Under the pieces are notes generated by a model. That model ran no database searches, was not told where the DNA came from, and saw only the letters and a program-made list of their open reading frames with translations. A stretch of DNA of 64,000 nt from Siphonodentalium dalli (Eukaryota > Mollusca > Scaphopoda > Gadilida > Siphonodentaliidae), in assembly GCA_032622095.1 (NCBI GenBank), contig CP136065.1:246511474-246575473 (forward strand), in the 5' to 3' direction. Both the position numbers and the translations under genes were made by a program. Of the stretch, positions 1-64,000 are shown piece by piece (the stretch's first letter is position 1; every line of letters starts with the position of its first letter).

Positions 1-142
1 ATGTTCATGTTAACTTCAACGTTGTCTTCGTTGTTTGACACATGGCATTGCTAACTGTCCATATTTTAAATGCACATTGTGTGACCCCATCAAATGACTT
101 ATGTCATAGCAGATGACTCATTTTAGAGCTGCTCAGTATCAG

Positions 143-778
143 CTGAATATTGGACCCTTATCTCTCAGTACCACTGTAAATCTGAATATTTGACCCTTAT
201 CTCTCAGTACCACTTTAAATCTGAATATTGGACCCTTATCTCTCAGTACCACTGTAAATCTGAATATTGGACCCTTATCTCTCAGTACCACTGTAAATCT
301 GAATATTTGACCCTTATCTCTCAGTACCACTGTAAATCTGAATATTTGACCCTTATCTCTCAGTACCACTGTAAATCTGAATATTTGACCCTTATCTCTC
401 AGTACCACTGTAAATCGGAATATTTGACCCTTATCTCTCAGTACCACTGTAAATCGGAATATTTGACCCTTATCTCTCAGTACCACTGTAAATCGGAATA
501 TTTGACCCTTATCTCTCAGTACCACTGTAAATCTGAATATTTGACCCTTATCTCTCAGTACCACTGTAAATCGGAATATTTGACCCTTATCTCTCAGTAC
601 CACTGTAAATCAGAATATTGGACCCTTATCTCTCAGTACCACTGTAAATCGGAATATTGGACCTTTATCTCTCAGTACCACTGTAAATCGGAATATTTGA
701 CCCTTATCTCTCAGTACCACTGTAAATCGGAATATTTGACCCTTATCTCTCAGTACCACTGTAAATCTGAATATTTTA
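143..778. repeat. 39-bp minisatellite, about 16 copies
   Basis: Unit built on GACCCTTATCTCTCAGTACC followed by ACTGTAAATCKGAATATT. Copies differ at a few positions only. Because 39 is divisible by three, all frames stay open for long stretches on both strands; the open frame running into exon A is not in the exon's coding frame. Each unit contains a pyrimidine-rich CTTATCTCTCAG that resembles an acceptor site. Confidence 0.97.
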
Positions 779-790
779 TTAATTATACAG

Positions 791-884
791 ATAGGTGGAG
801 CCATTCCGGACAACCTTGCTGGACCACTAAGAAAAATTGATTGGCACGATTATAAGATGATTGCTGAAGAAGAACTTAGAAAAG
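791..884 (+). CDS. GALNT10: GALNT exon A (first exon in window)
   Basis: Encodes the stem/catalytic junction with KIDWHDY, then ends one base into a Gly codon at a GTGCGT donor. The acceptor is taken after ATACAG at 790; an alternative AG four bases downstream would drop one residue and change the incoming phase. The acceptor lies directly behind a 39-bp minisatellite. At least one more coding exon must lie upstream of the window. Confidence 0.9.
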
Positions 885-3800
885 GTGCGTATTATTTATC
901 CTCTCATGCCAACACTCACACTCCATACTGTACACTAAATCCGGCCATTTATGGGACAATCTCCTTATATACTCAACAGAATATATGCAACAAATGAATT
1001 AATTTGAGCCATGGATGAGTGCAAAATATACCTGTGTGCTTTATGAATGATGCAAACAACATGGTAATTATAATGAAAATGAATTTATGACTGAATGCCC
1101 ATCATTATAATCAAGCCTTGAAATAGGTGTAAGCAGAATGAGGTCCCCAGAGCAGGGACCAGCCTAGACCAGATTTTCAGGGCGAAATGACTTCGCCCTA
1201 CTATAAAAATAAGGCGAAGTGGCCGTTCTATAGGGCGAAGTGAGTCTACAACATTTAAATTGATCAGTACCACGACAGGAGTCGCTATAGAACGAAAATA
1301 GGAGAGATGAAATATGTCAATTAAACTTATGAAACAATGGTTGAAATATGGAGTCATTATGTTCACTCATGACCCTAATAACTATTAATAATACCCAAAC
1401 ATAATTGTGAGAGGATAGCAGCATTTTATATCGTAATTGTGAGAGAATGACAGGATTTTATTTCATATTTTTCGGGTTGTTAAAAATGCCAACAATATTT
1501 ATCAAACAGAAACGAAACGAAATCATGAACACTTTTACTGCGCTCTGATAGTTATCCCGTTTGAAATTTTAATATGCTTCACAAATGAATTTGTTTTAAA
1601 ATTTCATTAACCAAACTCCATAGAGGGAGTGATGAATTGACACATTGTGAGAGGTGTGAGTTGTAATCTTCATTGTAAGGTGTGGTAATCACGGTAATCT
1701 AAAAATAACAACAACCAGATTAACACTTGAGGCCCGACAGCTTTCACAGCTGCCAGTAATCAGACTCCATTGTCAACGTTGTCAGATTGGAGCATTACAG
1801 GTGTTAATTGTTTTATAACACCATGATACACCCTGATAGTGGAGTATTGTGTGCAATCACAGTTGACAGTTGTAAATTATCATAAATTATTTGGGACATT
1901 TTGCCGAATTTCGTCAACTTTGGAATTTTTAGGGCGACTTGAACTTCGCCCGACTGCAAAAATAAGGCGAAGCGGACGGCGCTAGGGCGAAGAAGTCGCC
2001 CACGTCGCCCTCTCGGCTGGTCCCTGCCCCAGAGGGTGAATTTGGGGTAGCATCACTAAATTCACCCTCTGGGGACCTCATTCTGCAAATGACAGACACC
2101 CTATTTCAAGGCTTGATTATAATTACATGTTGTTTGCACAAGTGTATTTTGCACTAATCCATGGCTCAAATTCATTCATTTGTTGCATATATTCTGTTGA
2201 GAATAAAAGGAGATGGTGCCATAAATGGCCGGATTTAGTGTACAGTGCCCCTTGAAGTAAAAACATTCACAAATGAATTTAACAACTCATCGGTTGAACG
2301 GAAGTACAGAAATGCCCTAAATAAGATCGACTCCTTAACCACAGCAGAATTATGGGTAACTTTTCAGGACTTAGTCGGAAATATGGCATGTTGCATTCAT
2401 CGGAAAGCTCTCACTGAGAGCTATCCGATGAATGGCAACAAGCCATATTTCCGATGTCGATTATTTAGGGCATTACTGTAATTATTTGTACACTTTTTCG
2501 TAGTATTGTTGTCGGTACAGTAGGCGACAAACACCCGGTCACCAGAAATATTATTTTATGGAGCTGTAACAACAAGCCTTGAAAGCCAGAGGGTGAATTT
2601 AGTGACGTTAACCAGCACAGATGCTTAGCATCACTAAATTCAACAGCTGGGGACCTCATTCTGTTTAGGCCTCATCTTTTGTGAAGTATCTATGGTCTCA
2701 AATTAACATTGTTTTAGTTACTTTTTCTCTTCTGTTCAGTTTCTATATCCCCTAATTTGCAGAAGATAACATGCATAATCGAGGTGACTAATGGGTGAAC
2801 ATCACCAACTTCAACTGGGGAATTTCAATCTGATCCTATGTCTCCCATAGCAGTTAACGCCTCTGCAGAATTAGGTTCCCAGAGGGTGAATTTGGTGACA
2901 CTATTCTCCCGTGCTGGATAGCATCACTAAATTCACCCTCTGGGGACCTCATTCTGCAAAAGACAAACACACTATTTCAAGGCTTGTATAATAACAAAAA
3001 AATGAGGCATCCATGAATAGCAGTGAAAACAAATCTTGCTGTAGTTTGGGGGAAATTAGGATGTTCATCAATCATCATAAGAATATTCAAAATCCGTACC
3101 AATTTCCAGAACAAATTTGGCATAGATATAGTGCTTATCGTACCACCGATATGAGGAAAGTAACTTTCAGTGGTTAATCTTTGGGTGTTTACAAGATAAC
3201 ATAGCATTATTCTACTCACCAATCAGGCTTATTATACCCCTCTTTTAAAAAACAAGGGGGGGGGGTACTGTGAATGGCTTTTAATTCGTTGGTATCAATT
3301 TTCGTGGTTCAGCCATTTATGACTTTTTCGTGGGTTCGTAAATTCGTGGTTCCGTCGGTGCTAAATGTCACCTCCAAATCCCCAATAACAACAATCAAAT
3401 CGAACTAATAGAAGTGTAGACACATCGACGAGCCGTCGGTAATTGCGCATCCGCACTGCAGGCGTAATTAGCACGTCCCGTGTATAAGCTTTTGTTGCCG
3501 GCTATCGAGCATATTTGTAACGACGGGATTGTATTACTTAACTTAAGCATACAAAAGCTAGATGAAAGTACTCGCTTAATTCTCAACACAGTTGTTGGAA
3601 ACTTGTCAAAAAACCCGAAAAGAGATGTCACCACCCCTACTTATTAGCTCAACTTTACTTTGTAAAGTTTGAGCTATTGCCATGGCTTTGTCGTCCGTCG
3701 TCCGTGTGTACGTGTGTGCGTGTGTACGTGTGTACGTAAGGCGTCAACAATGCAGTCTACAGGTCGTACCTTTGGTCGGATCATTATGAAATTTCTCATA

Positions 3801-6800
3801 GCTGTTGACATCAACATTTAGACCAGAAAGATTAATTTTGGGGTCATTCGGTAAAAAAACATGGCCGCCAGTGGCCATCTTGCATTTCAAAATTCAATCC
3901 ATTAGCACGGGCTACAGGGCGTACTGTTTGTCTGATCGTCATGAAATTTGTCATGGATGTTAATATTGACATGTAGATGGGAACGAGTAATTTTGGGGTC
4001 ATTCGGCCCAAAAACATGGCCGCCAGCAGCCATCTTGGATTTTACTCTTTGTATGACTAAATTCTTTAGCACGGGCTACAGGTCGTACTTTTAGTCTGAT
4101 CATCATAAAATTTGTCAAGAATGTTAATAATGACATGTAGATGGGAACGAGTCATTTTGGGGTCATTCGGCCAAAAAACATGGCCGCCAGCAGGCATCTT
4201 TGATTTCACTCTTTGTATGACTAAATCCTTTAGCACGGGCTACAGGTCGTACCTTTAGTCCGATCATCATAACATTTGTCATGGCTGTTGAAATTGGAAT
4301 GTAGATGGGAACGAGTCATTTTGGGGTCATTCGGACAAAAAAAAACATGGCCGCCAGCGGCCATCTTGGATTTCAAAATTCAATCCATTAGCACGGGCCA
4401 CAGGTCGTACTGTTCGTCTGATCATCATGAAATTTGTCATGGATGTTAATATTGACATGTAGATGGGAACGAGTAATTTTGGGGTCATTCGGCCAAAAAA
4501 CATGGCGGCCAGCAGCCTTCTTGGATTTTACTCTTTGTATGACTAAATTCTTTAGCAAGGGCTACAGGTCGTACCTTTAGTCTGATCATCATCAAATTTG
4601 TCATGGATGTTAATATTGACATGTAGATGGGAACGAGTAATTTTGGGGTCATTCGGCCAAAAAACATGGCCGCCAGCAGCCATCTTTGATTTTACTCTTT
4701 GTATGACTAAATCCTTTAGCACGGGCTACAGGTCGTACATTTAGTCTGATCATCATAAAATTTGTCATGGCTGTTGAAATTGGAATGTAAATGGGAACGA
4801 GTCATTTTGGGGTCAGTCGGACAAAAAACATGGCCGCCAGTGGCCATCTTGGATTTCAAAATTTAATCCATTAGCATGGGCCACAGGTCGTACTGTTCGT
4901 CTGATCATCATGAAATTTGTCATGGTTGTTAATATTGGATTTTACTCTTTGTATGACTAAATTCTTTAGCATGGGCCGTACCTTTAGTCTGATCGTCATA
5001 AAATTTGTCATGGATGTTAACGATGACACGTAGATGGGAACGACTCATTTTGGGGTCATTCGGCCAAAAACATGGCCGCCAGCAGCCAACTTGGATTTTA
5101 CTCTTTGTATGACTAAATTCTTTAGCACGGGCTACATGTCGTACCTTTAGTCTGATCATCATAAAATTTGTCATGAATGTTAATAATGACATGTAGATGG
5201 GAACGAGTCATTTTGGTGTTATTCGGCCAAAAAACATGGCCGCCAGCAGCCATCTTGGATTTTACTCTTTGTATGACTAAATTCTTTAGCATAGGCTACA
5301 GGTCGTACCTTTAGTCTGATCGTCATAAAATTTGTCATGGATGTTAACGATGACATGTAGATGGGATACAATCATTTTGGGGTCATTCGGCCGAAAACAT
5401 GGCCGCCAGCAGCCATCTTGGATTTTACTTTTCTCTTCATGTCTATAAACTAGTATTAGACATTCAACTTTCCACATTCCTAATCGCTCCATTGACTGTA
5501 ATACATTAAATTATTCCCTTTCCAAGTTGAGCTACAGTGTCATTGACACTTTCTTTTTAAATTTTCATTTGTTAACTACATAAAGTTCACAAACTTGATA
5601 ATTGTGTTTATCGGTCGTCGGTCATCCTATCTATCTCAAATCGCAAAAGAACACCCAGCGGTTAGAATACCTGAGTCACATTACTTAATAATCGACCAGT
5701 CCCGCAATCGCTATAATGGCAATACAAAACTGTCGATATTTGCATGTATGAACATGTATATAGGTCGCACAATATTCTTCCCAAAATGAGAACGATAACA
5801 AGTCAGGTAGCAGTCGCAACTGCAGTACAAATAGGTCAAGCATGACACGTCTATTTATAAACACTGCGAGTTTTAGTTCACTGTGTCATCTGCCAAGTTG
5901 TCAACACGTGGCTTTGTGATGTTCGTGTTTGGTGATTTACATTCGTTTAATACAAGCTCTGTCTGTGTAAACATTACGCGAGTTTGCCATACAGTTAATA
6001 AATCAAATTATGCTGATATATTGGTACAAATTATAGTATAAATAATCAGTATAAAGTCATAGGTTGAAAATAGCGGATAACCAGTTATGATCCGGTTACA
6101 CGTCGCGGTTAACCGGCTACAAAAATAGGTCAACTGTTTCAGCACTACTGTGCCAATGCATTCTCTTATATATGCGAGTCGACCATAGGTCGTCTCGCAT
6201 ATATAAGAGATTGCATTGGCCTAACAATTTTTTACAATTTTAATAATTTTTTCTTGTATTCTTTAACAATTTTATAATTTCACCCATACAGAGCCCCAGA
6301 CAAACATGAGCAGACGACACTCTTCTATATGCTTCTATATATGTGTGGGGCTCCCTGCAGGGTAATGGATGTTTTTTATTTTATGTCCTAAAAATTGTAA
6401 GAAACATTTATTTTAAAAAAATGATAAAAAATTGTTAGACCAATGCATTCTCTTATATATGCGAGGCGACCTATGGTCGACTTGCATATATAAGAGAATG
6501 CATTGGCACAGGGTAAAAAATCCCGACTTACGACTGGACAGTATTACTGAGAGCCTCAACTATTATAGATCATGCCATGAATCTCTTATCTGTATAACGC
6601 CCGTAGACTGGCGTAGAGATCATATTCTACCTGTACAAGACCTGGGAAGTTTTTGAAGTTTTGACAGGGAACATTATAAAGTCGAAAACGTAATGCGGGG
6701 AATATATTTCTTAGTTATTATCTTTTCCTTAATAATGTACTTCACTGTAGGTGAATGTCCCAAACTCAAAATTACATGCTTTTCTCTGACTTTTGTGAGC

Positions 6801-9800
6801 CGATGTTGCAATAATTACCCAGTAAAAATGCCATAACTATATGCGACGCAAAGCAAAATGGCTCACAAATTCACTTAAATCTTGAAATTTCGAGTTGGGA
6901 CCTTCACCTACTGCGAAGTAAATTATTAAGAAACAGATACAACTAAGAGATATATTCTCCGCATTATTTTTTCGACTTTAGAAGTTTCCCTGTCAAAACT
7001 TCAAAAAGTTCCAATGTTTTGTACTGGTGGAATATGATCTCTACGGGCGTTTGCCAAAGTAGACATTCATGGCATGATCTACCAGTATTACTGACAGCAC
7101 TGTCAGGTGAGCCGAGGCAAATGCAAAGGCAGAAATAAATTTTGTTGGCTATTTTTTAATGTGAGCCAAATTTCAGAGCCTGACAATGTTTTGTGCAAAA
7201 TTTAAACAATTTCAGGGAGCAAATTAACTTGTATCGCAATATGCTACCCAAATTTGGATAATAGCTATGCAATTTGGTATGAATTTTTTATGATTTTTGA
7301 ACAATGCTATCTAATCATGTCAATGTGAGGTTATTTGCTAATCAAAATTTCAAAAGTAATTTACTCTCTGAACAATTTGCTGCAGACAATGTCTTAGTAT
7401 CAGACTGTGGAAGTCTGCAGACAACAACAAATTAATTCTTAAATGCCAAGAACTATTATGCAGATCGTCGGCTTTTTAACCAGGAAAACATCTGTCCTAG
7501 GCATTTTTTTTTAGCTGCTAATTAACTAGATTGCTACTAGTATTTACTTTTGTGTGCAGATGGGACCAGGAACTATATGTTTATTTTTGGTGTTAAAATT
7601 TAAAACATTCATCATTATTTCAGTAATATCCATATTTGATTTTGAATAATTCAGAACTTATTGTATATCTCTTAATTCAAAAGAGTACCAATGAATCATC
7701 TAAGTTGAAGTTGGTAAAAAATGCAGCAAATATGATTGCATATCAGCCTTTACCCCTTTCCATACTATAAAATGGATTCTCCCGTCAGTTTTAAAAGTAT
7801 ACATTGGAATGGTTTATTATATACATTTGGAGGTGTAATTTAATTTCCTACTAATAATATATTGAATATAAGTTAGTAATATGTGACCCGCCATATCAAA
7901 TCCAGTCGGAAGTCGGGATTTTTTTTACCCTGTGCCAATGCATTCTCTTATATATGCGAGTCGACCATAGGTCGCCTCGCATATATAAGAGAATGCATTG
8001 GCCTAACAATTTTTTATCATTTGTTTTAAATAAATGTTTCTGACAATTTTTAGGACATAAAATAAAAAACATCCATTACCCTGCAGGGAACCCCACACAT
8101 ACAATGTATATAGAAGCATATTATAGAAGAGTGTCGTCTGCTCATGTTTGTCTGGGGCTCTGTATGGGTGAAATTATAAAATTGTTAAAGAATACCAGAA
8201 AAAATTATTAAAATTGTAAAAAATTGTTAGGCCAATGCATTCTCTTATATATGCGAGGCGACCTATGGTCGACTCGCATATATAAGAGAATGCATTGGCA
8301 CAGGGTAAAAAAAATCCCGACTTCCGACTGGATTTTATATGGCGGGTCACATATACACAAGACACTGGATGGATGACCACATCAGTTAAGTGTAACATTC
8401 ACAAATATAATATATTGCCACTTCATTTAACAATACATCAATATTTATCCTGATCAAACACAAATCAGTCTTTTAGAATTTTATGTTCTGTATATTGACA
8501 GTTTTGTGGGTGACAATCTCGGTTGTTTTCACTGGAATTCTCTCAGATGAAACAGTAATAACACATTTAGTATTGTGATCAAACAAAGAATTCTAAGACT
8601 CTCCACTGAAATAAGTTGAAATATTTTGAAATTGGTGGGTCATTGCTTGCGGTGAAGTTTTGTGTAATTTATTTTCGCAATGTGATACTTCTTTGCCTAT
8701 TTATATTGGGCAGACCCTAATAGCCCCTTTCAATAGAATTTGCGGTCTGTACTGTACTTCAGTCGCATTGAGTAAACAGAATACATTTGTGGGTATAACT
8801 AGAAGTTGCCTTATTCAAACAAAAGTTTGAGGTGAACTAAACCTAATTGCTCTGTGCAATAACAATAGAGAGAGTTTCTTCTTTGTTCAGTGGTGCACAA
8901 CATGCTGCATCCTAATCGAATAAATCAACTTTAAATATTGACTGAGTTTCCATTTGAGAGAAAGTGCAGTTTCATCTTTCCTTTTTTTGGTTAACCCTTT
9001 CAGTGCCAGGGGCCGATCTCATCGGCCCTAATTTACGGTCTTAAAATCGGCCCTAAAAAATATATATATTTTTTTTTTTAAAGATTTTTTTGTGTTGAAT
9101 TTTTTTTGGGTATGCTTAAAGGTACTCAATCCGATAAAACTCCTCTCAATTACTATTTCAATGGCTTCGGGGGTTAAAAATATTTGATTCGAGTCGAGGA
9201 AGTCGCCCATCAAAGCTCAGATTTGTTAGATATCGATTTTAGAAATCTATTATTTTTCATTATTGGGAATACTTTCCGGCCCAGAACACAGTCAAAATTG
9301 CGTTATTATTACCACTTGATTTTAGAGTTATCCATCCTTGTCTGGTTGAATAGTGTTTTGGTGTACACATCTCGAGCAGATTAAGGCAGTTGAAGGCAAT
9401 TATTAGTACTCATCTCGAGAAAATAACAAATTTCAAAAATCAATATCTAATAACTCTGAGCTTTGTTTGATGGGTTCCTTGACTCGAATCAAATATGTTT
9501 TACCCCAAAAGCCAAAGAAATAGTAATATAGGACCCTCTGATCGGATTGTTGTTGTTGGAATCTGTTGAGATGGGGACCCTCTGATCGGATTGAGTACCT
9601 TTAAGCATGCTATAGCGAATTTAAAAACAAACTGGATAAAACTTTAGGGGCATGTTATAACTCAAAACTATCACCAAGTATTCATAGTAATAATTTTGAT
9701 GCCCATGAAAAACGTAAGATTCCCTGGCACTAAACCTACAAAATAAGTCTGTTAAAGAATATAAGAAAAAATTATTAAAATTATAAAAAATTGTAAAAAA

Positions 9801-12800
9801 TAATAAACAAATGATGAAAAATTGTTGGCCAATGCATTCTCTTATATATGCGAGGCGACCTATGGTCGACTCGCATATATAAGAGAATGCATTTGCACAG
9901 GTATATGGGTTGATACAAAAATTGGACCTGGCACTGAAAGGGTTGGTTAACCCATTGTTTGGTCATGAATGAAAAAATTGTTAAAGTGATGTGAAACACT
10001 CCGGTAGGGTGATCAAATAGAAACGGAGAATAATCTTGCTCAAAGTAGTTATTTTTACTAATATTATATCCAAATTGACAACACACCCCGTCATTCTAGT
10101 ATATTAATTAAATGCAGTGACTCTTGTGTGTGAATTCGTTTTCGTTAGTTTATCGCAAATAATTGCGTCCTAAATCGGGAAGTAAATATTTACAATTAAG
10201 CATAGTTCAGACAATGTTTTCTATGGAGTGGTACATGTACGGTCGATTTGCTTGAGAGTTTCGATGATGTTACTAAAATGCTCCAATTGGCATAGTGATT
10301 GAATACTAACTTATCAGATTCAACCACCTGAACAAGTCCATAATATGTCTTTAACCCAATTTTTTGGGCCAAGAACCCCTAGAGAACTTGAGCAACTCAT
10401 TCAAAGTATATTCCACAATGCTACCAATAATAGATAATTAGTAACTTGAAGATTTGTTTAAACGAATCCAGTACTTGATGATGTCCATACATCACGAGTA
10501 GTGCAGGTGAGAATGTTTGGCCGGCTTAGTCACGTTAACCCATCTTCGATGACATGACCTTTATTTTGTGTAACTCGTAGGCGAACGGACCTTTGTTCAC
10601 CTGAAATTTTCTGCACTGTAGTGGATCCTTTTCCACTTTTCCAATTTTTCTTCTATCCATACATTATTGTGGAAGACATTGTGAAATGAAGGTCAAGTAA
10701 GTAGGTAAAGAGTTAAATGAGTTTGTAATGATGATCTGCTTGTTGTAATGTCGGTAACGTTTAGCCAAAGGCATTGATTGTATTTGTGAAATCATCAAAT
10801 ATTTTAGCCTTGGTTGGCTTTTTTTACTGGTAGAGTGGAATATTTAATGGAAAACACCACAGTATGTTGATGTTGATGTGTTAATATTTTCAAATGTGTT
10901 CTTAACCCTTCCATGACTGGAGCTTCCTGATTTTTTTGCGAAAACCTTGTGTCAATGCATTCTCTTATATATGCGAGGCTCCCATAAGTCTAACAATATT
11001 TACCTTGACCTTGTAAACCAGTCCATTCTCTTATATATGCAATACTGCCTATATGAGACTCGCATATGTAAGAGAATGCACTGGCACATGATCTTTAATG
11101 CTGCACCAGCATAGGTCCTGTCATGAAAGGGTTAAACATTAACACCAAATATTCTCCTGATGAATCATGAATCAAGTATGTTTATTATTTTTTTTTAAGA
11201 TTTTCAACCATGTACATGTATATTAATGTTAAGTCTTTGAGATTTCAAATGAACCATTATGTTGAGCCACTCCTCTTCGTACGTTTTGCTGAGTTATCTT
11301 TCGTGGGTTATGGTATGGTATGAAATGACCTTCGCCACTTCAGCCTTCATATTTTCAATCGTGCAATAGCAAAGGGGCTTATGGAACACATTCATTGATT
11401 TACAGCTCTGGAAGTTGCAGAATACTTGACACTACAGATATTCTCAAAATAAAATGTCCCCTCCAATGAGGTTTTCAAATATTTAATACTCAGTGAGAAC
11501 ATCAACATAACAAATTGATCAAGCCTTGAAATAGTATGTCTGTCATTTGCAGAATAAGGTCCCCAGAAGGTGAAATTAGAGACGCTACCCCACACAGCAG
11601 GGTAGCATCACTAAATTCACCCTCTGTGGACCTCATTCTGTTTAGGCCTCATCTTCTGGGAGGTGTCTACATTGTATAGTCTCAAATTAACATTGTTGCT
11701 ATTACTTTTTCCCTTCTGTTCAGTTTCAATATACTCTAATTTGCCAAAGATAAAATGCATAATTTAGGTGACTAGTGGGTGAAATCGCCAATTTCAACTG
11801 GGAAACTGAAATCTTATCCTAGGTCTCCCATAGCAGTTGAGTCCTCAGCAGAATGAGGTCCCCAGAGGGTGAATTTGGTGATGCCAGCCCACCATGCGAG
11901 ATAGCATCACTAAATTCACCCTTTGGTGACCTCATTCTGCAAATGACAGACACACTATTTCAAGACTTGGCATTGATGGAGAGCTTAAAACACGTTAAAG
12001 GGACTCAGACAATTTTGAGAATGTGAAATGTTTAGGCATATATTTTTATGTTATTATTTTTTATATTCTATAGGTCCGGGAGAACGTGGAACTTCAGTCA
12101 TTGTGCCACCTGATGAGGAGAAGCCGAAACAGGAACTCTACAAAGTGAACGGTTTCAATGCATACGGCAGTGATAAGATCTCCCTGAATCGCTCACTCAA
12201 AGATATCAGGAACCCTTTGTAAGTCTATATAAAGTGAACCCTTCAATGCATACGCCAGCGATATGATCTCGCTCACTCACTCAAAGATATCAGGAACCCT
12301 CTGTAAGTCTATATAAAGTGAACCCTTCAATGCATACGGCAGCGATAAGATCTCCCTGAATCGCTCACTCAAAGATATCAGGAACCCTCTGTACTCTAGT
12401 GATCCGAATAATAGTAGGGGTCGGAATAATAGTAGGGGGTGGAAAATTTGCCAAATTTTAATAATAGTAGGGGTCGGAATAATAGTAGGGGGTGGAAATG
12501 TCAATGAAAATAGAGATCATTGAAGAACACTGATTTAATTATCAAACAAAAACTTATAATAAACACTCCTCGACCCAGCACGGACAACGTCTGGTTCTTG
12601 CAGAACCTTTTCAATGTCATTGATTTGAACGGAGAACACTGCGTCAACACTTTTATACGAATTTTCAGTTCCAGCACAAGGCTCGAAAAATCTAACCAAC
12701 TACTCAATTGTGTTCTAATTAAAGAAACTTTCAAACGTAAGCCCCAGATGTTGATTAACTTCTTAGTTAATAACGCGTCAATTGTAAAAAAAAAACACAG

Positions 12801-15800
12801 ACATAACGCGTTGTCACCTTTGTTCGCCTCACTGAACGATAAACAATACCCGCAGAGGGGGGTCTGTCTATTGCAATAGGGTCGCACGAATTGCAAAATA
12901 GCGACACGTGCGAGGATGGAGTTACTTCCCATGGATCAAATCATTGATTATATTGCGATGCCAGACGGTTGCGCGAATTCTTTGAACGTATTCCGCTTCA
13001 TGCATGCCATTTGATTAAAAACAACGAATAATGCGATCATTCATGGAGTATGGGTGATCAAAATTAAATAATCGTAGGGGCTTGAATAAGAATCGTAGGG
13101 GGTGGATTTTTTCTCAAAAATTAACAATCGTACGGGTACGGTTATTCGGATCACTAGAGTAAGTCAATATAAAGTGAACCCTTCGATGCATACGCCATCG
13201 ATGTGATCTCACTCGCTCACTCAAAGATATCAAAAACCCTCTGTAAGTCTATATAAAGTGAACCCTTCAATGCATACGCCAGCGATATGATCTCGCTCGC
13301 TCACTCAAAGATATCAGGAACCATCTTTAAGTCTATATAAAGTACAACCCTTCAATGAATACGCCAGCGATATGATCTCGCTCACTCACTCAAAGATATC
13401 AGGAACCCTCTGTAAGTCTATATAAAGTGCACCCTTCAATGCATACGCCAGCGATATTATCTCGCTCGCTCACTCAAAGATATCAGGAACCCTCTGTAAG
13501 TCTATATAAAGTGAACCCTTCAATGAATACGCCAGCGATATGATCTCGCTCGCTCACTCAAAGATATCAGAAACCCTCTGTAAGTCTGTATAAAGTGAAC
13601 CCTTTCAATGCGTACACCAGATGATGATATTTCACTCGTTTGGTTACTCTAAGATGTAAGAAATGCACCATCACAAGGTTTTTCAAAGAAATATAAAATG
13701 GTGAAATTAACATTTTCCTTTTTTTTTGGTTCCATTCTGCCCATGTTTCAAATGGGGGTATTCCAGCACCCGTGGTTAAACCTCCTATAAATTATGTTGG
13801 GATTTGATACATACATTTGATCGTAGGGTCCTGCAAATATATTCCATATTTGATTCATTATTCGATTCAGTCCCTTTATTTGATTAAAATTCAGTTAGAA
13901 AATATTGGTTTGAAAATGAACTAACATCCCAAAGGTGTTCTTCATCCATCTCTTTTGACCATTTGATGATGGGAACAGGCTGGTGCAGCATTAAAGACCA
14001 TGTGCCAGTGCATGGGTGACTCGCATATATAAGAGAATGGATGCACTACTCTGCAGTAAGATCTCTACCAACGTTGAGCTAAATAACCAACTTTTTTTGC
14101 TTTTGGGATTGAGAAAAATGATAAATATCCACATTGACACTCTAACTGTTAACTATAGACTAGCCTTCTGGAGAAAATTGAAAAAATAAATTGAGGCAGG
14201 CAAGACAATCTCAGCCAGGCAGGGTATCGGAAACAAAGAGGTTTTTTTTGTGCCTTAGTCATCTCCAATAAATTTCAACAAATATTCCAAATCAACCAAG
14301 ATAAAATTAAACCTGTGAAACAAGGCAATTAAAGAAGATTTCTTGCTTTGTCACTTCTTTGAATATATTTGAATCAACATTTTTTTCACAAACATTAATG
14401 TGTATTAGAGCAGGATTAATTGTTTGCACGAACTTAACCCTTTACCCAACAAAACGGCCAAAAACGCCCAAATAAAGCTTCAACAGCCTAAAATATCTTC
14501 CGTCTGTCTCAATAACACCATACAAATATGGATATCATTGGAACCGGTTCATTGACCACATTGTGATGGTTACAGTTATGCCCTGTGCCAATGCATTCTC
14601 TTATATATGCGAGTCGACCATAGGTAGTCTCGCATATATAAGAGAATGTATTGGCCTAAAAAAAATGTTTTTTTAACACTTTTTACCATTTTTTCTTACA
14701 TTCTTTAACAATTTTATAATTTTTTCTTACATTTATAATATTTTTATACATTCTTTGACAATTTTATCATTTTTAATATGTGTTAAGCCAATGCATTCTC
14801 TTATATATGCGAGGTGACCTATGGTCGACTCGCATATATAAGAGAATGCATTGGCACAGGGCCGTTCTGTTGGGTAAAGGGTTAATTGATGTCACCCACA
14901 ATATCTAACAATGTCATATACAAACCATCGAAATAATAATTATTATACATTTTGTTTTTTTTCACTTGTTTTTTTAGATGCAAAGATAAGAAATATTACA
15001 ATAGACTACCTAATGCGAGTGTTATAGTTCCATTCCACAATGAACACTGGACGACTCTACTCAGGACTGCATCCAGCGTTGTTAACAGATCTCCCAAAAA
15101 CCTCCTACACGAAGTTATCTTAGCAGATGATTTCAGCACAAAAGGTATGCATTAACCATTTACCCAACAGAAGGGCCCTGTGCCAATGCATTATCTTATA
15201 TATGCGAGTCGACCATAGGTCGCCTCGCATATATAAGAGAATGCATTGGCTTAACACATTAAAAATTATAAAATTGTTAAAGAATGTAAGAAAAAATGGT
15301 AAAAAGTGTTAAAAAAAGTTTTTTTTTTAGGCCAATGCATTCTCTTATATATGCGAGGCGACCTATGGTCGACTCGCATATATAAGAGAATGCATTGGCA
15401 CAGGGCATAACTGTAACTATCACAATGTGGTCAATGAGCCGGTTCCAATGATATCCATATTTGTATGGTTCTATTGAGACAGACCGAAGATATTTTAGGC
15501 TGTTGAAGCTTTATTTGGCCGGTTTTGGCCGGTTTGTTGGGTAAAGGGTTAATGTAGTACTTATAAACATTGCGATATCGTAGATTGTTTTCTATAATGA
15601 ATTGATTTATTGATTGATTGAGGGCTACACGAAGTTATCTTAGCAGATGATTTCAGCACAAAAGGTATGCATTAAATCAGAATTGTATCCTTACATAAAA
15701 TCAAATAAAAGCAGACAATTAATTTGTCATTTATTCATGACTGTTTATTACTGAATATTAAAGTGATATGAAACACTCCGGTAGGGTGATCAAATAGAAA

Positions 15801-18800
15801 TTGAGAATAATCTTGCTCAAAGTAGTTATTTTTTACGAATATTAATCCAAATTGACAATACATATCGTCATGCTTATGTAGTAATTAAATGCAATGACTC
15901 TCGATGGCGAAATCATTCGTGTTAGTTTGTCGCTGATATTTGCGTCCCGAATTGATATGTAAATATTGACAGTTGAGCGTAGTTCAGACGATGTTTTCTA
16001 GGAAGTGGTATGGTCGATTTCTCTGAAATTTTCGACGATGTTAGTTAAATGCTGCATTCCCCATGTTGACATAGAGCCTGGGTACTAACTTATCAATTTC
16101 ACGCACCCGAATAAGTCCATAATATGTCTTTAAACATATGAACAAGGACGCTGGAAGCACCAAAGGGCAAGGGGGGCAAACCAGTCAGGAGGGCACTTTT
16201 CATATACCCACTGGACTCTAATGGGCCAGGGCAAGGGGGCAAATGCCCCTGCATTCCCCCCTTCCCCGGCATCCCTGCATATGAAAATAGGAAATGTTAT
16301 CACTGGTTTCAGAACCACGTCGATCTCTGCTTATTCGAAGTTGGTTCGCTTAATTTTAACACAGGATGCTCCGGAATTGAGAAATTTTTTAATGAAAATT
16401 GGATAAAAAATCAGAAGGTGTAAAATTCCTGAGTTAATTCAAAATGCTGAATATGTTCGGAAACAGAACAAACACGTGCTCATGTATCTATTTTATACAA
16501 TCGAATGAGGGGTAAAGTATACTCGTAGTATGGGATCATAACTTCTGATGATGGGTGACATATATTTAACAGAATTCGGTTGTATTTGGTTGTCTTAAAT
16601 CGGTCCCTTCGAATATGACTCTTTATTTATCGGTCCACATTTGTATATGAATTCCGTCCTATAACTGGATGCAATTCATAGGAATGTTAACAATTATCAT
16701 CATGTGCCGACTGGTAGCATGTTGCTGTCAGTCAAACATTATTTACAAGAACAGCAACGTCCCATCTTTTTTTCGGTTTTAAGGTTTAATTGTGCCTTGG
16801 TTGAGTTGGAATATTTAACAAACTGGTTTGAGAACTCAAAATAGTGCTTTTGTAATGTTAAACTTGGAACTCAGGGTGAATCGGCCCTGGAATTATATAA
16901 TCACATCCCTGGTCTTGCAAATAAATACAAATAAAAACACCCGCCCTCATTGATTCAGAAAGAAATATTGTCTGAAACTAAAATTATCTTTTTTGTTTGG
17001 TCTGAGGGATAACTGTGTGGAGAAGATTAAAAATGTCACTATCAGTAACTGTAGTTTTTAGTAAGGTACAAAATTTAAAAGAATGTGTCTGGGAAAACTT
17101 AATTTTGGAGCTAATTAGTGGGTATTTGCCAACGAATATTTGCAATTGACTGTGCTGAAAAATACTTCATGTTTATCCCTACTCTTATTGAGAATTACAA
17201 AATAATTATCACTTTTGAACCCACTAACCAGCTTAACTGCTTTTACTACTTATAATAGTTCTTACTTTTTTATATTGTGTGAGTTTTTAGCAGTTTCAAT
17301 TGTGACATTCTTTTTCAGAATTTTTGAAAAAGGAGTTGGAGGATTACTTGAAAGAGCACTTCTCTAATGTCAAGGTCGTAAGAGCAGAAAAACGAGAAGG
17401 ACTCATTAGAACTCGGTTACTTGGAGCGAAGCACGCGACGGGAGAAGTCCTTATATTCCTGGACGCACATTGTGAAGCTAACACTAATTGGCTCCCACCA
17501 CTCTTAGGTGAGACTCAATTCTATTTCATGTTTCATAAATCCAGCTCCCATCACTCTCAGGTGAGACTCAGTTCTATTTCATGTTTCATAAATCCAGCTC
17601 CCATCACTCTCAGGTGAGACTGAATTCTATTTCATGTTTCATAAATCCAGCTCCCATCACTCTCAGGTGAGACTCAATTCTATTTCATGTTTCATAAATC
17701 CAGCTCCCATCACTCTCAGGTGAGACTCAATTCTATTTCATGTTTCATAAATCCAGCTCCCATCACTCTCAGGTGAGACTCAATTCTATTTCATGTTTCA
17801 TAAATCCAGCTCCCATCACTCTCAGGTGAGACTGAATTCTATTTCATGTTTCATAAATCCAGCTCCCATCACTCTCAGGTGAGACTGAATTCTATTTCAT
17901 GTTTCATAAATCCAGCTCCCATCACTCTCAGGTGAGACTCAATTCTATTTCATGTTTCATAAATCCAGCTCCCATCACTCTCAGGTGAGACTCAATTCTA
18001 TTTCATGTTTCATAAATCCAGCTCCCATCACTCTCAGGTGAGACTGAATTCTATTTCATGTTTCATAAATCCAGCTCCCATCACTCTCAGGTGAGACTGA
18101 ATTCTATTTCATGTTTCATAAATCCAGCTCCCATCACTCTCAGGTGAGACTGAATTCTATTTCATGTTTCATAAATCCAGCTCCCATCACTCTCAGGTGA
18201 GACTGAATTCTATTTCATGTTTCATAAATCCAGCTCCCATCACTCTCAGGTGAGACTCAATTCTATTTCATGTTCCGTAAATCCAAACTGTTATTAGTTA
18301 TTAGTATCGAAGAACACTTTATCCGTTTCTGTAATGTCAATATTTCAGATTTTATGAAAACTCAGTACCTCGGAATTTTACTAAAAAATGTTTGCAGTTT
18401 CAATTGTGACATTCTTTTTCAGAATTTTAGAAAAAGGAGTCTAATCATCTCATGATTTCAAAATTTATTCTCGTCGTAAAGTCACAAAATGGTTGAAAAT
18501 AACTGTTACCGAGAATATTTTATTAAAAATCTCCCTGACGAACTCCAAAAAAAATTGCAATGCACATGGCAAATCAACAGAGACAAGAGAGAATTCCAAG
18601 AAAGTGAGGGCAGATACTAACAATGCAAACTGTTGTAGAGGGTATAATAAAAGCAGAAATAAATCAGTCTGTCTGCGTCTGTGTATCCAACTTTGTCCAA
18701 ACTTGTATTCCTACATTTTCTTGTCATTTTATATGTTAATACTTGATAGAGATGTTTTCCATCATGGGAACCTGTGCACCAGTATTAACGATTTTTAGTG

Positions 18801-21800
18801 GAGTTATCCCCATTTTTTTTACTTAGAAATGTTTTGCAACATACTTAATTTTATCCGAAATATTATTTCTTCATTTCTTGGTTAATTGTTTTAAAATTTA
18901 GCATAAGATATTTGACCACCTGCCTCTGTCTTACTTTTATAATGAAGTTAACCTGTGCACCTGAATCATTTTACTCCGTTCTAAGAAATATAATTCTCAT
19001 CATTGATACACATAATTATTGCCTTATTCTGAAAGATATCGAAGTTGACATCGCTAAAAGCCATGTGTTTGCTTCTGCCTAGCTAGTTAAGTTGCTATAT
19101 GTTGCTATCCCAATTTATACTGATCATGTAAACCAGATATTAGCTGGCAAAAGCAGGGGTGGGGTCATTGTAATTTGTAATTGACTGTAATTAATTACTT
19201 TTTCTCAAATAGTTGAGAGTAATTTGTAATTGGACCATTTCTCAATTACAAGTAATTGAAAGTAATTAATTACTTTGACAAATAGCATGTAATTCGATTA
19301 CTTTTTCAATTACATTCAAAGAGGACATAATAAACTTTTGTACATTTATTGGTGAGGTTTCATCATGCAGTTGTTCATCAAAATATTAAAAAGTATTTGT
19401 AATTGTAATTTATTACATTGGATAAGTAATTGACACATCCCTGGCTGGGCAAAAGTTGATTTCCTCATTCTCAGTTTCAAATAGTTCTTAATGTATGTAA
19501 GTATACTGTTAATTTTCAGATCCAATTGCTCAGAACCATAAGACTGTTGTATGTCCATTTATTGATGTCATCGATTATGAGACCTTCGAGTTGCGTGGAC
19601 AAGATGAAGGTGCCAGGGGTTCGTTCGATTGGGAGTTCTTCTACAAGCGTTTACCTCTCACCAAAGAGGATCTTAAACATCCAGCTGAACCGTTCAAGTA
19701 AGACTGCAGAATTATAAATATACAAGCCTTGAAATAGGGTGTCTGTCATTTGCAGAATGAGGTCCCCAGAGGGTGAAATTAGTGATGCTATCCCGCATAG
19801 TGGGCTAGCATCACCAAATTCACCCTCTGGGGACCTCATTCTGCTTACACCTCAGCAGAATGAGGTTCCCAGAGGGTGAATTTGGTGATGCTAGCCCACT
19901 ATGCGGGGTAGCATCACTAAATTCACCCTCTGGGGACCTCATTCTGCAAATGACACACCCTATTTCAAGGCTTGTAAATATATAGTACCCAGATGCAGCA
20001 AGTCTGAGTTTAGTGTGCCTGTCATTTGCAGAATGAGGTCCCCAGAGGGTAAATTTTTATGCTATCCCGCATAGTGGGCTAGCATCACTAAATTCACCCT
20101 CAGGGTACCTCATTCTGCTAAGGCCTCATCTTCTCTGGACAGTTTCTTTATTATCAAATTTCTATAAAACTTCTTCACATAGATTCTATTTCTGTTTTAG
20201 TTAGTTTCTCTATATCCCCAAATTGGCCGACGACACATTGCATAATCGAGGTTCCCAATGGGTGTACATCACAATATTCACCATTTGGGAACTTCAATCT
20301 AAGTCTATGTCTCCCATAGCAGATGAGGCCATGCAGAATGAGGTTCCAGGAGAGTAAATTTGGTGATGCTAGCCCGCTATGCGGGATAGCGTTACTAAAT
20401 TCACCATCTGGGGACTTCATTCTGCAAATGACAGGCACACTAAACTCAGACTTGAGCTGTAGGGCATACTCTTGTGTGCCAAATAGAAGTTTAGGTTAAG
20501 GGCAGAATATAAGTACATGGTGGAAATTTATGAAAAAATAAATAGTGCCGGGCGGAATAGAAGTACCACATGAAAGTGTATTATCAATTCTCACACAAGG
20601 CAATAATTATTTTCATGATTTTAGTATTAAACTATAACATGGTGTTAAGGACGAAGAAAATTAAATGTCTGGTTGGATTTACAAGTCAGAAAAAATAAGG
20701 TTTGTGAATTGGCTTGAAATTTAATATTGTTAACTAATGAGGGAGTCGTTTCTATGCTTGTGATTAGGTGGGGGGAGTCATATTGTATTGAGCTAACATA
20801 TTATAATCAACCAACATGAAAAATGTCTTATAATGTATTTATATATAAAACAGAAATCATGATCATTTGAATGTTATAGTTGTTTATTTTTACCTTTATG
20901 TTCTTGATTTTGAAAGATTCCTGTTATAAACAGGGATGCAATGTTTTTTTTTTGGAGGGATCTTGGAACCCTCGTCGTTTCATTTTAATGTAATATATAT
21001 CTGATTTTGTATCATGTTATAATCAACCCACATGTAAAATGTCTTGTAATGTATTACTAGTAATATAACAAACAGAAATCATGATCATTTTAATGTAATA
21101 TATATCTGATTTTATAGGAGTCCTGTGATGGCCGGAGGATTGTTCGCCATTCATCGGGATTGGTTCTGGGACCTCGGAGGTTACGATCCTGGCCTTGACA
21201 TCTGGGGTGGAGAACAATATGAACTGTCATTCAAGGTGAGTTTGCAGGTTTTGTTTGAATGAGATGAAGTAATACGTACTTAAGAGGGTCACAAAGACTC
21301 ATATTGCCTGCAAAAGATTCAAATAATCTGAAGCACTTACTTATTTTGTGTATGTACAAGTGTAGTGCACCTTTATACTCTCTATGAGGGCTAATCACGG
21401 TCAATTATTTAAAGCCCTGTCATATGATAAATGCAAGCCTTGAAATAGTGTGCCTGTCATTTGCAGAATGAGGTCCCCAGAGGGTGAATTTAGTGATGCT
21501 ACCACGCATAGCGGGCTAACATCACCAAATTCACCCTCTGGGGACCTCATTCTGCTTACATCTCAGCAGAATGAGGTCTCCAGAGGGTGAATTTGGTGAT
21601 GCTAGCCCGCTATGCAGGGTAGCATCACTAAATTCACCCTCTGGGGACCTCATTCTGCAAATGACAGGCACACTATTTCAAGGCTTGGATAAATGATTCA
21701 TGTGAATCCGACAAATTAGAAGACATCAGGTGCAATGGGGACCTTACTTCCTTTGGAAATGTTCAGATAATAAGTTCAACAAGCACCCATAAGTCATTTG

Positions 21801-24800
21801 TTGAAATTATTATCTGAACATTTCACACCAATGAATATGAATCATTCTGCTCTTGTATTATCTGTTTTTATGTGTGTCGTCTGCTTTTGTTACCTGAACA
21901 CCCTCCATATGAATAATAGACCATTTCAATGTATACTTTTATAACTGATGGGAGAATCTATTCAGTATATAAAGGATTAATGAACCCAAGCCTTAGTTTA
22001 GTGTACCTGTCATTTGAAGAATGAGGTCCCCCAGAGGGTGAATTTGGTGACGCCATCCCGCATCGCAGGCTAGCATCATCAAATTCACCCTCTGGGGACC
22101 TCATTCTGTATAACCTCATCTGCTATGGGAGACAGACTCAGATTGAAGTTCCCAAATAGTGAATATTGTGATGTACACCCATTGGGAAACTCGATTATGC
22201 AATTTGATAATAAAGAAACTGTCCAGAGAAGATGAGGCCTTAGCAGAATGAGGTCCTCAGAGAGTGAATTTAGTGAATTCACCCTCTGGGGACCTCATTC
22301 TGAACATGACAGGCACACTATACTTAGGCTTGAATGTACCATGATATTTACCTGACCTTTGACCTTTTTATTTCAGCTCTGGCAGTGTGGCGGAATGATG
22401 GTAGATTCACCATGCTCAAGAGTGGGACATATCTACAGAAAATTTGCTCCGTTCCCAAATCCTGGTATTGGAGATTTTGTTGGCAAGGTAACTGAACTCA
22501 AACTAACATATAAAATTACCTCAACCGACTGTAATCCAAGTTTTACAACATACTGTTTAGTAAAGCTTGTCAATCAATTGTAAACCCAGTATTACAATAC
22601 ACTGTTTAGGAAAGCTTGTCATATTGTTGTCCATTTTATACGTCGGTTTTTTAAAAACTTTTTTGGTTTCCAGATGATCACTTTAGATAGTCTCAACTGA
22701 ATGGAATGAAATTTGGTATGTGGGTTTACTAACACAAAATATCAAGGTCAGATTCAACCCAGATCACATTATATCACATTATATCACATTATGTCACATA
22801 TCACATTATATCTTCACATTATCACATTATGTCACATATCACATTATATCTTCACATTATCACATTATGTCACATATCACATTATATCACATTATCACAT
22901 CATATCACATTATATCTTCACATTATCACATTATGTCACATATCACATTATATCACATTATCACATCATATCACATAATATCTTCACATTATCACATTAT
23001 GTCACATTAGATCACATTATATAAGGATTAACTGTCATGTGGACTGTTTTTATGGAGATGTAACGGTGAGGTAAGTGGACATAACTTGTGTAAAACCCGA
23101 AGGGTTTTACATACAAGTTATGTCCACTTACCTCACCGTTATATCTCCATAAAAATAGTCCACATGACAGTTAATCCTTATATTTATATACATTTAGCGA
23201 AAAAGCCGCTTTTGTAAATATATTTAAATAGAAAAGTGTATCGTGACAAGATCAGCCCAAAATACCCAATAGCACCCTTGGCAAAAGTTAATAGGAACAA
23301 TTTCTCTTCATGTTGAAACCCGATGATGTATTAAGTCAATCCTGCGCGAGTCAAAATGCGCCCAAAGCATTACGCGTTCGTCTTTCCAAACCTAATGACG
23401 TATCGATGGTGTTATTAGCTTGGTGTTATGAGGCGTTACGCATTCACCGAGAAATAACTGCAACTAGCCACATGGGCGCCGACCAATCAGAATGCTGGAT
23501 TTAGTGATGACAACACTTAGTGTGTAAATATATCACATTATCACATCATATCACATTATATCACATTATATACAACGTTAGGCCTGACCAATTTAATAAC
23601 TTGAATTACGAACGCAGAGAATGAAAACCTGTAGATGCAGGAGGGGGGAAAAAACCAAATACGGGAATATCCACATTTGTTATAGTAAAAGCAAGGAAAC
23701 ATTACTTAAACAGTAAAATAACTTTATGTGGTATGTGATAATAATGTAAATAATAATAATAATACAGTGAATTTAACATTAAAGAAACAAAGAGAGCACA
23801 AAAACTGACATTTGCATCATTTGTATTACAGTCTACGTATTCCTGCACTAGTTCATGATTAATTTAATAGCATACATGTTAAGGATCTCTCATGGCATAT
23901 TTTAAAGTTATAAAGTTCCAAAGCATTAAACATGAAAGCTTGTATTAAACAAGCTATATATTAATGTGTTAAACTTATCAGTGTTGTCATTTTAATAACT
24001 TGAATGTTCTCAGGACATGTTTTCCTGCTGTTAAAACACTCTCCGGTGAGAAACTGAACTGCTTCTCGACAAATAAGTCAATTAGATCGTTGAACAAAGT
24101 ATAGTCATTCCTCATTTTTGTGGAATCAACTTTGTCAGGATAGCATTTTGTGAGTCTGTTGGACATCAGGAAACTAAAAGCATTCCCTTTCTGTTGTATC
24201 TCGAGTTGTGTTACAAAAATAACTATGTATTTCCCTCCGAAATCTGACACAACATGCAGTGGAGTATCGTTTTTGAGTTCATGACCTTCATCTTGAGGAG
24301 ATGTTTTCGAGACGATTCGGTCTATCTTGAAGTTCTCATCGACCTCACTAAATAACACGGACACTGTGTTCTCTAGATCTAGCTTCAATAGTCTCTTTTT
24401 GACAACAGTCCCCGACTTTACGACTTCTACGCTGAAATAACTCATTCATGCCCTCGAGTGTCCATACTAACGAAACCGAAACTTAACGGATGTGAACGAG
24501 TTATCTTTGTTCGAAATGTTTAAAGACCAGGAGCTAGCCGGAAACGGAATGTCGCTCATACTGGAATCCGGAAAATTAAAAATCTCGGCAAACTAAAACG
24601 CAGAAATGGACCGCACTTGTGTACCGAAACCCGGGAAAAAAATTAATTGCGTTTGGAATTTCCGTTTTTTTTTTTTTATTTTCTCGGAAATTGTTATCGG
24701 CGCGTTCGTAATTCAAGTCATTAAATTGGTGTCGCCTTATCTTTATTTTATACCATTTGAAAGAGGAAGTCCAAAACATTGCAATATCAACTTTTCTGGT

Positions 24801-27800
24801 TGAATAAACTGTGAAATAGTTTTTTTTTGTCGTGGTACCGACATGTGTTCTGAGTCATTCTGTGCTTAATTGAAATTTGTAATTTGTAATAATCCGCATT
24901 TGTCTCTCTGTTGGGGAATGTATGGGGACATCAGGGCATCCATGTGTGTGTCCGCCCCATTCCTTGTCCTGACGTTAACTCCAGTTCAAATTATCTGATC
25001 GAAACAAAACTTGGTATGAGAAATAACCATCACATTATTGACCCGCCATATCAAATCCAGTCGGAAGTCGGGATTTTTTTACCCTGTGCCAATGCATTCT
25101 CTTATATATGCGAGTCGACCATAGGTCGCCTCACATATATAAGAGAATGCATTGGCCTAACTAATCATTTTTTTTAAATAAATGTTTCTTACAATTTTTA
25201 GGACATAAAATAAAAAACATCCATTACCCTGCAGGGAGCCCCACACATATATAGAAGCATATAGAAGAGTGTCGTCTGCTCATGTTTGTCTGGGGCTCTG
25301 TATGGGTGAAATTATAAAATTGTTAAAGAAATCAGGCTTTAAAACTTACTTTGAAATATATTATTTTGCAACTGTTCATATTCTAAAGCTATGTCGCTAT
25401 AATATTGTAGAACTACAGAAGAGTGGCAGAGGTGTGGATGGACGAATATGGAGAGTTTCTGTACAAGAGACGGCCTCAGTACCGAAGTATCGACCCCGGG
25501 GATATCTCTGCACAGAAAGCTGTCAGAACGAGGCTTAAGTGTAAATCGTTCAAATGGTTCATCGAAGAGGTGGCTTTTGATCAGAAGGATTACTACCCAC
25601 CAATAGAACCCCCACCTCTGGCGGCCGGTGAAGTGAGTATGGTATAAACAGGGATGTAGTGGTGGGGGAGGTTTATCCAGTAGAACCCCTACCTCTGGTG
25701 GCCAGTGAAGTGAGTATGGTATAAACAGGGATGTAGTGATGTGGGCGTGGGGAGGTTTATACAGTAGAATCCATACCTGGTGGCCGGTGAAGTGAGTATT
25801 ATATAGAAGAACCCCCACCTCTGGTGGGCGGTGAAGTGAGTATGGTATAAACAGGGATGTAATGATGGGGGGGGGGCATGGGGGAGGTTTATACAGTAGA
25901 ACCCCTACCCCCGGTGGTTGTTGATGTGAATATAGCATAAACAGGGATATAGAAAGGGATGTTCAAAGAAATCTATTTTTGACCCTTTTATACTTTTATA
26001 CTAAATACTCATTGACGAGTAGTTACCTTAGGAAATGTTCAGATAATAAGTTCAACAAACGACCATATGTCATAGGTTGTTTTATTGAACTTATTATCTG
26101 AACATTTCCCACAAAAGGATATGAATGATTCTGCACTTGTATTATATTTTCATCATACTGTCATCTGCTAATTTTTTTCTGTACATTCCTCCAAACAAAT
26201 AAATAATATACCTTTCCATTCTATTATAGCTGATGGAAGAATCCATTTAGTATAGGAAGGGTTAATATATAATTTCCTTTCTCATTTGTTCAATTCGAGT
26301 GTGGTAATAATAGTAAAAACATGATCCTATCAGACATTAAAGGTACCCAATCTGATTCGATGGTCCCCATATCATCAGATTCCAACAACAACAACATTTT
26401 TGAAACGCTGCTTCAATTATGAGAATCGAGTAATTGCCCAAAAATAATGGTAACCACAGTCAACTATAGTATAAAATTGCCCAAAACCTGTTATTTATCA
26501 ACATTTTTTCAATGAAATTTTGCCGGTTTATCAAATATCTGACACAAAATCGCTACCTGATTTTAGAGTTATCCATCTTCATCCGCAATTTGGTCCGAGA
26601 CCGTGTTCTCATTGATATCTGATCGATATCTGATCACTCTGAACTTTGATGGGTGGGTTCCTCGACTCAAATCAAAATTTTCAAATTACCCCTGAAGCCA
26701 AGGAAATTGTAATTTGCGAGCGATAATTTGGATTATGCATTTTTAAGGTCTCACTAGCAGCCCTCCAGAAAGGATTAATAGATCTGATATAACAATGACA
26801 TGATTTTGGAGGGCGTTTAGGTGTATTAACGTCCCGACAGAAATGATTAACAGCCCAACAGCTTATAGTCTTGGGCCGTTAACCCTTCGATGACTGGAGC
26901 TTCTTGAAATGTTGCGAAACCCCTGTGCCAATGCATTCTCTTATATATGTGAGTCTCAAATAGTGAGCCTCGCATGTATAAGAGAATGCATTGACCTAAC
27001 AATATTTACATTGATCTTGTAAGTTGTAAGCGAGTAAATTCTATGTGAGGCTTCCTTTGGGAGACTTGCATATATAAGATAATGCACTGGCACAGGATCT
27101 TTATTGCTGCACCAGCACAGCTCCAGTCACGAAAGGGTTAATACGGTGAAGGCCTGTTAATAATTTCTGGATGGCTGTTGATATACCGACAGCATCATAT
27201 TATTACTATTATTACCAAATTCTCTGTTGCTCTGTTCAAACATGAGGGACGTGGTAAGCAATATTTGGAAGCAAACTTTTTTGGAACAACAAACACTTTA
27301 TTGATTTATCCTCTTTTTCATACCAAATGAATCAATTGATGTCACATGACATGTTGAGCATTATCATTGCTTAACCGTTTCATGATGGGAGCTGCGCTGG
27401 TACAGCATTAAAGATCCTGTGCCAGTGCATTCTCTTATATATGCGAGTTTCCCCATAGGGAGACTCGCATATATAAGAGAATGCTCTGGCTTACAAGATC
27501 AAGTTAAATATTGTGAGGCCATTGCATTCTCTTATATATGCGAGGTCCCCTTTGAGCGATTCACATATATGTCAAAGAGAATTCATTGGCACGGGGTTTA
27601 CACAAAAATTCAGGAAGCTCCAGTCATGAAAGGGTTAACTCCCGTAATTTGATGAGAATGAGTAGATTGACACACAGAAGTGACTCATAACCGGCTCCTT
27701 GACCACATTGTGATAGTTACAGTTATACCCTGTGCCAATGCATTCTCTTATATATGCGAGTCGACCATAGGTCGCCTCGCATATATAAGAGAATGCATTG

Positions 27801-30800
27801 GCCTAAAAAAAATCTTTTTAATGTGTTAAGCCAATGCATTCTCTTATATATGCGAGGCGACCTATGGTCGACTCGCATATATAAGAGAAAGTATTGGCAC
27901 AGGGCCCTTCTGTTGGGTAAAGGGTTAAGCCTCTCATTTATTTTTCAGTTCAGAAACAAAGCTGCGAACTTGTGCATGGATACAAGGTTCAAGAAAATGA
28001 ACGAAAGATTCCAGCTTGAACAGTGCATCACAGACGGCAAAGGTGCCAGTGGAGAACAGGTAATTGTGACATAGCCTTATCAGAACCCACTTGTAATGAT
28101 GCTCATGTTTTGTCTGTCGTCTATTTTTTCCCTTCAATATTCTGCTGTTTGATACAATTTACCATGTAGTCCATTCCAAACATAAACAGCAATAAATTTG
28201 ATTTTTCACATCTCTTTTTTTTTTATCCAACAGCACTTATTTTTTTTAAATAATTGAATTCAAATAAAAAGACTTTATAATTATAGCTATATATTACCAT
28301 CTATTACTATTTATTACTATTTATTGCTATGAATTTGAAATTTACTGTTGAACAGGGTCTTTTTTGGCCAGAAAAATTTCTTTTGGTAATTTTTTCAGCC
28401 ATTTCTGAATTTGTATGGCCATATTTTTTATCACAAACTTCGGCCAATTTGAAAAACCAAAATATATAATGATAAAATAAATGAAATAAAAACAAATCAA
28501 AGCATTTCCGGAAAACTGGATCCTGATTTTTCTTTAACATGGAACAATAGTTATCCATCTTAGACTATTCCTGATATGGTAAAATTTAAAGAACATTTTT
28601 GTCTTAAATATGTGCGAAAAATTAAAAAAATTTGGAAAATTATCATGAATTTTTTTTCAGAGTATTTAAAGCCTTTAACTCACTGAGTGCCGACTCTCAT
28701 TCGAATGACATGACAAAAGTACAAGATTACTCATAGTAGGCACTCAACGTGTTAAATCCATATTTTATGTATTTTTGATTTAAACATATTTTTATTAGTA
28801 TATAAATGCATAAATAATACATAACAAATAAGGGATTGGAGGACAAGTTCTTTGAAACTTAGATGGACCTCCGCTCCCTACAGATCATACATGAAACATA
28901 AATATAACAATTTATTTTGGATTTATATCAGGTTTTGGTAGGGCGGGTAGAATATATATATTGTGAGAATAAGATATTACATGGGGTGTTAATTATTATA
29001 AATCAGTGGTGTGGTGGGGTAATAAGTATAATTATACATACCTATGACTAGTATGCCAACTGGCAGCATATATATGTATAAGGTGGGGAAAGCGTTAGTT
29101 GGTGTGTTTGGGGAATGGTAGATAGAAAGGGGTCGTTTGAGTAAGTAACAGAACAGGATATTGGGGCAGCAAGTACATTTATGGTACAGAGTTAAGATTT
29201 TATGTATTTATCAACATATGTTATCCATCCTTCCAAATTATGTTTAAATGAGCCATGTCCATATGAGTGTTCTTACTTTTCATTCTGTAGGAACTTGAGT
29301 TGACATGGCATAAGGATATACGACCAAAGAAAAGGACCATCTGCATTGATGTATCACAGTCTATTATGAAAGCGCCAGTCATACTCTTCAACTGTCACGG
29401 CATGAAAGGAAACCAAAGATTCAAGTATAATCCAGTGAGTATTTCATCTAATAGAGGGTCCCATTCAGGTCCTATGGGTCCAGTCAGGTCCGGGTGGTAA
29501 TTAGTCTGTGATGAAAACACCAGTCATCCTTCAATGTCATGGCATGAAAGGAAACCAAAGATTCAAGTATAATCCAGTGAGTATTTCATCTAATGGAGGG
29601 TCCCATTCAGGTCCTATGGGTCCAGTCAGGTCCGGGTGGTAATTAGTATGTGATGAAAACACCAGTCATCCTTTAACTGTCACGGCATGAAAGGAAAGAT
29701 TCAAGTATAATTCTGTGAGTATCTCATCTGATGGAAGGTCCCATTCAGGTCTGGGTGGGTCCGGGTGGGTCCAGGTGATAATTAGTCTATTATGAAAGCA
29801 CCAGTCATCCTCTTCAACTGTCACAGCATGAAAGGAAACCAAAGATTCAAGTATAATCCTGTGAGTATCTCATCTGATGGAGGGTCCCATTCAGGTCCGG
29901 GTGGGTCCAGGTGGTAATTAGTCTATTATGAAAACACCAGTCATCCTCTTCAACTGTCACCTCATGAAAGGAAACCAATGATTCAAGAATAATTCAATGA
30001 ATATCTCATCTTAGTGTAGAGTCCCATTCAGGTCCGGGTGGGTCCAATCAGGTCCGGGTGGTAATCAGTCTGATGAAGCTCTCATAATTATGTTGATGAA
30101 AGGAAATTAGAGATTAAAATATAATCTGGTGAGTGTCTCATCTTAGTGGAGGGTCCCATTCAGGCGCCGGTGGGTCCGGGTCAGACCTGTGTTATAATAA
30201 GTCCCATGATGAAAGTTCCCGTAATTCTGTTCAGCTGTCATGGCATGAAAGGAAATTAGAGATTCAAATATAATCTTGTGAGTGTCTCGTCTTAGTGGAG
30301 GGTCTGGGTAAAGGGTCCAGGTGGGTCCGGGTCAGATGGTAATTAACCGTGATGAAAGCTCCTGTAATCCTCTTCAAATGTCATGGTATGAAATGAAATC
30401 ATAGATTCAAATAGTATCTAATCTTAATGGAAGGTCTAAGTAGATGGTCCAGGTGGGTCCTCAGGTCCCTGGAGTTTATTCTCAATTTCTTGCCTTACCT
30501 GTACCCTCCATATCAAGCCTTGATATAGTGTGTCTGTCATTTGCAGAATGAGGTCCCCCCCAGAGGGTGAATTTAGTGACACTACCCTGCACAGTGGGCT
30601 AGCATCACTAAGTTCACCCTCTGGGGACCTCATTCTGCTTAGGCCTCATCTTCTAGAAAGTATCTTTAGTCTAAAATTAACATTGTTTTTAGTTCCTTTT
30701 TCCCTTCTGTTCGTGCTGTTTCTATATCCCCTAATTTGCAGAAGATAAAATGCATAATCAAGGTGACTAATTGGGTGAACATCACCAACTTCAACTGGGG

Positions 30801-32347
30801 AACTTCAATCTGATCCTAAGTCTCCCATAGCAGTTGAGGCCTAAGCCTAAAATTTTTGGCCTAATGAAAATTTCTTTGGCCATTTTGGAAAAAAATTGAC
30901 TGCTGACAGCATGAACCCTATAGCAGTTATACATGTAGCATCCAATATATGAGGTTCTCAGAGGGTGAATTTAGCGATGCTACCCCGCATAGTGGGCTAG
31001 CATCACCAAATTCACCCTCTGGGAACCTCATTCTGCTGAGGTGTAAGCAGAATGAGGTCCCCAGAGGGTGAATTTGGTGATGCTAGCCCGCTATGCGGGG
31101 TAGCATCACTAAATTCGCCCTCTGGGGACCTCATTCTGCAAATGACAGGCACACTATTTCAAGACTTGAACCAGTGTTTAGACTGCGACATGGGTAGCCA
31201 CAAGCTGTTTATGATTCTGATTGGCTATAGTGATCTGTGTGTTATGTTCTAACACCCAATTTCAACTAGATTCAACTACAAATGTTGAGGATATTTCTTT
31301 GATATCCTACTTGGAATTCGTGAAGTATGTAAACTATTTTCGCAGACAAAGTTGTATGTTTTAACCCTATACCCAACAAACCGGCCAAGAACGCCCATTT
31401 AAAGCTTCAACAGCCTAAAATATCTTCGGTCTGTCTCAATAGAACCATACAAATATGGATATCATTGGAACCGGCTCATTGACCACATTGTGATAGTTAC
31501 AGTTATGCCCTGTGCCAATGCATTCTCTTATATATGCGAGTCGACCATAGTCGACATCGCATATATAAGAGAATGCATTGGCCTAAAAAAACAACTTTTT
31601 TTTACCATTTTTTCTTACATTCTTTAACAATTTTATAATTTATAATGTGTTAAGCCAATGCATTCTCTTATATATGCGAGGCGACCTATGGTCGACTCGC
31701 ATATATAAGAGAATGCATTGGCACAGGGCCGTTCTGTTGGGTAAAGGGTTAATGGGTATGCCCATTCTTTGTTATATTTGGATTGATGACATAAATGACA
31801 TCTCCAATATGATGTTTTTTCCTGGCCTGTTAGGTGCAGTAATGCCCTAAATAATCGACTCCTTAACTACAGCAGAATTATGGGAAACTTTTCAGGATTT
31901 TTAGTCGGAAATATGTCTTGTTGCCATTCATCGGAAAGATCTCAGTGAGAGCTTTCCGATGAATGGCAACAAGCCATATTTCCGACTAAATCCTGAAAAG
32001 TTACCCATAATTCTGCTGTGGTTAATTAGTTGATTAATTAGGGCATTAATGTATGTGCATATTACATAATGTGTAACCTATCAACCAGGGACTAGTAAAA
32101 CTTTGGGGGGGTGCTAGGTGGTGCATTGAACTTGTTGGTTATGTGTCCGTAACAAATTTGATTGGTTGAATTCCAGAAAACGAAACAGTTATATCACCCA
32201 ATCAGTAACCAGTGTCTAGACTGCGATGTGGGAAGTCACGAACTGTTTATGACGCCGTGTAAACCTGAGCTCGACACACAGAAATGGATCATACCATGGA
32301 TCAATGCAACGGCGGTGCAGGTAGACTTTGACCATGGTGACATCTAA
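791..32347 (+). CDS. GALNT10: Polypeptide N-acetylgalactosaminyltransferase, GALNT10-like (11 exons, 5' end outside window)
   Basis: Joined exons: 791-884, 12074-12218, 14978-15144, 17319-17507, 19520-19697, 21118-21235, 22377-22487, 25411-25632, 27949-28059, 29291-29434, 32177-32347. They total 1650 nt, in phase throughout, giving 549 residues plus a stop. By family knowledge this Golgi type II membrane enzyme transfers GalNAc from UDP-GalNAc to Ser/Thr. In the sequence, the GT-A catalytic half holds FHNEHW (residues 99-104), the metal-binding DAH of DAHCE (184-188), the Gal/GalNAc-T motif WGGEQ (287-291) and CSRVGHIYR with the third metal-ligand His (315). The VAEVWMDEY stretch (339-347) and CKSFKWF (378-384) are typical of the GALNT10 subgroup. 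A C-terminal ricin-type lectin domain follows (about 410-549), with NQCLDC and a QKW motif. About 50-60 N-terminal residues (tail, anchor, stem) are missing upstream. Family assignment is very secure; orthology to GALNT10 rather than a close paralogue is from recalled similarity. Confidence 0.95.
1112..2115. mobile_element. Family C hairpin element with perfect 8-bp target duplication
   Basis: Terminal CAAGCCTTGAAATAG and its inverse. Flanked by ATTATAAT at 1104-1111 and 2116-2123. The 8-bp duplication and CA-starting termini suggest a hAT-type non-autonomous element. Its left half is interrupted at 1153 by another insertion. Confidence 0.85.
1153..2026. mobile_element. Non-autonomous hAT-like element, 874 bp
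   Basis: Inverted ends CAGGGACCAGCC/GGCTGGTCCCTG, with direct copies of CCCCAGAG at 1145-1152 and 2027-2034. Subterminal repeats contain GGCGAAGTSG and CTTCGCCCT. No transposase reading frame is seen. Confidence 0.85.
2305..2480. mobile_element. Family F palindromic MITE
   Basis: A near-complete hairpin with ends TACAGAAATGCCCTAA and TTAGGGCATTACTGTA. The centre is GCTCTCACTGAGAGC, flanked by inverted GGAAATATGGC arms. Other copies lie at 31836-32052 and 44211-44406. Confidence 0.85.
2573..2986. mobile_element. Family C element, full length
   Basis: Begins CAAGCCTTGAAAG and ends TTTCAAGGCTTG. Each end carries a hairpin made of AGAGGGTGAATTT and AAATTCACCCTCT. Flanking octamers TGTAACAA and TATAATAA match only in part. 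Confidence 0.75.
2987..3654. other. Intron sequence without recognised gene
   Basis: Contains a ten-base G run near 3256-3265 and a short stretch with repeated TTCGTGG. No coding or element signature recognised. Confidence 0.5.
3655..5437. repeat. Diverged tandem array, unit about 165 bp, about 10 copies
   Basis: Units share TAGCACGGGCTACAGGTCGT, GAAATTTGTCATG, TTTTGGGGTCATTCGG and AACATGGCCGCCAG. Recurrence spacing is roughly 150-170 bases. A GTGTGTACGT microsatellite (3703-3737) precedes it. Minus-strand open frames here are repeat artefacts. Confidence 0.9.
5438..6145. other. Intron sequence without recognised gene
   Basis: No repeat periodicity or coding similarity seen. The GGTTAACCG-containing stretch at 6060-6115 resembles one near 39230-39300, so an old dispersed element may lie here. 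Confidence 0.4.
6146..6540. mobile_element. Family L element, end-truncated, with paired hairpin modules
   Basis: Two inverted copies of the TTCTCTTATATATGCGAG palindrome (about 6152-6221 and 6440-6512) flank a core containing CCCTGCAGGG and GTGTCGTCTGCTCATG. Compared with the full copy at 7882-8351 the outer ends are missing or diverged. Confidence 0.8.
6541..7100. mobile_element. Foldback, arms about 230-250 bp
   Basis: Left-arm sequences such as GATCATGCCATGAAT, GTAGAGATCATATTC, AGTTTTGACAGGGAA and TAGGTGAATGTCCCAA return inverted, with drift, between about 6860 and 7090. The loop is about 70 bases. No protein is encoded. Confidence 0.75.
7101..7881. other. Intron sequence without recognised gene
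   Basis: A fragment at 7745-7830 (CCATACTATAAAATGG, GATTCTCCCGTCAG) resembles one end of family Q elements seen at 21736 and 25975. The rest is AT-rich and unassigned. Confidence 0.4.
7882..8351. mobile_element. Family L element, full length, TA-flanked
   Basis: Ends TGTGACCCGCCATATCAAATC and its inverse GGCGGGTCACA, with TA on both sides, as expected of Tc1/mariner-type MITEs. Two inverted copies of the palindromic module lie just inside the ends. No coding capacity. Confidence 0.88.
8354..8990. other. Intron sequence without recognised gene
   Basis: No coding exon, tandem repeat or paired inverted ends recognised. Confidence 0.4.
8995..9946. mobile_element. TTAA-flanked element (family R type) with nested family G copy
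   Basis: Left end TTAA-CCCTTTCAGTGCC. Right end GGCACTGAAAGGG, followed shortly by TTAA. Contains a palindromic TTCTCTTATATATGCGAG module at about 9830-9900 and an inserted family G element. TTAA targets and CCCTTT ends fit piggyBac-like MITEs. Confidence 0.8.
9120..9600. mobile_element. Family G MITE, 481 bp, TTAA target site
   Basis: TTAA at 9116-9119 and 9601-9604. Ends AGGTACTCAATCCGAT and ATCGGATTGAGTACCT. Inner inverted pairs include ATTCGAGTCGAGGAA and TCGACTCGAAT. Sister copies at 49074-49502 and 50563-51042 and a diverged one near 26341. Confidence 0.88.
9985..10350. mobile_element. Family K element, TTAA target site
   Basis: TTAA-AGTGATGTGAAACACTCCGG at the left and CATAATATGTCT-TTAA at the right. 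Internally asymmetrical. Sister copies at 15762-16128, 57004-57380 and, inverted, 57874-58136. Confidence 0.8.
10355..10901. other. Intron sequence without recognised gene
   Basis: No exon, hairpin or tandem repeat recognised. Confidence 0.4.
10906..11131. mobile_element. Family S MITE, TTAA target site
   Basis: TTAA-CCCTTCCATGACTGGAGC at the left and CTGTCATGAAAGGG-TTAA at the right. Carries diverged versions of the TTCTCTTATATATGCGAG module. Sister copies at 26883-27138 and 27375-27634; fragments near 13975, 57685 and 58978. Confidence 0.85.
11520..11969. mobile_element. Family C element
   Basis: CAAGCCTTGAAATAG to CACTATTTCAAGACTTG. Both end hairpins and the internal CCCTAATTTGC-like core are present. 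It lies 104 bases before exon 2. Confidence 0.8.
12074..12218 (+). CDS. GALNT10: GALNT exon 2
   Basis: Encodes PGERG followed by [17 protein letters not shown], a segment conserved at the start of the catalytic region in this family. Acceptor CTATAG, donor TT/GTAAGT. The exon ends after two bases of a Leu codon that exon 3 completes. Its last ~75 nt plus the donor are repeated downstream as an ~84-bp tandem array. Confidence 0.95.
12231..13665 (+). repeat. Tandem array of exon 2 tail plus 5' splice site, ~84-bp unit, 7-8 copies
   Basis: Each unit repeats AAAGTGAACCCTTCAATGCA, GATATGATCTCGCTC, CACTCAAAGATATCAGGAAC and CCTCTGTAAGTCTATAT, matching the last ~75 bases of exon 2 and its donor. The second copy (12315-12393) keeps exon-like CTCCCTGAATCGCTC and is intermediate between exon and later copies. 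GTAAGT donors survive at 12303, 13243, 13412, 13496 and 13580; one copy is mutated (13327) and one is interrupted by an insertion. Confidence 0.93.
12394..13159. mobile_element. TA-flanked element, 766 bp, 18-bp inverted ends
   Basis: Perfect 18-bp ends CTCTAGTGATCCGAATAA, with TA at 12392-12393 and 13160-13161. It is inserted exactly at the GTA of a duplicated donor. Subterminal AATAATAGTAGGGG-type repeats run in the same direction at both ends. Overlapping open frames on both strands (12520-12879 and 12932-12501) match nothing I recognise. Confidence 0.85.
13666..14437. other. Intron sequence without recognised gene
   Basis: Holds a family S fragment at about 13975-14045 (GGTGCAGCATTAAAGACC, then GACTCGCATATATAAGAGAA). 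Otherwise unassigned. Confidence 0.45.
14438..14881. mobile_element. Family P piggyBac-like MITE, 444 bp
   Basis: TTAA at 14434-14437 and 14882-14885. Ends CCCTTTACCCAACAAAACGG and its inverse. Two inverted palindromic modules (about 14583-14655 and 14791-14862) flank an AT-rich core. Confidence 0.9.
14978..15144 (+). CDS. GALNT10: GALNT exon 3 (start of GT-A fold)
   Basis: Encodes [24 protein letters not shown] and ADDFS, the nucleotide-sugar-binding beginning of the glycosyltransferase family 2-like domain. Most relatives have VDDFS, so the Ala is a mild variant. The acceptor has a long T tract. The donor is AAAG/GTATGC, and a TTAA-flanked element starts only 11 bases into the intron. Confidence 0.95.
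15156..15548. mobile_element. Family P MITE inserted 11 bases into intron 3
   Basis: TTAA at 15152-15155 and 15549-15552. Ends CCATTTACCCAACAG and TGTTGGGTAAAGGG. It is in the opposite orientation to the copy at 14438. It sits just after the exon 3 donor without touching the GTATGC hexamer. Confidence 0.9.
15625..15675 (+). pseudogene. 51-bp duplicate of exon 3 tail and donor
   Basis: Identical over 51 bases to 15105-15155: the last 40 bases of exon 3, GTATGC and the TTAA. The copy has an empty TTAA, while the original carries the family P insertion. The duplication therefore either predates the insertion or copied an empty allele. Confidence 0.93.
15762..16128. mobile_element. Family K element, TTAA target site
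   Basis: TTAA at 15758-15761 and 16129-16132. AGTGATATGAAACACTCCGG at the left and ATAATATGTCT at the right. Confidence 0.82.
16133..17318. other. Intron sequence without recognised gene
   Basis: A short GC-richer patch at 16140-16275 contains GGCAAGGGGGCAAATGCCCC. No exon or paired ends recognised up to the exon 4 acceptor. Confidence 0.4.
17319..17507 (+). CDS. GALNT10: GALNT exon 4 (DxH motif exon)
   Basis: Encodes [13 protein letters not shown], then [17 protein letters not shown]. The D-A-H triplet supplies two of the three Mn2+ ligands. Acceptor TTTTTCAG, donor TTAG/GTGAGA. The donor is the first member of a run of 15 GTGAGA sites spaced exactly 53 bp apart. Confidence 0.96.
17487..18296 (+). 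repeat. 53-bp tandem array of exon 4 3' end plus donor, 15 donor copies
   Basis: GTGAGA recurs every 53 bases from the true donor at 17508 through 17561, 17614 and so on to 18250. The unit reads CAGCTCCCATCACTCTCAG, GTGAGACTCAATTCTATTTC, then ATGTTTCATAAATC. Its first part is the exon 4 tail GCTCCCACCACTCTTAG with two changes. Copies are nearly identical, so the array is young or homogenised. The altered junction CTCTCAG/GTGAG has both acceptor and donor character. Confidence 0.97.
18394..18440 (+). pseudogene. Duplicate of exon 4 acceptor and first codons, with nonsense change
   Basis: 46 of 47 bases match 17290-17336: polypyrimidine tract, TTTTTCAG and the first 18 bases of exon 4. The single difference turns TTG into TAG in the exon frame. 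The rest of the exon is absent, so this is a partial copy. Confidence 0.92.
18441..19152. other. Intron sequence without recognised gene
   Basis: No repeats or exons recognised. Confidence 0.4.
19153..19445. mobile_element. AT-rich hAT-like MITE (probable)
   Basis: Begins AGCAGGGGTGGGGTCATT and ends GACACATCCCTGGCT, imperfect inverted ends. Flanks GGCAAA are shared on both sides. The interior repeats TAATTACTTT and GTAATTGA. Confidence 0.55.
19520..19697 (+). CDS. GALNT10: GALNT exon 5
   Basis: Encodes [17 protein letters not shown] and [13 protein letters not shown], the acceptor-side part of the catalytic domain. Acceptor TTTTCAG, donor CAA/GTAAGA; phase 1 in and phase 2 out. An 8-bp-duplication hairpin element begins 25 bases into the next intron. 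Confidence 0.95.
19723..19974. mobile_element. Family C element with perfect 8-bp duplication
   Basis: TAAATATA at 19715-19722 and 19975-19982. Ends CAAGCCTTGAAATAG and CTATTTCAAGGCTTG. Short form: two facing AGAGGGTGAATTT hairpins with no central core. Confidence 0.9.
19999..20454. mobile_element. Family C element (CAAGTCTGAG-ended subtype)
   Basis: Ends CAAGTCTGAGTTTAGTG and CACTAAACTCAGACTTG. Flanking octamers AGATGCAG and AGCTGTAG agree at six of eight positions. Contains the long central core. Confidence 0.82.
20455..21113. repeat. Intron segment with duplicated exon 6 acceptor region
   Basis: Two related blocks occur: ATAATCAACCAACATG... near 20810 and ATAATCAACCCACATG... near 21020, each with AACAGAAATCATGATCATTT. 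The 28 bases at 21086-21113, directly before the exon 6 acceptor, are identical to 20981-21008, where the AG is missing. Confidence 0.8.
21118..21235 (+). CDS. GALNT10: GALNT exon 6 (WGGEQ motif exon)
   Basis: Encodes [17 protein letters not shown] and [20 protein letters not shown], the Gal/GalNAc-transferase motif shared by beta-4-galactosyltransferases and GALNTs. Acceptor TTTATAG, donor AAG/GTGAGT, ending in phase 0. The 28 bases before the acceptor AG are also present 105 bp further upstream. Confidence 0.96.
21434..21687. mobile_element. Family C element with perfect 8-bp duplication
   Basis: GATAAATG at 21426-21433 and 21688-21695. Short two-hairpin form ending CTATTTCAAGGCTTG. Confidence 0.9.
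21736..21978. mobile_element. Family Q element
   Basis: Contains an inverted pair GAAATGTTCAGATAATAAG and TTATTATCTGAACATTTC. A common right part follows with CTTTTATAACTGATGGGAGA. Related copies at about 25975-26268 and 49517-49795. Confidence 0.7.
21987..22332. mobile_element. Family C element
   Basis: Begins CAAGCCTTAGTTTAGTG and ends CACTATACTTAGGCTTG. Flanks AATGAACC and AATGTACC match at seven of eight positions. It ends 44 bases before exon 7. Confidence 0.85.
22377..22487 (+). CDS. GALNT10: GALNT exon 7
   Basis: A 37-codon, phase-0 exon encoding LWQCGG and [13 protein letters not shown]. The His in VGHIYR matches the third metal ligand of characterised GALNTs. Acceptor TATTTCAG, donor AAG/GTAACT. 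Confidence 0.95.
22515..22620. repeat. Two-copy duplication just inside intron 7
   Basis: TACTGTTTAGTAAAGCTTGTC and CACTGTTTAGGAAAGCTTGT mark two similar blocks of about 50 bases. No exon sequence is included, unlike the other donor-side arrays. Confidence 0.7.
22760..23575. repeat. TATCACATTA microsatellite split by a foldback insertion
   Basis: The microsatellite runs from about 22760 to 23018 and resumes at about 23527-23575. Between them, 23019-23183 is an inverted repeat with ~70-base arms (AAGGATTAACTGTCATGTGG and its inverse; loop at CCCGAAGGG). Unique sequence up to about 23526 contains ACCAATCAGAATGC. Long open frames over the microsatellite are artefacts. Confidence 0.85.
23588..24730. 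mobile_element. Transposable element with ~29-bp inverted ends and one open frame
   Basis: The left end ACCAATTTAATAACTTGAAT (continuing to 23615) matches the inverse of 24702-24730 with one mismatch. Length 1143 bp. The only long frame is on the - strand at 24445-23987. No target duplication is obvious. Superfamily not recognised. Confidence 0.75.
23987..24445 (-). CDS. Hypothetical protein, 152 aa, inside a transposable element
   Basis: Starts [17 protein letters not shown] and ends [10 protein letters not shown]. The composition looks like a soluble globular protein, mixed charged and hydrophobic, with no membrane segment and no low-complexity stretch. I recognise no family and no transposase DDE/DDD pattern. 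The frame is uninterrupted, in contrast to the decayed surroundings, and it is enclosed by the 23588/24730 inverted ends. It may be an accessory protein of the element, a captured exon, or the remains of a longer element protein. The ATG lies about 285 bases from the element's right end. Confidence 0.5.
   Translation of the reverse strand: MSYFSVEVVKSGTVVKKRLLKLDLENTVSVLFSEVDENFKIDRIVSKTSPQDEGHELKNDTPLHVVSDFGGKYIVIFVTQLEIQQKGNAFSFLMSNRLTKCYPDKVDSTKMRNDYTLFNDLIDLFVEKQFSFSPESVLTAGKHVLRTFKLLK
25040..25330. mobile_element. Family L element, 3'-truncated
   Basis: Starts GACCCGCCATATCAAATCC, includes one palindromic module at about 25086-25157 and the CCCTGCAGGGAGCCCC core, and stops at AATTGTTAAAGAA without the second module. 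It lies 80 bases before exon 8. Confidence 0.82.
25411..25632 (+). CDS. GALNT10: GALNT exon 8 (end of catalytic domain and linker)
   Basis: A 74-codon, phase-0 exon encoding [26 protein letters not shown] and [10 protein letters not shown]. The order and wording match the GALNT10 subgroup and include the Pro-rich linker to the lectin domain. Donor GAA/GTGAGT. The Pro-rich 3' end and donor are copied four times in the following intron. Confidence 0.96.
25664..25950 (+). repeat. Tandem copies of exon 8 tail plus donor, four units
   Basis: Units carry AGAACCCCYACCTCTGGTGG, then GTGAAGTGAGTATGGTATAA, matching the exon 8 3' end and donor. GTGAG donors are kept at 25710, 25792 and 25836; the last copy reads GTGAAT. 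Spacing is uneven (77, 82, 44 and about 90 bases). The long minus-strand open frame here is an artefact of the repeat. Confidence 0.92.
25975..26268. mobile_element. Family Q element
   Basis: Inverted GAAATGTTCAGATAATAAG and TTATTATCTGAACATTTC, with GAAGGGTTAA at the right border. Confidence 0.7.
26341..26750. mobile_element. Diverged family G element
   Basis: TTAA-AGGTACCCAATCTGATTC at the left. The interior shares TTAGAGTTATCCATC and TGGGTTCCTCGACTC with the other G copies. The right end is degraded. Confidence 0.6.
26883..27138. mobile_element. Family S MITE, TTAA target site
   Basis: TTAA at 26879-26882 and 27139-27142. Ends CCCTTCGATGACTGGAGC and CCAGTCACGAAAGGG. Carries two diverged hairpin modules. 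Confidence 0.85.
27375..27634. mobile_element. Family S MITE, TTAA target site
   Basis: TTAA at 27371-27374 and 27635-27638. Ends CCGTTTCATGATGGGAGC and GCTCCAGTCATGAAAGGG. Confidence 0.85.
27691..27924. mobile_element. Family P MITE, left-truncated, abutting exon 9
   Basis: Its right end GTTGGGTAAAGGG-TTAA stops 20 bases before exon 9. Two complete palindromic modules remain (about 27729-27803 and 27831-27902). The left terminal part is lost. Confidence 0.85.
27949..28059 (+). CDS. GALNT10: GALNT exon 9 (lectin domain, first repeat)
   Basis: A 37-codon, phase-0 exon encoding [15 protein letters not shown], the first ricin-B-like repeat (NLCMD in place of the usual CLD). The acceptor TTTTTCAG lies only 20 bases after the TTAA target site of a piggyBac-like element, so the branch-point region is probably inside or at the edge of that element. 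Confidence 0.93.
28060..29290. other. Intron 9
   Basis: Contains one tiny TTAA-flanked element at 28679-28751 (CTCACTGAGTGCC to GGCACTCAACGTG; TTAA at 28675-28678 and 28752-28755). No other gene or array recognised. Confidence 0.55.
29291..29434 (+). CDS. GALNT10: GALNT exon 10 (lectin domain, middle repeat)
   Basis: A 48-codon, phase-0 exon encoding [17 protein letters not shown] and [13 protein letters not shown]. The usual QxW of this lectin repeat reads QRF here. Acceptor CTGTAG, donor CCA/GTGAGT. The 3' half of the exon and its donor are repeated about seven times downstream in a ~140-bp array. Confidence 0.94.
29435..30475 (+). repeat. Tandem array of exon 10 3' half plus donor, ~140-bp unit, about 7 copies
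   Basis: Units carry CCAGTCATCC, CATGAAAGGAAACCAAAGAT, TCAAGTATAATCC, GTGAGTATTTCATC, then a G-rich GGTCCGGGTGG stretch. Donors GTGAGT recur at 29577, 29715, 29861, 30129 and 30278; the 29996 copy is mutated and the last copy is degraded. Similarity to the real exon falls with distance. Confidence 0.93.
30514..31168. mobile_element. Family C element(s), rearranged
   Basis: Left end CAAGCCTTGATATAGTG at 30514, right end CTATTTCAAGACTTG at 31168. Two hairpin pairs are present (30550-30640 and 30953-31135), separated by unrelated sequence at about 30845-30950. Probably two fused or nested copies. Confidence 0.7.
31169..31219 (+). pseudogene. Partial diverged copy of GALNT exon 11
   Basis: Aligns with 32205-32255 and encodes [15 protein letters not shown] against [15 protein letters not shown] in the true exon. 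Of the changed codons, four are silent and two replace an amino acid. Its 5' part is replaced by the right end of a family C element, and similarity ends after the ATG codon. Confidence 0.85.
31365..31748. mobile_element. Family P MITE, TTAA target site
   Basis: TTAA at 31361-31364 and 31749-31752. Ends CCCTATACCCAACAAACCGG and GTTGGGTAAAGGG. Two palindromic modules at about 31510-31583 and 31653-31725. Confidence 0.9.
31836..32052. mobile_element. Family F palindromic MITE
   Basis: GCAGTAATGCCCTAA to TTAGGGCATTAATGT, with a long hairpin through TTCCGATGAATGGCAACAAG. It lies 124 bases before exon 11. Confidence 0.85.
32177..32347 (+). CDS. GALNT10: GALNT exon 11 (terminal coding exon)
   Basis: Encodes [17 protein letters not shown], then DTQKW and a short tail ending in FDHGDI and TAA at 32345-32347. 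It completes the third lectin repeat with an intact CLD and QKW. The acceptor TTCCAG has a poor pyrimidine tract. A partial, diverged copy of this exon lies 1 kb upstream. Confidence 0.94.
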   Translation, partial: KTKQLYHPISNQCLDCDVGSHELFMTPCKPELDTQKWIIPWINATAVQVDFDHGDI

Positions 32348-32765
32348 ACTCTCAAACATCGACCACGGTGACGTCTAAACTCTCAAACAATCAGCATTGC
32401 TAAAGAGCAACATCATTACTAATATTTGCAACTGAAGCTGATAGGGGTCAATGTCATAATGATCTAAACATAGATAAATGCCGCATATATTTATGTATAC
32501 ATAAACCCGGCGTGCATTTTTGTATACATATTAAAATAAACCCCACATGTATTTCTGTATGCATAAACCATGCAAGCATTTCTGTACACATAAACCATGC
32601 GTGCATTTCTGTATGCATAAACCATGCACGCATTTCTGTATACATAAACCATGCGTGCATTTCTGTATACATATACCATGCATGTATTTTTGTATACATA
32701 AATCATGCATGTATTTCTGTATACATAAACCCTGTGTGTATTTTTGTATACATAAATAAAACCAA
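32348..32765 (+). other. GALNT 3' untranslated region with 27-bp minisatellite
   Basis: After the stop codon about 140 bases are unique. From about 32485 to 32765 a 27-bp unit built on CATAAACCATGCRTGCATTT repeats about ten times. Two AATAAA signals, at 32535-32540 and 32755-32760, lie at the start and end of the array and are the best poly(A) candidates. Open frames across the array are repeat artefacts. Confidence 0.6.
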
Positions 32766-33225
32766 TTCTATCCCAACAATGAAAATGGATGTTGGTCGTT
32801 GGTCACACAATTAAAGAGAATTGTCATTTAGATTAGCGAATGGGGCTATTTGTGTATTTCTGTATAAAACAATATAGCAATGGCCCATGTCAGATAACAT
32901 TACCGGTATGTGAGACTGGATAAAACAAAAGTACAACGACTCCACCAACAGCACTAAACACTTACTTAATGTTAGATTATGGCCAGTGGATATAAATGTG
33001 ATATGTCATGGAATTGCCCAATCATTTCGTCTATATTTGAAGCCATTATATCATATCATTTGGAATTGAGAACTGTCTCAATTATTAACATTTGATCATT
33101 CGGAAAAGTCAGATAGTGTCTTGAGTTTATGGGCATTAAACAGTGAATGACAGTGAAATTTAAATTCCAACTGTTCCAACTTGCCATTTACAAATTTGGA
33201 ACAGTTGCATAGATCATGATTATCT
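32766..33225. other. Intergenic, nothing recognised
   Basis: Begins right after the second poly(A) signal candidate. No coding or repeat structure apparent. Confidence 0.4.
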
Positions 33226-34345
33226 ATGAAAACAAGCAATCAGTACTGCAGTGAATTTACTATGCAGACGAATTATTACTACTTTAGTGAATTTACTATT
33301 ATAGAGATGAATTATTACTACTTTAGTGAATTTTCTATGGAGACGAGTTATTACTGTTGTGAATTCACTATCTTACTATGGAGCAAAGTTATTAGTACTG
33401 TAGTGAATTCACTACGTTACTATGGAGACGAGTTATCACTAGTGTAGTGAATTCACTATGTTACGATGCAGACCAGTTATTACTACTGTAGTGAATTCAC
33501 TATGTTACTATGGAGACAAGTTATTACTACTGTAGTGAATTCACTACGTTACTATGGAGACGAGTTATCACTAGTGTAGTGAATTCACTATGTTATGATG
33601 CAGACCAGTTATTACTACTGTAGTGAATTCACTATGTTACTATGGAGACAAGTTATTACTACTGTAGTGAATTCACTACGTTACTATGGAGATGAGTTAT
33701 CACTACTGTAGCGAATTTACTAGGTTACCATGGAGATGAGTCATCACTATTGTAGTGAATTGACTATGTTTCTATGGAGACGAGTTATCACTGCTGTAGT
33801 GAATTGACTATGTTACTATGGAGACAAGTTAGCACTAATGTAGTGAATTCACTATGTTACTATGGAGACAAGTTATCACTACTGTAGTGAATTGACTATG
33901 TTACTATGGAGACGAGTTATCACTACTGTAGTGAATTGACTATCTTACTATGGATACGAGTTATCGCTACTGTAGTGAATTGACTATGTTACTGTGGATA
34001 CGAGTTATCGCTACTGTAGTGAATTGACTATGTTACTATGGAGACGAGTTATCACTACTGTAGTGAATTGACTATGTTACTATGAAGACGAGTTATCACT
34101 ACTGTAGTGAATTGACTATGTTACTATGAAGACGAGTTATCACTACTGTAGTGAATTGACTATGTTACTATGGAGATGAGTTATCACTACTGTAGTGAAT
34201 TGACTATGTTACTATGAAGACGAGTTATCACTACTGTAGTGAATTGACTATGTTACTATGGAGACGAGTTATCACTACTGTAGTGAATTGACTATGTTAC
34301 TATGGAGACGAGTTATCACTACTGTAGTGAATTACTATGCTACAT
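33226..34345. repeat. 44-bp minisatellite, about 25 copies
   Basis: Unit built on CTATGTTACTATGGAGACGA, then GTTATCACTACTGTAGTGAATTGA. The left part has GAATTC (a perfect TAGTGAATTCACTA palindrome), while the right part is homogenised to GAATTG. The left-most copies are the most diverged. Confidence 0.96.
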
Positions 34346-34429
34346 TTCAAAGTCATAATATTTTGTGTTCTTAAGACTATTGGTGAGTCTGTGTTTGTGA
34401 TATTTTTTGAACGAGTCGGGTTTATTGTG

Positions 34430-34560
34430 ATGCACATGCAAGATTTTGTGAATGACGTCAGGTTTAATGTGACAAATGTGAGAATTTGTAAATGATGTCG
34501 GGTTTATTGTGACACTTGCGATATTTTGTGAATGATGTCGGGTTTATTGTGAGATTGTAA
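34430..34560. repeat. Short three-copy repeat
   Basis: GAATGATGTCGGGTTTATTG and close variants recur about every 50 bases. Confidence 0.75.
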
Positions 34561-34726
34561 CTGATGTGATATGGTACGGTTTCAATGATTGATTGCTATA
34601 TTTATGAAATTTACTGCAATGTGTGTAAGATAGTGCTGGGATACCTCAATGCTATATATTGTTAAATATCAAATTTACACAAATTTATTTTAATAATATT
34701 GGAAAACTTAGTGAGACACGTTTTAA

Positions 34727-35015
34727 AGGGGTAGGTACACTAAATCTGGCCATTTATTGAACCATCTTTTTTATACTCAACAGAATATATGCGACAAATG
34801 AATGAATTTGAGCCATGGATTAGTGCAAAATAAACTCATGTGCTCTATGAATGATGCAAACAACATGGTAATTATAATGAAAATGATTTAATGACTCGAG
34901 CCATAAACTCATTTTAATTATAATTACCATGTTGTTATACATGTTATACATATATTCTGTTGAGTATAAAAGGAGATGGTCCTATAAAGGTCCGGATTTA
35001 TTGTACAGTCCCTCT
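34727..35015. mobile_element. Family E hairpin MITE, TTAA target site
   Basis: TTAA at 34723-34726 and 35016-35019. GTACACTAAATCTGGCC against GGTCCGGATTTATTGTAC. Arms meet around CATGGTAATTATAATG. This is the uninterrupted form of the element at 929-2244. Confidence 0.85.
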
Positions 35016-35019
35016 TTAA

Positions 35020-36640
35020 GAACATATCTTGAAATTATCAGAAAACTTTAAAAATGTTGTGGTGAGGTAATCCCATCATGGTTAGCATGTAGTGTTGAGG
35101 TGGTCCCATGGTTACCAACTTGGAATGTCATGGTGTAAAGAAGTCACTTGCTAAAATCCCGCTGGCTGTCATTTGAACATCACACTTTCTTGTCGCCTTC
35201 CACAAGCGACTCAAACTGGGATGCTTGCCTGTAAAAAAGGCTGTAATGAATCATTCCTGCTATGATATGATAAGTATCATGATTATTGCTCACAATTTGA
35301 TATGCATATCGCGATTCTTATTATTGAAATTGTAACCCGCAGTGACGAATAGTGGCCTGAATGATAATTCCATTTGTAATAGCATACCATTCCATGTGAA
35401 AGCTTAAATAGCCTCACGAAAACAACTGAATTTATACTTTAGCTTCAGTTGGACATGTTGGATTTCAGAGTAATGTATAATTTATGGATTTTAGTCATCG
35501 TTTGCATGAGCTATAAGCCACATGTGGTGCTGTATTAAGTATTATGAACTGCTTTGTTGGTATAATATCAATGTTTGGAAACAATTCACAATATCACAGA
35601 CATATTTAAAACAATACCTTAATGTCACAGACATACTTAAAATGATACAGAATATCACAAACATATTTAAAACAATAAGACATATTTAAAACAATAAGAC
35701 ATATTTAAAACAATAAGACATATTTAAAACAATACACAATGTCACAGACAAACTTGCTCAAAAAAATTGCTCATCAAGAAATAGCTTAAAACAGATGGCG
35801 AAATTTTGGTGTGAAAAAAACAGACAATTGAAACATGACAATCTATCTTGAAATTATCAAAAACTATACACCATGTGATGCTTTAATTTAATTAATAATT
35901 TAATAATTCAGTCAAATAAGTACTGAAAAAATCACCTCATAATTAATTTAATAATTTAGTCAATTATTGACTTTGAAAAAATTACCTCAGAATTAATTTA
36001 ATAATTTAGTCAAATAATTAACTTAATAATTTAATTAAATAATTAGTTAATTTAATACTTTCGTGAAAATATTAATCCCTTCTTAAATCTAGCAAAATTC
36101 CTTATTTAAATTGTCACAAATTTCTGATTTTGTTATATTTTACTTTTAAAACACTGACTCGATCTATTTCAGATATAAGATTAAGGGGCGATTTCGCTAA
36201 GGTGGATGAAAAACATGTGCATGGTGTTCTGAATTTAATCCACACCTTGGCATCTTGTAAGCCCAGTCCTTGATTTGGGATTCTAACTTTCATTCATGGT
36301 ATCAGTAATTAACATATTAAATCAGGTTTTAATTTTGATGAGAAAACCATCAACTATTCAGCGTACTTGAAAATGACTCAGTTACATAATAATGCTTTGG
36401 CGAGGAGTTGATAATGTCAATGAAATGTAGTTCTAGTTATCATATTCAACAGGTTGGTGCTGAAAATATTTATTAAATGGTATTATTTCTGCTGAATAGA
36501 TGGTCTCAAGTGACAGGTGTGAAATAAACTAGTGACTAAGTAAAGCTTAACAAAACTCCTATATTAATCATTATATAGTCATTATGTCAACACTAAAGGA
36601 GGGTAAATTTTTACTTTTGTCTTTGTTCATGTCGCACTGT
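35020..36640. repeat. Intergenic AT-rich DNA with two short tandem patches
   Basis: 35590-35745 repeats ACATATTTAAAACAATA. 35885-36065 repeats AATTTAATAATTTAGTCAAA. The stretches before, between and after show no gene. Confidence 0.65.
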
Positions 36641-36649
36641 TCCATATTT

Positions 36650-37345
36650 TATCACACATATCATCCAATATTCTTACATGATACATGTCTCTATTATACA
36701 TTCACGATACATGACTAATATTTAGTTATACCATTGCATGATACATGACTATTATACTGTTCTACCATTGTACGATACATGACTATTATAGGGTTTTATT
36801 ATATGACTCAATATTTTCACTAAATACCACCATTGTTTGGTGATGGTTTTCTGATTAATCGGATCATGATAGTATCGTGATCCGATTCCATACCATGCGT
36901 TTCTGAGTCAGAACGAGGCTCCTGAACTATTTTCAATTGAGACACTTCTTAAAATTGTTGTTGATTAAATTGTTGCGATTCGTTCATTAAATTTGAATTC
37001 AACTTGTCACCCTTTTCGCAATAAAATTTCTGAGAATAATTAAGTCCAATTGGTCATATAATAAACATATTATTACTACAGTGAAGTGATGCGAGTCTCC
37101 ACATCACGTCTCGTTGAGAAGGTGAGATCACGGATCAGACTCGCAGCCTACGGCAGCTCATCTGATCCGTGATATCACCTTCTCAATTCGGCGTGATATG
37201 GAGACTCAGATCACTTCACTGTAGTGATAATCTCTTATACCATTGTATGATACATGACTATTATACAGTATACCATTGTATAATATGTATCTATTGTACG
37301 GTATACCATTTTACAATACATGTCTATTTATATGGTTATACCATG
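36650..37345. repeat. ATACATGACTATTATAC tandem region with inserted hairpin MITE
   Basis: Repeats of TACCATTGTAYGATACATGA at about 36700-36790 and 37240-37345. Between them, 37075-37228 is a hairpin with ends ACTACAGTGAAGTGAT and ATCACTTCACTGTAGT and inner arms GAGAAGGTGA/TCACCTTCTC. The MITE therefore lies near or inside the tandem array. Confidence 0.75.
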
Positions 37346-38105
37346 GTACTTACATTGTTTAGGGTTTCTCTTGATAGTCGTCATTTTTGCCACAGGACAT
37401 GCACAAAAAACAACATAACAATTATTACCCATCATTCTGCTACAACTCTTTCTCGTTAACCGCGGAAAGGAGAAAAATGCTCCAAGAATATGAAGAGAAA
37501 AGATCTTATTGTACTTATTTTTGTATAATAATTAATTACAAGTTTACTTACAATTATTTGAATTGTGTGTCAATAAGGGTAACTCTGTTTATTTATTACA
37601 GAGTTGTAAAAGCCAATGTTCAACCCCGAACTGTGATTGCTAATTATTATTATCCGCCATTGCCCAATTCCAATTTTGGTTATCAGCTGATCAATTCTTT
37701 GATTGGTGACACAGTGACCCATTTACAGTGTGGCTCACTTAGATGCCAATTCTATTGTATTGAAGAGGGTTATATCTAAAAATTGTTGTCAGTCCCTTTG
37801 TCTGTTTCCTAGTTTTGGCTGATGTTTTTTGAATTTGTTATTTGTTCATTTTGCATTCAGTGTTTGTTGTTGGATGTGATGTATCAGCAATAACTTACCT
37901 TTCACCATTAATCAACATGATTTGACTCATTTCTATCACCTGAAAAGGCAATCAAAATGAGAGTTTCCTGCATTATATTTGGTTCTACGAAATCAGTGGT
38001 CACTCTGTTTAAAGACGTATTCAGCATTCAAGACCCCATTTAAAACAACACAAAATATAATTTATTATTATCCATCCCTTAACTAACACCATTTCCGATT
38101 GGGCA
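37346..38105. other. Intergenic, nothing recognised
   Basis: Open frames of 96-130 codons overlap here, but they have no family resemblance and biased composition. I do not call a gene. Confidence 0.4.
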
Positions 38106-38280
38106 AAAGCCACCACGTGATAGTCCTGGAAAAAGTCATATTGGACTCCCGAAAGTCATCCCGACTGTACAATATCACTTTTTTATTGGGACTCCGTGAT
38201 GTCACGAATGAACTCTATTGCGAAATGAATCGGTGAAATTGTGATGCGCGCGCGCGACACTGATGGATTTTAGCAGACGT

Positions 38281-38404
38281 TTCACTTCCGCATTGAGTTT
38301 TTTCTTGTACTCGTCCAGGTTGTGTTGAAAAGTCATGGACTCGACACTGGCGTGTCTCGTCCAATATGACTTTTCACCACAACCTGGACTCGTACAAGAA
38401 AAAC
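38281..38404. mobile_element. Hairpin with ~50-bp arms
   Basis: TTTTTCTTGTACTCGTCCAG on the left arm returns inverted as CTGGACTCGTACAAGAAAAA. The loop is near TCGACACTGGCGTGTC. Neighbouring 38125-38165 (GTCATATTGGACTCCCG) looks like a further related arm. Confidence 0.75.
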
Positions 38405-38807
38405 ACATACTGTACACAACATTGTATAATAACTTTATAGCATCACATTTCCCTTTGTTTAATATTGAAAACCAAATGCAACATACTCTTCCAGTACATT
38501 TGGTCTGTAAATCCCGCTATAAACTGGGGACTCATTGTAGATCATCTATATGTTCATCATTCATTAAAACAATTTCAGCCCATTATTTTCCCATTCACAA
38601 TGATTCACACACTTACTCTTACCAAAGTTTTCTTAATCCTTCCATCTTTATTGAGTTGTCTGTCCTTTCCAGCATTGTTGTTTATTTTTGCCCTATGCTT
38701 GTTGTACTTTGTCCGGGTGAACCCTAAATCTAGTATTGTCAATGTCAGAACCATAATTTAGGACCCTGTCGTTCTAGCACCAGGACTCACAAATTTTATT
38801 TGTTGCT
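38405..38807. other. Intergenic, nothing recognised
   Basis: An open frame with a hydrophobic stretch (38465-38761) has no recognisable homology and no good start context. Left uncalled. Confidence 0.35.
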
Positions 38808-38811
38808 TTAA

Positions 38812-39359
38812 CCCTTTCAGTGCCAAGTACAATTTTTGTATCAACCCATATTTCCTTGATCATTTTTCAAATTTATTGATTATAATAATATGATACATTG
38901 ATGGAAAGAGCTCTTAGAGGGGGGGGGGATGGATTGAAGGGACGGGAGTCTCAAGAAATAACTAGTCGTTGATAACAAAAACAATTATCTTCCTGATAAT
39001 AATACTGAATACGAGTCATGCGATGTGACAATGTTGTAAGATCACACGTGTGCTGACCCTTTGATGTTTCGTTTTGACGTCGGCAGGCTGTTAAATGTAG
39101 CCTTCAAAGAGCCGACACACCGCGTTTGATGTTGTTCCGTCAATCTCGGATTCATTTTAATTGACGGAGACAGATTAACCCTCTTATAGCCAGTTATAGC
39201 TGACCATCACAGTGATCATACACTATAATAGTGATGTTACGGTTAACCGACCACGGCAAATCCGTGACCGGTCACGGCCATAGTTGGTGGTTAACCGCAT
39301 AACCGTCCCAGCTCTACAAAACATAGTTGATACAAAAATCGTACTTGGCACTGAAAGGG
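38812..39359. mobile_element. Family R element, TTAA target site
   Basis: TTAA at 38808-38811 and 39360-39363. Ends CCCTTTCAGTGCCAAG and CTTGGCACTGAAAGGG. The right arm is interrupted by about 400 bases of other sequence, including a GGTTAACCG-rich patch. Confidence 0.82.
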
Positions 39360-39397
39360 TTAAATATCTGGTGATATGGGACTACCTAGACTGCTGT

Positions 39398-39735
39398 TTA
39401 CGGGATCCCCCAATCGTTGCTTGGTGATTATTACATGTATTGCATATATTATTTGTTACTAAATCAATAAATACTTATTTATTAGCGTAACTTGGTCAAA
39501 ATCTATGTGGAATTATGTCCAATGTTTGCACCATCAGATGTCAATGGTACCATATGCACTGAAAGTTTTCATTGGCACCAAACTAACACCATTTGGCACC
39601 AGTTTGGCAACAATGCTACCCTCAAAGGTTTTCATATTACCGGTAGTGTTTTCATTTCGGATTCATTCAGGCCTACATTGACCTGTAACACACCACAGTA
39701 TTTTCAATTAAATAATATCTCTTGTTTAATTTGTA
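39398..39735. repeat. Dispersed duplicate block, copy 1
   Basis: Contains CTTGGTCAAAATCTATGTGG, GTACCATATGCACTGAAAG and CATTTGGCACCAGTTTGGC. A second copy sits at about 44722-45028, inside a family R element. No coding function assigned. Confidence 0.88.
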
Positions 39736-39874
39736 TGAAATATACCAGGAACAAAGAGGATATAAATGAAACATATTGCAGGTATTTGTACTGATGTCTC
39801 ATTGTAGGAAATTCTATCAAATTAAATTTGGAGCCAAGTGATTTTGTTTGGTGCTAGAATCTTCGAAATCAGCA

Positions 39875-42731
39875 TCAAATATATGAGGAGGCCTTGTCGA
39901 AAATGTCCAGAAAGATAAATTAAATATATGACGAGACACTGTCTAAAAATGTCCAGAAAGATAAATTAAATATATGACGAGACACTGTGTAAAAATGTCC
40001 AGAAAGATAAATTAAATATATGACGAGACACTGTGTAAAAATGTCCAGAAAGATAAATTAAATATATGACGAGACACTGTGTAAAAATGTCCAGAAAGAT
40101 AAATTAAATATATGACGAGACACTGTCTAAAAATGTCCAGAAAGATAAATTAAATATATGACGAGACACTGTCTAAAAATGTCCAGAAAGATAAATTAAA
40201 TATATGACGAGACACTGTCTAAAAATGTCCAGAAAGATAAATTAAATATATGACGAGACACTGTCTAAAAATGTCCAGAAAGATAAATTAAATATATGAC
40301 GAGACACTGTCTAAAAATGTCCAGAAAGATAAATTAAATATATGACGAGACACTGTGTAAAAATGTCCAGAAAGATAAATTAAATATATGACGAGACACT
40401 GTGTAAAAATGTCCAGAAAGATAAATTAAATATATGACGAGACACTGTGTAAAAATGTCCAGAAAGATAAATTAAATATATGACGAGACACTGTCTAAAA
40501 ATGTCCAGAAAGATAAATTAAATATATGACGAGACACTGTCTAAAAATGTCCAGAAAGATAAATTAAATATATGACGAGACACTGTGTAAAAATGTCCAG
40601 AAAGATAAATTAAATATATGACGAGACACTGTCTAAAAATGTCCAGTAAGATACATTAAATATATGACGAGACACTGTCTAAAAATGTCCAGAAAGATAA
40701 ATTAAATATATGACGAGACACTGTCTAAAAATGTCCAGAAAGATAAATTAAATATATGACGAGACACTGTGTAAAAATGTCCAGAAAGATAAATTAAATA
40801 TATGACGAGACACTGTCTAAAAATGTCCAGTAAGATACATTAAATATATGACGAGACACTGTCTAAAAATGTCCAGAAAGATAAATTAAATATATGACGA
40901 GACACTGTCTAAAAATGTCCAGAAAGATAAATTAAATATATGACGAGACACTGTGTAAAAATGTCCCGAAAGATACATTAAATATATGACGAGACACTGT
41001 CTAAAAATGTCCAGAAAGATAAATTAAATATATGACGAGACACTGTCTAAAAATGTCCCGAAAGATACATTAAATATATGACGAGACACTGTCTAAAAAT
41101 GTCCAGAAAGATAAATTAAATATATGACGAGACACTATCTAAAAATGTCCAGAAAGATAAATTAAATATATGACGAGACACTGTGTAAAAATGTCCCGAA
41201 AGATACATTAAATATATGACGAGACACTGTCTAAAAATGTCCAGAAAGATAAATTAAATATATGACGAGACACTGTCTAAAAATGTCCAGAAAGATAAAT
41301 TAAATATATGACGAGACACTGTCTAAAAATGTCCAGAAAGATAAATTAAATATATGACGAGACACTGTGTAAAAATGTCCCGAAAGATACATTAAATATA
41401 TGACGAGACACTGTCTAAAAATGTCCAGAAAGATAAATTAAATATATGACGAGACACTGTCTAAAAATGTCCCGAAAGATAAATTAAATATATGACGAGA
41501 CACTGTCTAAAAATGTCCCGAAAGATAAATTAAATATATGACGAGACACTGTCTAAAAATGTCCCGAAAGATAAATTAAATATATGACGAGACACTGTCT
41601 AAAAATGTCCCGAAAGATAAATTAAATATATGACGAGACACTGTCTAAAAATGTCCCGAAAGATAAATTAAATATATGACGAGACACTGTCTAAAAATGT
41701 CCCGAAAGATAAATTAAATATATGACGAGACACTGTCTAAAAATGTCCAGAAAGATAAATTAAATATATGACGAGACACTGTCTAAAAATGTCCAGAAAG
41801 ATAAATTAAATATATGACGAGACACTGTCTAAAAATGTCCAGAAAGATAAATTAAATATATGACGAGACACTGTCTAAAAATGTCCAGAAAGATACATTA
41901 AATATATGACGAGACACTGTCTGAAAATGTCCCGAAAGATAAATTAAATATATAACGAGACACTGTCTAAAAATGTCCAGAAAGATAAATTAAATATATG
42001 ACGAGACACTGTCTAAAAATGTCCAGAAAGATAAATTAAATATATGACGAGACACTGTCTAAAAATGTCCAGAAAGATAAATTAAATATATGACGAGACA
42101 CTGTCTAAAAATGTCCCGAAAGATAAATTAAATATATGACGAGACACTGTCTAAAAATGTCCAGAAAGATAAATTAAATATATGACGAGACACTGTCTAA
42201 AAATGTCCAGTAAGATAAATTAAATATATGACGAGACACTGTCTAAAAATGTCCAGAAAGATAAATTAAATATATGACGAGACACTGTCTAAAAATGTCC
42301 AGAAAGATAAATTAAATATATGACGAGACACTGTCTAAAAATGTCCAGAAAGATAAATTAAATATATGACGAGACACTGTCTAAAAATGTCCAGAAAGAT
42401 ACATTAAATATATGACGAGACACTGTCTGAAAATGTCCCGAAAGATAAATTAAATATATAACGAGACACTGTCTAAAAATGTCCAGAAAGATAAATTAAA
42501 TATATGACGAGACACTGTCTAAAAATGTCCAGAAAGATAAATTAAATATATGACGAGACACTGTCTAAAAATGTCCAGAAAGATAAATTAAATATATGAC
42601 GAGACACTGTCTAAAAATGTCCCGAAAGATAAATTAAATATATGACGAGACACTGTCTAAAAATGTCCAGAAAGATAAATTAAATATATGACGAGACACT
42701 GTCTAAAAATGTCCCGAAAGATACATTAATG
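39875..42731. repeat. 46-bp minisatellite, about 62 copies
   Basis: Unit built on TATATGACGAGACACTGTCT, then AAAAATGTCCAGAAAGATAAATTAAA split across the repeat. Variants: GTCT/GTGT, CCAG/CCCG, AAATT/ACATT. The rare variant CTGAAAATGT occurs at 41921 and 42427, 506 bases (11 units) apart with matching neighbours. A CCAGTAAGATACATT variant recurs 184 bases (four units) apart near 40641 and 40825. Confidence 0.97.
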
Positions 42732-43060
42732 GACAATGATGGAGATTGGTAGTTTCCTCTAATGCTTTTACCAAAGTTTACAATCATATGATTTTTCACG
42801 ATTTGTGGAGTGATCTTTTGTTCGAAAACTGTGGTAAGAATATTAGAGAAAACTACCAAGAAAATTGGCTCAAATGGGGTATTATAGCTGGTCATATGCT
42901 CGTCACTATAAAATTATTTTGCCATCCTGGTGCCATGGGGGTCTATTTGAAATAATCTTTTGCCTGATATTTTTTTCAAAATCCGCAATTTTTATTTTGT
43001 GTACTCATCAACTTGAGACTAATTAATTCACGGCAGAATCTCTGTCTCTGGTATCGTTCA
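42732..43060. other. Intergenic with one short inverted repeat
   Basis: GGTAGTTTCCTCTAAT near 42751 and ATTAGAGAAAACTACC near 42841 are imperfect inverses. No gene recognised. Confidence 0.5.
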
Positions 43061-43305
43061 TCTGAAGTTATCATCTGTAACTCATATTACTGAGATGTAA
43101 ACTGAAGTTATCATCTGTAACTCATATTACTGAGATGTAAACTGAAGTTATCATCTGTAACTCATATTGCTGAGATGTAAACTGAAGTTATCATCTGTAA
43201 CTCATATTGCTGAGGTGTAAACTGAAGTTATCATCTGTAACTCATATTGCTGAGATGTAAACTGAATTTATCATCTGTAACTAATATTGCTGAGGTGTAA
43301 ACACT
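43061..43305. repeat. 40-bp minisatellite, 6 copies
   Basis: Unit ACTGAAGTTATCATCTGTAA followed by CTCATATTGCTGAGATGTAA, nearly perfect. Confidence 0.95.
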
Positions 43306-43343
43306 CTTCTGTGCTACACCACACAAGCTATACATATTAGGAG

Positions 43344-43802
43344 CAAGCCTGAGTTTAGTGTGCCTGTCATTTGCAGAATGAGATCCCCAGAAGGTGAATT
43401 TAGTGGCGCTATCCCGCATATCGGGCTAGCATCATTAAATTAACCCTCTGGGGACCTCATTCTGCTTAGGCCTCATCTTCTCTGGAAAGTTTCTTTATTA
43501 TCAAATTTCTATAGAAATGGATTTACATAGATGCTATCTCTTTTTTAGTTTAGTTTCTCTATAACCTAAAATTGGCAGACGACACATTGCATAATTGAGG
43601 TTCCCATGGATGTACATCACTATATTCACCATTTGGGAACTTCAATCTGAGTCTATGTATCCCGTAGCAGATGAGGCCATGCAGAATGAGGTCCCCAGAG
43701 CATAAATTTGGTGATGCTAGCCCGCTATGTGGGATAGTGTCACTAAATTCACCCTCTGGGGACCTCATTCTGCAAATGACAGGCACACTAAACTCAGGTT
43801 TG
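43344..43802. mobile_element. Family C element (CAAGCCTGAG subtype)
   Basis: Ends CAAGCCTGAGTTTAGTG and CACTAAACTCAGGTTTG, with both hairpins and the long core. Flanking octamers do not match. Confidence 0.82.
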
Positions 43803-44210
43803 CCCACCCTGCTGCTGTTATGTTTCTTCATGTGGTGCATTTTATAAAGATTTGTTAACATATTGATCATATTTATTTATCACACACTCACACACAACAT
43901 GTATATATAAACCAGGGTTCCCACTGATTCATTCTTGAAAAGTCTTTCTTTCTGTCCTTGAAAAGTACTTTAATTTAAGTATCTTTTCTTTAAAAAATAT
44001 TTGGAATTGAGATAAATATTGTGTTTGGAACACATTATGCTGTATTTCCAATCAGAAAAAGAAAGTGATGATTGTACGTAAATTAATTATAGCTGATGGA
44101 TTATCTCTTTAAATAACAAATTTAGATAGTTTCATGGGTATGAAATAATACTTATGAGTTGCAAATCCCTGCCCAGAAACGATTCTATCACAAAATGAGT
44201 TGTTGGGATA
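43803..44210. other. Intergenic, nothing recognised
   Basis: AT-rich, no structure noted. Confidence 0.4.
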
Positions 44211-44406
44211 TACAGTAATGCCCTAAGTTAGTAATCGAGTAATTTTTCAGGATTTAGTCGGAAATATGGCATGTTGCCATTTATCGGAAAGCTCTCACTG
44301 AGAGCTTTCCGATGAATGGCAACAAGACATATTTCCGACTAAATCCTGAAAAATTACCCATAATTCTGCTGTGGTTAAGAAGTCGATTACTTAGGGCATT
44401 ACTGTA
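44211..44406. mobile_element. Family F palindromic MITE
   Basis: TACAGTAATGCCCTAA to TTAGGGCATTACTGTA. Centre GAAAGCTCTCACTGAGAGCT. The most symmetrical of the three copies. Confidence 0.88.
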
Positions 44407-44545
44407 TTTCATTATTTGAATAGCTTGCTGATATCTTAGGAAAATACAGAAAAAAACGAATGTTGAAATTGCCAGGTGTGATGTCTTGACACCATTTTCG
44501 AGAAAATTATGATGTTGATTCCCAGCCCTGACGGCAATATTTTAA

Positions 44546-45136
44546 CCCTTTCAGTGCCAAGTCCGATTTTTGTATCAACCCATATTTCCTTGATCATTTT
44601 TCAAATTTATTGATTATAATAATGTGATACATTGATTGCTCTTTCCATCAATGTATCACATTATTATAATCTATAAATTTGAAAAATGATCAAGGAAATA
44701 TGGGTTGATACAAAAATAGGGATCCCCAATCTTTGCTTGGTGATTATTACATATATTTGTTACTAAATCAATAAATACTTATTTATTAGTGTAACTTGGT
44801 CAAAATCTATGTGGAATTATGTCCAATGTTTGCGCCATCAGATGTCAATGGTACCATATGCACTGAAAGTTTTCATTGGCACCAAATTACACCATTTGGC
44901 ACCAGTTTGGCAACAATGCTATCCCCAAAGGTTTTCATATTAGTGTTTTCATTTCGGATTCATTCAGGCCTACATTGACCTGTAACACACCACAGTAATT
45001 CAATTTAAAAATATCTCTCTTGTTTAATTTGTAAGAGCTCTTTCCATCAATGTATCACATTATTATAATCAATAAATTTGAAAAATGATCAAGGAAATAT
45101 GTGTTGAAACAAAAATCGGACTTGGCACTGAAAGGG
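44546..45136. mobile_element. Family R element carrying a captured block
   Basis: TTAA at 44542-44545 and 45137-45140. Ends CCCTTTCAGTGCCAAGTCC and its inverse. A hairpin of about 160 bases is followed by a ~300-base block matching 39398-39735, then a second copy of the right arm (GAAAAATGATCAAGGAAATA occurs twice). Confidence 0.85.
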
Positions 45137-45140
45137 TTAA

Positions 45141-46490
45141 ATTGGTTGGAATTATATAATACAATTTCTGTTTTTGGAGTAAAATATTACTATGTCCAAT
45201 AGTCCCTTTAACAATGTCCTTAGTCTTAAATATTCCACAGATTAGATTTGATTCTCAGATATCGGTGGGAACCCTGTCTTGGTAAACACATATGTATATA
45301 TATGGGGGGTATAAATGTGTGAATGACGCCATTATGATGGGGATGGAAGTGGGTGTGATAGTGGTAAATTCTTTTTATGGACACACATTATTTATTAGAT
45401 CATTTATTTTGTAATATATTGTTAGTTTCATTTCATACTAATATATATTTTCAATAAATGTTTTATCAAACACACTGATTTTACTTTGAATATATATAAC
45501 ATTGTATTCTGGAACATGTCCCAAGTAGACTTTAAAGGCACGGATGGCCTTCGCGATTGGTATTGCTGTTAAAAAAGTCACATCCTTTAAAACTGCCATA
45601 AACATAAAGAATATTAAAATATAGACAGATTTTGTTCTTGTACCAATCATAACTATCGCATAAATAGCATGCTATTGTCAAGATCGTATGCCTTGTTAGT
45701 AAACATAAGCCATATTATGATGCAGTACAGTGTGTAGTGTGCAATATGCAAAACACTCAACACCAGGGAGACCCCACTTGGTACTTTGGTCAAAATTGAC
45801 ACCATATTGTTTGCAACATACTGATATAGCGCTTGCTAATCCTCATCACTCAAGATTTTGATGTTGAATGGGTCATCGTGAATCTTTCTATACCCAAAAA
45901 ATTGCCACCGTATTGAGTGTTTTGCTTATCGCACACTCTTTATGTACTATATATAAACAAACGCTGACAAATGCTCCGTTCACACAAAGTGTGTTTTGTG
46001 TGTAATATCACATTCATACAATCATTATACTATACTATTAGTATATTCTTGAGGGAATTCATAATTTGATAACTTTTATTTAAAACCTACAAACAAGGCC
46101 ATGCATTCCTTTAGAATGAGCATGATGGTACATGTTTATACTTATAGTCAAAGATTTGGGACATGTAGCATGCAGCAAAGAACACAAGGGTCGTCCCTGT
46201 CTGAAGACGAAGCCTTCTAAAAGTGGGAGGAGTGATAAATGAACACCATAGCCTGAATTTAGATCTCCACTTATTTCACAATATGACTGTTGAAAGTGAC
46301 ATTAAACCCAAACTAGAGATGGGCCTGTCCCAGTTGGGACTAAGGTATATCCCCGCACTCAACATGTTATTTGAATGTAGTAGCCATTACTATATATTGG
46401 GCACTGAAATTATGTGAACAGGTAACCCTAAATCCCCAAGCCCTAACACTAATCTTGAACCTCTTAACCCTTAATCCTAATCCTAAAACC
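45141..46490. other. Intergenic, nothing recognised
   Basis: 46425-46485 is a degenerate CCCTAA-like patch (CCCTAAATCC, CCCTAACACTAATC, CCTAATCCTAAAACC), which could be a relic of telomere-type repeats. No gene. Confidence 0.4.
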
Positions 46491-46494
46491 TATT

Positions 46495-46842
46495 GACTGA
46501 AAAATGTAGAAATAAAAGCTCGGACAAAATTATGCATTTTGAGAAGATTTTGTAAGTTGAAAAAGGGGGCTAACTCCAAAAAAAATCGGACAGACCTCAT
46601 AATCAAATTATGCATTTTGAGAAGATTATGTAAGTTGAAAAAGGGGGCTAACTCCACCAAAAAAAATCGGACAGACCACAGGTTTTCAAGGTACTAAATA
46701 TCTGTGCCGAGTTTCAAAAATATTGACCAGAAAATGTAGGAATAAAAGCTCGGGGACAAAATTGTGTCCACGGACGGACAAGCTGATTTCCAGTATACCC
46801 CCCCCCCCCACAACTCGTTGCGGGGGGGGGGGGGGTATAATT
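46495..46842. repeat. Dispersed repeat with internal duplication and C/G homopolymer hairpin
   Basis: Two copies of GTTGAAAAAGGGGGCTAACT are followed by CGGACGGACAAGCTGATTTC, CAGTATAC, a C run, CAACTCGTTG and a G run. The same CGGACGGACAAGCTG/CAGTATAC family appears inverted in the sideroflexin intron (52650-52760). Confidence 0.75.
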
Positions 46843-47370
46843 AACTAACTAATCTTTATATATCCTGATTTTGAAAACAAATTTGTTTTAGATGCTATAT
46901 TTGGATTTAATTATAAGGAACATCAAGATGACCGAAAAAATTCTTTTCTTTAGAGTTATTGCTTCTTTCTTGACTGAAAATAACTTGAATTCCATCGAGA
47001 TATGGGTACTCCTCATACAACCTCATACAATTTGCATGATATAGACTTATTCCTTGCGGACATTGTTACAAGTTGAAGTTGTGTGATTTTTATGTTGAGC
47101 TCAGTGTTCAGTTTGCCTGATATATTTGTCCCTCAGTTCTTAAATTTGAAAGTTTTTAATAGATAGTCATTTGTGGGTGCCTTAATGGTGTGACACACTC
47201 CTCCTGGACTGTTAATTGTTCTGAATCATGAGTTCAGTCCGTCCATCTCATGGGTAGCTGAGGAATTAGGCATACAACAGTTACTGTCAAAAGGAATGTT
47301 TTATGTATATTATGAATTTTCACAGGCTTCAGTTGAAGAAAATAAACCCGACAGATGAATATGATTGCAG
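46843..47370. other. Intergenic, nothing recognised
   Basis: No structure noted. Confidence 0.35.
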
Positions 47371-47803
47371 CGTGTCTGTCATTTGCAGAATGAGGTCCCC
47401 AGAGGGATAATTTAGTGATGCTATCCTGCATAGCGGGCTAGCATCACTAAATTCACCCTCTGGGGACCTCATTCTGCTTAGGCCCTCAACTGATATGGCA
47501 GACCTAGGATCAGATTGAAGTTCCCCAGTTGAAGTTGGTGATGTTCACCCATTGGGCACCTCAATTATGAATTTTATCTTCTGCAAATTAGGGGATATAG
47601 AAACTTCCTAGAAGGGAAATGTAACTTAAAACAATCTTAATTTGATACTATAGATACTTTCCCAGAAGATGAAGCCTAAGTAGAATGAGGTCTCCAGAGG
47701 ATGAATTTGGTGATATGCTAGCTCACTGCGCGGGATAGCATCACTAAATTCACCCTCTGGGGACCTCATTCTGCAAATGACAGACACACTATTTGCAGGC
47801 TTG
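47371..47803. mobile_element. Family C element, left tip lost
   Basis: Starts at GTGTCTGTCATTTGCAG and ends CACTATTTGCAGGCTTG. Flanks GATTGCAG and GGTTGCAG agree at seven of eight positions. Central core in the inverse orientation to the 2573 copy. Confidence 0.8.
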
Positions 47804-48199
47804 GGTTGCAGGCATTTTATATCGACTGTTTATCACTGTTTATTGTCGGCTCAGTCTGATTAAAACTAGACTGCATGTTGTCAGCTTTGCTACCTTTCAA
47901 ATGTTTTAACGTAAAACGCTGTGCCCACTAATATTTGTAAAATATAGCCTCTTATTGACATATGAATTTTTCAAAAGTGGCACTCTTTAACGGCGCACTG
48001 AGAAAAGAATCCAGGACAATATGACTAACTTAGGGTTAGTTACAAGTACATGTAGTCATTTTGACAAACCCATACCCTTTTGCAAGTTGCTATGAATAAT
48101 TCTGTCCTTAGTCATAGTGACTAAGTTACACAAAGAATATTTACAACCTGCAGTGTTTTGAGATAATGCATATTTTTTTGATTGGGTGAGATTAGAATC

Positions 48200-48290
48200 C
48201 CGGCTGTGATGGTGCCTTGCGACTCAGTCTGATGTCAATACCACACGGTTACTGAAGAAATGGCCTTGGTTCGAATCCCGCTCAATAAAA
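48200..48290 (+). repeat. tRNA-derived SINE-like fragment (tentative)
   Basis: GGTTCGAATCCCGCT is a perfect RNA polymerase III B box / T-loop. About 50 bases upstream TTGCGACTCAGTCTG vaguely resembles an A box. A full cloverleaf cannot be drawn, so this is not called a tRNA gene. Confidence 0.35.
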
Positions 48291-48439
48291 AAATGTGCAT
48301 TGTTTCAGCTTCTAAATATCGGCGGCTTGTGTGTTATATATAGTCCCAGGTATGTACACAGAGCAATGCTCGGCATGACTCGGGAGACATGTCATGTCCA
48401 TATAACATGCAACTGTGCCAAAAATCTACCATATCTCAT

Positions 48440-49018
48440 ATATATTTTGATGACCTCTGTTTGTCTGTCTGTCTGTCTGTATGTATGTATGTTTGTTTGT
48501 CATTAATACAAATCTACGATTCTCGACCGATCGGGACGAAACTTGGTACGTGTGTGTAGTTTGACCAGGCGGTGGACGTTGTCGTATTGGCGAGCCCGTG
48601 CGGCGCCCGTGCAGTGCATGCGCAGACGAGATCTCGGAAACGGGTGGAGCTATCGACTTGAAATTTACTATGTGAATGTATCTTGCCCCGGATACGAATT
48701 TTATCGGGTCGCCGAGCCCGTGCGACGCCAGCTTCGCGCATGCGCAGACGAGATCTCGGAAACGGGTGGAGCTATCGACTTGAAATTTGGTATGTGAATG
48801 TATCTTGCCCCGGATACGAATTTTATCGGGTCGCCGAGCCCGTGCGACGCCAGCTTCGCGCATGCGCAGACCAGATCTCAGAAACGAATTTTATCGGGTC
48901 GCCGAGCCCGTGCGACGCCAGCTTCGCGCATGCGCAGACCAGATCTCGGAAACGGGTGGAGCTATCGACTTGAAATTTGGTTTTTGAATAGCCAGGACAA
49001 CGTCGGGCTCATCGGCTA
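48440..49018. repeat. TGTC microsatellite followed by a GC-rich ~123-bp tandem repeat
   Basis: (TGTC)n/(TGTA)n at about 48455-48500, then three to four units carrying CGCATGCGCAGACGAGATCT, CGGAAACGGGTGGAGCTATC and GACTTGAAATTTGGTATGTG. Local GC is far above the surroundings. Long open frames on both strands are repeat artefacts. Confidence 0.9.
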
Positions 49019-49073
49019 GTATGTATATATATTTACAAAACTGCCTTAAATTATGTTTGATTTCCATTGTTAA

Positions 49074-49502
49074 AGGTACTCAATCCAATTAAACACCCCC
49101 TAAACTACTATTTCTTTGGCTTCGGGGGTAAAAAATATTTGATTCGAGTCGAGGAACCTACCCATCAAAGCTCAAGAGTGATCAGATATTGATTTTTGAA
49201 ATTTGTTATTTCAATTGTTGTGGCCCAGAAACACGCCATCAAAAGGATGGTCTTGTTCAAAACTGCGGACGAAGATGGATAACTCTAAAAACAAGTGGAT
49301 ACTCAAGTGATAATACGGCCATATTTAGTTGAACAAAATGTTAATAAATAACACGTTTTGGGAAATTTGATACCATAGTTGACAGTGGTTAGCATTATTT
49401 TGTTGCAATTAATTGATTCTGATAACTACAGCGTATTTTGAAGAAATGTTGTTGTTGTTGTATCTTGATGATATGGGGACCCTCTGATCGGATTGAGTAC
49501 CT
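49074..49502. mobile_element. Family G MITE, TTAA target site
   Basis: TTAA at 49070-49073 and 49503-49506. Ends AGGTACTCAATCCAAT and GATCGGATTGAGTACCT. Confidence 0.87.
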
Positions 49503-49516
49503 TTAAATGTAAACTT

Positions 49517-49795
49517 TAACCCTTTCTATAGTAAATACTCATAGATGAGTATAGTTCCCCTAGTAAATTTTCAGAAAATAGGTTCAACAAACGACCATAT
49601 AAGTAATTATATGAACATTTTCCACCAATTATTAGAAAGCCTTATGCACTTGTATTATCTGTTTTATCTGTTTTTCTGTCTGTCGTCTTCATGAGTATCC
49701 TGAACACCCCTACAAATTAATAATAGATCATTCAAATAATTATGTACTTTTATAACTGGTTGGGAGAATCCATCTGGTAAATAAATGGTAATATC
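49517..49795. mobile_element. Family Q element
   Basis: Begins TTAACCCTTTCTATAGTAAA and contains GGTTCAACAAACGACCATAT and CTTTTATAACTGGTTGGGAG as in the other Q copies. Confidence 0.65.
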
Positions 49796-49984
49796 CATTG
49801 CATGGCATTCTTTTAAATAAGTACTTGAACGAAATGACGGGAGGATATAATGGCATATATATATATCAGAACTCCACCCCACCCCAATTAAGGCTACAAT
49901 ATGGATAAAAGGTTCTAATTCATAGACACCACAGACATCTAAGGAAACGAACAAACTAGACAGACCTACACCACCTATCCTGCA

Positions 49985-50315
49985 AATAGTGTGTCTGTCA
50001 AAATAATGTGTCTGTCATTTACAGAATGAGGTCCACAGAGGGTAAATTTGGTGATGCTACCCTACACAGTGGGCTAGCATCACCAAATTCACCCTTTGAG
50101 GATCTCATTCTGCTTAGGCCTTATCTTCTGTGAAGTATATCTAGTCTCAAATTAACATTATTTTTAGTTACTTTTTCCTCTCTGAGAAGTTTCTATATAT
50201 CCCCTAATTTGCAGAAGATAAAATGCATAATCGAGGTTATCCTTGGTCTCCCATAGCATTTGAGGCCTAAGCAGAATGTGGTTCACAGAGGGTGAATTTG
50301 GTGATGCTAGCCCAC
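49985..50315. mobile_element. Family C element, right end lost
   Basis: GTGTGTCTGTCAAAATAATG marks a disturbed left end. The first hairpin and the core are present; the second hairpin breaks off after CTAGCCCACTGTGC. Confidence 0.75.
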
Positions 50316-50562
50316 TGTGCTGCTTTAAACTCGGTCTGATTCTGGATAGTATATCATCTGTCTTGAGTCTTGGAATTACTAATTCCCACCAACATAGATG
50401 TTCACCTTCCCAGTGACCAAGATAAGTTAGTCTTTATGACTAACTTTCTGACTTATATAGTCATTATGACTATCCTAATTAGTCATTATGTGGACAAACC
50501 TTAGACTAACATAACTTAGTCATTTTACTTTTTTCTCAGTGCATAAGCAGGCATACTATTTA

Positions 50563-51042
50563 AAGGTACTCAATCCGATAAAACTCCTCTCAATTACTAT
50601 TTCAATGGCTTCGGGGGTCAAAAATATTTGATTCGAGTCGAGGAAGTCACCCATCAAAGCCCAGATTTGTTAGATATCGATTTTAGAAATCTATTATTTT
50701 TCATTATCGGGAATTCTTTCTGGCCCAGAAGACAGTCAAAATTTCGTTATTATTACCACTTGATTATAGAGTTATCCATCCTTGTCTGTTTGAATAGAGT
50801 TTTGGCGTAAAATCTCGAGCAGGTTACCAAATTGACGGCAGTTATTAGTACTCATCTCGAGCAATTAACAAATTTCAAAAATCAATATCTAATAACTCTG
50901 AGCTTTGTTTGATGGGTTCCTCGACTCGAATCAAATATTTTTTACCCCCAAAGCCAAAGAAATAGTAATATAGGACCCTCTGATCGGATTGTTGTTGTTG
51001 GAATCTGTTGAGATGGGGACCCTCTTTACGGATTGAGTACCT
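50563..51042. mobile_element. Family G MITE, TTAA target site
   Basis: TTAA at 50559-50562 and 51043-51046. Nearly identical to the 9120-9600 copy in layout. Confidence 0.88.
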
Positions 51043-51046
51043 TTAA

Positions 51047-52229
51047 GTTCCAGTAATATAGAGAAAACGCCCTATATACAAAACCTGCTATATACTCCAA
51101 TAATAAGATAACACAAATGATTCTGCTCTTTGTTGGATATATTATCCGAACAGCTTTACAAGTGAATGGAAATTAATCAATCCTGAAAACTTATAGATGT
51201 TACAATTGTGTGAAAGAAATTATTGCCTAAAAAATATAAACCAGTTCAAAATTTGTCTGCAGAGTGTATGTAACAATAAAGAGCGTTTTTCCGTATTTTA
51301 GTGGTTCGATTCGACTTGCGTTTAAAGACCCATTTAATTTTCAAGATTTTTGTTATAGTGGGTTGATATACAGTTTTAATAACAATCTATGATATAAAAT
51401 ATTATTAAAATACTATAATTCATCACCATTTGGAACGTCTGTATCTCAGAAGATGCCATGCATAGAGTAATAGAAAATAGCTGAAATCATAGAAACAATA
51501 TCCCCCTGTCTCACTCCCAGAATGCAACACAATTCAAATTAAGATATAGAGTTATTCCCCTTCCATTGAAAATAATAGACTTTACAGAATCTTAAGCACA
51601 AAAAACACATCGGTACACCAACAAGAACAACATGTTCACATTTTACTACACTGATGAGTTGATAATATAATGCTTTGGAGCTTCCTAGCTCTTTCAAATG
51701 GTATATACTATGGCATATATTTTATATAATGTGATCTGGTGGAGTGGTGGTTCGAAAATTATGTGGGCCTTAAATCAAACAAAGTACCGTATTGGTCCCC
51801 GGAACATGACAATGTTCAACGAGCAAGATCTACTCAGTTAACCTTGAGGTTTGGATGATATATGTCACTTTAAATAACGCTTCCGGGATCGCGAACATGT
51901 GAGTTGATGCTGGTTGATGTGTGATTATTTACCAGTGATCTGATGATATTGGATGCGGTTACAGGGCGTGTCAATTTGTCCAGAATAGGGGATATTCAAT
52001 AGAGTTATCCCCCTTCCGTAATGTTTGGGATAGTTTCGTGTGAAATATGATACGTTTATGCAATCAATTGACTGTCATTAGTGTACATACCAAGCTGTTC
52101 ACACAAATGCAAAGATTGTCTTTGAGCGATAATTACATGCAATAATTAGACACCAATTAAACCATGTAGCACCGTTGTCAATCAAAGTACACACCACGCC
52201 CTATTTCAATGTCTGACACTGGGCGATGG
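51047..52229. other. Intergenic, upstream of sideroflexin
   Basis: No repeats or open frames of note. Likely holds the sideroflexin promoter region. Confidence 0.45.
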
Positions 52230-52237
52230 TATATAAG
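52230..52237 (+). promoter_or_regulatory. Candidate TATA box of the sideroflexin gene
   Basis: TATATAAG lies about 108 bases before the ATG, inside GGTATATAAGTC. Transcription would start near 52260 and leave a short 5' leader. Placement is the only support. Confidence 0.4.
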
Positions 52238-52337
52238 TCATTAGCATCGACCAATGCGTTTTATTTATAGATCGCATGCAGCAGAGGGATAACTTTGTTT
52301 ACGTAGCACACGCTGCAGGTAATGTCGCACTAACACG

Positions 52338-54320
52338 ATGGATAGAGTGAGTCTGAAGAACCCGGTGTGGGATTTGAAGACATTCGGGGACAGAGTTCGG
52401 TATTATAGCTGGGTGACAGACCCCAGACTCAGCCTGATTCCGACCCAGACGCTGTATGGGGCCAAGGACATGTTGGAGCGGTATCGGACTCACACCGAGC
52501 CGCCGGGGACGACGGTGTCACAGGTCCGTCGCGCGCACCAGATGTATCTGTCAGCATTCCACCCAGATTCTGGAGAACTGCAGAACTTCATCGGCAGAAT
52601 GTCATTCCAGGTTAGTTGCTCAAATAAACGTAGGCCCCTACATATTAATAAAATGGCTAATCCACCCCCCCCCCCCGCAACTAGAACTTTGTGGGGGGAA
52701 GCCAAGGGGTATACTGGAAATTGTCTGGAATCAGCTTGTCCGTCCGACCGTCTGTCCATGCCAACGAAATGGGTTTATGCGGTATGAACTTTAGGTGCTA
52801 TTTGAGTTTATGAGCTTAAGCCATTAAGCATTTGTCCCCAATGTCATAGTATAACTGTTGTTTGGGTCTTTAAATCATTCACAACTTTCTAAAAAAAACT
52901 ATCCCCTTCTTTCGACTTAGAAAATATTTTTTTCTATTCACAAATCTTGTATAAAGATTCAAAAACATGAGAAGCTGACCCCATCTGGACGTTGGAAGTC
53001 CGCGGGGTTAATTAGTCCAATGGTTTCGATAATCCGCACGATCATTAGTCCAATGTTTCGATACTATAAGTCCGATATTTCGATAATGCGGTACCCGTTA
53101 GTCCAATGTTTCGATACTCAAGCTATAGTGTTCGGTAATCCGAGCGATCGTTATACATGTATATAGTCCGATTATTTTTTCCCGCACGCTTCGCCCTTCT
53201 TGACCTATAGCCTATTTTGTTTCGTTCTAGGTTCAATCGAGCCTCCGAGGGCCCATTGGTCGGAGATTTCGATAATCCGAGGGCCCATAAGTTTGATGAT
53301 TTGAGTTCAATGACATCGGTTGTTCGATAGTCCGATCGAGGGTTCACTAGTCAGGTGGCCAAGTAATCCATGCATCGGTTTTGGTATTCTATATATAGTT
53401 TTATTCTGTAATCAGCAACGAGCATGTTCGACACCTAGAGGTGGCCGCACGACGCCCACCGACGCAAGAAATAACTCCGCCAAAGTAACAGTATGCAGAA
53501 ATTTCCGCCATATGTGGGCTTTATCGGTAGGCCTATAGGGCTATCGCGATATGCCTTTTTTTCTTCATTATTTTCCCAACGCTTCGCCCTTATTGACCTA
53601 GCCTATTTTGTTTCGTTCTAGGTTCCAGGTGGGATGGTTCTTATCGGTGCTATGGTGACATTCTATCGATCAAATTTAGCCGTGGTGTTTTGGCAGTTCA
53701 TGAATCAGTCGTTCAATGCGTTAGTAAACTACACAAATAGGAATGCTAAGTCTGACGTCACACCAAAGAAGATTGCTGTTGCTTACGTCAGCGCTACGTC
53801 ATGTGCTCTGGTCACAGCTCTTGGTTTAAAGACCGTCCTTTCAAAACGGGCACCTGTTCTTATGCAAAGACTCGTTCCTTATTCGGCGGTGGTCGCGGCC
53901 AATATCGCCAACATCCCGTTAATGAGACAAAGCGAGATTACAGACGGTGTCGCTGTTTATGACGAGAACGGAAACGAGGTGACCACGTCCAAATACGCAG
54001 CCGTTAAAGGAATCACACAAGTAACTATTTCACGGATTTTGATCTGTACACCCGGGATGGTGATCCAACCGATCGCCATGGAGTGGTTAGAGAGGAAACC
54101 ATTCCTCGCGAAGAATAAGTTCTTGACGCCAGTATTACAAGTGCTGTTCTCCGGAGTGCTTTTGTTAGGAATGGTTCCAATAGGGTGCTCGCTATTTCCA
54201 CAAAAATGCTCAATAAGATTTGACGAACTTTCCAAAATGGACAAAGAACAAATGGACCTTGTTAAAGCGAAACTTGGGTCTAACGTGCCAGAGAGATTAT
54301 ATTTCAACAAAGGGTTGTGA
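52338..54320 (+). CDS. SFXN2: Sideroflexin (SFXN2-like), two exons, complete
   Basis: Join 52338-52610 and 53622-54320: 323 residues, the usual family length. Sideroflexins are mitochondrial inner-membrane proteins; SFXN1 and SFXN3 carry serine for one-carbon metabolism, and SFXN2 is linked to iron and heme homeostasis. In the sequence: FHPDSGE with the family HPD at 75-77, GRMSFQ at the exon end, NQSFNALVNYTNRNA (119-133), NIPLMRQ (188-194), ITQVTISRI (222-230), LFPQKC (282-287) and the terminal YFNKGL. Hydrophobic segments lie near 96-115, 145-163 and 260-282. The ATG has A at -3 and G at +4 and an in-frame TAA 18 nt upstream. The intron is phase 0 (CAG/GTTAGT..TTCTAG). Vertebrate sideroflexin genes have many introns, so one intron is unusual and may point to a retrocopy. 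Paralogue choice is by eye. Confidence 0.93.
52640..52790. repeat. Poly-C hairpin repeat in sideroflexin intron
   Basis: C run, GCAACTAGAACTTTG, G run, then GGGTATACTGGAAATTGTC and CAGCTTGTCCGTCCG. It is the inverse of the 46780-46840 repeat. Confidence 0.75.
53005..53345. repeat. Sideroflexin intron: TTAGTCCAATGTTTCGATA repeats and duplicated acceptor
   Basis: TAGTCCAATGTTTCGATA variants recur about five times. At 53187-53232 the block CGCTTCGCCCTTCTTGACC to TTTTGTTTCGTTCTAGGTTC nearly repeats 53580-53626, the genuine polypyrimidine tract and acceptor of exon 2. Confidence 0.88.
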
Positions 54321-54644
54321 TGAATGGTGAACTTATACACTCCAGAATTCCATTGTTCTGAGAAATCCTACCCATATAACCTATTTTATATAGATATTAT
54401 ATATAAACCATTTTTACAGGCCTTTTATTCTCAATAAGGACATCCCCTGTTCATCTTAGCTTCGAATTTTCATTTTGATTTAGTTATGTACAATAAGTCA
54501 ACAGAAGATTACAGCCCCATGGCTATTTAAACTAAATTTGTTCATGATTGTATTATAATCTTATGATCAAACTACTACAGGAAGAAAATGTATACCCATG
54601 CATATGATCCCCCATCTATATTTGAGTAGCAATGTGTGTGATAC
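54321..54644. other. Sideroflexin 3' flank
   Basis: No canonical AATAAA seen in the first 300 bases; AATAAG occurs near 54434 and 54491. No long A tract that would mark a fresh retrocopy. Confidence 0.5.
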
Positions 54645-56480
54645 ACTCTCAGAAAAACAATTCAAGTTTGGATCCGCGGAGAAACTAATACCAAAATAGA
54701 ACTTAGCAGTTTGGTTCCACGCTTCTTTAGTTTCATCTGGAACCAAATTCCCAAGTTTGGTTCTTTAATGAACCCACCGAATCCAATATGTGTGTGGGCA
54801 CACGAACTAGCTTAAATGTTCTAGCTATTCTAAAATGTCAAATTTGTACACGTGGTTGGGGTTAAGATGGTTTGGGGAAGATTAGATCAAGCGTCATTCC
54901 TTTGAAATACCAACACACTTACGCCTAGAATGTTTTGCATTCATATTTGACCTCTAATCATTGGATTGCTGGCGGGCGGGGTTACTCTAGTCCTCATATC
55001 ACAAATTGGAGAAACAAAGTATGGAACAAACACTTTAAAAAGTATAATTCGATATATCCTTCAGACATCATGACATATTTCGGTGTCTATTCGGTCAATC
55101 AACAATGTGTGATATAATTTTTGAACATTATAACGTAATTACGAACCAATAGAACATTCAGAAACAACGTCACATCAAACGTGCTTATAATTGTATCGTA
55201 GTACCATTACAGCACAGTGTTTCCACGAACACTCATAATTCTTTCCTAGTCGGCATTTAATGAACCAGATTGGGAACCCAAAGGAACTATTTGGTTCCAT
55301 GTTCTGGTTCTATCTGGAGAACCAGATAGAGAACTAAAGCAGGCCACAGTGGTTCTCCCCCCTCAGGACAAACATTTTGGTTACATGTGGAATCATAATG
55401 TCTGTTATCACGGGGTCTCAGCTGCCCCGTGAGAACTGGTTCGCATTCAGTTTCGTCAATGTCACGGTGCGCGCTTGCAATTTCACAACAAATGGACAAG
55501 AATTTGCAGAAAATGGTAAGCATCTCTATCGTTATCAAGGATATAATATATGTGTGAGCGTTCGTCGATGGTTGGCCAAAACTTCGAAATATCGAACCGA
55601 TCAGCAATACTTGGTGATTATATGACAATGTCTGTTTTTAAATGCTATTTTCGCTACAAAAGCACACTTTACCAGCTGGGTTTTGCTAAACTTTCACCGA
55701 GACGACCAAAGCAGGTCAAATTGATTCTCCCTTTACACGGTGGGGAATCACGTGGTTTCGAGGTTAGTGAGCACCACACATTCAAAATGTGTAAACGCAC
55801 AAAACCTTAATATACGAGGAACTGGCACAAAACATCGCAGTTTGACTGTTACGAGCATATGCCAGTTTATTGTTGAAACAAGTTGATACCTTATTTGTTC
55901 GGAAATAGTTGGTGGTTTTCTATAACATTCTGACCAAAGTTGCCAGTCGGAAGTGCGTGGAATACACCAGTCCATACATCTTGGAGAATCCTTCGACTGA
56001 CAACTTTGGTCAGAATGTTAGAGCAAACAAATGTGAATTTGGACATAAATGGGTTATCAGCTTGTTTGAAAAAATAGTATAGCGTTTATCTGTCAAAATA
56101 ATATGTAATATATCATATCTTAGTTTATACCTGTTTTCCTCGCTTTTTTTCTGGTCGCGTTTTATATCGCCTCGGCCAGTTTGAATGCGTGATACTCATC
56201 AACTCGAAACCCCGTGATTCCCCACTGTGTAAAGGTAGAATCAATCTGAACTGCTTTGGTTGTCTATGTGGTTCTCCGAACAGAACCAGAACATGGAACC
56301 AAAAAGTTCATTTGGGTCCCCCACCATGCTTTAGAAACAAGTTTGGTTTCATGTGGAAACCGAATTTCTGTTGAAGAACCAAAATGTATGTTGGATTCTT
56401 CGTTTGCTTCTCTATACTGGGAGAAACACGGAAACCAGTTTTGGTTCCTCGGAGAACCAAGTTTTCTCTGTGTGCATTTA
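54645..56480. mobile_element. Large foldback element rich in GGTTCC/GGAACC, about 1.8 kb
   Basis: Outer ends CTCAGAAAAACAATTCAAG and CGGAGAACCAAGTTTTCTC are imperfect inverses. Inner inverted pairs: 55262-55350 with 56252-56330, 55714-55785 with 56180-56250 (CACGTGGTTTCGAG / CTCGAAACCCCGTG), and 55927-55946 with 55998-56020 (CATTCTGACCAAAGTTG / CAACTTTGGTCAGAATG). No transposase frame. Confidence 0.75.
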
Positions 56481-56999
56481 TTGTGGTCTGGAAAGAGCAT
56501 ACATATTGCATGGTAGAAAATCATCGCCTTGGGTTCCCACGTAAAAGACTATTTACGAGTGGAAGGATAAACAATCTGTATATAGGTAGCAGAACCGGTT
56601 GATAACGCTTTGCATGTTTCCCCTTCTTTGGGTATCGATGATATCGAAAGAATGATTTGTGTACCCACGCGCGGTCTCTGCAGTGTTGATCAGGGTTTAC
56701 CCAGGCCTAAAATCCCCAGATGCACGCGGACCTTATTTGGTCCGAACGAGAATATAGAGAATGAATACCATTCTTAAGTTCATGGTCCTGTTGAATTGCT
56801 ATGATGTTGGTGGGTGAAAATGATGCTGCTAAGAAACAATACCGCGTTATTTTTTCTAAAGTTTTCATTTTCGCGATGTTTGGATAATTGAGCAGACTGA
56901 GCGATTTGTGGAAATGTTAGTGCGGTATCTCTATGAGACGATCAATGAAAATACATATTCTAAAATATGTTAATAATGGCTGCGCAGCATGCTGTTTGG
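56481..56999. other. Intergenic, nothing recognised
   Basis: A single sequence (CATGGTCCTGTTGAATTGCT near 56780) is the inverse of the 31-bp repeat at 58245. Confidence 0.4.
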
Positions 57000-57003
57000 T
57001 TAA

Positions 57004-57380
57004 AGTGATTTGAAACACTCCGGCAGAATGATCAAAGATAAATGGAGAATAATCTTACTCAAAGTAGTTATTTTTACGAATATTAATCCAAATTGACAAC
57101 ACACACCGTCATTCTTATATATTTATTAAATGCAAATGACGTTAGGTTGCAAAATCGTTTGCGTTCGTTTATAGCCGATTGTTGCGTCCCGAATTGAGAT
57201 GTAAATATTTACAATTTAGCGTAGTTCAGACGATGTTTTCTGTGGTGTGGTATGGTCGATTTCTTTGAACTTGTCGGTAATGTTAGTAGAATGCTACATT
57301 CTGCAGGTTGGCATATGAGCCTGAGAACTAACGCATAAGTTTATTGCAATCGATCAAGTCCATAACATGCACATGATATT
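57004..57380. mobile_element. Family K element
   Basis: TTAA-AGTGATTTGAAACACTCCGG on the left. The right end is less well kept (ACATGATATTAA). Confidence 0.75.
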
Positions 57381-57873
57381 AACGGTAGACCCAGAACATC
57401 TGTGCTCCATTGCACAGCTGAGTATATCACTCTGCAGATGGTCTGATGTCATTATAATGTAATTGGTTTAATAGAGATGCCAGCCTTCAACATAAACAAT
57501 GCCTGTGATTTTTTGACAGCTCTGCTATATAATTGATATTAATGGGTCAGCAGTGAGGTGTGTTATCTTGATGGATGTTGTTGGTATAATTTGATACATT
57601 ATCATTGTAAACTTAACTTGGACTCTCTTAACCCAAGTATTCCATGTCCATATCACCTTTTCACATTTAACCCAAGGCGGTGGTGGTGAAGCATTACAAA
57701 TCCTGTGCCAGTGCATTCTCTTATATAAATGCGAGTGACCCATAAATTCCAATAATTTGTGTTATGTACATTTGTCTATAATAGTACATAACAGTATAGT
57801 CTATAATTCAACATCAAAACTCTCATTTATGATTCCGATCATAGTAATTTACTATCGCCAAGTGATGGGTTAA

Positions 57874-58136
57874 AGACATATTATGTATTTGTTCGGGTGC
57901 GTGAAACTGATAGGTTAGTATTCAGGCGCTATGCCAACTGGAGGAATGTAGCATTCTACTAACATCACTGAAAATCTCAAGCAAATCGACCGTACCACTC
58001 CATGGAAAACATTGTCTGAACTACGCTAAATTGTAAATATTTACTACTCGAATCGGGACACTTCTATCGGCGATAAACTAACGAAAACGATTTCGCCATC
58101 GACTGTCACTGCATTTAAATAATGTTTCACATCACT
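57874..58136. mobile_element. Family K element, inverted and shortened
   Basis: TTAA at 57870-57873 and 58137-58140. AGACATATTATG at the left and TGTTTCACATCACT at the right. Preceded by a family S fragment at 57685-57740. Confidence 0.8.
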
Positions 58137-58244
58137 TTAACATCTGCCGATCGTGATCGGCCTCTCGTTTTTTCTATCTAATATCGATATTAGATCGTTG
58201 TTATTACCTGAAATTTATTGAAAATGGCGTACAGTACCCCTTTA

Positions 58245-58490
58245 ACATCACCCAACATCATAGCAATTCAACAGGACCCACCGACATCATAGAAATTCAG
58301 CAGGACCCACCAACACCATATATAAAAATTCAACAGGACCCAACAACATCATAGCAAACAAACAGGACCCACCAACATCATATATAGCAATTCAGAAGGA
58401 CCCACCAACATTATAGCAATTCGGGAGGACCCACCATCATATAAATTCAGAAGGACCCACCAACATCATATCAGACAAGCAGGACCATTT
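58245..58490. repeat. 31-bp tandem repeat, about 8 copies
   Basis: Unit CACCAACATCATAGCAATTC followed by AACAGGACCCA, with TATA-containing variants. Confidence 0.92.
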
Positions 58491-60728
58491 AACCATGCAT
58501 GGGTGATGCTGTAGCTGAGCAATCGTATGTAGTATTCGTGTGCAATGAAGACCCTCAGACAACTTACTATACGGTCCTGGTGTTTACATGTACATTAAAT
58601 GCTAAAATGACATATTATGTAACACACTTTTACCAAGTAATTCTAAGTAATTTGATATATATAGTTTATAGTGTCATATATAATTGCCTGTACAAAAGAC
58701 AACCATATATACGTGCCATTTCCAAACAACTGTGTGCATGGTTGCATGCATAATGCCGACGCAGCATAAAATATATCAGTGTCGTATTTATAGGTAGGAA
58801 TGTAAATCTTCCGGGCCACATACATGAATACAGGGGCGTTGTCTTTTCGATTAAGATGCATGTTATGTTGGTTATAATCCCCTGTTCCCTGCCTTCGATT
58901 ATACGTTTATAACTTTTACGCGCTGTGGATATAAGGTTATATATTTCTGTTGTATATCGTGACAGAAGCCGCGCAGGTGCAACATTAAAGACCATGTGTC
59001 CGTGCATTCTCTTATATATGCGAGTCTAGAAAACCCTAGATTGAATGTGTTATATACCAAGGTTGTAAACATTTTATTTCATTTACGATCGCGCTGCATG
59101 AGCATACACAAACCTCTGAGAATGTTAAAATTACAGCCACATAATTCACATATACGGCCAGGACTTTCCCTGGTTTTGTGTCCGTTTCCGAACACAGTTA
59201 TAACGCTATCGGCATATATAGCAAAGGGGTGGGGTAGAGAAAGTTCGGAAATGTTTATATCACAATTAATTTTCCAAATATAGTTTCACTTGGTTTTACA
59301 ACAGTTTTCAATACAGATAGGCAGCTATACCCCTGAACCAGACCCAAATACTCAACTCCGGAAAACCCTAGGGTTTCAAACCTGCATGGCACACAATCAT
59401 TTCCAACTGGAAATTGATGACGGATGACTGTTACACTCCATATATTAGACAGAAAGTAGGAATATATTTTAACAACTCATCTTTTGGTATGAAAGTTCCA
59501 ACTATACATGCATGTTGTATTCGCTGGAGAAGCATATTTCTCATTATAAAACTTAGTTGCGGTGCAACAATGGCACAGCAATTACCTGGAACCCTGAGGG
59601 TGAAACTGCACGAGACTCAGGTTTGTGTATATAGCTTTGTATTGTGGTTAATTGAAGAATATGCGGTGTCATTTTCAAATTACAAAGCCAAAACCTGGCT
59701 GTAGTAATAGGAGAAAGGGTTGTTCATTACCGTCAGTCGCAACGTCGGTCACACGTGTTTTATAACGAGATACAGTATACCTAACCATTGGTATAAGATA
59801 CACCACATGTATGCTATATGGTGGTTTATATAGAGGAGAGCACTCGAGTTAATTGAATTCTTTTCAGGGGATAAACCTTACATTATATATTTTGTTCCCA
59901 TTATCTCCAATCCAAGTGCTTGTCTACGCTGTTTTATTATTTGAGTTTTTAGTCTATGTCCCACACTTATACCCTGTATATAGGATACACTGGTGTAAAT
60001 ATTGTTCGGAGTGACATCTAGGAGAGAATAAAATAGACACTAATTGCATGGTCAATAGCCTTGTGTGTTTTTGCATAAAAATGCATCACACCTCTTCCCT
60101 ATGATTTCCATAGGTGAAATAGCCATTAGCACAGGAATTAACCAATTGTAGTGAAGTTTGAATTTTGTGGTGTGTCAAAAATATTACATTATTTGTCAAA
60201 AAATATTACATTATTTTTAGGACCTATAGGATTTATATTGTAAACAGTATACGCTAAAACGTTCGCACTGAGGCCCATTGTAAATATTTACATCAGTGCA
60301 ATCTATACAGTGTACATTAGCTGCAGCAGTGCATATCGTAACGGTATCTCCTTGGACAAGAGACGCGGTCGGTAAAAATTGCATTATAGACCTACATGCG
60401 GTAAACGAGCACCAAATTGGGAGTTGGTGGGTATTATTATTAGAAATCGATGCATGATATCCACGAACATAATTATTTCCAGAACTGGGTTAATTCCTCG
60501 TCGGATGATGGAATTAAATGACATCGATGCTATTTGTTATATGTGATATAATCGGTGTGTACTGTGACGTGCCCCTTAAAGCAATTTGAAACAATGTTAA
60601 ACTGTTCATGGAGTGTGATGTAGATGAATGTAAGTGCAGCTAATGTATCCCTGTCAGTGTTTCATTTCGTTTATATTGGCCTACGTACTTGTATTGCGGT
60701 CGTCTGAGAATGGAGAAAGACAGTTATA
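58491..60728. other. Intergenic, nothing recognised
   Basis: A family S fragment lies at about 58978-59025. Several open frames of 80-110 codons lack any recognisable family. A possible gene with short exons cannot be excluded. Confidence 0.4.
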
Positions 60729-60736
60729 AATACACC

Positions 60737-61936
60737 CAGGGATGTGGCTAGAGTGGGGGGGGGGGGGGTGGGGGTGTCCACATTGGGAACTTCCAACTGC
60801 ACCCCCCCCCCCCCTTGAGTCGGAATCACAACACAACTTTTTGCATAATTCCATTTGCACCCCCCCCCCCCCTTGAATCAGAATCACAGACCAAACACAA
60901 ATTTTGCATAATTCCATTTGCACCCCCTTGAATCAGAATCACAGACCAAACACAAGTTTTGCATAATTCCATTTGCACCCCCCTTGCACATCAGTCCTCA
61001 GGCCTAATATCCTATGTATTCATAAACTATGTTGTTATATATGCCCGGTATAAGAAAATTAAGATACTTTAACCTGAGAATTGCATAAATCCTAACATCT
61101 AGTAGCCTACCCCAGACAAATGCACACGGCTACGGGTAAGACACCAGGACATTGTGTCCGTCCATGTTTGTTCAGTCCGGTGTGAGAAAATTTGGAAAAC
61201 TATACAAGAAAATCGCAAATCGTAGCATCTAGACTGGCCTCAACTGAAGCTTCCCTAGTGTTGGAAATTTCAAACCTCATACTCCCTCTTAGGTTGGAAA
61301 AATCTCCAACTGATGACCATTTCAGTCCACAAGTTTGACCGAATGTACTAAACTATTGTTTTGTTAAACTAATTAGCAGTTTTGTATTGGTCACGGGGGA
61401 GGGACAGTGACACACCGGGCCGACCATGGTTCGGCCAGGTGTTCGAAAATTTAGAAATCTGAACAAGAAAATCGCAAAATCCTAGCATCTAGACTAGTCT
61501 CAAGTCTTCTTAGAGTTGGAAATTTCAAACCTGACACCCCCCCCACTTAGGTTGGAAAATTTCCAAATGATGACAATGTTGACCAAATGTATGACAATAT
61601 TGTTTTCTTAAATTTAGTAGCAGTTTTGACTAGCCACGGGGGAGGACCAGGACACAAGCTTTCCAAGTGTTGGAAATTTCCAACCTGTCACCCCCATAAG
61701 GTTGGAAAATTTCCAACTGATGACCATTTCAGTCCAAAATTTTGACAAAAAATAGGAAAATATGCAAATATTGGTCCAAAAACAATTAATTCCCCCCAAT
61801 AAATTGTTTGAAAATCAAACGACAAGAACATTTTCAACCCATTGTTGGTGTGAAATGAAATTTCCAACTGTTGAAAATTTTGACCAAAGTTGGGGAGTGA
61901 GACACCCCCACACCACCACCTCTAGCCACATCCCTG
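60737..61936. mobile_element. Non-autonomous hAT-like element, 1200 bp
   Basis: Inverted ends CAGGGATGTGGCTAGAG / CTCTAGCCACATCCCTG, with perfect direct AATACACC at 60729-60736 and 61937-61944. Inside are a ~58-bp repeat (GCATAATTCCATTTGCACCC, 60840-60990) and a ~258-bp repeat (GCATCTAGACT, GGTTGGAAAATTTCCAACTG, 61190-61800), plus C and G runs. Confidence 0.92.
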
Positions 61937-61944
61937 AATACACC

Positions 61945-63235
61945 TTCTTCCGTGGAACCTTCAAACGGCTAGAACAATTTGAAGTGGGAGATGACTTATT
62001 GTGATTATTGTACAAATCTGCTAGTTTACTTTAAATTTCTGTGACACAACATCATGTTGATGACATTATATTACTATGATTATCAATCCACACTAACTCG
62101 TTCGATAGGCCATTGGGGCTTTTACGAGTATATCATGTAACTGTAAATAGAGCAAATATAATGTTATACTACGACATTGGCCAATACATGCGAAAGCTTA
62201 AAATAGGCCTGAAGATCACAGGTAAATCACAGGTAAAAAAAATTGTGACGCTGGGTGAACCTGAAACCATCCAACCAGATGACTATCCGGTATCCGGTGC
62301 AGACCGAAGTTTATACCGCACTTCCGGGAAAGTTACGCTCCGGGTACTTTTTTTCAGGGTTCTTGCACAACAACACGCAACTAAATCGAGATTACCCTAA
62401 AATTAAAGTTTTGCTATTCTTAAAAAATAGCTAGTTGGTGTTTATACCACCATTGGAAGGCTAGGACAGGTAATTTCACTATATAAGTTTTGAGGGTAAC
62501 GTATTATCGTTCCGAAAAACAGCAAATTTCCTAATTTCGATGGGGTAATGAGGTATCGGTCGCAGCGTCTATAGCAACTTCATAACTCTTGACATATCAG
62601 GTCTGGCAATTCCCAAATACAGCTATTGTAGCTACATTTGACTATCATAAAGCAATATTTTACCAATTGGCATGGCGCATAGTCATTACTATGGTGACAC
62701 AGTAAAAGTTGTAGTCCGATTTGGGGGAGGTGTGGGGGCGGTAAGTTGTGGATCCGGGCCCACTGGCCCCAGGGCCCACTCGCCCCAGGCAGTTTTTGGG
62801 GCGAGCTGGCCCAGCTTTCAGGGGCGGGTTGGCCCGGGTATTACATTTGTATTAAAGTTGTAAATAAGCCTCGGTTAATATATATTAATATATTAATTTT
62901 TTAAGTTCAGATTATGAAATTTCAGAATTATGTCCATCAATTTTGACATTTAGATTACTTTAGGCACGTTTGTTAGCAAAGATAATAGCCAGTATATCAC
63001 ACTACTAGTTGGTTTTAACAACGAACCGGCGAATTCATAAATAACAATAATGAACTGTTTTCACATTCTGGATATTAAAGTTTCTCTTAGGCCTAAAAAA
63101 AAAATACGTTTGTTTCCGCTAACCCGACCGACCCTATTTTAAGCCGCCGACCCTAAACTTTTTATTGCCAATTTAGGTCCCAATTCATATCATAACAAGA
63201 TGCAAAACATTTATATCTATTATATATTTTTGGAA
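61945..63235. other. Intergenic, nothing recognised
   Basis: A GC-rich patch at 62750-62850 repeats GGGCCCACTSGCCCCAGG and its inverse. No gene recognised. Confidence 0.4.
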
Positions 63236-63830
63236 GATCTGTGTCTGTGTGTGGTGTGAGGGTGTGTGTGTCTGTGTGTTCGCGATGGACTCGAAAATGG
63301 CCAAACCGATTTCGATGAAACTTGGTATGTGGGGGTATTTTCGGCCGAGAACTGGCATAGGCCTATTAATTTGTCCGTGCGACATGACCTTGACCTTGAA
63401 ATCGGGTAATTTCAAGGTCAAACGCCCGAATATCACGGGATTTCGAGGAAACTTGGTATGTGGGGGTACTTTCTTATGGCGAGTCTCTTAAGCATATTCA
63501 TTTGCCCGCGCGACGTGACCCTGACCTTGAAATCGGGTAACTTCAAGGTCAAATCGTCAATTTTGATGGGATTTCGACGAAATTTGATACGTGGGGTTAC
63601 TTTTGTCCACTGATTGTTTTGGACGGGTCCAATCGTGACCCCGACCAGACCTTGACCTTCAAAATGATAAATTCAAGGTCAAAATCGGGTAAAACCGGAT
63701 GGATTTCGACGGGCACGTTTGTCGGGTACTTGTGTCCGGGCAGTGTTTTTGGACTGGTCAAATCGTGACCCCACTTGACCTTGACCTTCAAGGTCAAAGC
63801 CCGGACGAAGTCGGGTCACCTTCTAGTCTA
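63236..63830. repeat. Tandem repeat with GAAACTTGGTATGTGGGG and TGACCTTGACCTTGAAATC
   Basis: About four diverged units of roughly 125-150 bases, each with a GATTTCGANGAAACTTGGTA start and a TTCAAGGTCAAA block. Probably continues at a low level to the window end (CAAATTTCGTATGTAAGTG at 63904). Confidence 0.85.
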
Positions 63831-64000
63831 TACTATATATTTTGAGACTTCGTATATATGTGTGTACTTCATAGAATCCAAAACACGTGTACAGATTGAG
63901 ATCAAATTTCGTATGTAAGTGTAAAATCCCACCGACACCGCCGTAATCGTGTTTTCGAGAAGCTCTGAGCACCCTTTATCCACTCCCAGTCATCGAAATC
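63831..64000. other. Window edge, nothing recognised
   Basis: Short unassigned stretch after the tandem repeat. Confidence 0.3.

Follow-up and report, generated by a model that had tools for sequence, protein, structure and literature searches.

Copies of splice borders in a GALNT10 gene and a neighbouring sideroflexin gene resemble the mirage minisatellites of amphioxus

Five of the ten GALNT10 donor borders in the window, by which we mean the whole analysed stretch of 64,000 nucleotides, have been copied into the following intron (exons 2, 3, 4, 8, and 10). The copies found in GALNT10 and in a sideroflexin gene are probably minisatellites of the mirage type, that is, duplications at the DNA level that straddle a splice border and are tolerated in introns. 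The sequence itself shows the copies, their excess at borders in this window, the mosaic and homogenised state of some of them, and the truncation that would follow from decoy use, whereas splicing at the true donors, near-neutrality of the arrays, and the way in which the duplications arose are inferred.

Results

The GALNT10 gene

The window is animal DNA (GC content 37%, observed/expected CpG ratio 0.70), and its left half carries most of GALNT10 on the plus strand. The exon limits were set by hand and verified by translation:

791–32350, plus strand: GALNT10 gene part, extending leftward beyond the window (spliced translation and alignment to 2d7i)
791–884, 12074–12218, 14978–15144, and 17319–17507, plus strand: exons A, 2, 3, and 4
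19520–19697, 21118–21235, 22377–22487, and 25411–25632, plus strand: exons 5, 6, 7, and 8
27949–28059, 29291–29434, and 32177–32350, plus strand: exons 9, 10, and 11, with the stop codon in exon 11

Splicing of the 11 exons in the window gives 549 amino acids before the stop, and residues 16–541 of this product align with polypeptide N-acetylgalactosaminyltransferase 10 (2d7i, which we take to be the human protein; E 2e-197); the gene is animal GALNT10. As the hand-placed exons yield an intact conserved protein, it is splicing at the first donor in every array that accounts for this product.

Some further observations concern this gene. A 31-bp tandem duplication (32330–32389) covers the stop codon and the bases after it. 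About 1 kb upstream of the last exon, a diverged copy of the interior of that exon (31169–31214) encodes 15 residues, reaches an alignment score of 57 as compared to a maximum of 35 in 200 shuffles, and is perhaps a fossil alternative exon. Intron 7 contains an open frame of 152 aa on the minus strand (23987–24445) with no Pfam match, and Rfam and tRNA scans of the window gave no matches.

Copies of donor borders

The copied donor borders and the elements inserted among them are the following:

12136–13663, plus strand: candidate mirage at the exon 2 donor; unit of ~84 bp, 7 extra copies, 5 intact donors, diverged tail
12394–13159, no strand assigned: inserted element in the exon 2 array, TA-flanked, its inverted ends sharing 18 identical bases (by eye)
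15105–15675, plus strand: exon 3 donor duplicate; 1 extra copy with intact donor, 15105–15155 and 15625–15675 being identical at 51 of 51 bases (40 exon and 11 intron bases)
~15156–15548: TTAA-flanked element between the exon 3 copies, member of a palindromic family
17491–18285, plus strand: candidate mirage at the exon 4 donor; unit of 53 bp, 14 extra copies, 14 of 14 donors intact
25601–25952, plus strand: candidate mirage at the exon 8 donor; 4 extra copies, 3 of them intact and spaced 44–82 bp, 1 degenerate
29358–30468, plus strand: candidate mirage at the exon 10 donor; unit of ~140 bp, 7 extra copies, 5 intact donors

In total, 28 decoys keep an intact donor core. This count leaves out the GTAAGT at 13158, which arises where the inserted element ends and the split exon 2 copy resumes, as well as the degenerate exon 8 copy (GTGAAT). 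The two exon 2 copies without an intact donor are the one that is split by the inserted element, which sits in its donor, and one in which GT is changed to TT. The exon 3 copy lies 520 bp from its source, with an inserted element in between, and the decoy donors of exon 4 read CAG/GTGAGA, as compared to TAG/GTGAGA at the true site. The initial annotation had described donor-border copies in five of ten GALNT introns and more than 20 intact decoys, both of which held. Its statement that the introns after exons A, 5, 6, 7, and 9 lack copies was also borne out, the best local 40-base identity at these donors being 0.50–0.575.

Within the window, the arrays of exons 2, 4, 8, and 10 have no match of at least 40 bases farther than 4 kb away, and inverted matches are likewise absent. 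They therefore do not belong to one family but are mutually independent, in agreement with the earlier view of unrelated units that arose by separate events in a single gene.

As to the inserted elements, the palindromic family has arms with AATGCATTCTCTTATATATGCGAG and is represented at 15156–15548 and, as judged by eye, at ~14550–14870, 25085–25160, 27735–27920, and 31507–31735. Neither its motif nor that of a second element had an exact match in the viral and genome contig collections scanned, and these two motifs and a third one had no match in the literature searched. The largest array in the repeat listing of the window, a 46-bp minisatellite with 62 copies (39877–42729), lies outside both placed genes.

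Copies of acceptor borders

Acceptor borders have been copied as well:

18391–18440, plus strand: intron 3/exon 4 acceptor border, copied from 17287–17336; 48 of 50 bases identical (96%), 18 exon bases
52338–54320, plus strand: sideroflexin gene (PF03820) with two exons, 52338–52610 and 53622–54320
53174–53234, plus strand: sideroflexin acceptor border, copied from 53567–53625; ~90% identical, last 4 bases exonic

The exon 4 acceptor copy is situated downstream of the exon 4 array and 1104 bp downstream of its source, and the sideroflexin copy of ~60 bp lies 393 bp upstream of its source. Since the acceptors of both exon 4 and the neighbouring sideroflexin gene were copied, the common theme is splice borders, neither donors alone nor a single gene, and the original description of a phenomenon restricted to donors had to be given up.

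Two repeats abut a border. A 39-bp minisatellite with 16 copies (143–776) ends 14 bp before exon A; its unit contains the acceptor-like TCTCTCAG, and the real exon A acceptor lies outside the array. At 20980–21116, the tail of intron 5 is duplicated, with a copy of 32 bases (31 identical) ending one base before the intron does, at exon 6. As neither repeat crosses the border, both were excluded from the count of border-spanning duplications.

A probable course of events

In the mirage-type explanation, source segments of ~50–140 bp that straddle an exon/intron border would be duplicated at the DNA level, and four of the seven duplications would then have expanded to tandem arrays, most likely via unequal exchange or slippage. 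Such seeding would have happened more than once. Copies inside an intron would leave the first donor, or the last acceptor, of the true exon functional, and it is this retained function that would allow them to persist.

Slippage or template switching, as proposed earlier, is possible as the origin. However, simple slippage fails for the three cases that are not in tandem (exon 3, exon 4 acceptor, and sideroflexin acceptor), which comprise ~50–60 bp and lie 393–1104 bp from their sources; if the insertion at exon 3 is disregarded, the two copies there remain ~123 bp apart, with ~72 bp of unmatched sequence between them. Templated repair could make such non-adjacent copies. With respect to the preference for borders, our guess is a mutational bias at the step from exon to intron that is linked to transcription or composition, rather than selection.

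A stronger version, which we consider possible but unlikely, is a genome-wide process directed at borders that repeatedly copies donor or acceptor segments of ~50–140 bp into the neighbouring intron, either adjacent to the source or up to ~1 kb away, perhaps guided by nascent RNA or by structures linked to splicing, and that is followed by minisatellite amplification.

Excess of duplications at borders

After dispersed and inverted repeats had been set aside, 24 local direct duplication families remained, which were listed by hand with their reference copies and compared to 23 borders in the permutations. Seven of the 24 families span a splice border, which corresponds to 7 of the 11 genic families and involves two genes as well as donor and acceptor sides. 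Random placement on the collapsed sequence, run with all 24 families and with the 11 genic ones, gave an expectation of 0.6–1.0 (P ≤5e-5). When only the 11 genic families were placed, matched for GC and without any placement wholly within exons, 1.5 were expected (P 9e-5). Over both kinds of placement, the five cases at donors alone compare to 0.3–0.8 expected (P ≤6e-4). With at least 10 bases required on each side, the sideroflexin acceptor copy with its 4 exon bases drops out, and six border-spanning families stand against 0.5–0.8 expected (P ≤6e-5). The GC bias of the units is kept as a partial factor; GC-matched placement still gave P ≤6e-4.

It is rather improbable that these cases merely reflect chance in a minisatellite-rich genome, in which arrays start anywhere and those at borders are noticed through the inspection of exons. 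This explanation can draw on the fact that local direct copies at an identity of 0.75–0.80 exist for 20–24% of all positions; under a laxer positional null based on this fraction, copies at 5 of 10 donors have a P of 0.04–0.06. Against it stands the event-based null, in which each family counts once and all introns and acceptors are included, and which gave P ≤6e-4 in every version run. As an array counts as one origin, we prefer the latter and think that it is the proper one. The claim that border duplications exceed chance expectation thus holds against uniform placement (P ≤1e-4) and is only marginal against the positional null, and it refers to a small sample, one window with two genes, which was picked because a reader had noticed the pattern. 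We rejected the possibility that detection bias is the main cause, i.e., that border copies stay recognisable due to their conserved exon half, because the three single copies are ~90–100% identical to their sources and hence recent.

History of the arrays

One base of exon 2 is missing from all seven of its full copies, and six of them contain CCCTCTG and one CCATCTT at the position of CCCTTTG in the exon. One copy (c_12315) is a mosaic with ends of the array type and a middle part of the exon type. The changes common to the copies, together with this mosaic, indicate exchange among the copies and at some point also with the exon. The copies at the 3' extreme look most diverged (all these comparisons by eye). 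In the one haplotype at hand, the mosaic copy and the homogenisation point to turnover of the repeats.

With exon 10, codons could be compared for four of the seven copies (c4, c5, c7, and c8), c2, c3, and c6 being omitted for indels. The differences between c7 and the exon are 10 synonymous and 4 other, with 2.5 synonymous expected, and those between c8 and the exon are 8 synonymous and 3 other, with 2.0 expected; none of 5000 random trials reached either value. The ratio was 3 synonymous to 1 other for c4 (P 0.016), and c5, with a ratio of 2 to 6, showed no excess of synonymous changes (P 0.44). At four synonymous sites, c7 and c8 agree with each other and both deviate from the exon; c4 and c5 match the exon at all four of these sites and c2 at three (by eye). 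That c7 and c8 carry these synonymous differences and the nearer copies are mostly in the present states of the exon suggests at least two seeding rounds, most simply an early duplication round, then a long period in which the exon underwent silent changes only, and finally a younger round. As the synonymous excess in c7 and c8 appears to go beyond what drift alone would have left in these copies, a past coding use of the two old copies is possible as an alternative.

This aspect touches on another explanation, namely that the copies are relics of tandemly duplicated whole exons, i.e., former alternative exons of which the other parts were lost. The mainly synonymous differences of c7 and c8 would fit such an origin, as would the diverged exon 11-like stretch at 31169–31214 and the fact that intron 4 holds copies of both borders of exon 4, acceptor and donor. 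However, the exon 4 acceptor copy holds just 18 exon bases, the donor units contain just the tails of exons, and there is no aligned copy with both borders, which makes whole-exon relics very unlikely. The mirage-type explanation accommodates two rounds of seeding at exon 10.

Consequences of decoy use

Translation would end prematurely with every one of the 28 intact decoys, if used. The stop would be located 1–63 nt past the normal exon end with the decoys of exons 2, 3, 8, and 10, and 107–239 nt past it with those of exon 4. As every decoy leads to premature termination, the full-length protein requires splicing at the first donor in every case. Decoys whose use truncates the protein are a poor fit to back-up donors and agree with the view that they are near-neutral passengers.

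Selection that retains spare donors, either as extra U1 binding sites or as back-ups near weak true sites, is a very unlikely explanation. Donor scores calculated with a rough matrix do show that the five weakest of the ten donors include four that are affected (5.5, 7.0, 8.0, and 8.1 for exons 2, 10, 3, and 8), and the exon 4 decoys score 10.8 as compared to 9.2 for the real site. However, exon 5, which is unaffected, likewise has a weak donor (7.7) and the affected exon 4 does not, 14 of the 28 truncating decoys lead to a stop less than 70 nt from the normal exon end, and the acceptor copies are left unexplained. Moreover, the donor has been lost in two of the seven exon 2 copies and in two of the seven exon 10 copies, and this loss, together with the truncation by all decoys, speaks against the buffering of donors that had been among the initial candidates. 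An assembly artefact is unlikely, as distinct variants among the copies and the inserted element within the exon 2 array argue against it.

Discussion

Minisatellites that span a splice border are reportedly known since the amphioxus Adh paper, which is said to be the original mirage report. The initial annotation knew of no named process of this kind, and this has to be corrected: in the relevant passages of two amphioxus papers, border-spanning minisatellites are named "mirages" (PMC3087553, PMC3902484). The genes mentioned there are Adh3, the globins BflGb6 and BflGb9, PGBD5, and troponin C (PMC3087553, PMC3902484), the latter two having been added by the PGBD5 paper (PMC3902484), and the passages on globins cite two more amphioxus papers, one on a retinol dehydrogenase and one on presenilin (PMC3087553). 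According to the same passages, the published mirages vary in length between haplotypes, RT-PCR suggested undisturbed splicing, and the mechanism is termed unclear (PMC3087553). The cases in these excerpts are reported gene by gene (PMC3087553, PMC3902484). An open-literature search had no genome-wide mirage study among the matches listed.

If the host of the present gene lies outside the cephalochordates, the host range of mirages would be extended. The five donor cases in one gene, the acceptor copies in two genes, and the event-based excess can be turned into a testable statement on where tandem duplications start. Duplications at borders also bear on the lengthening of introns and on the origin of new introns.

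Measured against the published cases, the unit spans the border of an otherwise normal gene at seven borders in two genes, and tandem minisatellite-like arrays are found at four of the seven (exons 2, 4, 8, and 10), the other three being distant single copies. The likeness to mirages, as far as the published excerpts describe them, comprises units of tens to ~160 bp over a donor or acceptor border, turnover of the repeats, and preserved protein homology. The differences are that a single gene is affected at five donors and one acceptor, and that in three of the seven cases the copy lies apart from its source. GALNT10 is an unusually dense new instance of the already described mirages.

Two other systems are related. 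Intron gain by tandem duplication (the Rogers model and the potato RdRp case), in its summarised form, has in common with our case that a tandem duplication multiplies splice signals; however, in GALNT10 existing introns between conserved exons were lengthened, and no new intron is needed. Internal tandem repeats at exon–intron boundaries of human duplicated genes are likewise border minisatellites and, in the published summaries, are able to alter splicing. According to these summaries, the human repeats vary between recent paralogues and many of them are retained in transcripts, whereas the GALNT10 case was read from DNA alone.
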